A stretch of 34,675 nucleotides of DNA from contig PMZI01000013.1 in assembly GCA_003170475.1 (NCBI GenBank), positions 1 to 34,675 on the forward strand, given 5' to 3'. The position numbers and the translations under genes were made by a program. Numbering within the stretch: the first letter of the stretch is position 1; every line of letters begins with the position of its first letter. Shown in pieces: positions 1 to 34,675 of this stretch. Source of the DNA: Ignavibacteriota bacterium (GTDB taxonomy: Bacteria > Bacteroidota > Ignavibacteria > UBA10030). The notes under the pieces are model-generated. The model had not been told where the DNA came from, searched no databases, and was given only the letters and a program-made list of their open reading frames with translations.

Positions 1-858
1 ATGTATTACTGCTCCGATCGGGACATTGGCCCGAGCATTGTAGATTATTTGAATCGATATCAGTCGTTTCGAATTTTGCCGGAAGAGAGGGATTTCTTCT
101 ACACGCTAAAACAGTTCTATCGGCCCGGTTTGAAATTCGGAGACGAATATGACGACAAGAAGACAAACCTCCTGGCGGTATTGCATGAAAGCAGGGTTCT
201 TGGAACAACAAAGGAAGAAAAAGGGAAGAAGACATTGCGCCGAAGCTCCGGCTGGGACCCCCGGACATTGTTCGGAATAATTGATTCGTACGGACGCGGA
301 ACCGACCTCGCCGGGCTCTTTGGTGGCAAACCCGACATTCTGGTGTGCGATGATATGACCACTGAAAGCGCGGATTTTATTATGGTTCATCGAGGATCAA
401 ATTCCAAACCTCCACGAGTAGTCTTTATCCATGCAAAGGCCAATCATCCTGCAAGTCTATTTTCGGCAACGCACTTGCAGGATGTGTGTGCTCAAGCACA
501 AAAAAACGTTCGCTTTCTATCGCGATTCGATGATGCGATGCCGTCGAAGGCGGCCAGGTGGCATAAGGATCCTTGGAAAAGCAATAATCTCATGGTGAAG
601 CACAGAATTAGAATTGGGTCGCAGGAACAAACCGGCACTGAAATTTGGAAAGACATAAAGAATGCAATTGTACATCCGCATGCAGATCGCGAAGTATGGC
701 TTTTTCTTGGGCAGGTGCTGTCGAAAGGCGAATTTGAAAAAGCACTAACGTCGCATAATCCGAAACAGGAAGCCGTCCAGGCAGCATACCTATTGCTTAC
801 GACCATCACAGAAGTTGCAATGGCTAATGGAAAGTTGAGAGTGCTGTGCTCACCGTAG
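1..858 (+). CDS. C-terminal part of a large protein with PD-(D/E)xK-like nuclease motif (defence-type helicase tail)
   Basis: The reading frame is open from the first base, so the true start probably lies outside the window and this is a partial gene. Residues 111-146 read PDILVCDDMTTESADFI and then, after a short linker, RVVFIHAK. That order (D112/D125, a beta strand, then H144-x-K146) fits the core of a PD-(D/E)xK nuclease with a His variant. It is followed by an amphipathic stretch (HLQDVCAQAQKNVRFL). From memory, the pairing of a CDD-x-TE-ADFI strand with an IHAK strand and a DVxAQAxKN helix occurs at the C-terminal end of large DEAD/DEAH helicases of defence islands. No helicase motifs are visible here because they would lie upstream. 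The nuclease reading is moderately sure; the helicase link is inferred. It sits 139 bases before a deaminase-like gene on the same strand. Confidence 0.55.
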   Translation: MYYCSDRDIGPSIVDYLNRYQSFRILPEERDFFYTLKQFYRPGLKFGDEYDDKKTNLLAVLHESRVLGTTKEEKGKKTLRRSSGWDPRTLFGIIDSYGRGTDLAGLFGGKPDILVCDDMTTESADFIMVHRGSNSKPPRVVFIHAKANHPASLFSATHLQDVCAQAQKNVRFLSRFDDAMPSKAARWHKDPWKSNNLMVKHRIRIGSQEQTGTEIWKDIKNAIVHPHADREVWLFLGQVLSKGEFEKALTSHNPKQEAVQAAYLLLTTITEVAMANGKLRVLCSP

Positions 859-997
859 GGAAAGGCGAAGGTATTCTCCACGTCCGCCGCGCAACCATGA
901 GTAGAAAACAGTCTTCCAAGAGCTCAAAGTCGACGCGTGATCTTCTTTGCTGACATTCGAACCACTCGTTCCACAACTCTTGTCGCGCGGAGCAGTT

Positions 998-1516
998 ATG
1001 CTACTCGGTGGATATGGTTCCTACACTCCCATGGGGAGAGCAACCAAGCTGGCAGATCTGAGAGGCTACAAGATTTCTGTACACCTTGCAGTATCTGCTT
1101 GCACAGTGGCGAGTTCACTGATCATCTTTCGTAGAGCAAAAGTCGTCGGCAGTGTTGGCTCTTTTGCAGTTATCCAACAGGATCATCCGATAGTTCTTGG
1201 GATCGTGCGGGGCGTATCTCTGGCTGCCATACTTGACTGCGCTGAGAACAATCCGATTCTTCACACGATAAGAGTCTGGGGGCCACGCAATATAGTGGCG
1301 TTACTGGAAATTCCAGACCCGAAACAGCATTTGCCTAACTCAAACCTTGCAGATAGTCCATGTGGCATTTGCCAAAGTTCATTCTCACTTCCTCGGATCT
1401 GCGAGACCCTGCGTCAATTGCGGGATGATGAAACGTTCATACAAAGAACCCAGCATGCTCGCGTGTATTACCTTGATGAAGTGGCACCTGATCTTTTGGG
1501 GAGAGATGAATCTTAG
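998..1516 (+). CDS. cytidine deaminase-like zinc protein (hypothetical)
   Basis: A 172-residue protein from an ATG with GGAG five bases upstream. Residues 81-83 are Cys-Ala-Glu (LDCAENNPI) and residues 121-125 are PCGIC. In cytidine deaminases the zinc is held by the Cys of C-A-E and the two Cys of P-C-x-x-C, and the Glu is the proton shuttle. All four residues (C81, E83, C122, C125) are present. The 41-residue spacing is a little longer than the roughly 34 of classical CDA. The N-terminal half does not show the usual PYS-x-F-x-VGAA substrate-binding strand, so the substrate may differ. An upstream in-frame TTG at 947 could extend the protein by 17 residues (FEPLVPQLLSRGAV). Its neighbour is a nuclease or helicase tail, so a role in nucleotide metabolism during phage defence is possible but inferred. 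It could also be a decayed gene. Confidence 0.5.
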   Translation: MLLGGYGSYTPMGRATKLADLRGYKISVHLAVSACTVASSLIIFRRAKVVGSVGSFAVIQQDHPIVLGIVRGVSLAAILDCAENNPILHTIRVWGPRNIVALLEIPDPKQHLPNSNLADSPCGICQSSFSLPRICETLRQLRDDETFIQRTQHARVYYLDEVAPDLLGRDES

Positions 1517-1933
1517 ATCAAGTGGTGACGAGAGCTGCCCGCCCGATTTTGTGAAGTTCCCGAAATATTGAGCAGAACAGAATCATCAATAAATACAAGT
1601 GTCTTCTGGGTTTTTCTCACAAATGACATTTTTCAAATATACCGTGTTCTAGGTATTGCGCTTTCATCTGCAAAGATGCACAATCTACTGTAGTTTATTC
1701 CTCCGAAGAAAGCTGTCGGTACTCTCGCTGAGTACACAATGTGATCGTGGCGGTGAGGACAAGGATCTTCGTGAGGGAGTTGGAGCTGTTGGTGAGCGGC
1801 GTTCGTCGGCCTGTCTAGACTAGACCTGTTTATCGAGACCGCCTACGTCGTGTCTTGCTACGCACCGTTGAATCTCATCTATCTTTTATTCGAATAGTCA
1901 CGCGAGTTATCACTTCTTACCAAAGGCCATGGT
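1517..1933 (+). other. 417-base gap without a supported gene
   Basis: No reading frame here has a convincing start, ribosome site or protein-like composition. The stretch separates the nuclease/deaminase pair from the RND block and probably holds the promoter of the membrane-fusion gene, but no clear promoter motif or terminator hairpin was recognised. Confidence 0.5.
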
Positions 1934-3208
1934 ATGCATTTCACACTCTCAACGAAACCCCTCCTGGGGAGCGCTGTCGCAGTTATTCTCTTGGCGGTAT
2001 TCATTTGGTACGCTCTTGTCCCCTCCTCCAAATCGAAAGAGGGTCTCGAGCATTCTGACTCGACCAATGTCACGAGGGTTTCGGGGTCAAGTCCAAGCGA
2101 TGTAGTGTTTCCAGTTGAAGTCGCTGTTGCGCGCCGCGGTGATTTGGTCAAGAGGCTTAGCACAACAGGCATCATCCGTGCAAATCGGGAGGTGGAAATC
2201 GTGTCTCGAACTGCTGGGGAGATTATCTTCGTTGGTGCTCAAAACGGAGACTATGTAAAGCTAGGCGATGTGCTCGTGAAGCTGGATGATCGGGAGTACA
2301 AGCTTGCGTATGCAAGGGCTTCTGCTGGACTACTCTCCGCACAAATCGAATACAGAACTCTCAGCACGTCGCCCTTTCTTGCAAGCCCAGACTCGATTGA
2401 CATGAAGCAGAAGAAGGAAGAAGTTCAACGAAAACTGCGAGATGCTGACCAACGTTTCATAGAAGGCGCGATCAGCGAGGAGAACTTTGCGCGATTGAAA
2501 AGGGACTATGAAACAGAGCTCGCAGTCTACAATGCACAACGAAGTGATGTAGTTGCGACAAAAAGCGGTCTGAGCCAAGCAATCGAGGCATACGAACGAT
2601 CAAAGTTGGACCTCGAGTCGACTCAGATCAAAGCTCCGTTTGCCGGCCATGTTGCTGATTGCGATCTCTCGACCGGAAAACGCGTGGCCCAGCAACAAGT
2701 ATTACTTAAGATCGTAGATGTATCGCGATTATTGGTGGATGTTGAAGTGCTCGAAAGCGAGATTGGCAAAGTTCAAATCGGACGAAAAGCAGAAGTAAAT
2801 GTCAACGCGTATCCAAATGATAAATTCGTGGGAACCGTATTTCTCATCAATCCGGTTGTTGATGCAAAATCAAAGACAGTTAAGGTGACTGTGCAATTGA
2901 GCGTCACTCGCCGCCGCAGCAGTCACGATTCACCACGCCTGAGACCGGGCATGTTTGCGACCGTCAAGATAGAGACTGAGATACTGAAAGACTGTTTGCT
3001 GGTGCCAAAGGAGGCTCTGCTTGTTCGGGATCAGCGCGCATTAGTGTTTGTTGCTCAATCCGGATTGGCGAAGTGGCAGTATGTGGAAATGGGGGAGGAA
3101 AATGAACGCTACGTCGAGCTGAAGTCTGCAGTCTTACCCGGAGACTCAGTGATAATCAGTGGGCATTACACATTGGCACACGATGCGAAGGTGAGCATCC
3201 TGAGATAG
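1934..3208 (+). CDS. RND efflux periplasmic adaptor (membrane fusion protein, HlyD/AcrA family)
   Basis: A 424-residue adaptor that would bridge an inner-membrane RND pump to an outer-membrane channel. Residues 9-30 form one N-terminal hydrophobic segment (signal anchor). Residues 85-120 are the first half of the lipoyl/barrel-sandwich domain (GEIIFVGAQNGDYVKLGDVL). A charged helical hairpin follows at about 122-235 (MKQKKEEVQRKLRDADQRF...). The second lipoyl half is IKAPFAGHVADCDLSTGKRV, followed by the beta-barrel and membrane-proximal domains (LRPGMFATVKIET). Length and order are usual for the family. The block has two RND pumps (11660 and 17389) but only this adaptor, about 8.5 kb upstream of the first pump, which is an unusual separation. 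No TolC-like partner is in the window. The ribosome site is weak (AAAGG). Confidence 0.9.
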   Translation: MHFTLSTKPLLGSAVAVILLAVFIWYALVPSSKSKEGLEHSDSTNVTRVSGSSPSDVVFPVEVAVARRGDLVKRLSTTGIIRANREVEIVSRTAGEIIFVGAQNGDYVKLGDVLVKLDDREYKLAYARASAGLLSAQIEYRTLSTSPFLASPDSIDMKQKKEEVQRKLRDADQRFIEGAISEENFARLKRDYETELAVYNAQRSDVVATKSGLSQAIEAYERSKLDLESTQIKAPFAGHVADCDLSTGKRVAQQQVLLKIVDVSRLLVDVEVLESEIGKVQIGRKAEVNVNAYPNDKFVGTVFLINPVVDAKSKTVKVTVQLSVTRRRSSHDSPRLRPGMFATVKIETEILKDCLLVPKEALLVRDQRALVFVAQSGLAKWQYVEMGEENERYVELKSAVLPGDSVIISGHYTLAHDAKVSILR

Positions 3209-3271
3209 CTATCTGGTGTAGCCCGTTGTCAGAGTGGAGTTATTCGACAAAATGGTTACAGGATTGAAACG

Positions 3272-3616
3272 ATGGATATCTCAGAAATAGTGGACTTGAT
3301 AGAACGGGATCCAGCCAGATTTGGAACGACAGGCGAGGTGGCAGATTATTTTGGGATCTCATCAGAAACGCTGCGAAGAGAATTCTTCCGACGAATGCGG
3401 TTTCACCTTCATGAGTTTATTGCGAAGAAGAGGATTGAGAAGATGAAGCACTTGCTGTTGAAGACAGATAAGCGATGCTTCGAAATCTGTTTTGAAGTGG
3501 GATTCAAACGCGAAGATACGGCTGCAAAAGTGTTCAAGCGATTGGCTGGACAAACAATGGAAGAATATCGGAAGACGTGTTCTAGTGTTCTTGCGACAAA
3601 GCAAAAATCGCATTAG
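3272..3616 (+). CDS. single-domain AraC-type helix-turn-helix regulator
   Basis: A 114-residue protein made only of an AraC/XylS-type DNA-binding domain. Two helix-turn-helix units are visible: TTGEVADYFGISSETLRREF at about residues 19-38 and CFEICFEVGFKREDTAAKVF at about 71-90. The second is followed by KRLAGQTMEEYRK, the usual family ending in which F/Y-x-K-R-x-x-G-x-T/S-P-x-x-Y-R closes the domain. There is no sensor or receiver domain, so any signal must come from a partner or from expression level. It follows the membrane-fusion gene by 63 bases and is probably co-transcribed. It is the only dedicated transcription factor inside the block, so it may control the peptide/propeller genes downstream. 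That role is inferred. Confidence 0.8.
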   Translation: MDISEIVDLIERDPARFGTTGEVADYFGISSETLRREFFRRMRFHLHEFIAKKRIEKMKHLLLKTDKRCFEICFEVGFKREDTAAKVFKRLAGQTMEEYRKTCSSVLATKQKSH

Positions 3617-4380
3617 TTCATTTGAAATGGGCCGTGCACAAAGTAACGACGAAGTGTATAATCATGCATTTTCTAAGCGTGAATTCGGAAATCGATTTAT
3701 GGAAGTCAAGACCATGTCCTGAAGAAGATTCTATGCGAATCGATGATGGAGGTTCAACGCGGATGGTGAACAAAAACCCAAACAAGTTCATAACGGCAGA
3801 GAAGTGGGAGAAAAATAGTTGAAACATTCGCCTGAACCTGTGCGCAAGGAATTCTTGCAAAGGACGTGAATCCATCTCTCCAACTTCATAGTAAAAAATT
3901 AGAAGAGCCGCTCTTGAACTCAGAACGGCGATAATTTGCATTCCGCTATGACGCTGGATTCCCGAGTGAAAACACTGGGGCAAAAGTGTTCAAATGTGTG
4001 TACTTGTGAATATGGCGGAATTGCGGAGGCGGAATTGTGGTACCATGCAACATCAGCTGAAGTGGCAACCGCGAAAGGCAACCGTAACGAACAACCGCTG
4101 AAGGCAATGTTTCTCTGTTGAATTAAAGTCGATTCGAAACTAAAATGTGTTGTCCAACGGCTGAAAGATAGAGTTGTTTTTGGCGACCATTTATGCGAGA
4201 TGCGGGCAATTAATGACTAAGGTTAGATCTACTGGGGGTATGGCGAAGGGTGATCAGAGGCAAGAAGTTGACGGCGGTACAAACTCTGGGTGACGCGGAT
4301 GAGATCAGGAGCAAAATCGTAATACTGGTTTTTACAGTACGACCAGCGCCAATGATGCACGACTTTACAAGGATCAATTG
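3617..4380 (+). other. 764-base intergenic stretch with small direct repeats
   Basis: No supported gene. A ten-base direct repeat GGCGGAATTG occurs at 4014-4023 and 4028-4037, and GGCAACCG occurs twice near 4064 and 4078. A short frame at 3948-4121 (57 residues, three Cys close together) lacks a ribosome site and a signal peptide and is not called. The stretch is long enough to hold the promoter for the thioredoxin/propeller/peptide genes. Confidence 0.45.
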
Positions 4381-4971
4381 ATGAAGACGCAACTCGTCGG
4401 TACAAGGCGGACTCCTGGGAAACTGAGCTCAAGTTTCGTTGTAAAGCTTCTCGCAATAGTTAACGTCATGCTATTCATTACGATCGCTACCCTGGCCTAT
4501 GATCGATATAGACAGGGCCAACATACGGACAGGCATAGTTTTGTCCAAGCCGGCGTGATCTTCCCTCGTACTGCAATAAGAGACGATCGCTACTGGAGCA
4601 TGGCAGAAGCAAATCCTTACGACCTCCTGGTGAATGTTTTTTTGAGCGATTCCAGCTTCGCAGGCTTTGAGAACCACGTTGATGAGTTTAAGGATGCGTT
4701 CAAAGAGCTTGAGGGGGGACAACTACTTCTCGTCATAGGTGAGAGAGCCCTCGACTTGCCATCTGCACGCAGTGGTATTGGTCGAAATACCGATCTCTTC
4801 GTGCTCTCCCATTGTGATGAATCCACTTGGAGGACGCTGGGGTTAAGGAGTGAGGGCGTGGTCATTGTGAATGGGCGGACCGGAAGAGTCTTGGAGTCAT
4901 TCCCCTATATCTTGAATTCATTTGTCCTTCGGGATGAATTGAAACGACTACTTCGGATAAATCATAGCTAG
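4381..4971 (+). CDS. membrane-anchored thioredoxin-like protein without CxxC (MauD/TlpA-like topology)
   Basis: A 196-residue protein with one N-terminal membrane segment (about residues 20-40, VVKLLAIVNVMLFITIATLA) and a periplasmic domain. That domain alternates strands and helices in thioredoxin order: a strand YDLLVNVFLSD, a helix FENHVDEFKDAFKEL, a strand GQLLLVIGE, a segment TDLFVLSHCDESTWRTLGL, and the closing pair GVVIVNGRTGRVLESF. The usual CxxC redox site is absent; only one Cys is visible. The ATG at 4381 has AAGGA about eight bases upstream and is preferred over the adjacent TTG. The gene lies six bases before a propeller lipoprotein. MauD of the methylamine operon has the same anchor-plus-thioredoxin layout and works with MauE. 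A MauE-like gene lies downstream, so a related role is plausible, but without the CxxC it cannot act as a normal thiol oxidoreductase. Confidence 0.6.
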   Translation: MKTQLVGTRRTPGKLSSSFVVKLLAIVNVMLFITIATLAYDRYRQGQHTDRHSFVQAGVIFPRTAIRDDRYWSMAEANPYDLLVNVFLSDSSFAGFENHVDEFKDAFKELEGGQLLLVIGERALDLPSARSGIGRNTDLFVLSHCDESTWRTLGLRSEGVVIVNGRTGRVLESFPYILNSFVLRDELKRLLRINHS

Positions 4972-4976
4972 AGGCG

Positions 4977-6035
4977 ATGATGCCACCTTATCGAATAGCG
5001 ATCTTGATTATCGCAATGCTGCTTGCTTGTGGGTGTAGAAAAGCTTCTTCTTCGAAACTCGAGGCTTATCATTTGTCAAGCCTCATTGGCGCAGCATCGA
5101 AGAGTGTCGTCGACATGGAAAGCGTGAGAATCGAACCATGTTCAGTCAAAGTTATGGCAGGCGGAGATTCGCTTTCGCCGACAAAAAGCAAGACGGAAAT
5201 GTTCTTGGCGTCCGCCTCCAGTTCTTGTGTCAGAGGAACTCAGTTATTGATTTGTGACCGGTTGAATGACTGTATCTTTGTAGCAGACTCAGAAGGAACG
5301 ATCCTACGGAAGATTGGTCGTCACGGCAAAGGCCCCGGTGAATTCATCGGGCCGGTTCACATTGCATGCAATACGAACTTTTGCTTTGTGTATGATCTCG
5401 GCAACGGACGAATCCAGATTCTCGACCGAGAATTCGATTACGTGAGTTCAATACCAGCGGTCTACAATTTTCTTTCGGGATGTCTTGCCGCAAGCCGAGA
5501 TCAAGTGTACATACATGGAAGTTACGCTGATACATTACTATTAAAGAGGTATTCGTCGATAAGTCCATTCGATCTTGTATCTGTCAGCATTCCACTGCTT
5601 GTGCCGAGAACTGAGAGATCACAGGCGTACAACAGCGTGAAGTTCTCAGCGAACGAAGACGGCTGGCTTTGCATTGGTTACACCGGGTTGCCCTATCTCT
5701 TTGTATTTGATCCTCAAGGAATTCAGAGGTCGACGATTGAACTACAAGGTAAGGGAGTAGAACAACTAAAGGAACATCCAAACGGCCTCAAGGCGTCTGG
5801 AGCAATGATGAAGATCTTCATCGCTGGGATTTCTGTCTTCCAAGATGGTAGCGTAGTTTTCTCGGACGGCCATCGGATATTTGTCCTGGAAAACAGTAAC
5901 GGAACCTATCGACTCAAGCGAGTGTTGCGGCCCGGCATCGGCGAAAACGTTATACGTCACATCTGTCTAGACGAGCGCCGGGGACGCGTTTTCCTTACAA
6001 CGGATGTCTCGGTATCAGAACTGGATCTGAAGTAG
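4977..6035 (+). CDS. six-bladed beta-propeller lipoprotein
   Basis: A 352-residue protein. The start LLACGC within residues 14-20 is a lipoprotein signal followed by KASSSK, so it is probably anchored in the outer membrane or periplasm. The body has NHL-like blades: DRLNDCIFVADSEGTILRKI, then GRHGKGPGEFIGPVHI, then NGRIQILDREFDYVSSI. The GKGPGEF loop is the hallmark of the Bacteroidota six-bladed propeller family (DUF5128-like). The function of that family is not established; the fold normally binds proteins, peptides or glycans on its top face. Two in-frame ATG codons (4977 and 4980) follow AGAGG, so either may be used. It is one of four paralogues in the window (9876, 15048 and broken 16272) and stands directly before the cysteine-rich peptide gene, which suggests the peptide or its processing as a partner. 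Confidence 0.85.
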   Translation: MMPPYRIAILIIAMLLACGCRKASSSKLEAYHLSSLIGAASKSVVDMESVRIEPCSVKVMAGGDSLSPTKSKTEMFLASASSSCVRGTQLLICDRLNDCIFVADSEGTILRKIGRHGKGPGEFIGPVHIACNTNFCFVYDLGNGRIQILDREFDYVSSIPAVYNFLSGCLAASRDQVYIHGSYADTLLLKRYSSISPFDLVSVSIPLLVPRTERSQAYNSVKFSANEDGWLCIGYTGLPYLFVFDPQGIQRSTIELQGKGVEQLKEHPNGLKASGAMMKIFIAGISVFQDGSVVFSDGHRIFVLENSNGTYRLKRVLRPGIGENVIRHICLDERRGRVFLTTDVSVSELDLK

Positions 6036-6065
6036 CCAGCTTGCGTATTCTCACACACTTAAATG

Positions 6066-6071
6066 AAGGGA
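6066..6071 (+). promoter_or_regulatory. ribosome binding site choosing the start of the Cys-rich peptide
   Basis: AAGGGA lies nine bases before the ATG at 6081. The earlier in-frame ATG at 6063 overlaps this site and has only CACTTAA upstream, so 6081 is the better start. It also gives a compact signal peptide beginning MKRKHG. Confidence 0.6.
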
Positions 6072-6080
6072 ACGATTCGT

Positions 6081-6323
6081 ATGAAAAGAAAACATGGAAT
6101 TGTCACGGCATGTGCTTTGTTGCTTGCCCAGACGTGTGTTCTTGTGATTCTTTTGACCCAGCCCGCGTTTGCAGATAGTGCATTTTGTGCGGCGAGGTGC
6201 CCCGGTGGCTGCTCGGTTCTCGGATGCAGTGAGTCGGGACATGGTTGCTATGTTACTGGTGGGTGCCATTGCTGGTGTTTCTGTGGCGACTATCTATCGG
6301 ATGACTATTGCCCCGTTGAGTAA
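6081..6323 (+). CDS. secreted cysteine-rich small peptide
   Basis: An 80-residue precursor. A basic n-region (MKRKHG), a long hydrophobic core and PAFA followed by D give a clear signal-peptidase I site. The mature part is about 49 residues and contains ten Cys, with the pattern C-x3-C-x3-C-x4-C-x6-C-x5-C-x-C-x-C-x-C-x8-C, including the dense run CHCWCFCG. There is one Trp. Such a peptide could form up to five disulfides, bind metal, or be a modified or bioactive peptide. I recognise no family. It sits 27 bases after a propeller lipoprotein and 379 bases before a MauE-like gene. MauE in the methylamine system supports formation of the disulfide-rich small subunit, so a disulfide-rich product fits. 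The two-Trp quinone cofactor of that subunit is excluded here because only one Trp exists. Role unknown. Confidence 0.7.
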   Translation: MKRKHGIVTACALLLAQTCVLVILLTQPAFADSAFCAARCPGGCSVLGCSESGHGCYVTGGCHCWCFCGDYLSDDYCPVE

Positions 6324-6702
6324 TCTCATCTTGTGGGAATGACCGACCCAGTCTGCAGGGATGTGAAGGCGCTGAGACGTTTGCGAAAGTCAAGAGGGAA
6401 CCCGCCGTTCCAACGGTATGCTGATGATGTCGGATATTGAGGACATCGCTAAATGTGCAGTTGGGGGGCTATGGTAATGAACTGATCATGCGGGCTAAAT
6501 CGTCGGCGGTGAGGAACTCTATGTACCTTTGAGGCGGACCCGTCAGTCCAAAAAGCACAAAGAGTTAAATTGTGAGATTATGCCATGTGATGCCACTTCT
6601 GCATCGTAGGTTCGGAAGTCAGAAAGCGGTACGGAATGTTGTCTGTTCTCCTCGGCTTTGTCGATGAAAAGCAATGAAAAGTAAGAATCTAGCAGACGGG
6701 GG
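6324..6702 (+). other. 379-base gap between peptide and MauE-like genes
   Basis: No supported gene. A 33-codon frame starting at 6338 has no signal peptide and no clear ribosome site. No terminator-like hairpin with a T run was seen, so read-through from the peptide gene into the MauE-like gene is possible. Confidence 0.4.
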
Positions 6703-7173
6703 ATGAAGTTGGAAGCCAACACAAGCTCGTTCACACGGAGCCAGAAGCGAGTTTTGACCGTGCGCCTTTTGGTGGGGGGCGTTATGCTCTTTTCCGGCTT
6801 GTCAAAAGCGTTGTCTCCCGCCGCGGGGTCGGTCTTCCTTTCGCAACTTGGCATTCCAGCAACTTTGAACGTGAGCCTTATTTATTTCGTCATTTTTTTG
6901 GAGTTGTTTTTGGGTGCATGCTGCATGTTGGGAATTTTTCTTCGAATTGCTAGCATTGCCATCGCGGGAACGCTGATTGTTTTCGCATGTGCAATCCTGC
7001 TCGCCTTGTTGATGGGAATCACCGGTTCCTGTGGTTGCTTTGGGAATGTGATCACGAGTGAGGTAGGCGTTCTGGCAATACTTAGAAATCTGGTCGTTGC
7101 CGCATTCGCGTTGTACCTTGCCGGCAGCAACAATAATAGACTCTGTTTGCAAGCTGCCATAGATAGATTGTAG
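6703..7173 (+). CDS. MauE/DoxX-like membrane protein
   Basis: A 156-residue protein with four membrane segments (about residues 19-36, 57-78, 82-107 and 120-140). The motif GSCGCFG at 108-114 lies at the end of the third segment. It matches the MauE family, where a CGCFG motif is typical, and C73-C74 form a second Cys pair in the membrane. MauE acts with thioredoxin-like MauD in maturation of the disulfide-rich small subunit of methylamine dehydrogenase. MauE-like proteins elsewhere are treated as membrane thiol-redox partners, related in layout to DoxX and VKOR-type proteins. The start segment LLVGGVMLFSGLSKAL is the usual family opening. Here it stands between a ten-Cys secreted peptide and a membrane-anchored thioredoxin-like protein, so thiol oxidation or delivery for that peptide is the simplest reading (inference). 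Confidence 0.8.
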   Translation: MKLEANTSSFTRSQKRVLTVRLLVGGVMLFSGLSKALSPAAGSVFLSQLGIPATLNVSLIYFVIFLELFLGACCMLGIFLRIASIAIAGTLIVFACAILLALLMGITGSCGCFGNVITSEVGVLAILRNLVVAAFALYLAGSNNNRLCLQAAIDRL

Positions 7174-7251
7174 CTTACTTCGTGACACCCCGCTCCCTGA
7201 TCGAGGAGTCTTGGCTCATTCACCTTTCTGCAATATTCATTCTCTCTTCGT

Positions 7252-7866
7252 GTGAAAAATATCTCGTTGATTGTTTCCCATTCGATTATGGTGCTAGCAT
7301 TGGTTTTTGGGGCGCTTCACTATGCGGACGAGAGGGCGCAAAACTCAAAAATGAAAGAAGCGATGATGTTTGTTGTCGAAAAAGCCGATCGCATGGATCT
7401 AGATCTCAAGGTGAAGTCAATGACAATGGGAAAAAGGATCCTCCCCTTGAGAAAAGAAGCTGGGACATTCTCGCCGAATACGTATAGCAAATCTTTTGTG
7501 GTTTTTTCGGCGCCTTTGGCTGAACTTCTTGCCAGAAACATCCGCGCAATTGACTACTACTCCATGCTGGTATCGAGAGATAGCACAGTAGGCGCACAAA
7601 AGATGCTGATCATAATTCGGACGACTGATCGGCTATATGCTAAAAAGATATCCAAAGACGTATTGCATGGCCAAAGTTATCTTTGCGAGCGAGACGTCTC
7701 GAGTATGTTCTTGAAGACTTGTCCAGATTCATTAATGATTTGCATGGTAATATCAAATCGCGGAGAGTGTGTGTTCTCTTATGTTGTAGATGCTGATGAT
7801 TTTTCAAAAGACTTGTTGTGTGCGCGTATTGTCATGAGCATCCTTGGCGCAGAGAAGAGGTTCTAG
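7252..7866 (+). CDS. membrane-anchored thioredoxin-like protein, second copy of the type
   Basis: A 204-residue protein starting at GTG (next in-frame start too far in). Residues 4-22 are a membrane anchor. The periplasmic part has a thioredoxin-like order: SFVVFSAPLAELLARNIRAI, a strand KMLIIIRT, and the late pair SLMICMVISNRGECVFSYVV, which corresponds to the strand-turn-strand at the end of TlpA-like proteins. Five Cys are present (in YLCERD, KTCPDS, MICMV, GECVF and LLCAR), but none forms CxxC. It resembles the 4381 gene in layout but not in visible sequence. Its stop codon shares one base with the GTG start of the lysozyme-like gene (TAGTG), so the two are translationally coupled. Family assignment is moderate; activity is unknown. 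Confidence 0.5.
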   Translation: MKNISLIVSHSIMVLALVFGALHYADERAQNSKMKEAMMFVVEKADRMDLDLKVKSMTMGKRILPLRKEAGTFSPNTYSKSFVVFSAPLAELLARNIRAIDYYSMLVSRDSTVGAQKMLIIIRTTDRLYAKKISKDVLHGQSYLCERDVSSMFLKTCPDSLMICMVISNRGECVFSYVVDADDFSKDLLCARIVMSILGAEKRF

Positions 7867-8561
7867 TGGAACGCGCTGCCAAAGATGAGCACGAAACCAA
7901 CTACGAGCGTGAAAAGAAAGGAAGTTTCATTTGGTGGGCTTCGCGTAGGTTGCAGCTAATTGTAATAACAATGGGAATTCTTTTGGCGGCGGGAATTGCT
8001 TTTGCGCTTGTATTCAAAGCAGAACATCCGTCGGATGAAACAATTTGTCGCCTGTTCGTGGAGAAGGCTGATACAATCGACAGCGTTTGTGTGTCACTAG
8101 GAATCAAATCGCGCTTATATGTGAGTGTAGTTTACGGCGAGCTAGCAGCCAATTATGACTTCCTAGATTCGTTCGACGAAGTGCGAGCACGGTTGGGATT
8201 AGATCCTTCCGTTGGATTCGCCCAGATCAAGGTCTCGACTGCTATGTGGTTAGAAGCGAGACTAGGCAACGTCAGAGAATTGAGTGTTAGTGGCTCACGT
8301 AGAGAGTTAGTCGCCAGATTATTGAATGAAAACTACAACATACTCTATTCCGCGTTCTATGTAAAGCTAATTCGGGAGCGCCTGCAAACAGATGGCACCG
8401 AAGAACCATCGGTTGAATTGATAGGTTCCTATTATGCTAGAGGAATAGACGGGCGCCCCCAACGGTTGTCGACTAAGTACTCTAATCCTGTGGGCAGATT
8501 TGCCGGACGTTTTTTTTCATCTGGTCAATTGCTAAAGATCTTTCCTCGCAACGCGCCATGA
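7866..8561 (+). CDS. membrane-anchored lysozyme-like / lytic transglycosylase-like protein
   Basis: 231 residues from a GTG that overlaps the upstream stop. Residues 30-50 form one membrane segment after a charged cytoplasmic start (topology N-in). The outer part contains VSVVYGELAANYDFLDSF followed by a loop and SVGFAQIKVSTAMWLEARL (about residues 115-133). The GFAQI-x-x-STA string resembles the G-x-x-QI-x-PSTA motif of lysozyme/SLT-type glycan-cleaving enzymes, and E92 would be the catalytic Glu. The Ala-Leu-ESS motif of classical SLT is not visible, so assignment is by motif only. The next gene is a peptidoglycan amidase, and the pair could cut both glycan and peptide bonds. Possible roles are making room in the wall for an envelope complex, or lytic activity. 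Confidence 0.5.
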   Translation: MERAAKDEHETNYEREKKGSFIWWASRRLQLIVITMGILLAAGIAFALVFKAEHPSDETICRLFVEKADTIDSVCVSLGIKSRLYVSVVYGELAANYDFLDSFDEVRARLGLDPSVGFAQIKVSTAMWLEARLGNVRELSVSGSRRELVARLLNENYNILYSAFYVKLIRERLQTDGTEEPSVELIGSYYARGIDGRPQRLSTKYSNPVGRFAGRFFSSGQLLKIFPRNAP

Positions 8562-8589
8562 TCGCGAAGAATGGTCATGGGCGTAAGAT

Positions 8590-9666
8590 TTGACAAGGCA
8601 AGGTGTAAAGACGCAACGAAGTGAACCACTCCGTGTTTTTCAATTGCGAAAGAACAAGAAGACTCTGCTTATCCTATTACTCCCAATTCTGTTTTGGGGG
8701 TGTAAAGGCGGACCGAGTATAGACTCGCCTAAAGAGCTCAAAGACAATGCGATGTTTAAGGCCACTATGGAGAGGTACTCGCATTTCTTGGATTCGCGAA
8801 GCATCTTTATTGATCCGGGTCATGGAGGAGAACTAGATGGGGCAAGGTTTGAAGCAATATTAAATCTCAAAGTGGCCCGGTATCTTCGAAGCTACTTTGA
8901 GATAGCAGGAGCGCGAACGACCATGTCAAGAGAGGGTGATTGGCAAGTGGCACTAAGTCAGCGCGTAGCTGAATCTGCCAGATCAGGAGCTGAATTGTTT
9001 ATCTCAATTCACCACAATGCATCATCAGACAAGGAACAACTATATTGCTCAACTTGGTATCATTCTAGGGAAGGCCAAGAAGGTTATGATCCGCGAAGCC
9101 ACGATATCGCCAGATATATTCAAAGGGATCTTGCGAGTTCCCTTCGGTTGCCTGGAAGCTTGGTGTCATTTGATGGTACGTTATCCGACTATGAGATATA
9201 TGAAGGAGTTGGATTCTCAGTCCTCAGGGACCAATCTATTCCTTCTGTTTTGGTTGAGTGCACATTCGTAACAAATGAGAAAGCGGCTGCAAGTTTGGGA
9301 AAGGAAGAATTCAACAGAATTGAGGCTTGGGGAATCTTCACGGGTGTGGCAAGGTATTTTGAGGATGGGGAGCCAAGCATGATTCTTGATGTAGACACAA
9401 CTTGCATGAACACGAAAGGGTATATAACAATAAGACTTTCGGGGCTAGTGGACGTTGACGAGTCGACGGTACAGTTCATGATCGATTCGCAACCAGTGAT
9501 GCCGAGGGATGTCCATTACTTAGCATCCAAGAGAGACAATCTACGCGCGATGCTGAGCCTGAAGAAAGGTTTGCGGTGGGGGCGACACGATCTAGAGATA
9601 TGGGCGCGAAATGTAAACGGAAATCATTGCACTCCACTGAAAAAACCCTTCTGGATCAAACCCTAG
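8590..9666 (+). CDS. N-acetylmuramoyl-L-alanine amidase (Amidase_3), lipoprotein, with C-terminal beta domain
   Basis: 358 residues. The zinc amidase core is clear: IDPGHGG (His78), E88 in ARFEAILNLK, SIHHNAS (His141/142) and LVECTF carrying the late Glu. All ligands and the catalytic Glu of Amidase_3 enzymes are present, so it should cut the bond between MurNAc and L-Ala. The start is uncertain. TTG at 8590 gives a 37-residue lead, while TTG at 8644 gives a compact lipoprotein signal (KNKKTLLILLLPILFWGC). Neither has a good ribosome site. After about residue 260 there is an extra beta-rich domain (YITIRLSGLVDVDESTVQFM) of unknown role, perhaps for targeting. It follows the lysozyme-like gene by 28 bases in the same direction. 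Confidence 0.9.
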   Translation: MTRQGVKTQRSEPLRVFQLRKNKKTLLILLLPILFWGCKGGPSIDSPKELKDNAMFKATMERYSHFLDSRSIFIDPGHGGELDGARFEAILNLKVARYLRSYFEIAGARTTMSREGDWQVALSQRVAESARSGAELFISIHHNASSDKEQLYCSTWYHSREGQEGYDPRSHDIARYIQRDLASSLRLPGSLVSFDGTLSDYEIYEGVGFSVLRDQSIPSVLVECTFVTNEKAAASLGKEEFNRIEAWGIFTGVARYFEDGEPSMILDVDTTCMNTKGYITIRLSGLVDVDESTVQFMIDSQPVMPRDVHYLASKRDNLRAMLSLKKGLRWGRHDLEIWARNVNGNHCTPLKKPFWIKP

Positions 9667-9875
9667 TTTAGCTTGAGGGGCAGCGGTTTGAGCGTACAAC
9701 CTCAATCTGGCTTTTGCAGTATCGGGGCACGAGGAGCGGGATTGAGTTGAGCGCGTTGCCGAAGGGAACAAAAGGACAGCAATCAAGGTGTTCTGCTATC
9801 CTTTTAATCAGCTATGCTGTAAATTGTCATTCGAAATAATCGGTCGGTCTCCACACTCTTATATATGGAGTACGA

Positions 9876-11003
9876 ATGAGAAGACTAGTAATAATACCCG
9901 TGTTAATCCTGGCTCTCCCAATTGGAATTGCAATAACCGGTTTTCATCATTTGCTTTTGAGGGATTTGAGCAATCAACAAATGCACATTGATATCGATTG
10001 CGTCCGGTTGACGTCCACTCTTGGTTCACGCGACAAGGTGTCTGAGACAGACAGTTACCTCTTCGGAAATGTCGATATCGCATATGTCCCGCCAGGAAGG
10101 CTGTACCTCCTGGATCATGTTTACAACTGTGTGCGCGTTCTCTCCGCGGCAACTGGCAAGGAGTTGTTTCAATTTGGACGCAAGGGAAATGGCCCAGGTG
10201 AGTTCAATACAGTTAATCGCATTCGGTACGAGGAGGGAAAAGGGCTGTTGGTCCGTGACCCCGTTCTTAAACGGATCACGATATTCAACGAGAATGGAAC
10301 CTTCAAAAGAACAATCACTACTAGAAACATGATCGACGACGCAGTGCTGGTGAACGACTCCTCGTTCGTGGCAAGTTGCTTTCTTTTGAATCGTGGATTC
10401 AAACCATTGCGAGTGATTTCTTTGAGTACCGGCATGGAGCTGACTCAATTTGGAACAATCGAAGAGCCTCGCGAAGGATTGATTTCACAAATTGAGCGAA
10501 TTCATGGACATCTGGTGAATGATTCGTTCGCGGGTGGCTCAATGACGAGAATCGTCCTAGATGCCACCCACCGCCATGTGTTTATGGTTCAAAGCAATCC
10601 ATATAAACTCACCCGATATCGCATCAACGATGGTGAAGGGACAACGCTGTCTGTTCCGGTGCCGTTTTCAACCGAAGCCAACTTCACTATCGAAATGATC
10701 AAGGAGGGGCAAGGAATAAGAAAAACTTATGGACCGTCGGGACATGCATTGGCACCAATAGTTCGGGATAACGAATTGATCGTGCCGATCTTCAGTAAAG
10801 AGGGAGACGTGAACTACTTAGATGTTTATCAGCCAGACGGGAAACTCATACATAGGCTGGCTCTTCCAGCTCTTCCAAAAAAAAGTATCGCTATTGCAGC
10901 GTCGTTCAATGGAATCCGCGAGATGTTTCTTCTGGTGAGCGATTTCAGGGACTTGAATTGGATTGAGAAGTATACTATCGATCTTCACAAGGTGCAAAGG
11001 TGA
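9876..11003 (+). CDS. six-bladed beta-propeller protein, membrane-anchored or secreted
   Basis: 375 residues. Residues 4-25 are hydrophobic (LVIIPVLILALPIGIAITGF) without a clear cleavage site or lipobox Cys, so it may be an anchored periplasmic protein. The first blades read RLYLLDHVYNCVRVLSAATG and FGRKGNGPGEFNTVNRI. The GNGPGEF loop matches the other propellers in the window. Later blades follow the same strand pattern (KRITIFNENGTFKRTITT; YLDVYQPDGKLIHRLALP). Specific binding partner unknown. The gene is separated from the amidase by 209 bases and from the RND pump by 656 bases, so it may have its own promoter. A GGAG sits upstream of the ATG (TATGGAGTACGATG). Confidence 0.85.
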   Translation: MRRLVIIPVLILALPIGIAITGFHHLLLRDLSNQQMHIDIDCVRLTSTLGSRDKVSETDSYLFGNVDIAYVPPGRLYLLDHVYNCVRVLSAATGKELFQFGRKGNGPGEFNTVNRIRYEEGKGLLVRDPVLKRITIFNENGTFKRTITTRNMIDDAVLVNDSSFVASCFLLNRGFKPLRVISLSTGMELTQFGTIEEPREGLISQIERIHGHLVNDSFAGGSMTRIVLDATHRHVFMVQSNPYKLTRYRINDGEGTTLSVPVPFSTEANFTIEMIKEGQGIRKTYGPSGHALAPIVRDNELIVPIFSKEGDVNYLDVYQPDGKLIHRLALPALPKKSIAIAASFNGIREMFLLVSDFRDLNWIEKYTIDLHKVQR

Positions 11004-11659
11004 GAGTGGTGAATCTGTCAGCTAATGTTGATTCCAAAAACCAAGGTGGGCGATGTTCGAGAAAATTGTCGTCTCTACGCGCTATTTAGCTGCCTCTAAC
11101 CAAGATTTGGGTCTGTCAATCTGTGAGACGTATTAGGATTGGCAGACAAACACGATGACGAGATTTAGAACACATGAGAACACCCCCATCTAATCACCCG
11201 CGACCGGATTTCACTAATTGTCCGCGATTGAAAACCGACGACGTCGACTGCGAAGGTACGGGGTCGGTTCTATTTTTTTCTCGCTCTTCTACGCAAGATG
11301 CGAGAAAGACGGCTAAGAAGGATAATGACCTAACTCGCACAGTCACAGGCAAACGGCCAGCTTGGGTGGCCTCGCCACCTTCTTTACTGAGTTGGACAGG
11401 TGTCTAGGACAATACAAAACTGGAAGTGGAGAATCGATTGTTGTTTCGCGAGTCTATCAGCTGAGAGGCCGAGTCGTTCCATCGAGACGATTGCATAGGT
11501 ACCCAAAGGAAAAAACTGTGAAACAAGTCAGTGCATTTTCCTCTATGTACACATAGGAGCTAGCCTTGCATCTTTTGCTAGCTTTGTATATTCTGCACTT
11601 GTCCCTCGAGCACTAGAGCTTCCTAATCCGGATCGCAAACTGAGAGTGCGGATCTGCTC
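11004..11659 (+). other. 656-base gap before the first RND pump, with one hairpin
   Basis: No supported gene. Two short frames (11174-11407 and 11362-11556) lack ribosome sites and family features. A perfect small hairpin lies at 11365-11379. The promoter of the pump gene is expected within the last 100 bases but no clear motif was recognised. Confidence 0.45.
11365..11379 (+). repeat. GGTGGC-CTC-GCCACC hairpin
   Basis: A perfect six-base stem with a three-base loop. The same arms (GGTGGC/GCCACC) occur in a longer form at 23821-23848, so this may be a member of a small palindromic repeat family. A weak T-rich stretch (TTCTTT) follows, so a terminator is an alternative. Confidence 0.4.
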
Positions 11660-14600
11660 ATGTCTCTTCCCTCCGTCTCCATTCGTCGTCCCGTCACCAC
11701 GCTGATGTTCTTCATCGGGGTGGTGTTTCTTGGCACAATTGGGTTCAGCAATCTCGCGGTTGATTTCCTACCAACCATCAAGATTCCCAAGCTTACCGTT
11801 CAAACGTCTCATCCCAACGTCTCGCCGGAAGAGATCGAAAACACCGTCACGCAGCCGATCGAAGCGGCGTTGAGCACTGTCACCGGCTCAAAGAAAGTGT
11901 CATCGGTCTCGCGCGAGGGTCTGTCGATTATTACGGCAGAGTTCTTCTGGGGAACAAATATGGACTTTGCGATGCTTGAAGTGAGGGAGAAGCTTGACCA
12001 GCTTAGAGCAACGCTTCCAAAGGAATCAGGCCGGCCGACGATACTGCGGGTTGACCCTGCAGTTGAGCCGATTATGACGATTGCGCTGTCGCAAAAGAGG
12101 GAGGCTCCGTCTGGGCAAACTGAACGTAAGGTTGACCTCACCCCATCCCCTCGCCAGCAATCAGCTGTTTCCTTAGGCGGGCAGGTCTCCTACAGGGAGT
12201 CTGGGGGCGAGGCGACCCTTACACCGACTGCAGGCCTTGTGGAGTTGAAAGAGACGGCCCGGGCTCTGATCAAGAGACGTATTGAGCAAGTCGCCGGCGT
12301 GGCTCAGGTTTCTGTATTGGGTGGCGTTGAACGAGAGATTCAAGTGGAAATCGACACTAGGAAGGCCACGGCGGTTGGTGTGACGCTTGACCAAGTGTCT
12401 CAAGCTCTCGCGAGCGCAAATCTGAACTTGCCTGGCGGAACGATCAAACGAGGCCTTTTCAGGTATTCACTTCGCACCCTTGGAGAGTTCAGCGGCCCAG
12501 ATCAGATCAAGTCGGTCGTTGTCACTCGGTTATCGAGCGGCCGCGCTGTTACGATTGGCGATATTGGCATCGTGCTCGATACATTCAAAGAGCGAACAGG
12601 CATCACACGCTACAACGGTGAAGAGATCATCGCCCTCCAAGTCAGGAAGGAGGCGGGATCAAACACAGTTGAAGTCTCAAATCGCGTCAATAACACACTG
12701 GGCCAACTTCGGAGTGAGTATCCGAACCTCCGGCTTGATGTGATCAACGACCAAGCGGAGTTCATTTCTCAGTCGATCGGAGATGTGGAGCAGGCGATTG
12801 TCATTGGCGCAATACTGGCATTTCTCGTACTCTTTTTCTTCCTCCGGAACGCGAAGTATCCCGTAATCATTGGCATTGTGACACCAATCTCCATTCTAGC
12901 CACATTCTTAGCGATGTACTTCCTGAAGATAAACCTAAACATCATATCGCTGTCGGGGCTTGCGTTGGGGATCGGAATGTTGGGAGACAACGCGATTGTA
13001 GTCGTCGAAAACGTCACGAGACTTCGTGAGAGCGGCTTGAGTATTCGGGATGCGGCGCTTCAGGGGGCAGAGGAGATAAACCTCGCTGTGACAGCGTCTA
13101 CGTTGACGAATGTCGCAATATTTCTTCCAATCATATTTGTCGAAGGGGTTGCGTCACAGCTGTTTATCGATATGGGCGTGACGATGACGATATCGCTCCT
13201 AGTGTCGCTTCTCGTCGCTGCCACGCTTGTGCCGATGCTCGTCTCCCGCGAAATTCGAAGCGATGGATCGAGATCTTCGACAAAGAAGATCAGTGATGAT
13301 GGACGTACGTCGTCGGACAAATTCTCTCAGAAATTGAAATATTGGATCAGCTATCCACTCCGAATTCTGGTGGCCGCCGTGCTGGGTCTCTTCGATTCAC
13401 TTTCTTCATTGCTGCGAAAGGCTCTCAGGCTGTTGGCGCCGTCATTCCTTCGGACGGTTGATAAGGTTAGTACTGTAAGCAACGAATGGCTCGAAGCTTT
13501 TCTGGAGTGGGGCTTGGGTCACCGGTTTGCTGTTGTTGGTGGAACATTGGCAGTTTTTGCTGCATCGGTCTGTGTAGCTCTTTTCATCCCATCAGAGCCT
13601 GCGCCAGACATCGATCAGAGCAGGTTCACCGTGCAAGTCGATATGCCCAAGGGGACGACTTTAGAGGGTACGTCATCATTCATAAGTCGAATGGAGGGGG
13701 ACATTGTAAGTCTTCCCGGAGTGAAAGGTGTTTACTCATCGATCGGAATGCCAGATGAACAGACGGTGCAGACCATCACGGAAGCATCAATGGAGATGGC
13801 AACGCTCGAGATTAGAGCGAGAGTGGGCACGGAATCGCTTATCCATTCCGTTCGGAGCTATCTGGAATCGCAGCGTTCTGCCGCCGCGGGAGTCGAGTTT
13901 GCTCTAAAGAAGAGGGGAACGACATTCGAGCAAATTTTGCGTCCTGAACAAAACGACATCAAGATCTGGGTATCCGGGCGTGACCCGCAGGTTGCGACTC
14001 GAATTGCGGATCAGCTGGCAGATCAAATTCGAAAAGTCAAAGGCCTTGTCGACCTGCGCACCTCGATGCAAAAAGGAAGTCCCGAGTTTCAGATCGTGGT
14101 GGATCGCGAGCGCGCAAGCCGGTATGGACTTTCGGTGCAGACTGTCGCTCAACACCTGGCCCAGTTTGTTCGTGGAAAGGAGGCAACATATCTGAGCGAC
14201 TTCGATCGAAAGATTGCCATTCGCGTCCAAGCGACGGCGGATCAGAGGTCAAATATCGACGACATACTCTCTGCATCCATTCAGGTTGGAGAAAACTCGG
14301 TTCCGGTTCGAGAGCTTGTTCATTGGCAGAGGACGGAAGGTTATGCGGAGGTTTGGCGTGAGAATCGTCAGCGTGCTGTCCTGATGACTGCGAATGTGTC
14401 CGGGAGCGCTGTCGGTACGGTGGTGGATGATATCCAGGAACAGATCAAGAGACTGAATATTCCTGCGGGGTACACGATTTCAGTAGGGGGAGAAAATGAG
14501 GAGATCAGGGAGTCATTCCGAAGCCTCTTTCTTATTATCCTCCTTTCACTATTCCTGGTGTACATGATTTTGGCCGCGGAGTATGAGTCAACGCTGTATC

Positions 14601-15031
14601 CGTTGGTGATCATTTTGACGAGTCCACTGGCATTCATAGGGGCGATCTTTGCGATGGTGGTGGCCGGTCAGGCATATAATGTGATGTCACTCATAGGGAT
14701 CGTTATCATGATTGGAGCTGTGGACAATGACGCAGTGATCGCCGTCGACATCATCACTGAACTCAGACGCAAGGGAGTCAGATTGAATGAGGCAGTCATA
14801 CAGGGAATGAAGTTGCGCCTCAGGCCCATTTTGATGACGACTGCCACCACTGTGCTCGGCGTGATACCGCTCGTGTTCGAGTTTGGAACCGGTTCGGAGC
14901 TTGTAAGAGCTTTGACCATACCGCTTGTTGGCGGTCTCTTTGCGTCCACAGTCTTCACGATCGTTGCAATCCCCATCGTGTATACGTACATCGATCGCTG
15001 GGCGATAGGGAAGAAACACATCGATCTGTAA
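11660..15031 (+). CDS. RND-family efflux pump permease (AcrB/MdtB-type), with in-frame repeat insert
   Basis: 1123 residues, longer than the usual 1020-1060. The start SIRRPVTTLMFFIGVVFLG is the first membrane helix, followed by porter-domain hallmarks (VSPEEIENTVTQPIEAAL; REIQVEIDTRKATAVGVTL) and a second half beginning near FLEWGLGHRFAVVGGTLAVF. The TM4 motif is GMLGDNAIVVVEN, with D443 kept and the second Asp changed to N444. The TM10 motif is GAVDNDAVIAVD, where the Lys of AcrB is Asn (N1023). The proton relay therefore differs from AcrB, as in some other RND branches. Residues of about 145-192 are an insertion of about 48 residues encoded by palindromic repeat DNA (see 12136-12219). The central loop after TM6 is also long and charged. 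The gene lies 17 bases before a propeller gene. Confidence 0.93.
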   Translation: MSLPSVSIRRPVTTLMFFIGVVFLGTIGFSNLAVDFLPTIKIPKLTVQTSHPNVSPEEIENTVTQPIEAALSTVTGSKKVSSVSREGLSIITAEFFWGTNMDFAMLEVREKLDQLRATLPKESGRPTILRVDPAVEPIMTIALSQKREAPSGQTERKVDLTPSPRQQSAVSLGGQVSYRESGGEATLTPTAGLVELKETARALIKRRIEQVAGVAQVSVLGGVEREIQVEIDTRKATAVGVTLDQVSQALASANLNLPGGTIKRGLFRYSLRTLGEFSGPDQIKSVVVTRLSSGRAVTIGDIGIVLDTFKERTGITRYNGEEIIALQVRKEAGSNTVEVSNRVNNTLGQLRSEYPNLRLDVINDQAEFISQSIGDVEQAIVIGAILAFLVLFFFLRNAKYPVIIGIVTPISILATFLAMYFLKINLNIISLSGLALGIGMLGDNAIVVVENVTRLRESGLSIRDAALQGAEEINLAVTASTLTNVAIFLPIIFVEGVASQLFIDMGVTMTISLLVSLLVAATLVPMLVSREIRSDGSRSSTKKISDDGRTSSDKFSQKLKYWISYPLRILVAAVLGLFDSLSSLLRKALRLLAPSFLRTVDKVSTVSNEWLEAFLEWGLGHRFAVVGGTLAVFAASVCVALFIPSEPAPDIDQSRFTVQVDMPKGTTLEGTSSFISRMEGDIVSLPGVKGVYSSIGMPDEQTVQTITEASMEMATLEIRARVGTESLIHSVRSYLESQRSAAAGVEFALKKRGTTFEQILRPEQNDIKIWVSGRDPQVATRIADQLADQIRKVKGLVDLRTSMQKGSPEFQIVVDRERASRYGLSVQTVAQHLAQFVRGKEATYLSDFDRKIAIRVQATADQRSNIDDILSASIQVGENSVPVRELVHWQRTEGYAEVWRENRQRAVLMTANVSGSAVGTVVDDIQEQIKRLNIPAGYTISVGGENEEIRESFRSLFLIILLSLFLVYMILAAEYESTLYPLVIILTSPLAFIGAIFAMVVAGQAYNVMSLIGIVIMIGAVDNDAVIAVDIITELRRKGVRLNEAVIQGMKLRLRPILMTTATTVLGVIPLVFEFGTGSELVRALTIPLVGGLFASTVFTIVAIPIVYTYIDRWAIGKKHIDL
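12136..12219 (+). repeat. palindromic (REP/RPE-like) element inserted in frame inside the RND gene
   Basis: The DNA runs CCTCACCCCATCCCCTCGCC, then a short spacer, then a small hairpin TCTCC-TACA-GGGAG, then GGGGGCGAGGCGACCC. CCTCGCC at 12149-12155 is the exact reverse complement of GGCGAGG at 12206-12212. CTCACCCC(A/G)TCCC...CTACAGGGAG is the style of dispersed palindromic repeats that normally lie between genes. Here it keeps the frame and adds a Ser/Gly/Gln-rich, low-complexity piece between the IMTIALS strand and the VELKETARALIKRRIEQ helix, where RND pumps normally have a short turn. Confidence 0.55.
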
Positions 15032-15033
15032 CT

Positions 15034-15038
15034 AGGAG
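15034..15038 (+). promoter_or_regulatory. ribosome binding site for the GTG-started propeller gene
   Basis: AGGAG lies about ten bases before the GTG at 15048. It supports this start, which gives a complete signal peptide. Confidence 0.6.
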
Positions 15039-15047
15039 AATACCATC

Positions 15048-16073
15048 GTGTACAGTCACATCATCGTATTATCCGCAATGCTGGCCGTGGCAGGATCCTT
15101 CTTCTCCCATAGTTCCTCAAGAGACGCACGTGCCATTCGGCGTCCGGTTGACGGGTACGAGCCGGTAAAGAAAGAGGTACGAGTGCAGATAAGGGAAATC
15201 CTGTCGATTGGTGTGGAGGACGGGGATCCAAATTACTTGTTCGCGAAGCCCACGAATGTCGTAGTTGATGGAAAAGGGAACATCTATGTCATTGAGATGT
15301 TTGCCAAGCAGGTGCGAAAATACGACAAGTCAGGCAAGTATCTTGTGACAATCGGGCGGACGGGGAAAGGTCCAGGGGAGTACATGATGCCTTCGTTTGG
15401 AGCAGTCGACAGAGCAGACAACTTCTATCTGTTTGACTACACAACCATGCGGCTAAGCACGTTCCAACCGGATGGGACTTTTGAGGGGTCTTTCGTACCC
15501 GGTTTTCTCGCAGGAGGAATATGCGTCAGTCCCAAGGGTGAGATTGTCGTCTGCGGCATTCAGGATGGTAAGATGTTGCACCAGTTTGATTCGAAAGGGA
15601 AGTTGATTTCATCTTTTGGAGAGCCATGGAAAGCTTCCACGGACCCACGCATGGGAGGATTCAATTTTGCTTTTGCATGCCTCGGGCCCGATACGTGTGT
15701 CTACTGTTGTCCCGTGACCGATCCAAACGAAATTCTGAAGTGCGACCTTCGTGCAAAGACCGTCTCAAGTGTCGCGCACGATGGACCTGACTATCGGCCC
15801 TTGACAATGTCAGGAAAGGAACCATCGGGATCGATGACCCGCGGGATGGTAGTGTTGAGAGATGGAACAATTGTGGTCTGTGTCTCATTTGCCAAAGACA
15901 ACAAGTCTGTAGAGCGTCTCGATTTCTATTCAAAAGAAGGGAGATATCTCGTTTCTTCGAGTGAGATCCATGGCACGCCTCGGTGTGTCGATCGGGAATG
16001 TGGAATGTATGTTGTAACGAGCGAGCCATTCCCGCGAGTGGTGAAGTACTCAGTGAATCTGCAAGGATCTTGA
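15048..16073 (+). CDS. six-bladed beta-propeller protein, secreted
   Basis: 341 residues from a GTG with a good ribosome site. Residues 1-22 are a signal peptide (HIIVLSAMLAVAGSFF). Blades follow: NVVVDGKGNIYVIEMFAKQV, then IGRTGKGPGEYMMPSFGAVD, then TMRLSTFQPDGTFEGSF. GKGPGEY is the family loop. The rest repeats the same strand pattern to the end (ERLDFYSKEGRYLVSSSEIH; MYVVTSEPFPRVVKYSVNLQ). It begins 17 bases after the first RND pump and is probably in the same transcript, followed by a frameshifted paralogue and then the second pump. Tight linkage with the pumps suggests the propellers serve the same envelope process. No specific ligand can be read from the sequence. Confidence 0.87.
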   Translation: MYSHIIVLSAMLAVAGSFFSHSSSRDARAIRRPVDGYEPVKKEVRVQIREILSIGVEDGDPNYLFAKPTNVVVDGKGNIYVIEMFAKQVRKYDKSGKYLVTIGRTGKGPGEYMMPSFGAVDRADNFYLFDYTTMRLSTFQPDGTFEGSFVPGFLAGGICVSPKGEIVVCGIQDGKMLHQFDSKGKLISSFGEPWKASTDPRMGGFNFAFACLGPDTCVYCCPVTDPNEILKCDLRAKTVSSVAHDGPDYRPLTMSGKEPSGSMTRGMVVLRDGTIVVCVSFAKDNKSVERLDFYSKEGRYLVSSSEIHGTPRCVDRECGMYVVTSEPFPRVVKYSVNLQGS

Positions 16074-16271
16074 CGAGTCGTTTCAGGGACATTCGAGCTG
16101 CGTTATCTCCAGGCCATCACCCCGATGTCAGATGTGATAATCGGGGCAGGGAGCAGTGTACGCGGCGGATAAAAGTCAACTTTTTCCTTCTGAGAGCATC
16201 TACCAGTACAACTGCGTTCTCGCGTGGTTGAAAAAAAGAGCATCTCTTCAAACTGTCAGAGGGAGGAATCT

Positions 16272-17209
16272 ATGACCAAGAGAAGGATCTTCTGCGCACT
16301 GGTAGCGTCTGCGCTTGTCATTGCATGCTTCTCGCCCGCAAGCGGGCGTCAGAAACAACTGAAATGGGAGATCGTCATCGGAACAGACTCCAGCGATGAT
16401 CAGCCATCGGCGTTGTATCTTCCAAAGGAAGTGATGGCCGACAAGAGGGGAGATATCTATGTGCTTCAGAAAGAGTCGATCGAGAAGTTTAACAGTCATG
16501 GTGGCCACGTTCTCTCTGTTGCTTCAAAAAAAAATGAAAGGGGCCCGGTGAGTTTGCCGGCCCGACATCTCTCGCACAGGACGGAGACGGCTCTTTGTAT
16601 GTGTGGGACGAATTCCAAACGAGAGTTTCGAGGCTCGATCCGTCCGGGAAATTCATCAGCTCCTTCAAGGTGGGCTCGCTCTACAAACAAATGGCAATGT
16701 GGGGAAAGGGGGAGTTCATCTTCCTCGGATTGTCACAGGATCACATACTGCATGTCTACTCAGGGAAGGGCAAGGAACTTAGGAGTTTCGGGGATCCGTT
16801 TGAACCCGTGCCCGACGTACCTGCGTTTGCGACAAGCCCCATGGAATGGTTTGTCCAAGGCGACACCGTATGGGTAGCTAATCCCTTGCAGTATGAGATC
16901 AGGCAGTATGTAGGAGAGAAGCTCGTTTCGACGATAAAGGGACCAGACAAATTTCCCCGACCGATGGTTCGCGAAAGAAACGGCAGTGTCGGGGTGGGGA
17001 TTTCAAAAGGTATCTTCGGTCTCGCTGCTTGTGGCGGGCGACTCATTGCATTGGTGGCATTGAATGCCGCAACTTTGGATGTCTATGAAACGAAGAGTTG
17101 TCAGCTTCTATCACGTATCGAGTGCCGCCCGAGATTGAGGTCCTCTGACAACTCCGGCAGGCTGTACTTTGTCGATGAGGGCAAAGTCAGGATCGGACGG
17201 CTCGAATGA
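16272..17209 (+). pseudogene. six-bladed beta-propeller gene broken by a single-base frameshift
   Basis: The ATG at 16272 has a strong GGGAGGA site and a signal peptide (RRIFCALVASALVIACF). The first frame runs through GDIYVLQKESIEKFNSHGG and then SKKNERG. At 16541 the family loop GPGEFAGPTSLAQDGDGSLY continues in another frame and runs cleanly to the stop at 17209. Joining the frames needs one extra base within GAAAGGGG at 16536-16543 (for example a fifth G, giving NERGPGEF, or a fourth A, giving NEKGPGEF). Insertion in the nearby A9 run would create TGA, so it is not the site. The rest is intact, so the break is recent, or is an assembly error, or is read through by slippage. Full product would be about 312 residues. 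It stands between a propeller and the second pump. Confidence 0.85.
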
Positions 17210-17388
17210 GCTCGAATGAAGACGAATAGGGCCTGGGGTGGTTTTGCTGCTCTGTTCTGGATTCTTGATCAAAAAATTCGGGAATGACAGCGAAGGGCGA
17301 AGTCGTGACATTCTTGCCTGCCTGAACGAATAAGCACTGGTCCTCCCTGATCTGAGGCGAAAGCATCACAAATGGAATCTCGTGCACA

Positions 17389-20300
17389 ATGAACGCCTCA
17401 TTTTTCCAACGATTCCTTCATCGTCCCGTCGCCGTGAGCATGTTTTATGGTGCTCTGGTCGTCGGCGGCGTCTTTGCGTTTTTGCGACTTCCACTTGAGC
17501 TTGCCCCAACGAAGGAGTTTCCACGCCTTTCCGTCAATACCACCTGGGGGAGCACCTCACCTGAAACTGTCGAGATGTTTATTACCTCGCCCATAGAAGA
17601 GATTGCCAATACCGTCAGCGGTGTGCGAAAAGTCAGCTCCACCTCAATTGAAGGCGCGTCAACCGTTGATATCGAATTCGAGCAAAAGATCGACATGAAC
17701 TTCGCGAGGCTGGAGCTGAGCGAAAAACTGGCTGCATTCGCGGAAACGCTGCCACCGGGTGCAAATGCGCCTTCCATCCAGCGCTATGTGCCAAAGGACT
17801 TGAGAGACCTGCAAGGGTTTCTATCGTTTTCGTTGTCCGGAAATCGACCGCCCCATGAGTTGAGGAAGTACGCTGAGGAGAAAATCCTTCCGTTTCTGCT
17901 TTCGGTCAGGGGGATTGCGAATGTCCAGGTCTTAGGCGGTCAAAATCGTGAGCTGCAGATTGAGCTTGACCCTGACAAAGTTCTGGCGCGTGGATTGCAG
18001 CCTGATGAACTAAGCAGCAAGTTGAGAGAACTTCAGTTTCACGCTCCTGTTGGAGTCCTCGAGAAGAACCAGGGGAGAATCTACATTGCAGTTCGCAACG
18101 ATGCTGTAACCGTGCAAGAACTTGAGCAATTCGTTGTAGCGAGCACGTCGGGAGGTGTGCCCATACGTATCCGTGATCTTGGGAAAATCCAAGATGGGCT
18201 TTCTGAGGCCCGAAGTTTCTACCGCATCAATGGAAAGCCGACCGTCACGATTCTCATCGACAAAGAGCCTAACACCAACACTCTGAGCCTTGCCGATGCC
18301 GTATTCGAACGATTGGAGGCCCTGCGCAAGGATTTCCCGGTCGGGTACTCGCTCATCAAGGAATCTGACAAGAGCCTGCAAATGCGAAAGGAGTTGGGAA
18401 AGCTCTACCAGGAGATACTGATTTCGCTCCTTTGCATTTTTGTCATTCTCCTGTTCTTCCTGCGAAACCTGAGAGCACCTCTCGTCATTCTCTCATCGAT
18501 ACTTTTTTCCGTGGCAGGAACATTTGTGCTATTCTGGTTGTTCGGGGTTGGACTGAATCTGCTGACGCTTGCAGGATTGGTTCTGGGATTCGGCCGGTTA
18601 GTGGATGATTCGATCGTCGTGCTTGAAAACGTGAATCGTCATGTCAATGCAGGTTCTGGTGATCGTTTCTCACGTGTCGCTCGGTCGGTTTCCGAAATAG
18701 CGCTTCCTGTGGTCGCTTCGACTCTGACGACCGTCGGAGCGCTGTTGCCTTTGAGCTTTCTCCCGCAGGATCTCAAACCGTACTTTCTTGACTTTGGAAT
18801 TGCGGTTGGTGTCTCGCTCATGATGTCCCTTCTTGTTTCGTTCACGCTTATCCCGACGGTTGCAGCGCACAGGGACGTCGTTTCGGTGAGTTTTCGATTT
18901 CTTGACCGTATGGGTTCCAGAGTGTTGAATCTCTATCAGTCACTCTTGCACCACGCCTTACGCCACAAGAAACTGGTCATCGTCGTGACGCTTTGGTTGT
19001 TTGGCTTGCCTGTTTGGCTGCTTCCGGACAAAATTGATTCTGAGAGCCGTTCAGCATCTTTCTATAACGCCACATTTGGGAGCGAGTCGTATAAGCTCAT
19101 TAAGCCATATGTGGACTATTTGTTCGGTGGGACATCGCACCTCTTCTTTGCTAAAGTGACAAAAGGGGAGGTGTGGGATTTTGACAATCAGACATACCTG
19201 ATGGTATATGTCGGATTTCAGCAGGGAACAGAAATTGAACGGTACAACCAGATTGTGGGTGAAGTTGAAAAGCTCGTCCTTGTGGAAAAGAATGGAATCG
19301 CGAAAGTCACTGCGAGAGTGCAGCCCGATTACGCGATGGTGAAGGTTGATATCGCCGATTCGGCGGCGAACACTGCGCTTCCGTTCGAATTGAAGAACCA
19401 ATTGATTGTGTATGCCGCGCAGACAGGAGGAGCGACGATCAGTGTCTCAGGATTTGGACCTGGATTCTATAGTGGCGGGGAATCGGCACCGAGCTTCTAT
19501 GTCAAGGTGTTTGGATACAACTACAACAAGGTGAAGGATATCGCAGAGGAATTCCGTCAGCGTATCGAGCGGAACCCACGGGTTGCAGAGGTCGACATCG
19601 ATCGATCTTTCGGACGGTGGAACAAGACTTTTGAGCTTGTCGTGACGGTGGATCGGGGGGCAATTGCACATCACGGCCTATCGGTGATAGAGGTCATACG
19701 TGCCGTAAGGTCTTTCACGAGGGGGGCAATTGAACAAAGCCAGCTTGATATTGCCGGCGAGCGTGTTCCTTACACCATCAAGTTTTCCGGCTACAAAGAT
19801 TTTTCGACGAGCGACTTGCGCCAGGCGACAATTGCGAACCAACAAGGAGATAAGGTCCGACTCGGCGACATTATTGGCATTGAGGAGCGAAGGGTTCCGT
19901 CTCAGATCGAGCGGGAGGATCAGCAGTATCTGCGCCTGATTTCGTTTGAATACAAGGGGCCGTACCGATTCGGTGATAGGTATGTCGATGCGACTATTAA
20001 GGCTATGCCACTGCCGAGCGGATATTTGTTTGACCGCTCTTCCAGTTTCTTCTGGTTGTCTGAATCGAGTCAGATGTCACTTCTATGGATCGCTGTGTTT
20101 GCACTGGTCATCGTCTTCATGATCACGGCTTCTCTTTATGAATCGTTTCTCAAGCCTTTTGTGATTATCCTTTCTGTCCCTTTTTCGCTCATCGGATTGT
20201 TTCTCGCCTTCTACCTCGCCGATACGCCGTTTGGCAGGGGGGGATATGCAGCAATCGTCCTCCTGGTTGGTATTGTCGTCACGAATTCTATAGTGCTTGT

Positions 20301-20565
20301 GGATTACATCTCAAAGAAGGTCACGGGTGATGACAAGACGACGGATGTGCTTGTGGATGCTGCCTCAGTACGAATTCGACCTGTCATGATGACCACGTTG
20401 GCGACGGTAGGCGGTTTGGTTCCGCTTCTGCTCATGGGGGAACGGACAAGCATTTGGTATTCGTTGTCTCTCGGAACCATCGGCGGTTTGGTATCCTCGA
20501 CGTTGCTGACGCTCGTGGTGGTCCCCGTTGTGTATGCGAGCATCTTGAGGGTCAAAATGGACTGA
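17389..20565 (+). CDS. RND-family efflux pump permease, second copy
   Basis: 1058 residues, normal length. The opening is FFQRFLHRPVAVSMFYGALV, and the first porter motif is TSPETVEMFITSPIEEIANT. TM4 carries GRLVDDSIVVLENV with both Asp (D406, D407). TM10 carries GIVVTNSIVLVDYI with Thr (T965) at the usual Lys position. The last helices are TLATVGGLVPLLLMGERTSI and STLLTLVVVPVVYASIL. It differs strongly from the pump at 11660, which has only one of the two TM4 Asp, so the two could form a mixed trimer as MdtB and MdtC do, or be separate pumps sharing the adaptor at 1934. The last gene of the + strand block, it converges on a response regulator 62 bases further on. Confidence 0.93.
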   Translation: MNASFFQRFLHRPVAVSMFYGALVVGGVFAFLRLPLELAPTKEFPRLSVNTTWGSTSPETVEMFITSPIEEIANTVSGVRKVSSTSIEGASTVDIEFEQKIDMNFARLELSEKLAAFAETLPPGANAPSIQRYVPKDLRDLQGFLSFSLSGNRPPHELRKYAEEKILPFLLSVRGIANVQVLGGQNRELQIELDPDKVLARGLQPDELSSKLRELQFHAPVGVLEKNQGRIYIAVRNDAVTVQELEQFVVASTSGGVPIRIRDLGKIQDGLSEARSFYRINGKPTVTILIDKEPNTNTLSLADAVFERLEALRKDFPVGYSLIKESDKSLQMRKELGKLYQEILISLLCIFVILLFFLRNLRAPLVILSSILFSVAGTFVLFWLFGVGLNLLTLAGLVLGFGRLVDDSIVVLENVNRHVNAGSGDRFSRVARSVSEIALPVVASTLTTVGALLPLSFLPQDLKPYFLDFGIAVGVSLMMSLLVSFTLIPTVAAHRDVVSVSFRFLDRMGSRVLNLYQSLLHHALRHKKLVIVVTLWLFGLPVWLLPDKIDSESRSASFYNATFGSESYKLIKPYVDYLFGGTSHLFFAKVTKGEVWDFDNQTYLMVYVGFQQGTEIERYNQIVGEVEKLVLVEKNGIAKVTARVQPDYAMVKVDIADSAANTALPFELKNQLIVYAAQTGGATISVSGFGPGFYSGGESAPSFYVKVFGYNYNKVKDIAEEFRQRIERNPRVAEVDIDRSFGRWNKTFELVVTVDRGAIAHHGLSVIEVIRAVRSFTRGAIEQSQLDIAGERVPYTIKFSGYKDFSTSDLRQATIANQQGDKVRLGDIIGIEERRVPSQIEREDQQYLRLISFEYKGPYRFGDRYVDATIKAMPLPSGYLFDRSSSFFWLSESSQMSLLWIAVFALVIVFMITASLYESFLKPFVIILSVPFSLIGLFLAFYLADTPFGRGGYAAIVLLVGIVVTNSIVLVDYISKKVTGDDKTTDVLVDAASVRIRPVMMTTLATVGGLVPLLLMGERTSIWYSLSLGTIGGLVSSTLLTLVVVPVVYASILRVKMD

Positions 20566-20627
20566 GAGGATCCCCGTCTCATTGAATCCTGTCGCTCGCA
20601 CCTCTCTGAGATTCCCGCTTTCGGCAG

Positions 20628-21302
20628 TTACAAGATGTTCTCGTTGAGGGTCTTCGCAACCACTGCGCCGCGAGTGTGAACGCCGAGTTTTGAATAGATG
20701 TGCTTGAAGTGGGTTGTGAGCGTGTTGTAGCGGAGGGAGACCTTTTCGGCAATGTCCTGCATTTTCAGTCCTTGAACAACATATCCGAGTATTTCCTTTT
20801 CCTTTTGCGTGAGCCTGTAGTCCGTCTTTACGCCGACGTGAATGTGACGCGAACTTTTCGATCCCGTCAAATTCTGCTCGAGGGTTTCATTGAGGATTTT
20901 TGTAACCTGGGGGGAGAGGTATATCCGATTTGAGTTCACGGCTTCGATGGCCAGTGAAATCTGAGCAGGCGAACAGCCTTTCAGAATATATCCTCTCGCG
21001 CCAAGGCGAATGAACTCCCGTATCAATTCCCGATCATCGTGCATCGTATGAATCAAAATTCTCACGGTTGGAAGTGCCGACTGCAGCATCTTGATAGCGT
21101 CGGTAGCGTTCACATCGGGCAGTCCGATGTCCAAAAGGATAATATCAGGATGGAGCCGCTTGGCACGTCGGACAGCCTCTTTTGCGTTCATCGCCTGTCC
21201 GACCACACTAATCCGCTTGTTGTCTCTCAAACAGGACCGTATGCCCGTAAGCACAACGGGATGGTCATCCACAAGCAGGACTTTGACTATGTTTGCAGGC
21301 AT
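20628..21302 (-). CDS. NarL/LuxR-family response regulator
   Basis: 224 residues. The receiver domain occupies residues 1-120: acidic pair D12-D13 (LLVDDHPVVL), phospho-acceptor D58 in ILLDIGLPD, and the Lys in GYILKGCSP. A LuxR-type helix-turn-helix occupies about 160-224 (LTQKEKEILGYVVQGLKMQD, IAEKVSLRYNTLTTHFKHIY, SKLGVHTR). It starts three bases after the stop of the kinase gene and is certainly its partner. Targets are not visible. The convergent RND/propeller block is a candidate by position, and so is the kinase operon itself. Confidence 0.95.
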   Translation of the reverse strand: MPANIVKVLLVDDHPVVLTGIRSCLRDNKRISVVGQAMNAKEAVRRAKRLHPDIILLDIGLPDVNATDAIKMLQSALPTVRILIHTMHDDRELIREFIRLGARGYILKGCSPAQISLAIEAVNSNRIYLSPQVTKILNETLEQNLTGSKSSRHIHVGVKTDYRLTQKEKEILGYVVQGLKMQDIAEKVSLRYNTLTTHFKHIYSKLGVHTRGAVVAKTLNENIL

Positions 21303-21305
21303 AGG

Positions 21306-22499
21306 TTACTTTGCCTCGACTTCTCTGAGCCTTTCGATGGGAATCTCGACGATAATTTCTGTTCCCCGATGGCGGTTTGACAGGATGATAAGTTCTCCAC
21401 CGATGTAACTTGCACGTTCTATCATGCCAATGAGGCCGAGGTGTGCTTCCCGAGTATTGACAGGGAAACGCGCACGGTTGAATCCTTTGCCATTGTCTTT
21501 GACCGAAACCCGAAAGATCCGACCTTCAACTTCAAAGTGAATGGATGCGCGATCGGCCTTTGAATGTTTTTCCACGTTGGCCAGGCTCTCCTGAATGATT
21601 CGAAACAGTGCAAGAGTGACATCGGCGGGTATGTGCTCTGGCAGCCCTTTTTGATCGAGCTCAAGGTCAATACCAGTCCTAGTCCTAAATTCCTCAGACA
21701 CCGCCCGGACTGCAGGATACAGCCCAAGCTTGTCCAGTGTCACTGGTCGGAGATTGCCCAGCATTCTCCGGACTTCACGTATAGTTTTGCCGAGAATTCT
21801 TGATGCTTCCTTCAAACCGGGCTTGACGGACCGCCGGCTGTGAGTGAGATTGTCCTGAGAAGAGTCGACGAGGATTTTTGCAGAATGGAGCATTTGTGCG
21901 ATGCTGTCATGCAGTTCTCCGGCCACGCGCTTGCTCTCAGATTCCTGGACTTCGATGACCCTCCTGGCAAGACGCTTGAGGTCTTCTTCGGCCTGCATGC
22001 GTTCAGTAAGATCCCTGCAGTTGACGGCGATGGCCCGGACAGAAGGTTCATCGAGCAGGTTGGTCGCAATGAGCTCGATAGGTTTCCATGAATCATGGTG
22101 ATCCTGAATTCTACATTGCGTTGTGAAGGTACTATGGGCGGATTTCAGAACATCACTTGCGAGATCTGTCACCTGTTGGCGATCGCCAGGGTGGACAAGG
22201 TCCAATGGGCTTTGGATTCTCGGATTCAGAACCGAGTAACCGATTACCTGTTCAGTGTTGGGACTCGCGTAGAAAACCTGGCCAGCCGAACTGAAGAGAA
22301 TGAGTGCATCCGTGCTCCGCTCTACGAGAAGGCGGAATCGTTCTTCCCGCTCGCGAAGTTCTTGCGTTTGCTGAGAGAGCATTCTCACATATCTTCGGTG
22401 GCTTAAGACGACGGCGGAGACAAAGGCGATGCAGAGTACGACAAGCCCGGCTGTTGCCGTCAGGAACGTCCACCAGATATCTGGCGAGTTGATCGACAT
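21306..22499 (-). CDS. PAS-domain sensor histidine kinase (HisKA_3 type)
   Basis: 397 residues. One membrane segment (about 10-33, WWTFLTATAGLVVLCIAFVS) is followed by a short coiled stretch and a PAS domain at about 55-165 (RFRLLVERSTDALILFSSAG...). The dimerisation/phospho-acceptor box is ESESKRVAGELHDSIAQML with His197, typical of kinases paired with NarL regulators. ATPase boxes are RIIQESLANVEKHSKA (N), DNGKGFN (G1) and GLIGMIERA (G2). There is almost no periplasmic part, so the signal is probably sensed in the membrane or by the PAS domain in the cytoplasm. The first 40 bases overlap the end of the upstream membrane-protein gene, a sign of coupled translation and linked function. Confidence 0.95.
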   Translation of the reverse strand: MSINSPDIWWTFLTATAGLVVLCIAFVSAVVLSHRRYVRMLSQQTQELREREERFRLLVERSTDALILFSSAGQVFYASPNTEQVIGYSVLNPRIQSPLDLVHPGDRQQVTDLASDVLKSAHSTFTTQCRIQDHHDSWKPIELIATNLLDEPSVRAIAVNCRDLTERMQAEEDLKRLARRVIEVQESESKRVAGELHDSIAQMLHSAKILVDSSQDNLTHSRRSVKPGLKEASRILGKTIREVRRMLGNLRPVTLDKLGLYPAVRAVSEEFRTRTGIDLELDQKGLPEHIPADVTLALFRIIQESLANVEKHSKADRASIHFEVEGRIFRVSVKDNGKGFNRARFPVNTREAHLGLIGMIERASYIGGELIILSNRHRGTEIIVEIPIERLREVEAK

Positions 22500-23113
22500 A
22501 GGAACGCAACTCCATAGAGAACACTTGCAGCAATACTGATTATTGAATGTGACACCCAGGCAGCTCGAAGGGTCTCGACGGATCGGCTGAGAAGAAAGTT
22601 GCTCAAGGCATAGAGGACGAGAAGTCCTGCGAAGTAGACGAGCGTTGCCGTAGAGATCCAGAACCGGGGTTGACGAGCAAGCGATGCGTTTGATTCTTTG
22701 TCGAGCTCATAGAGCGAACGCCCGGCGAGACACACCAATAGAAGTCCCTCGATGGTCCTTGCGTAGTTGTTGAACGTCCGGAGATTCTCGAAAAATAGCA
22801 CTCCTCCCAAGCAAATCAAGGCGAAGGCAACTGTCGATGCTTGTACCACGAGCTTTTCGCCTTTGTTCATCTGCCAGATTGAAAACATCCAAGCGAACAA
22901 GGCGTATTGAACTGGCGTGAATATGCGGCTGAACCACAGATTATTGATGCTACGTTGGGCCAGATAGTACTCGAAAACAGATGACAATGCGGATATGAAA
23001 AAATACGCTGAGAGAATCCTGAGTTCTGTATTCGAGTGCCTATATCGAGCCAGCGCAATGACACATACTGCGAGATCCACAATGAATGCGACCTGAGAGT
23101 GGAGCGGGATCAT
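22460..23113 (-). CDS. multi-pass membrane protein of the kinase operon
   Basis: 217 residues with about six to seven membrane segments (for example VAFIVDLAVCVIALARY, YALFAWMFSIW, TVAFALICLGGVLFF, TLVYFAGLLVLYALSNFLL, SIISIAASVLYGVAFLC). No enzyme motif is visible. Similar small polytopic proteins are often found next to HisKA_3 kinases in Bacteroidota (from memory) and may be membrane sensors for kinases that lack their own input domain. The 40-base overlap with the kinase gene fits this. It starts eight bases after the preceding small gene. Ligand unknown. Confidence 0.75.
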   Translation of the reverse strand: MIPLHSQVAFIVDLAVCVIALARYRHSNTELRILSAYFFISALSSVFEYYLAQRSINNLWFSRIFTPVQYALFAWMFSIWQMNKGEKLVVQASTVAFALICLGGVLFFENLRTFNNYARTIEGLLLVCLAGRSLYELDKESNASLARQPRFWISTATLVYFAGLLVLYALSNFLLSRSVETLRAAWVSHSIISIAASVLYGVAFLCRSTRQISGGRS

Positions 23114-23121
23114 TTAAGCAC

Positions 23122-23436
23122 TCAACTGTTCAGTGGATTTGGCGCTGAACAGAACGGGGGGCATGGAAAATGATCATCGCTCATCACTCCTGCGGAGAGG
23201 TCATCGCCATTCTGGTTCACCCCAACCAACACCAGCGCAATAGATCCGTCGGTGTTTTTGCCGAAATACATCCGAAGGGCAACGCATCCAGGCTGGTCGA
23301 GTATCTGCTGGACACTCTCGTTCCAAAAACCGGCAGCTTTAATTGCTGAAGGCGGGTTGGACGTTCTGTAATTGGCTGTCAGCGTACTAGCCTTATCGAG
23401 CGTGATTGTCTGATCTTTCTTTTCGGGCAGTGACAT
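23122..23436 (-). CDS. conserved small hypothetical protein with Cys-Pro C-terminus
   Basis: 104 residues with no signal peptide. A GGAG lies six bases before the ATG. The pattern ITLDKASTLTANYRTSNPP, then ILDQPGCVALRMYFGKNTDG and SIALVLVGVNQNGDDL, and the ending PCPPFCSAPNPLNS are shared with a family of unknown function that I remember from many Bacteroidota genomes, usually as single small genes. The conserved Cys pair in PCPPFC could bind metal. The gene is the first of the sensor-kinase operon here. That link is not a feature I know for the family. No function can be assigned. Confidence 0.7.
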   Translation of the reverse strand: MSLPEKKDQTITLDKASTLTANYRTSNPPSAIKAAGFWNESVQQILDQPGCVALRMYFGKNTDGSIALVLVGVNQNGDDLSAGVMSDDHFPCPPFCSAPNPLNS

Positions 23437-23863
23437 GTGGGGCTCCCTGTTTTTTTATGAATGTGTATGTTGCGCTGAAAATCAGCGGATTTGCAATACT
23501 ATGCCCAAATGAAGATGGATGCAATACCAAGTTCTTGGTATGCGCGTTTAAGGGACGGCGATCGGTTGAGCCCATTCCAGCCTGGGTCTACTAACGAACC
23601 TTCTGGAAGTCACAAACAAGGTCGATAGGACTTCAAAGACCCCGCAAATGTATGAGCTTCGAGACGGACTGTCAATACCTAAATCGCGGTATATTTGGGT
23701 GTTCGCAGCTCGGAGAGTGAATGCTCTGCTCGTGGGCTTCAGAATGGCACGAGAAGAGGCTTTGGGCGATAAGCACGTGAATAGCATGAAGATGAGTGGG
23801 GGGCGTGCAATTTTTGGGAATCGGGGTGGCCATCCTTCGCCACCCCGACTCATGATGTGCGCG
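23437..23863 (-). other. 427-base gap between the kinase operon and the phage-like module
   Basis: No supported gene. Two overlapping frames on opposite strands (23548-23853 minus, 23648-23884 plus) have no family features. The part near 23440-23520 should hold the promoter of the kinase operon. A strong dyad at 23821-23848 lies just downstream of the phage-like ATPase gene. Confidence 0.45.
23821..23848 (-). repeat. ten-base-pair dyad after the phage-like ATPase gene
   Basis: TCGGGGTGGC and GCCACCCCGA are perfect complements with an eight-base loop. It lies 16 bases past the ATPase stop on the minus strand, so it may end that transcript, but no T run follows on either strand. The inner arms match the hairpin at 11365-11379, which favours a dispersed palindromic repeat. 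Confidence 0.5.
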
Positions 23864-24868
23864 TCAGGCAGCCTTGGTATGTGATGCAGGCTGCAATTGG
23901 CTTCGCCTCAAGTCGATGGCGTCGGTTAGGCGTTTTGCTTGATTCTCATTGAGCTTCTTGGTGTCGATCCCTTTCAGTCGACTTTGGTCGATGGAGTTAA
24001 GTCGCTCAGTAGAAGCAGCCTTCTGAATTGCCTCCAGCATCGCTATTGTTTCCTTCTCACCGGCTTGAAACCCTGACTCATTGAACAACGGTGCCTTCAC
24101 TGGTCCAGGGGCCTTCGCTTCCGGTGCCGGTTGTTGGCCCCGGTCGAGCCATTCGAGGATCTGCTTGCCGATCTTTTCGTCCGGTTTAGAAACCAACCTG
24201 CCGTCGAAAAGACTTGAGCGGTCCTTCGTGGATTGGGCGTTGTGGTTCAGGTCGAGATCGAGCACGATGTCGAACTCGTAGTCCATACCCTCGCGTTGAA
24301 CTGGAGCCAGACCGACCTTCTTCGGAACTGACTTCCCCTTATCGTTTGTCTCGACGACGTAGTCCATTTTGGAGCGCATCGTTGCGATCAGGTGAAGCTT
24401 TGAGCGGATCATCGCTTCGATGAATGAGTTGTGCTGAGGCGTGAGCTTGCGCCAAGCTGTGAAGCTGTTCATGCCGCCATCTGCGAGCTTGCCCTGAGTA
24501 TCGAGCAAGCCGCCTTCGCCGGCCCAAGCGTGAGAGATGCTGTCGAGGATAAGCACATCGTAGCCGGCGGCCTCTGCCTGGTGGATGGCTTTGATGTACT
24601 TGTCGATTTCAAATGGAGGTTCGATGTTGAGCACATCGAAGTCGATGCGATCAGCGTAGAGCACACTGGAATTGTTCTCGGTGTCGACCAAAGCGATCCT
24701 CGAGCCTCCGCCAGAGGCGGATGCGCCTCGGGCGCAAAGGCCACAGGCAATCTTCAGTGCTGAGAGGGTTTTACCGGACCCAGCTGCACCACAAAGACCG
24801 ATGCGAGCTTTTTTGATTATGCGTTGGGCTTTTTGGAATGATGGGGTGGATGAAGATAGGGTATTCAT
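23864..24868 (-). CDS. phage-type RecA-like AAA ATPase (AAA_24/Sak4-like)
   Basis: 334 residues. The Walker A site GAAGSGKT is at 27-34 and Walker B is GYDVLILDS around D109. The strings NSFTAWRKLTPQHNSFIEAM and LIATMRSKMDYVVE are typical of nucleotide-binding proteins of phage replication/recombination modules that act in single-strand annealing or strand exchange. The C-terminal third (about 245-334) is helical and low in complexity, without a known domain. Residues 47-56 (ARGASASGGG) are an extra glycine/serine loop right after the first helix, encoded by a palindromic repeat (see 24704-24734). GAGG precedes the ATG. It is the last gene of a three-gene minus-strand module. No integrase, capsid or terminase gene is nearby, so this is a remnant or a small mobile element. 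Confidence 0.85.
   Translation of the reverse strand: MNTLSSSTPSFQKAQRIIKKARIGLCGAAGSGKTLSALKIACGLCARGASASGGGSRIALVDTENNSSVLYADRIDFDVLNIEPPFEIDKYIKAIHQAEAAGYDVLILDSISHAWAGEGGLLDTQGKLADGGMNSFTAWRKLTPQHNSFIEAMIRSKLHLIATMRSKMDYVVETNDKGKSVPKKVGLAPVQREGMDYEFDIVLDLDLNHNAQSTKDRSSLFDGRLVSKPDEKIGKQILEWLDRGQQPAPEAKAPGPVKAPLFNESGFQAGEKETIAMLEAIQKAASTERLNSIDQSRLKGIDTKKLNENQAKRLTDAIDLRRSQLQPASHTKAA
24704..24734 (-). repeat. palindromic repeat inserted in frame in the ATPase gene
   Basis: TCCGCC-AGA-GGCGGA (24707-24721) is a perfect six-base stem, followed by GCGC-CTCGG-GCGC. It encodes the ASASGGG loop of the ATPase. A related element (CCGTCTCC-GTC-GGAGGCGG, then ATGAGCGC) lies at 25443-25470; both share AGGCGGATG followed by GCGC. 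The repeat has been accepted in frame in a surface loop. Confidence 0.5.
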
Positions 24869-24920
24869 GGTATACCTCGAAAGAGTTAATTGGTTAAATG
24901 GTTAATTAGTGAGTCGTTGA

Positions 24921-25418
24921 TTAGAACGTGACCTGAAGCGTCGAGCCTCCGGACACAAATCGGGCAGGGTGGATGATCTCGCCGGTGCCTGTATCAGCGA
25001 CCTCTGCCGGGAGGTTTTCCAAAAACCTCTTGCGGGCTTTGAGTTTTTCCTCGATGGCTTTCTTCTGGGATTCGAGATCGTCGACGACAGAGTCCTGGTA
25101 TTCGTACTTCTTTGGGAGGGATTTGAGCAGGACCTTTGCGCCAGAGACGTCTGCGCCGGTGCCTTGCAGGGAGATGATCGCACGTTCTTTGATCTGGCCC
25201 AGTGCCTGGTCAAGGATATCGGAGACATTCCGGATGCGGACATAGGCTTCGATAGCTGACTGCTCCTCGAGAAGGGCAGCGGTCAAGGCTCCGGCGTAGG
25301 TTGCGAATTCAGTCTTTGGAACGACTCGATGGAGCACAGTCAGATGCTCAGACTGGACCGGTCCCGCCTCCGTGACCTCTGGGAAGAATTCATCTTTTTG
25401 TTGAGTTGTTGGATTCAT
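24921..25418 (-). CDS. phage-module hypothetical protein with coiled-coil segment
   Basis: 165 residues from an ATG with AAAGGAG about ten bases upstream. The middle is alpha-helical: YAGALTAALLEEQSAIEAYV, then ISLQGTGADVSGAKVLLKSL, then a strongly charged helix DSVVDDLESQKKAIEEKLKA. The last 35 residues (GTGEIIHPARFVSGGSTLQV) look like a beta-rich tail. I do not recognise the family. By neighbourhood (RecA-like phage ATPase 52 bases downstream, small gene upstream) it is a candidate DNA-recombination accessory, comparable in size and helix content to Gam-type or annealing-partner proteins. That is only inference. Confidence 0.6.
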   Translation of the reverse strand: MNPTTQQKDEFFPEVTEAGPVQSEHLTVLHRVVPKTEFATYAGALTAALLEEQSAIEAYVRIRNVSDILDQALGQIKERAIISLQGTGADVSGAKVLLKSLPKKYEYQDSVVDDLESQKKAIEEKLKARKRFLENLPAEVADTGTGEIIHPARFVSGGSTLQVTF

Positions 25419-25442
25419 GATTTTTGTCTCCTTTGTGCGTTT

Positions 25443-25470
25443 CCGTCTCCGTCGGAGGCGGATGAGCGCA
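25443..25470 (-). repeat. palindromic repeat between two phage-module genes
   Basis: CCGTCTCC-GTC-GGAGGCGG pairs in all but one position, followed by ATGAGCGC. It is the intergenic relative of the element inside the ATPase gene at 24704-24734. Confidence 0.45.
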
Positions 25471-25490
25471 CCGTGTTAGTGAATGTTTTG

Positions 25491-25727
25491 TTATGCTTTT
25501 TCTGAACCCATATTCTCGGGGGGATAACCACGTAAGCCAGCTTCGCGCTGCTGTTGTTTGGTAGCTTCCAGTTCAGCCAGGGTTGCAGGTTCGACCAGTT
25601 CTGCTTCAATGGCATCCACGGAGGAACGGAACGATACATACTGAAGGATTCCATCTTCGCGGAGCCTGTAGAAGTACCCGATGACCCGACCAGTGGATTT
25701 GATCTTGAGTGGTTGGAAGGATTTCAT
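25491..25727 (-). CDS. small phage-module protein (78 residues)
   Basis: The ATG at 25725-25727 is preceded by CGGAGG at eight to ten bases, a strong ribosome site, so it is preferred over upstream in-frame starts whose first residues would come from low-complexity DNA. The protein begins FQPLKIKSTGRVIGYFYRLR and ends in a charged helix and EAGLRGYPPENMGS. The N-terminal half could form a small beta-barrel (KSTGRVIGYFY, GILQYVSF). No family is recognised. It is the first gene of the minus-strand module, and its leader region lies inside the large inverted repeat at 25759-25981. Confidence 0.55.
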   Translation of the reverse strand: MKSFQPLKIKSTGRVIGYFYRLREDGILQYVSFRSSVDAIEAELVEPATLAELEATKQQQREAGLRGYPPENMGSEKA

Positions 25728-25758
25728 CGTTGTACCTCCGAGATTGGCCGAAAAAACT

Positions 25759-25981
25759 ACCGCCCCGAAAAAAAGAAAGGGAAAAGAAAAAAAGCGGATG
25801 AGGTATCTAAAACGGCAAACCAAAAAGGCAAGGGCCCCGAAAACGCTACGACTTCAATTCTTCGCGTTTGAGGGGTTTATATACCCTTGCCTTTTTGGCC
25901 AAAGACTATCGTACGCCGTTTGCCGTTTTTAACTTGGTCCGCTTTTTTTGCTTCTTTTCCCCTTTCTGAGGGAGGGGCGGT
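25759..25981. repeat. 223-base nested imperfect inverted repeat upstream of the phage-like module
   Basis: Arms in order from the outside: ACCGCCCC/GGGGCGGT (25759-25766 and 25974-25981); a purine-rich GAAAGGGAAAAGAAAAAAAG block with its complement CTTTTTTTGCTTCTTTTCCC; AGCGGA/TCCGCT; AAAACGGCAAAC/GTTTGCCGTTTT (25809-25820 and 25918-25929, exact); CAAAAAGGCAAGGG/CCCTTGCCTTTTTG (25821-25834 and 25884-25897, exact); CCCCGAAAACGC/GCGTTTGAGGGG (25835-25846 and 25864-25875). The right arm carries an extra 20 bases between two arms. The whole could fold as one long hairpin. It could be an origin, an operator, or a small transposable palindrome. Confidence 0.75.
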
Positions 25982-26112
25982 GTTGCGTTGTTGTAGCCTG
26001 GAGATTTTCGATCGTCGATTTCTGATTGATGATTGAGGAAAGGCGGCTGGCACAGAGGGAGAATTGCCTGAGCGGTTTTTGCATCGATTGGCTTGACGCG
26101 GCTGCAAAAACT

Positions 26113-26260
26113 GTGACAGCCGCCGTTGTTCACTGTCAGCCGCAATGACGCCGAAACGAAGGAGTGAACGGAGTGGAGTGACTCGGGAGACTCAATTCAT
26201 TTGAAAAGACTCAGGAGTTGAACGAAACGGAGTGAACGACTGAGTGAGGCGTGATTGCTT
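26113..26260. repeat. short iterated motifs (possible iterons)
   Basis: TGACAGCCGCC and TGTCAGCCGCA lie 20 bases apart (26114 and 26134). AACGAAGGAGTGAACG (26155-26170) recurs as AACGAAACGGAGTGAACG (26221-26238). GACTC(A/G) occurs at 26180, 26189 and 26208, with inverted TGAGT copies near 26241. They lie between two large inverted repeats and no gene uses this DNA. Confidence 0.4.
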
Positions 26261-26278
26261 AGGAAACATCTTTGGGGG

Positions 26279-26367
26279 AGGCGGCATGAAGCGCTCCTGA
26301 GCTTGGTTGTAGCGGCACGTGTTTGAGAAGCTAATAAACTACACGTGCCGGCGCTTGATGCCGCCTT
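26279..26367. repeat. 89-base nested inverted repeat upstream of the sigma factor gene
   Basis: The outer arms are AGGCGGCATGAAGCGC (26279-26294) and GCGCTTGATGCCGCCT (26351-26366), with one mismatch. The inner arms are CGGCACGTGT (26313-26322) and ACACGTGCCG (26341-26350), exact. The left side has about 18 unpaired bases between the two arms, and the right side none. The layout (nested arms with one-sided bulge) resembles that of the repeat at 25759-25981. Confidence 0.7.
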
Positions 26368-26456
26368 GGGGGGGGGAGTTGTTGCAAACTAGAAGTAGAA
26401 CTCGAAGGCGCGACCTCATCTTTTTTCAAATTTTGATGTTAACTTTAGGACGTTTC

Positions 26457-27035
26457 ATGTATCTCCATTATGTGGCCATGACACTAAAGATTCTGAACGA
26501 GGAGCAGCTGGTGAACGAGCTTCGTCTCGGCAATCGTGAGGCGTTTGGGGAAATATACGCCCATTACAGGGACGGTCTATTCAACTATTGCAATTCGCTG
26601 GTCAAGGACAATAGCCGTGCAGATGATCTGGTCCACGAGACATTTCTCAAGGTTTGGAGCACGATACAAACATTGAAACACACCAGTTCATTCCGATCCT
26701 GGATCTTCAGCATCGCTCGAAATCAAGCGCTTCTCTTTCTACGGGACCGCAAGCCATTCGAAAAGCTGTCGGATGAAATTCCCCTGACGGATGATGATGC
26801 GCTCGATCTGATGATAAGTTCCGAGGCATCGGCTGCCTTAGGAAACCTGCTCGATCAACTGAGACCTGCTTACAGGGAACTCATTGTACTTCGAGTCTAC
26901 GAAGAGCTTTCGTACGTTGAAATCGCATCGGTAACCGGCATATCAGTATCAGCAATTCGTGTGCACTTGTACAGGGCGAGAAAAGCACTTGCGGGAATCT
27001 ACACCAGACGCTACGGAGAGAACTATGACGAATGA
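26457..27035 (+). CDS. ECF-type RNA polymerase sigma factor (sigma-70 family)
   Basis: 192 residues from an ATG with AGGA six bases upstream; earlier in-frame starts lie in repeat DNA. Region 2 is EIYAHYRDGLFNYCNSLVKD followed by ADDLVHETFLKVW; region 4 is LRPAYRELIVLRVYEELSYV followed by EIASVTGISVSAIRVHLYRA. This is a standard two-domain ECF factor. Its 3' end overlaps the anti-sigma gene by 11 bases, and a TonB-domain gene follows. The upstream DNA holds a long inverted repeat, which could affect its expression. Regulon unknown. Confidence 0.93.
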   Translation: MYLHYVAMTLKILNEEQLVNELRLGNREAFGEIYAHYRDGLFNYCNSLVKDNSRADDLVHETFLKVWSTIQTLKHTSSFRSWIFSIARNQALLFLRDRKPFEKLSDEIPLTDDDALDLMISSEASAALGNLLDQLRPAYRELIVLRVYEELSYVEIASVTGISVSAIRVHLYRARKALAGIYTRRYGENYDE

Positions 27036-27540
27036 ATGTAACGCGTACGAAATGGCCCTGAGCGCTTTCGTGGATGGCGAACTGTCGAATGAGGAAATAC
27101 GGCCATTGTTTCTTCACCTGGCAGACTGCGAAAATTGCCGCAGGTTTTGGAGGACTTTAACTCGAGTAGAACGGAAGACATTGCAGGAAAGAGCAATTGT
27201 CCCTTCAATGGATTTGGATGAGCGCGTGGCTTCGATTGGTATCGAGAACCAACCCGAATCCATGCACGGAAGGGAAAAGGATCGCACTCCACACAAAGAT
27301 GTTAGCAAAGTATCCAGCGGTCTGGCTTCAATGATTCCGAGGAGATCTATACCCCGCTACGCTGCTGTCATTTTCGCGCTTCTTTCGTGCCTTCTCGGAG
27401 TCATTCTAGGAACACTTCAACCGTGGTCCGACAACTTCCCGGATAGGGCAGACGCTCAGATTGTATACGTATCCATACTCCCGAATATTACCGTCCTCGG
27501 TCATGTGAACGAGATGCATCGACAAGGAGGGATCAAATGA
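27025..27540 (+). CDS. zinc-binding anti-sigma factor (ZAS family), membrane protein
   Basis: 171 residues. GGAGAG lies five bases before the ATG. The N-terminal domain has the motif H-x3-C-x2-C in LFLHLADCENCRRFW (about residues 29-43), the zinc site of anti-sigma factors that hold ECF factors. The membrane segment (YAAVIFALLSCLLGVILGTL) is at about 112-131, with a short periplasmic tail. The first 11 bases overlap the sigma gene, the usual arrangement for stoichiometric synthesis. Its last four bases overlap the start of the TonB-domain gene. Confidence 0.9.
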   Translation: MTNECNAYEMALSAFVDGELSNEEIRPLFLHLADCENCRRFWRTLTRVERKTLQERAIVPSMDLDERVASIGIENQPESMHGREKDRTPHKDVSKVSSGLASMIPRRSIPRYAAVIFALLSCLLGVILGTLQPWSDNFPDRADAQIVYVSILPNITVLGHVNEMHRQGGIK

Positions 27541-27956
27541 AAAAAGAGACTGCAATCATCGTTATCGCGTTTGTTGGAGTGATCGGGTTTTTGAGTGGAT
27601 TCACTGTATGTAAATTGCGAGTCATGCATAAGCCCAAGGCCATTACGGTAGTCAGATACTCAGAAATGACCAACGCGGCAACTGTAATTCACCGGGTTGA
27701 ACCAACCTACCCGGAGTCTGCACTCAGAGACAGAATTGAAGGGACAGTACGCCTCGAGGTCGCAATCAGCGCAAACGGTTCTGTGACGTCGGCTGACATA
27801 GTGAAGGGTGTACGAGACGACATTGACAATGCGGCAAAGGAAGCCGTAAGGTTGTGGAAGTTCGCTCCGGCCTCAGCGGGTGGCAAAGCGGTCTCAGGTC
27901 CTGCAATAGTCTCACTGGACTTCAAGCTCGATACAGCGAAATCGGCAAAGCACTAG
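27537..27956 (+). CDS. TonB C-terminal-domain protein (energy-transducer type)
   Basis: 139 residues. A membrane anchor (about residues 4-24, TAIIVIAFVGVIGFLSGF) is followed by a TonB C-terminal domain: PTYPESALRDRIEGTVRLEV, AISANGSVTSADIVKGVRDD, AAKEAVRLWKFAPA and a closing strand. The usual proline-rich spacer is nearly absent (about 25 residues), so it could not span the periplasm like classical TonB. It starts inside the stop of the anti-sigma gene (ATGA). ECF/anti-sigma/TonB trios suggest envelope signalling, and the short spacer favours a sensor or anti-sigma partner role over energy transfer. Confidence 0.85.
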   Translation: MKKETAIIVIAFVGVIGFLSGFTVCKLRVMHKPKAITVVRYSEMTNAATVIHRVEPTYPESALRDRIEGTVRLEVAISANGSVTSADIVKGVRDDIDNAAKEAVRLWKFAPASAGGKAVSGPAIVSLDFKLDTAKSAKH

Positions 27957-28093
27957 AGTTGACGGGGATAAGCTCAAAGCCGCACGTGACTAAGGCGCCT
28001 GGAGATTTCATTTGTCCGCGCATGATGCTGCCGTAGGGGGAAGAGGGCGAATGTGGCTTCTGAAGATAAGATCAGGTCTGATTACATCCGTTT

Positions 28094-28129
28094 ACCACTC
28101 AAGCCCCGGCAAAGCCCGGGGTTTGTGGT
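28094..28129. terminator. GC-rich hairpin between convergent genes (possible terminator)
   Basis: ACCAC and CCCCGG pair with CCGGGG and GTGGT around a small loop and an internal bulge. It lies between the TonB-domain gene and the stop of the phospholipase D gene, where both transcripts should end. There is no T run, so factor-independent termination is unsure. Confidence 0.35.
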
Positions 28130-28137
28130 GTACATGG

Positions 28138-28803
28138 CTATTTGCCGGATCGGGCATGCCCGGCGGTGGTCGGAAAGACTTCATGGTTGCGGCCGTACGG
28201 TTCGGAATGACTCTGATGCAATCGCCAGTTCTTGGCATATTGATCTGCGAGCTCGCGGCTAGGAATGATGATCAGATTCTCGGCGTTTCTATCTTCCGCT
28301 GCTCTTGTGAAGTTGAACGATCCCGTGATCACGATCTGGCCGTCAATGATCATCACCTTGTTGTGCGCTATAGCATGAGCCGCATCGATTCTGGTTGGAA
28401 TACCGGAGTTGATCAGGAAGTCGGCGGAAGAGTACTTCTGTGTCTTCTGGCTTCTGTCCAATATGACCTGGACTTTGACCCCTCGCTTCTGAGCTTTCAC
28501 GAGAGCCTGAGCAATCGGTGCCGAGGTGAACGAGTATGCTTGGACGAGAACGGTTATCTTTGCACTGCTGAGGGCTCGGCAGATTGCATAGGTAGCTTCT
28601 CCACCTGGGGAGAAATAGACTTGCCATGAGATGGGCTGATTTGAAATCAGCGGAGTGACTGATGGTTGCGCAAATGCAAAACAGCAAAAGAAGATGAGGG
28701 CTCCGATAAATCGCATCGCGATTACGGAGAGCTGTTTCAATTTCCCAGACTGTACGATTTTCCTCGGCCAGAGTGTTCCGATCAGGATCTTCAAGAGTTG
28801 CAT
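28138..28803 (-). CDS. secreted phospholipase D-family nuclease (Nuc/PLDc_2 type)
   Basis: One HKD motif is clear: HNKVMIID (H-x-K-x4-D) in AHNKVMIIDGQIVITGSFNF, followed by TRAAEDRNAEN. A single HKD copy in a protein of this size is typical of the bacterial Nuc endonuclease group, which works as a dimer and cuts DNA without metal. Earlier strands YFSPGGEATYAICRALSSAK and ITVLVQAYSFTSAPIAQALV fit the family. A signal peptide (MRFIGALIFFCCFAFAQPS) starts at 28716. The start at 28803 has a better upstream AAGGGA but adds 29 residues before the hydrophobic part, so either may be real. Product is periplasmic or secreted. Confidence 0.88.
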   Translation of the reverse strand: MQLLKILIGTLWPRKIVQSGKLKQLSVIAMRFIGALIFFCCFAFAQPSVTPLISNQPISWQVYFSPGGEATYAICRALSSAKITVLVQAYSFTSAPIAQALVKAQKRGVKVQVILDRSQKTQKYSSADFLINSGIPTRIDAAHAIAHNKVMIIDGQIVITGSFNFTRAAEDRNAENLIIIPSRELADQYAKNWRLHQSHSEPYGRNHEVFPTTAGHARSGK

Positions 28804-28914
28804 GGGGGATGTCCCTTTCCGATGACTGGAACGATTCGAAACAGAATGATAAGCCCCAAGAACGAAAGGATTGCGAGTCGAGAAAAATGTCCTTACCATT
28901 TACTAACACAAGCC

Positions 28915-28961
28915 TATACCAGCAGAAACGAGCTGGTATAAAATCCTACCAAAATCCTACC
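28915..28961. repeat. 9-8-9 dyad and tandem AAATCCTACC upstream of tRNA-Arg
   Basis: TATACCAGC (28915-28923) and GCTGGTATA (28932-28940) are perfect complements around the eight bases AGAAACGA. AAATCCTACC follows twice (28941-28950 and 28952-28961). Layout is like the core of a tyrosine-recombinase crossover site, and it lies 73 bases before a tRNA gene, a common integration place. No integrase is in the window. Confidence 0.5.
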
Positions 28962-29033
28962 ATGCACCATCAGTTTGGGGGTGCTTGGTGAAGTGGAGGA
29001 GAGCGGAAACGTAGAATTTGAAGAAATTTCGAT

Positions 29034-29107
29034 GACCCCGTAGCTCAGTTGGATAGAGCAACAGCCTTCTAAGCTGTAGGTCGCGCGTTCGAATCGCGCC
29101 GGGGTCG
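29034..29107 (+). tRNA. tRNA-Arg (anticodon UCU)
   Basis: 74 bases that fold as a full cloverleaf: acceptor GACCCCG with CGGGGTC, D arm GCTC/GAGC, anticodon stem ACAGC/GCTGT with loop CTTCTAA (anticodon TCT at 29068-29070), variable AGGTC, T arm GCGCG-TTCGAAT-CGCGC, and discriminator G at 29107. The CCA end is not encoded. It reads AGA (and AGG by wobble) codons. Confidence 0.96.
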
Positions 29108-29195
29108 CATCTTGATTGTCGAATTCCGATGTATGATTTTCGATTGGCGTTACCGCTTTCGGAAAACACCGGATGCCCGATTTCTGATGGTTCAA

Positions 29196-29230
29196 CGCCT
29201 GCCCGCTGTTGTCGATCTACCAGGCAGGCG
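29196..29230. repeat. CGCCTGCC/GGCAGGCG hairpin
   Basis: Exact eight-base arms (29196-29203 and 29223-29230) with a 19-base loop. No T run follows. Purpose unknown; possibly another dispersed palindrome. Confidence 0.4.
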
Positions 29231-29327
29231 CTCACCACAAGTTTATGATGTCCGATCAGGTGGAGCGGCAGGGAATTGCAGGCATTGGTGATGCAAATCG
29301 GATATCCATGAGGTCTGCCACACGACA

Positions 29328-29359
29328 AAGGCCCGGCAATTTTCTTGCCGAGCCTTTTT
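29328..29359 (+). terminator. factor-independent terminator
   Basis: AAAGGCCCGGCAA and TTGCCGAGCCTTTTT form a 12-13-base stem with one internal mismatch and a TTTTC loop, ending in a run of T. It fits the end of a plus-strand transcript that starts at or after tRNA-Arg. Confidence 0.85.
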
Positions 29360-29578
29360 GTTTGAAATGTCTGTATCTCACTGATCCGATTATTCCGGGC
29401 TCATTTCATCAAGACAAGGGATTCTTGCCGGAATGCATTTTCACGCCTTGTCATAGCTTTCTCCTCGTTTCTTGCCTTCTGACAATCCGACCCTACGGCT
29501 GGCCGAGATTCCAAGACCAAGGAATCCTCGTACATGGAAGCCGCGGTACCGAGGTCTGATTGATCTGGAGATCCAGCG

Positions 29579-29866
29579 TCAGCGAATGAAGCAATACCAC
29601 ATGGCAGTATGGATTATTTCTTCCGCAGCTCCCTGGATTGTCTTCTTCACTACCGAAAGCGACGCAACTCTCTTGTCGGATGCGTCGAATATTTCGGAGC
29701 CGCGAACACTCATCATTTTTCTGTCTTCCGGATCAAAAAGAGTGTCCCCCCGGACAAAACCGATTCTCTGATTGTCATGGTCAAAGAGACTTTCGCCCCT
29801 TGCCTTCGCGACAATCTCATGGTTTGCGTTGTAAAGTGAAGATCCCTGCATTCTATAATCACTCAT
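29579..29866 (-). CDS. small protein of four 16-residue repeats
   Basis: 95 residues. Four tandem units with a G/R-x-(S/T)-L-(F/Y)-(D/N)-x3-(R/E)-(I/M/V) pattern are visible: SLYNANHEIVAKARGE, SLFDHDNQRIGFVRGD, TLFDPEDRKMMSVRGS, EIFDASDKRVASLSVV. Each looks like two short beta strands with a D-x-x-D/N turn, so it may form a small beta-solenoid or sheet. The last 20 residues (IQGAAEEIIHTAMWYCFIR) form a helix. No signal peptide, no known family. Neighbours (PLD gene upstream on the same strand, unknown lipoprotein downstream) give no hint. Confidence 0.55.
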   Translation of the reverse strand: MSDYRMQGSSLYNANHEIVAKARGESLFDHDNQRIGFVRGDTLFDPEDRKMMSVRGSEIFDASDKRVASLSVVKKTIQGAAEEIIHTAMWYCFIR

Positions 29867-29965
29867 CTTTAAGCCTCTGTCATTTCAATGTTGCCGCTGT
29901 CGACTTATTGCCGAACCGGACAAAACTCGGATACATTCACCCGCACAAGCATGTTGCAGAGCGGG

Positions 29966-30460
29966 TCAGTGGTTTTGTGTTTTTACCCAGTTGTTATGCT
30001 CGGGATGATCTTTGTTCACAAAGTACTTGGGATCTCGGCTATCGCGAATCACCGGTTGATCCTTCACACCTTTGAACGTGCCATACTTGGCTTGATGGCT
30101 TACGTTGTTTTGATAGGGCTTGTCTTCGTTGATTACGACTTTGTAGGAATGGTATGGATCATGATTGCTGTAACTGGGCGGCAACGAGGCTGCATGTGTC
30201 CAATTTGCACCATCCCTGTAGATATACTGGCGTTCGGAGATAGAGTAGTATGAGTCTATGTCAGGAATGTAGTAATAATCAGCGCGATCGTACCCTGTCG
30301 GTCCCCAGATAGGCTGATCGCTTATATTGACACCTACGCTTCCGTACATGCTTCCCGGTCCCGCGCAGTTTATGGAGGAGAGTGCCATACCCGCACATAT
30401 CACCCCACAAAGCAAGAAGAAACTCAGCTTAGATTTTTTCAATGTTGGTCGTCCTTTCAT
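29966..30460 (-). CDS. putative lipoprotein of unknown function, Tyr-rich
   Basis: About 164 residues from the ATG at 30460 (a TTG at 30499 is possible). The signal KSKLSFFLLCGVICAGMALS ends at INC, a weak lipoprotein site. The body reads YYYIPDIDSYYSISERQYIY, then RDGANWTHAASLPPSY and later YKVVINEDKPYQNNVSHQAK. YPD-x-D-x-YY...YIYRDG-x-W...LP recalls a family of envelope proteins of unknown role that I remember from Bacteroidota and Proteobacteria. Tyr content is high. Function unknown. Confidence 0.6.
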   Translation of the reverse strand: MKGRPTLKKSKLSFFLLCGVICAGMALSSINCAGPGSMYGSVGVNISDQPIWGPTGYDRADYYYIPDIDSYYSISERQYIYRDGANWTHAASLPPSYSNHDPYHSYKVVINEDKPYQNNVSHQAKYGTFKGVKDQPVIRDSRDPKYFVNKDHPEHNNWVKTQNH

Positions 30461-30724
30461 GGAGACTGATGAACTCGTGTCGTTCCTCGAAACTTTCAAC
30501 TCTTAGTGAGATTGAAGAGACGGCGGGAACGAAAGGTATTATTCCTCGATAGAGTTACCAAAGAAACGAGTAAAGCGTAATAGACCAAAGGGATGGAAAA
30601 GGGATTAACTACACTCTCATTCCTTTGGGCGATTGTCCCCAGCCTTACGACTCTGTACCCTATACATGCGATCAAAAATCATGGAAATACACACATATTC
30701 AGCCAACTAAACTGGAGTACCATC

Positions 30725-30856
30725 ATGAAAAACCGAACAAGCATATTTGTACTGGTTGTATTAGCGATGTCTTTCCTCGTATACGGTTGCTCGGCATCGG
30801 GGAGCGCAACCATAGGTAAGCAGCAGAACCAAAAGTCTTCTGCCTCGACGCAGTAG
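30725..30856 (+). CDS. very small lipoprotein (43 residues)
   Basis: The ATG at 30725 has GGAG about nine bases upstream. The product is a signal (NRTSIFVLVVLAMSFLVYGC) with a good lipobox LVYGC, then only 23 residues (SASGSATIGKQQNQ...). Such tiny lipoproteins exist as entericidin-like or unknown envelope factors; none is recognised by sequence. No partner gene is obvious. Confidence 0.5.
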   Translation: MKNRTSIFVLVVLAMSFLVYGCSASGSATIGKQQNQKSSASTQ

Positions 30857-31198
30857 TATGCGCGTCGGCCCTCTCTGGCTGATGCCAAAGGCGGCTGCTT
30901 GGCTATTGGTGTGACATGTCGATAACGAGCACTACGAAGGGAGCGCTAAGGGGTTCTACGTTCGCGCGACCTACGTGTCAGTCTCTAGCGGCCCAAGGGT
31001 CACTCTGGATTCCTTAGAACCTGCGGATGCCGCCGATGGATCGGGGATTCAACTTCTAATCTTCAAAGCAACTGCGGAATACCCGGCGACATGTCGCTTC
31101 GGCAAGTAGAAATGCACAGGAAATCCAATTTCCCTCAATCCCGTGGTGGCTAAATTTCGGGCCGTCACTTGCGTGACCTGCCAACGAAAGAAAGTAGC
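30857..31198 (+). other. 342-base gap without a supported gene
   Basis: Nothing recognisable: no hairpin with T run, no family-like frame. It should hold the promoter of the outer-membrane protein gene at 31199. Confidence 0.4.
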
Positions 31199-31936
31199 GT
31201 GACTCAAGCCAGGTTTCAATACAGGGTTCTGTTCGCATGCTCTCTTGTGTTTCTGTTGAATGAGGTCAATTTCGCCCAATCGAGTCCTCCGCTTCTGACG
31301 GATGATCCGGGCACTCCAGGTCCCGGGAATTGGGAGATCAACATACTGACTTCTTTCGAGCATGCCGCCGTCTACGACGAATGGCTGATTCCGCTCCTCG
31401 ATATCAATTATGGTCTAGGCGATCGCTGGCAGCTCGCGGCGTCAATGCCCTTTGTGCTCGGTCATGAGCAAGGTGCGGGAGTTCGTCGTACTTTTGATGG
31501 GATTGAGTTGGGTGTAAAATACCGTTTCGTGGATAATCCAGGCAAGACGGGGTCTAACTTCTCTTGCTATCCGAAGGTCTATTTTTCTTTCGTGGAAGAG
31601 AAAAGCATGAAATTGAGCCTCCCACTTGAATGGCATCGTGAGTGGTCGCATTTTGGCCTGACGGCCGAACTCGGCCACGTTTGGGTCAACGGTGAATCCG
31701 ACGGATGGGAAGGTGGTGCTGCGGCTGCTCTTTTGTTGGATCCCATTTCGTTTCTTGCAGAGGGGCACACGGAAGTTCGGGAGGCCCCATTTGACCTGCG
31801 CGGTCCAATGGTGAATTTCGGTTTCACGTGGGAGTGGTCAAAAGCCGTTTCATTGTACGCGTCCTATGGCAAGAGCCTGAAGAACCATGAAGAAGCACCC
31901 ACCTGGAGCTTGGCAGGATTTCAATTCCGTTTCTAA
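31199..31936 (+). CDS. putative outer-membrane beta-barrel protein
   Basis: 245 residues from a GTG preceded by GAAAG; the TTG at 31169 would add ten residues. A signal peptide (QYRVLFACSLVFLLNEVNFA) ends at AQS. The mature start PPLLTDDPGTPGPGNWEINI is a signature of a family of small barrels of the transporter/phenol-pathway type (MetA-like, PF13557-like). Alternating strands with aromatic ends follow (WQLAASMPFVLG; IELGVKYRF; VNFGFTWEWSKAVSLYASYG), and the last residue is Phe in QFRF, as expected for barrel assembly. A strong terminator lies 22 bases past the stop, so this is a single-gene unit. Substrate unknown. Confidence 0.82.
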   Translation: MTQARFQYRVLFACSLVFLLNEVNFAQSSPPLLTDDPGTPGPGNWEINILTSFEHAAVYDEWLIPLLDINYGLGDRWQLAASMPFVLGHEQGAGVRRTFDGIELGVKYRFVDNPGKTGSNFSCYPKVYFSFVEEKSMKLSLPLEWHREWSHFGLTAELGHVWVNGESDGWEGGAAAALLLDPISFLAEGHTEVREAPFDLRGPMVNFGFTWEWSKAVSLYASYGKSLKNHEEAPTWSLAGFQFRF

Positions 31937-31958
31937 GATATGCCGGACAAAACGACTT

Positions 31959-31999
31959 CCGATTGCGGATGGTGTTCTTTCCGCAATCGGTTTCCCTTT
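31959..31999 (+). terminator. factor-independent terminator
   Basis: CCGATTGCGGA (31959-31969) and TCCGCAATCGG (31980-31990) form a perfect 11-base stem with a ten-base loop, followed by TTTCCCTTTT. It ends the outer-membrane protein transcript. Confidence 0.9.
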
Positions 32000-32193
32000 T
32001 GTGGGCGATGATGACTGATCGTGAACCCGAGCGTGTGCCCCAAGATTGCATTCTCCTCCAGATGCAATTCGCGGTACAAACCCCTCTGAACCTCGTTTGG
32101 AATCTTCCCTCATCCGCGGACGAAAAGAAAAAAATGATTGAATGCGGATAGCTTTCGAAGTACCTTAGACTTCCACGGACACGAGAATGATTG

Positions 32194-33045
32194 ATGCGCG
32201 ATACAGAATCACTCTGTTTTTCCCCGGACTCCATAGATCTGCGAGAACTCAAGCTCCTCGGTCAAGGCAGAACCGCGGAGGTCTATCTTTTTCAGGACCG
32301 GTTTGTCATCAAGCTCTTCAGGGTCAATTTTCCGAAGCAGGCAATCGATAACGAATATATTGTTTGCCGCTCCATTGGAGGGTTGCTCAACATCCCGAAA
32401 GCGCATCAACGCCTGACGGTTGATGGGCGCGACGCCATCATCTTCGACTTCATCAAGGGAGAATCCGGATTCAGGCATTTGCTTCGAAAGCCCTGGATCG
32501 TTGCAGGATTTGCGCGGGAGTTTGCTGCGATCCACGCGAAGATTCACTCAACATCGGTTCCTGATAGAGTTCCCGAATCAAAGAGCATCCTCATCCGAAA
32601 TATCAATCTCCACGATCAACTTCCACCGAAGGCAAAGACAAAGATCATACAGTATTTGAACAGTCTCCCCGGAGGCAACATACTTTGCCACGGAGATTTT
32701 CACCCGGAGAACATCCTCGTGAGCCTCGGAAAGCCTTTTGTGCTCGATTGGATGACAGCCACACGAGGCAATCCGCTGGCCGATGTAGCAAGGACCTCCG
32801 TTCTGCTGAAGTGGGCCGAACCGGGGCCGGGGACCCCTGCGCTGATCAAGATCCTGCTGGGCAGCATCAGAAGAAAATTCCACGGACATTATTTGAGTGA
32901 GTATCTGAAATTGACCGGCGCGAGACAGGCAGACGTTGAGGCTTGGGAACTCCCGATGCTCGCCGCCCGATTGATGGAATGGCTCCCGGCAAGCGAGAAA
33001 CGGGTGCTCGTCACCATCGTCAATGAAAAGCTGAAACGATTCTGA
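32194..33045 (+). CDS. aminoglycoside phosphotransferase-like kinase (APH family)
   Basis: 283 residues. N-lobe: LGQGRTAEVYLFQDRFVIKL, with the Lys of VIK as the ATP-binding residue. The catalytic loop is ILCHGDFHPENILV (Brenner motif H-G-D-x-H-x-x-N), followed by FVLDWMTATRGNPLADVART, whose Asp binds magnesium. Lengths fit small APH/choline-kinase-type enzymes. Similar genes occur in sensitive bacteria, so an antibiotic substrate cannot be assumed; sugar or other small-molecule kinase is as likely. A TTG precedes the ATG at 32194. The MATE gene follows after 17 bases, and the two may be co-transcribed. Confidence 0.85.
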   Translation: MRDTESLCFSPDSIDLRELKLLGQGRTAEVYLFQDRFVIKLFRVNFPKQAIDNEYIVCRSIGGLLNIPKAHQRLTVDGRDAIIFDFIKGESGFRHLLRKPWIVAGFAREFAAIHAKIHSTSVPDRVPESKSILIRNINLHDQLPPKAKTKIIQYLNSLPGGNILCHGDFHPENILVSLGKPFVLDWMTATRGNPLADVARTSVLLKWAEPGPGTPALIKILLGSIRRKFHGHYLSEYLKLTGARQADVEAWELPMLAARLMEWLPASEKRVLVTIVNEKLKRF

Positions 33046-33062
33046 ATGGACACGTCCCCGAC

Positions 33063-34439
33063 ATGATTGCAAACATCGAAGCCTTAGAAAAGCACAAGAT
33101 CGGAAAGCTCATTGCGGACTATTCAGTGCCGGCGATCATCGGTATGTTGGTGATGGCATCCTACAATATTGTCGACAGGATCTTTGTGGGGAGAGGAGTG
33201 GGGACGACGGCGATCTCGGCGATCGCAATTACCTTCCCCATCAACATCGTGATCATGGGATTCGCTCAATTCGTCGGCATGGGTTCGACAGCATTGGTTT
33301 CCATCAAGTTGGGGGAAAAGAAAAAGGAGGAGGCGGAAAGAATCATCGAGAATGCGTTTCTGATGGCGCTGTGCATTTCGGTGAGCCTCTCGGTTATTAT
33401 TTCCATGACAATAGATCCTCTGGTTACGCTCCTCGGCGGCACGGGGGAAGCACACAGATTCGCCACGCAGTTTCTGAGTATCATCGTCCTGGGACTCCCG
33501 CTGCAGTTCGTCTCTTTTGCGCTCAACGGTGTTATCCGCGCGCAGGGAAGTCCGAGGATCGCATTGGTGACGATTCTCATCGGCGGCATCCTCAATATCA
33601 TCCTCAATCCAATCTGCATCATGGTGCTGCATCTTGGTATTCGCGGGTCAGCAATTGCGACGGTCATTTCGCAGTTTGTCGGTGCAATCTGGGTCATGGC
33701 TTACTACCTGGGCCGCTGGAGCTATCTCAGGTTGAGGAGACTTTCGTTTGACAGAGAGGTAATTTCGAAGATTGCGATGATTGGGGTTTCACCGCTGATA
33801 ATGCAGGTTGCCGGGAGTCTGATCATATTCGTGTTCAACAAGACGCTTTACACGTACGGCGGGAACCTGGCGATTGCGGTGATGGGGATCGGAATGAGTC
33901 TGATGATGGTCGTGATGATGCCGATCTATGGATTGAATCAGGGGATTCAGCCCATCATTGGATTCAATTACGGCGCCAAACACTTCGACAGGGTTATGGA
34001 GACGCTCCGAAAAGGCATCATCATAGCAACGACGGTGTGCATCGTTGGATTCCTGGGAGTCCTACTGTTCAGCGCGGACATTGTGGGATTGTTCAATGTG
34101 GAAGACAAGCAGTTCCTCGCTCTTGGCGGGCGCGCTCTGAAAATTGCCGTGCTCATGCTTCCTCTCAACGGATTTCAGGTTGTGAGCTGGGCCTACTTCC
34201 AGGCGGTTGGAAAGCCGAAGCAGGCGATGATTCTGACATTGACGAAACAAATCCTGTTCGTCATTCCTCTGGTGGTCATTCTCCCGAAATTCTTCGCGTT
34301 GGATGGTGTGTGGATCGCGATGCCCGTCGCCGATTTCCTCGCGGCGTGCCTGGCCGCGGTTCTGCTCTTTATGGAGGTGCGAAGAATCAGGGAATTGAGG
34401 GTGAGTTTGAGATCGGGACTGAATGAGGGGAAACCGTGA
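33063..34439 (+). CDS. MATE-family multidrug exporter
   Basis: 458 residues, about 12 membrane segments. MATE hallmarks: the opening GKLIADYSVPAIIGMLVMAS, NIVDRIFVGRGVGTTAISAI, the mid-point motif GSPRIALVTILIGGILNIIL, and the second-half GLNQGIQPIIGFNYGAKHFD. The order resembles MepA-type exporters of the DinF/NorM superfamily, which use sodium or proton gradients. Start at ATG 33063; no clear ribosome site (coupling to the kinase gene is possible). Substrate unknown. A gap of about 150 bases follows before the next gene. Confidence 0.93.
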   Translation: MIANIEALEKHKIGKLIADYSVPAIIGMLVMASYNIVDRIFVGRGVGTTAISAIAITFPINIVIMGFAQFVGMGSTALVSIKLGEKKKEEAERIIENAFLMALCISVSLSVIISMTIDPLVTLLGGTGEAHRFATQFLSIIVLGLPLQFVSFALNGVIRAQGSPRIALVTILIGGILNIILNPICIMVLHLGIRGSAIATVISQFVGAIWVMAYYLGRWSYLRLRRLSFDREVISKIAMIGVSPLIMQVAGSLIIFVFNKTLYTYGGNLAIAVMGIGMSLMMVVMMPIYGLNQGIQPIIGFNYGAKHFDRVMETLRKGIIIATTVCIVGFLGVLLFSADIVGLFNVEDKQFLALGGRALKIAVLMLPLNGFQVVSWAYFQAVGKPKQAMILTLTKQILFVIPLVVILPKFFALDGVWIAMPVADFLAACLAAVLLFMEVRRIRELRVSLRSGLNEGKP

Positions 34440-34592
34440 CGACAATGAGAGAAGTGCGTCTTCTCATCAGAACAGTCGTGCAGAAGATAGACTTCCTCGG
34501 TATCGGTTCTCGCTTGAAAATCTTGTGGTTCGTGAGTAACTTGTATTGAACAAGGAACACGAACGTCAAACACAGGAAAGGCGATTGAATTG

Positions 34593-34675
34593 ATGAAGCA
34601 AAGGAAATTCGGCAAACAGGGCCCTGCCGTTTCAGCTCTGGGATTGGGTTGCATGGGGATGTCGGAATTTTACGG
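34593..34675 (+). CDS. aldo/keto reductase, N-terminal fragment (runs off the window)
   Basis: ATG with ACAGGAAAGG upstream. The 27 visible codons read KQRKFGKQGPAVSALGLGCM then GMSEFY. This start is typical of the aldo/keto reductases of the AKR13 type (G-x-x-V-S-x-L-G-L-G-C-M-G-M-S). They reduce aldehydes and ketones with NADPH. The active-site Tyr, Lys and His lie outside the window. Confidence 0.85.
   Translation, partial: MKQRKFGKQGPAVSALGLGCMGMSEFY

Follow-up and report, generated by a model that had tools for sequence, protein, structure and literature searches.

A gene cluster in an Ignavibacteriota genome that combines a predicted ten-cysteine secreted peptide with a MauE-family protein, propeller lipoproteins and a two-RND pump

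The window analysed here, a stretch of 34,675 nucleotides from an Ignavibacteriota bacterium, carries a cluster of genes that spans positions 1934 to 20565 approximately, with all of the listed genes on the forward strand (Table 1). A first-pass annotation, made from the sequence alone, had placed a candidate envelope system at 4381-9666; the genes described for that interval are indeed present, but the interval is too short for the unit. Beyond the genes noted at that time, the cluster holds an adaptor, an AraC-type regulator, propeller genes of which three are intact and one is broken in frame, and two RND permeases. The adaptor and the two-RND pump, which had been missed, provide the strongest link found. 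Homologues of the adaptor adjoin the same module in the related loci L097 (5.5e-120), L161 (2.1e-83) and L070 (2.3e-55).

Table 1. Features of the gene cluster, with positions counted from the first letter of the window
Feature	Position	Strand	Match or basis
RND membrane-fusion (adaptor) protein	1934..3208	+	TIGR01730 3.6e-53
Short AraC-type helix-turn-helix regulator	3272..3616	+	HTH_18 7.3e-15
Membrane-anchored protein, possibly thioredoxin fold without CxxC	4381..4971	+	low-confidence model
6-bladed propeller lipoprotein 1	4977..6035	+	PF17170 4.7e-9; lipobox by eye
Predicted secreted peptide of 80 aa, 10 Cys in the mature 49 aa	6081..6323	+	signal sequence by eye
MauE-family membrane protein, CGC motif	6703..7173	+	PF07291 9.2e-18
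Anchored thioredoxin-related protein without CxxC	7252..7866	+	homologue L159:16185-16793
Anchored lysozyme-like protein	7866..8561	+	relatives in L147, L171, L236; sub-threshold Tse3 muramidase match
N-acetylmuramoyl-L-alanine amidase (Amidase_3)	8590..9666	+	PF01520 4.9e-31
6-bladed propeller 2	9876..11003	+	PF17170 2.4e-6
RND permease 1 (RND1), DNDA signature	11660..15031	+	NF033617 4.2e-190, below cut-off
6-bladed propeller 3	15048..16073	+	PF17170 3e-8
Fourth propeller, frame broken (ORFs 16224-16877, 16595-17209)	16224..17209	+	propeller model
RND permease 2 (RND2)	17389..20565	+	NF033617 1.6e-157, below cut-off

The gene for the ten-Cys peptide at the centre of the earlier proposal, predicted to be secreted, was confirmed. 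Its ATG is preceded by AAGGG, and the signal sequence, judged by eye, ends in AFA. With the Cys frequency taken from 20 long ORFs of the window, at least 10 Cys in 49 residues have a probability of 1e-10, and with random sequence that has the window's composition one of 7e-6. A signal-bearing peptide with at least eight Cys appeared in only one of 60 simulated windows; the peptide is not a product of chance. Comparable peptides were sought with an untrained rule, fixed before the later counts, that asks for a hydrophobic N-terminal stretch after positive charge, followed by at least four Cys, and for less than 40% overlap with ORFs of at least 150 aa. The resulting collection holds 67 peptides, at least one of them apparently spurious (L143:10446-10715), and up to three are encoded per locus (L188, L189). 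Some groups of peptides retain their Cys framework while the remainder of the sequence diverges, as seen for L137 and L190 (12/12 Cys positions), L187 and L188 (10/10), and L111 and L166 (6/6). Two paralogues in genome G131 are identical at 53 of 57 positions of the leader and at only 6 of 28 in the mature part.

The MauE-like protein with its GSCGCFG sequence was likewise borne out: it scores 65.2 bits against PF07291, for which the curated cut-off is 27, and all 12 aligned members share its CGC motif. In a tree built from 119 proteins of the MauE family, limited to ORFs of 120 aa or more with identical C-termini removed, there are two sides, one of 48 proteins that includes the window's and one of 71 that are mostly housekeeping, and a same-strand secreted Cys-rich peptide lies within 3 kb in 41/48 cases on the window side versus 1/71 on the other. 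Within this tree the window protein groups with the MauE of L035 (support 100/93). An initial neighbourhood count covered 72 of 73 MauE matches, G012:C185 on a 3.2 kb contig being left out, and the peptide rule was passed within 7 kb in 14 of the 72; L044 and L089, among these 14, are housekeeping loci that look like chance passes. A later count in three groups of rows found same-strand peptides in 24/34, 3/59 and 1/14 and opposite-strand peptides in 2, 0 and 0, respectively, with the reservations that the L148 and L137 rows include fragments and that L036, L141 and L143 are only doubtfully classed as housekeeping. The check proposed at first pass, namely whether the parts co-occur in other genomes, thus had a positive outcome: MauE genes of the window's branch accompany secreted Cys-rich peptides in many genomes, far above controls, and propellers are often beside them as well, again in many genomes and far above controls. 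That any MauE gene would suffice was rejected, since the paralogues in the same genome and most MauE proteins in relatives belong to other branches, without peptides. One of these paralogues (C48) is found beside DUF1573 and rhodanese genes, and the other (C14) has no CxC.

The cluster encodes one adaptor and two RND permeases, the arrangement of MdtABC-type pumps. RND1 nevertheless scores far below the cut-offs of the MdtC and MdtB models (414 bits versus 1774 and 393 bits versus 1584, respectively), and it forms a subfamily of its own with a DNDA signature, present in the alignment in 33/33 RND1 rows that hold the region and in 0/22 controls. Within the class, strong RND1 matches (E <= 1e-120) occur in 33 of the 391 genomes, its own among them. 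Two permeases are found in 29 of the 34 RND1 loci, and the remaining five sit at contig ends. A peptide is present in 22/34 RND1 loci and in 0/20 control RND loci (Fisher 1.1e-6, a rough value given that the rows are related), with an opposite-strand peptide in one of the 34. Five of these loci (L194-L197 and the window) had already been seen as peptide loci; among those first seen at this stage (L165-L193), 17 of 29 carry a peptide. Propellers accompany RND1 in 24/34 loci, MauE in 17/34 and an anchored CxxC protein in 19/34, versus 0/20 controls each, where the propeller and MauE models were seeded and trained partly on the window, G041, G131, G313 and G089, which recur among the loci, and where only 10 of the 20 controls come from RND1-carrying genomes and one control (L219) matched the thioredoxin model. 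Loci L106, L198-L202 and L231-L233 stand outside the counts. The arrangement is well illustrated by L166, from the window's family, which carries an adaptor, an AraC-type gene, a 6-Cys peptide, a propeller, a CxxC protein and RND1, followed by a further AraC-type gene, 6-Cys peptide and propeller, then MauE and RND2.

The association is not complete in either direction. No peptide was seen in 12 of the 34 RND1 loci, 7 of which have less than 3.6 kb of context; five others (L173, L177, L182, L184, L193) lack it despite 6-13 kb of context, and in L182, L184 and L193 propellers and MauE are absent as well. The pump can therefore exist without the peptide. Peptide-type MauE loci are also found in genomes where nothing matches RND1 at E <= 1e-74 (G002, G035, G040, G057), and in L180, L181 and L190 the stretch seen contains peptide and RND1 genes with no MauE. 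L035 carries another RND-adaptor pair, not RND1, farther along its strand. No gene for an outer-membrane channel was noticed in the window locus.

Two anchored proteins flank the propeller, peptide and MauE genes as had been described, but their reading as redox-active thioredoxins was not borne out, since neither carries CxxC, and no CxxC thioredoxin was found in the window locus. The homologue of 7252-7866 in L159 does carry CKPC (2.3e-6). For 4381-4971, no family scored above cut-off and no significant homologue was found among the related loci compared; its single-sequence model is of low confidence (pLDDT 44), and a Foldseek search with it returned nothing at E <= 0.001, the best match being a DsbE-like protein (E 0.071). 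Against a profile built from 41 anchored proteins with CxxC, 4381-4971 and 7252-7866 gave hhalign probabilities of 3.2 and 1.7, versus 0.2-0.6 for four other proteins, and hmmsearch E-values of 0.44 and 0.026, versus 2.4-5.2, so that the comparison gives no real support for either.

The propeller lipoprotein and the amidase were found as first described. Propeller 1 has relatives in L161 (7.5e-24) and L137 (5.3e-23), and ORF 16595-17209 of the fourth propeller, with no Pfam match, aligns at 3.5e-48 to a propeller model built in this analysis. The parallel once drawn with the large subunit of methylamine dehydrogenase is not supported, as the matches are to PF17170 and NHL propellers instead. 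The lysozyme-like protein, whose GTG start at 7866 is inferred and which was searched as 7887-8561, has conserved relatives, that of L147 at 4.1e-42, and 51 residues including E85 and a GF.Q motif are invariant in four members; its family assignment is less firm, with weak, sub-threshold matches to the Tse3 domain (E 0.089) and to Tse3 in the PDB (E 0.82), and a single-sequence model of low confidence (pLDDT in the 44-45 range). Wall hydrolases of unrelated folds adjoin the module in four other loci (L147, L171, L172, L236), an observation made outside the counts and controls.

Several described systems share some of these parts. In the methylamine dehydrogenase system, too, the membrane protein MauE has an anchored partner of thioredoxin type, MauD, and a secreted target rich in disulfides (PMC7794033, as excerpted), while the target here is an unrelated short peptide, and a Pfam scan of 20 window proteins matched no methylamine dehydrogenase family. 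Three candidate RiPP families of Streptomyces from decRiPPter have MauE homologues, one of them also MauD, beside candidate precursors with at least eight Cys, and there too MauE was inferred to serve a Cys-rich peptide; in the excerpted text of PMC7794033 these families are predictions, and neither propeller lipoproteins nor an RND pump is mentioned. The statement that no system with this combination had been described consequently holds only for the full set of MauE, Cys-rich peptide, pump and propellers, which the literature search did not find described, whereas MauE with precursors of at least eight Cys is already in print (PMC7794033, excerpted text). NVEALA-type 4-Cys peptides lie beside PF17170-type propellers in L231, but this 19.9 kb locus has no MauE or RND match, and membership of the family was rejected, since PF14055 matched neither the window peptide nor eight relatives and had no match in the window's genome. 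A CxxC protein lies some kb from the L231 peptides, and the long leaders of some relatives look similar to those of NVEALA by eye. The variant loci L036 and L051 resemble double-glycine bacteriocin loci, with a Cys-bearing peptide whose leader ends, by eye, in ISGG or NVGG, a C39-like protein (5e-17 to NHLM_micro_ABC1 in L036, below cut-off; in L051 recognised by its likeness to L036), a TlpA-like protein and MauE. The window peptide has a plain signal sequence with no GG leader by eye, and neither a C39 match nor a known RiPP-modifying enzyme was found among the same 20 proteins.

The reading preferred here, to which about an even chance is given, is that the cluster is a dedicated system for producing and exporting a small disulfide-rich peptide. 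The peptide would be secreted via Sec, as its signal sequence suggests, and, from what is known of the family and its associations, MauE with a thioredoxin-like partner would form its disulfides in the periplasm; such a partner is encoded in many related loci and in the window's genome may be supplied from elsewhere. As a guess, the propeller lipoproteins might bind the peptide once folded, act as its escort or give protection to the producer, and the tripartite pump would, judging from linkage, carry the product across the outer membrane. The lysozyme-like protein and the amidase may make local openings in the wall, either to fit the pump or for passage, and the AraC-type regulator probably controls the cluster. 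Of this picture, the genes and their linkage, the retained Cys frameworks and the RND subfamily are observed, and the steps from secretion to export are proposed.

A role in metal handling, in which the peptide would buffer copper or act as a metallothionein in the periplasm and the RND pump would export metal, appears unlikely. CxC and CxCxC runs are found in the peptides of the window, L137 and L190, and peptides with CxC might bind metal instead of forming disulfides; many peptides, however, have only four Cys and several of these lack CxC, and the strong sequence variation among paralogues is a poor fit to a fixed metal site. The CusA/CzcA model fits RND1 better (6.8e-140, 468 bits, below cut-off) than do those of MdtB, MdtC or AcrB, yet two general multidrug RND models outscore it (634 and 478 bits). 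Bufferins, which are copper-buffering Cys peptides, are likewise secreted, rich in Cys and accompanied by a DoxX-like membrane protein, and MauE weakly matches HvfX (0.0032, below cut-off), a partner of copper-binding peptides, but the Pfam scan of 20 window proteins matched no DUF692-type (MNIO) enzyme, and thiol oxidation is the better fit for MauE and thioredoxin partners. It is equally improbable that the peptide is a sensor or signal of the envelope redox state or of neighbours, controlling a pump with another true substrate. Several related loci encode AraC-type regulators, as the window does, and AraC-model matches lie no more than 8 kb from the RND gene in 8/34 RND1 loci and 0/20 controls; propellers could be receptors, and the peptide is missing from some pump loci, while the multiple peptides per locus and their hypervariable mature parts suit secreted products better. 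Still less probable is a structural, wall-bound product, in which cross-linked peptides join the cell surface and the hydrolases of different folds, seen in the window and four other loci, aid insertion; the peptides are short, and paralogues within one genome differ strongly. A chance neighbourhood of unrelated envelope genes hardly deserves credence, for despite gaps of 379, 209 and 656 bp in the window locus and its patchy presence in the genus (RND1 in one of six genomes, the window's only), the MauE-neighbourhood, RND1 and MauE-tree controls refute it for the family.

More broadly, production and export of a disulfide-rich peptide may, though this is held more tentatively, represent a new class of secretion system in the phylum, and perhaps beyond it, in which an oxidative folding unit based on MauE, propeller lipoproteins and a specialised heteromeric two-RND pump serve hypervariable disulfide-rich peptides and wall hydrolases let the machine through. 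RND pumps have mostly been studied for drugs and metals; a pump of this type reserved for a disulfide-rich secreted peptide would be out of the ordinary, and the proposal can be tested. If this reading is true, PF17170 propellers and one MauE branch would gain a concrete role, the RND1 signature together with that branch would offer a genomic handle for finding many diverse Cys-rich peptides, and these peptides would amount to a large, untapped reservoir of molecules for competition or signalling.

Among the genes at 4381-9666, where the first-pass annotation had proposed an envelope system around a ten-cysteine secreted peptide, all seven are found on the + strand (see the table) in a genome of 4.08 Mb and 85 contigs, of which the window is contig G000:C39. 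The mature part of the peptide has 49 residues and 10 Cys, a content that is not expected by chance. The interval is flanked 5' by genes for an RND adaptor and for an AraC-type regulator, and 3' by propeller 2, the permease RND1, propeller 3, a propeller 4 gene divided over two frames, and a second permease, RND2. The two proteins earlier described as anchored and thioredoxin-like are anchored, and CxxC is absent from both, so the partner of MauE is encoded elsewhere or the window copy is partly decayed; the split of propeller 4 would be in keeping with decay, unless it stems from an assembly error. Four anchored proteins from comparison loci in other genomes (L numbers) likewise have no CxxC at the usual place and resemble the CxxC set (E values from a small search), so loss of the redox pair is not unique to the window, and these proteins may bind instead of oxidise.

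Features of the window and of comparison loci
Feature	Locus	Coordinates	Strand	Remarks
RND adaptor	window	1934-3208	+	
Anchored protein	window	4381-4971	+	without CxxC
Propeller lipoprotein	window	4977-6035	+	PF17170
Secreted peptide, 10 Cys	window	6081-6323	+	AAGGG ribosome site 5' of ATG; signal sequence by eye
MauE	window	6703-7173	+	
Anchored protein	window	7252-7866	+	without CxxC
Lysozyme-like protein	window	7866-8561	+	weak family matches
Amidase_3	window	8590-9666	+	
RND1	window	11660-15031	+	
Propeller 4	window	16224-17209		between RND1 and RND2
RND2	window	17389-20565	+	
LuxR-type response regulator and histidine kinase	window	20628-22499	-	directly beyond RND2
Anchored protein without CxxC	L187	6396-7010		E 1.2e-4
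Anchored protein without CxxC	L188	17912-18529		E 0.0025
Anchored protein without CxxC	L147	236-865		E 2.4e-4
Anchored protein without CxxC	L137	5616-6257		E 1.7e-8
12-Cys peptide	L137	4158-4424		
12-Cys peptide	L190	15010-15264		window's order
GG-leader peptide	L036	10267-10491		
GG-leader peptide	L051	9494-9742		
About 600-residue protein	L159	8264-10081		Wzy_C, 4.8e-22
About 600-residue protein	L168	3928-5754		
About 600-residue protein	L172	15031-16857		
Lipoprotein-like protein	L065	2928-3935		DUF4249-like by eye
Lipoprotein-like protein	L035	6786-7787		DUF4249-like by eye
Five-Cys ORF	L138	9626-9874		
Five-Cys ORF	L140	9612-9860		
Five-Cys ORF	L144	4464-4712		
MauE with three peptides	L077	4224-7289		

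The co-occurrence that the first-pass annotation had put forward recurs for MauE and Cys-rich secreted peptides. MauE matches were found in 51 of 61 genomes (own, genus, family and order), and around 72 of the 73 matches, window included, a secreted peptide of 4 or more Cys lies within 7 kb on the same strand in 14 cases, two of which (L044 and L089) look spurious, and on the opposite strand in none. Further loci came from named loci and from a search of 395 genomes of the phylum, the query being an alignment of peptide-type MauE, so that its best matches favour that type. Within 3 kb on the same strand, a peptide accompanies 24 of 34 MauE that have CxC and no DUF1573 or rhodanese neighbours (opposite strand, 2), versus 3 of 59 housekeeping MauE (Fisher, 2e-11) and 1 of 14 without CxC (opposite strand, 0 for both). 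A maximum-likelihood tree of 119 MauE, including loci found via RND1, separates a 48-row side that contains the window (support 97/81; 41 of 48 with a peptide) from the remainder (1 of 71), some placements being unsure owing to long branches; the window pairs with L035, of the same genus (100/93).

The pump tells a similar story from the other end. In a search of 16 genomes, RND1 matches at E <= 2e-222 turned up in five besides the window's own, and a peptide-type MauE lies 2-8 kb away from every one of these five. The best match in the remaining ten is 4.4e-96, and four of these (G002, G035, G040 and G057) carry peptide-type MauE loci, so RND1 is dispensable in places. Across the class, 33 of 391 genomes reach E <= 1e-120, the window's own among them. 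Of 34 RND1 loci, 22 encode a Cys-rich secreted peptide on the same strand (opposite strand, one), 24 a propeller, 17 MauE and 19 an anchored CxxC protein, versus 0/20 for each in control RND loci, 10 of them from RND1-carrying genomes, with a mean flanking sequence of 14.0 kb vs 8.6 kb for RND1 loci (Fisher for the peptide, 1.1e-6); one control, L219, matches a thioredoxin model. Adaptors are frequent in both sets (26/34 and 18/20). Once five previously known peptide loci are excluded, 17 of 29 RND1 loci retain a peptide. Seven of the twelve loci without one have less than 3.6 kb of context, and in L173, L177, L182, L184 and L193 it is absent although the context is not short. Close to the C-terminal end, all 33 RND1 rows that cover the region bear a DNDA-type signature (one NNDA and one DNEA counted), which is found in none of 22 control rows and, in the alignment, in no RND2 row. 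It lies at what we take to be the position of the relay lysine of AcrB; several control RNDs also have no such lysine, so no energetic conclusion is drawn.

The candidate peptides, 67 different ones by rule (hydrophobic N-terminal stretch after positive charge, then Cys, little overlap with long ORFs), carry 4-13 Cys, and eight that were scanned gave no Pfam or NCBIfam match above cut-off. Their Cys are kept amid other change: 12/12 between L137 (under the record title Deferribacteres bacterium JdFR-76) and L190, 10/10 between L187 and L188, 8/8 between L147 and L178, and 6/6 between L111 (its gene is that of L097) and L166, while in the window's family an automatic alignment of five 8-Cys peptides retains 6 Cys columns. 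L137 and L190 also have a CDCPWWEGD stretch in common, a likeness due either to transfer or to old descent. Mean identity among 11 peptides with long leaders is 0.40 for the leader and 0.20 for the mature part, and a peptide pair of genome G131 has 53/57 identical residues in the leader and 6/28 in the mature part. Such a constant delivery part with a fast-changing product would be characteristic of peptides secreted for competition or signalling. In L077, MauE and a thioredoxin-like partner are flanked by three paralogous peptides with a near-identical leader and 6, 8 and 12 Cys, the last resembling an internal duplication.

The order of the genes varies. L166, of the window's family, carries adaptor, regulator, 6-Cys peptide, propeller and CxxC protein ahead of RND1, and then a second regulator, another 6-Cys peptide and another propeller before MauE and RND2; in family f7 a peptide, a propeller and a CxxC protein frequently precede RND1, adaptor and RND2, with MauE nearby (e.g. 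L168, L175). In L180 the adaptor is followed by a pair of regulators, a 4-Cys peptide, a propeller, a CxxC protein, RND1 and RND2, and the stretch contains no MauE. Another order is seen in L164, which comes from a more distant phylum member: propeller, MauE, peptide, propeller, signal peptidase S26, an ORF that by eye resembles a regulator, then RND, adaptor and RND, the RND being no strong match to RND1. In L035 a peptide, a propeller, a CxxC protein and MauE adjoin two genes assigned by eye, one for a DUF4249-like lipoprotein and one for a TonB-type receptor; this locus has no RND1 and carries a different RND-adaptor pair farther along the strand. L055, L056, L073 and L082 carry MauE, a CxxC protein and a peptide of 8-13 Cys consecutively; in L036 and L051 peptides with a signal-like N-terminus and GG-type leader lie beside MauE, TlpA-like genes and a roughly 200-residue C39-like protein, possibly a periplasmic leader-cutting variant. 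These variants indicate that a MauE-thioredoxin-peptide core joins different envelope machines. Related lipoprotein-like proteins adjoin MauE and Cys-rich peptides in two genomes (L065, L035), and a protein of about 600 residues stands between MauE and peptide in three, the one tested (L159) matching the Wzy_C O-antigen ligase. In Chitinophagaceae-like genomes a short five-Cys lipoprotein-like ORF lies immediately 5' of a long MauE. Two contigs of one Planctomycetaceae MAG (L141, L143) combine a long MauE and 9-Cys secreted peptides with a gene that matches the DUF1573 model, so that the theme apparently extends to a further phylum.

As to the wall hydrolases proposed earlier, the amidase stands; the lysozyme-like protein, a putative muramidase, lacks a firm family match, and its relatives adjoin the module in L147, L171 and L236, with 51 invariant residues among four members, including a Glu and a GF.Q stretch. 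This gene is followed by Amidase_2 in L236 and by an unrelated Amidase_3 in the window, and an M23 peptidase occurs in L171, Amidase_2 in L172 and an NlpC/P60 protein in L147. Different wall enzymes in like places, a pattern taken from inspection of these loci, suggest that wall cutting belongs to the module's job.

The gene association is secure, and maturation and export is the hypothesis that fits best. The peptide would be exported by Sec and, judging from the protein families, oxidised by MauE with a thioredoxin-like partner; propellers may hold or guard it, and the two-RND pump with its adaptor would carry it out. The decRiPPter paper (PMC7794033) calls the role of MauE in disulfide formation speculated, and presents the pairing of MauE with precursors of 8 or more Cys in Streptomyces as a candidate RiPP theme. 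The literature search returned no paper under the name of the NVEALA peptides (PF14055), which in L231 adjoin the same kind of propeller as the window's, and none in which the MauE-peptide-propeller set is combined with a two-RND pump; the search did not extend to most preprints and subscription papers, so that absence is unproven. The system is grouped here with a known kind, secreted Cys-rich peptides with a disulfide helper, and there is a fair chance that its RND-coupled form merits a class of its own.
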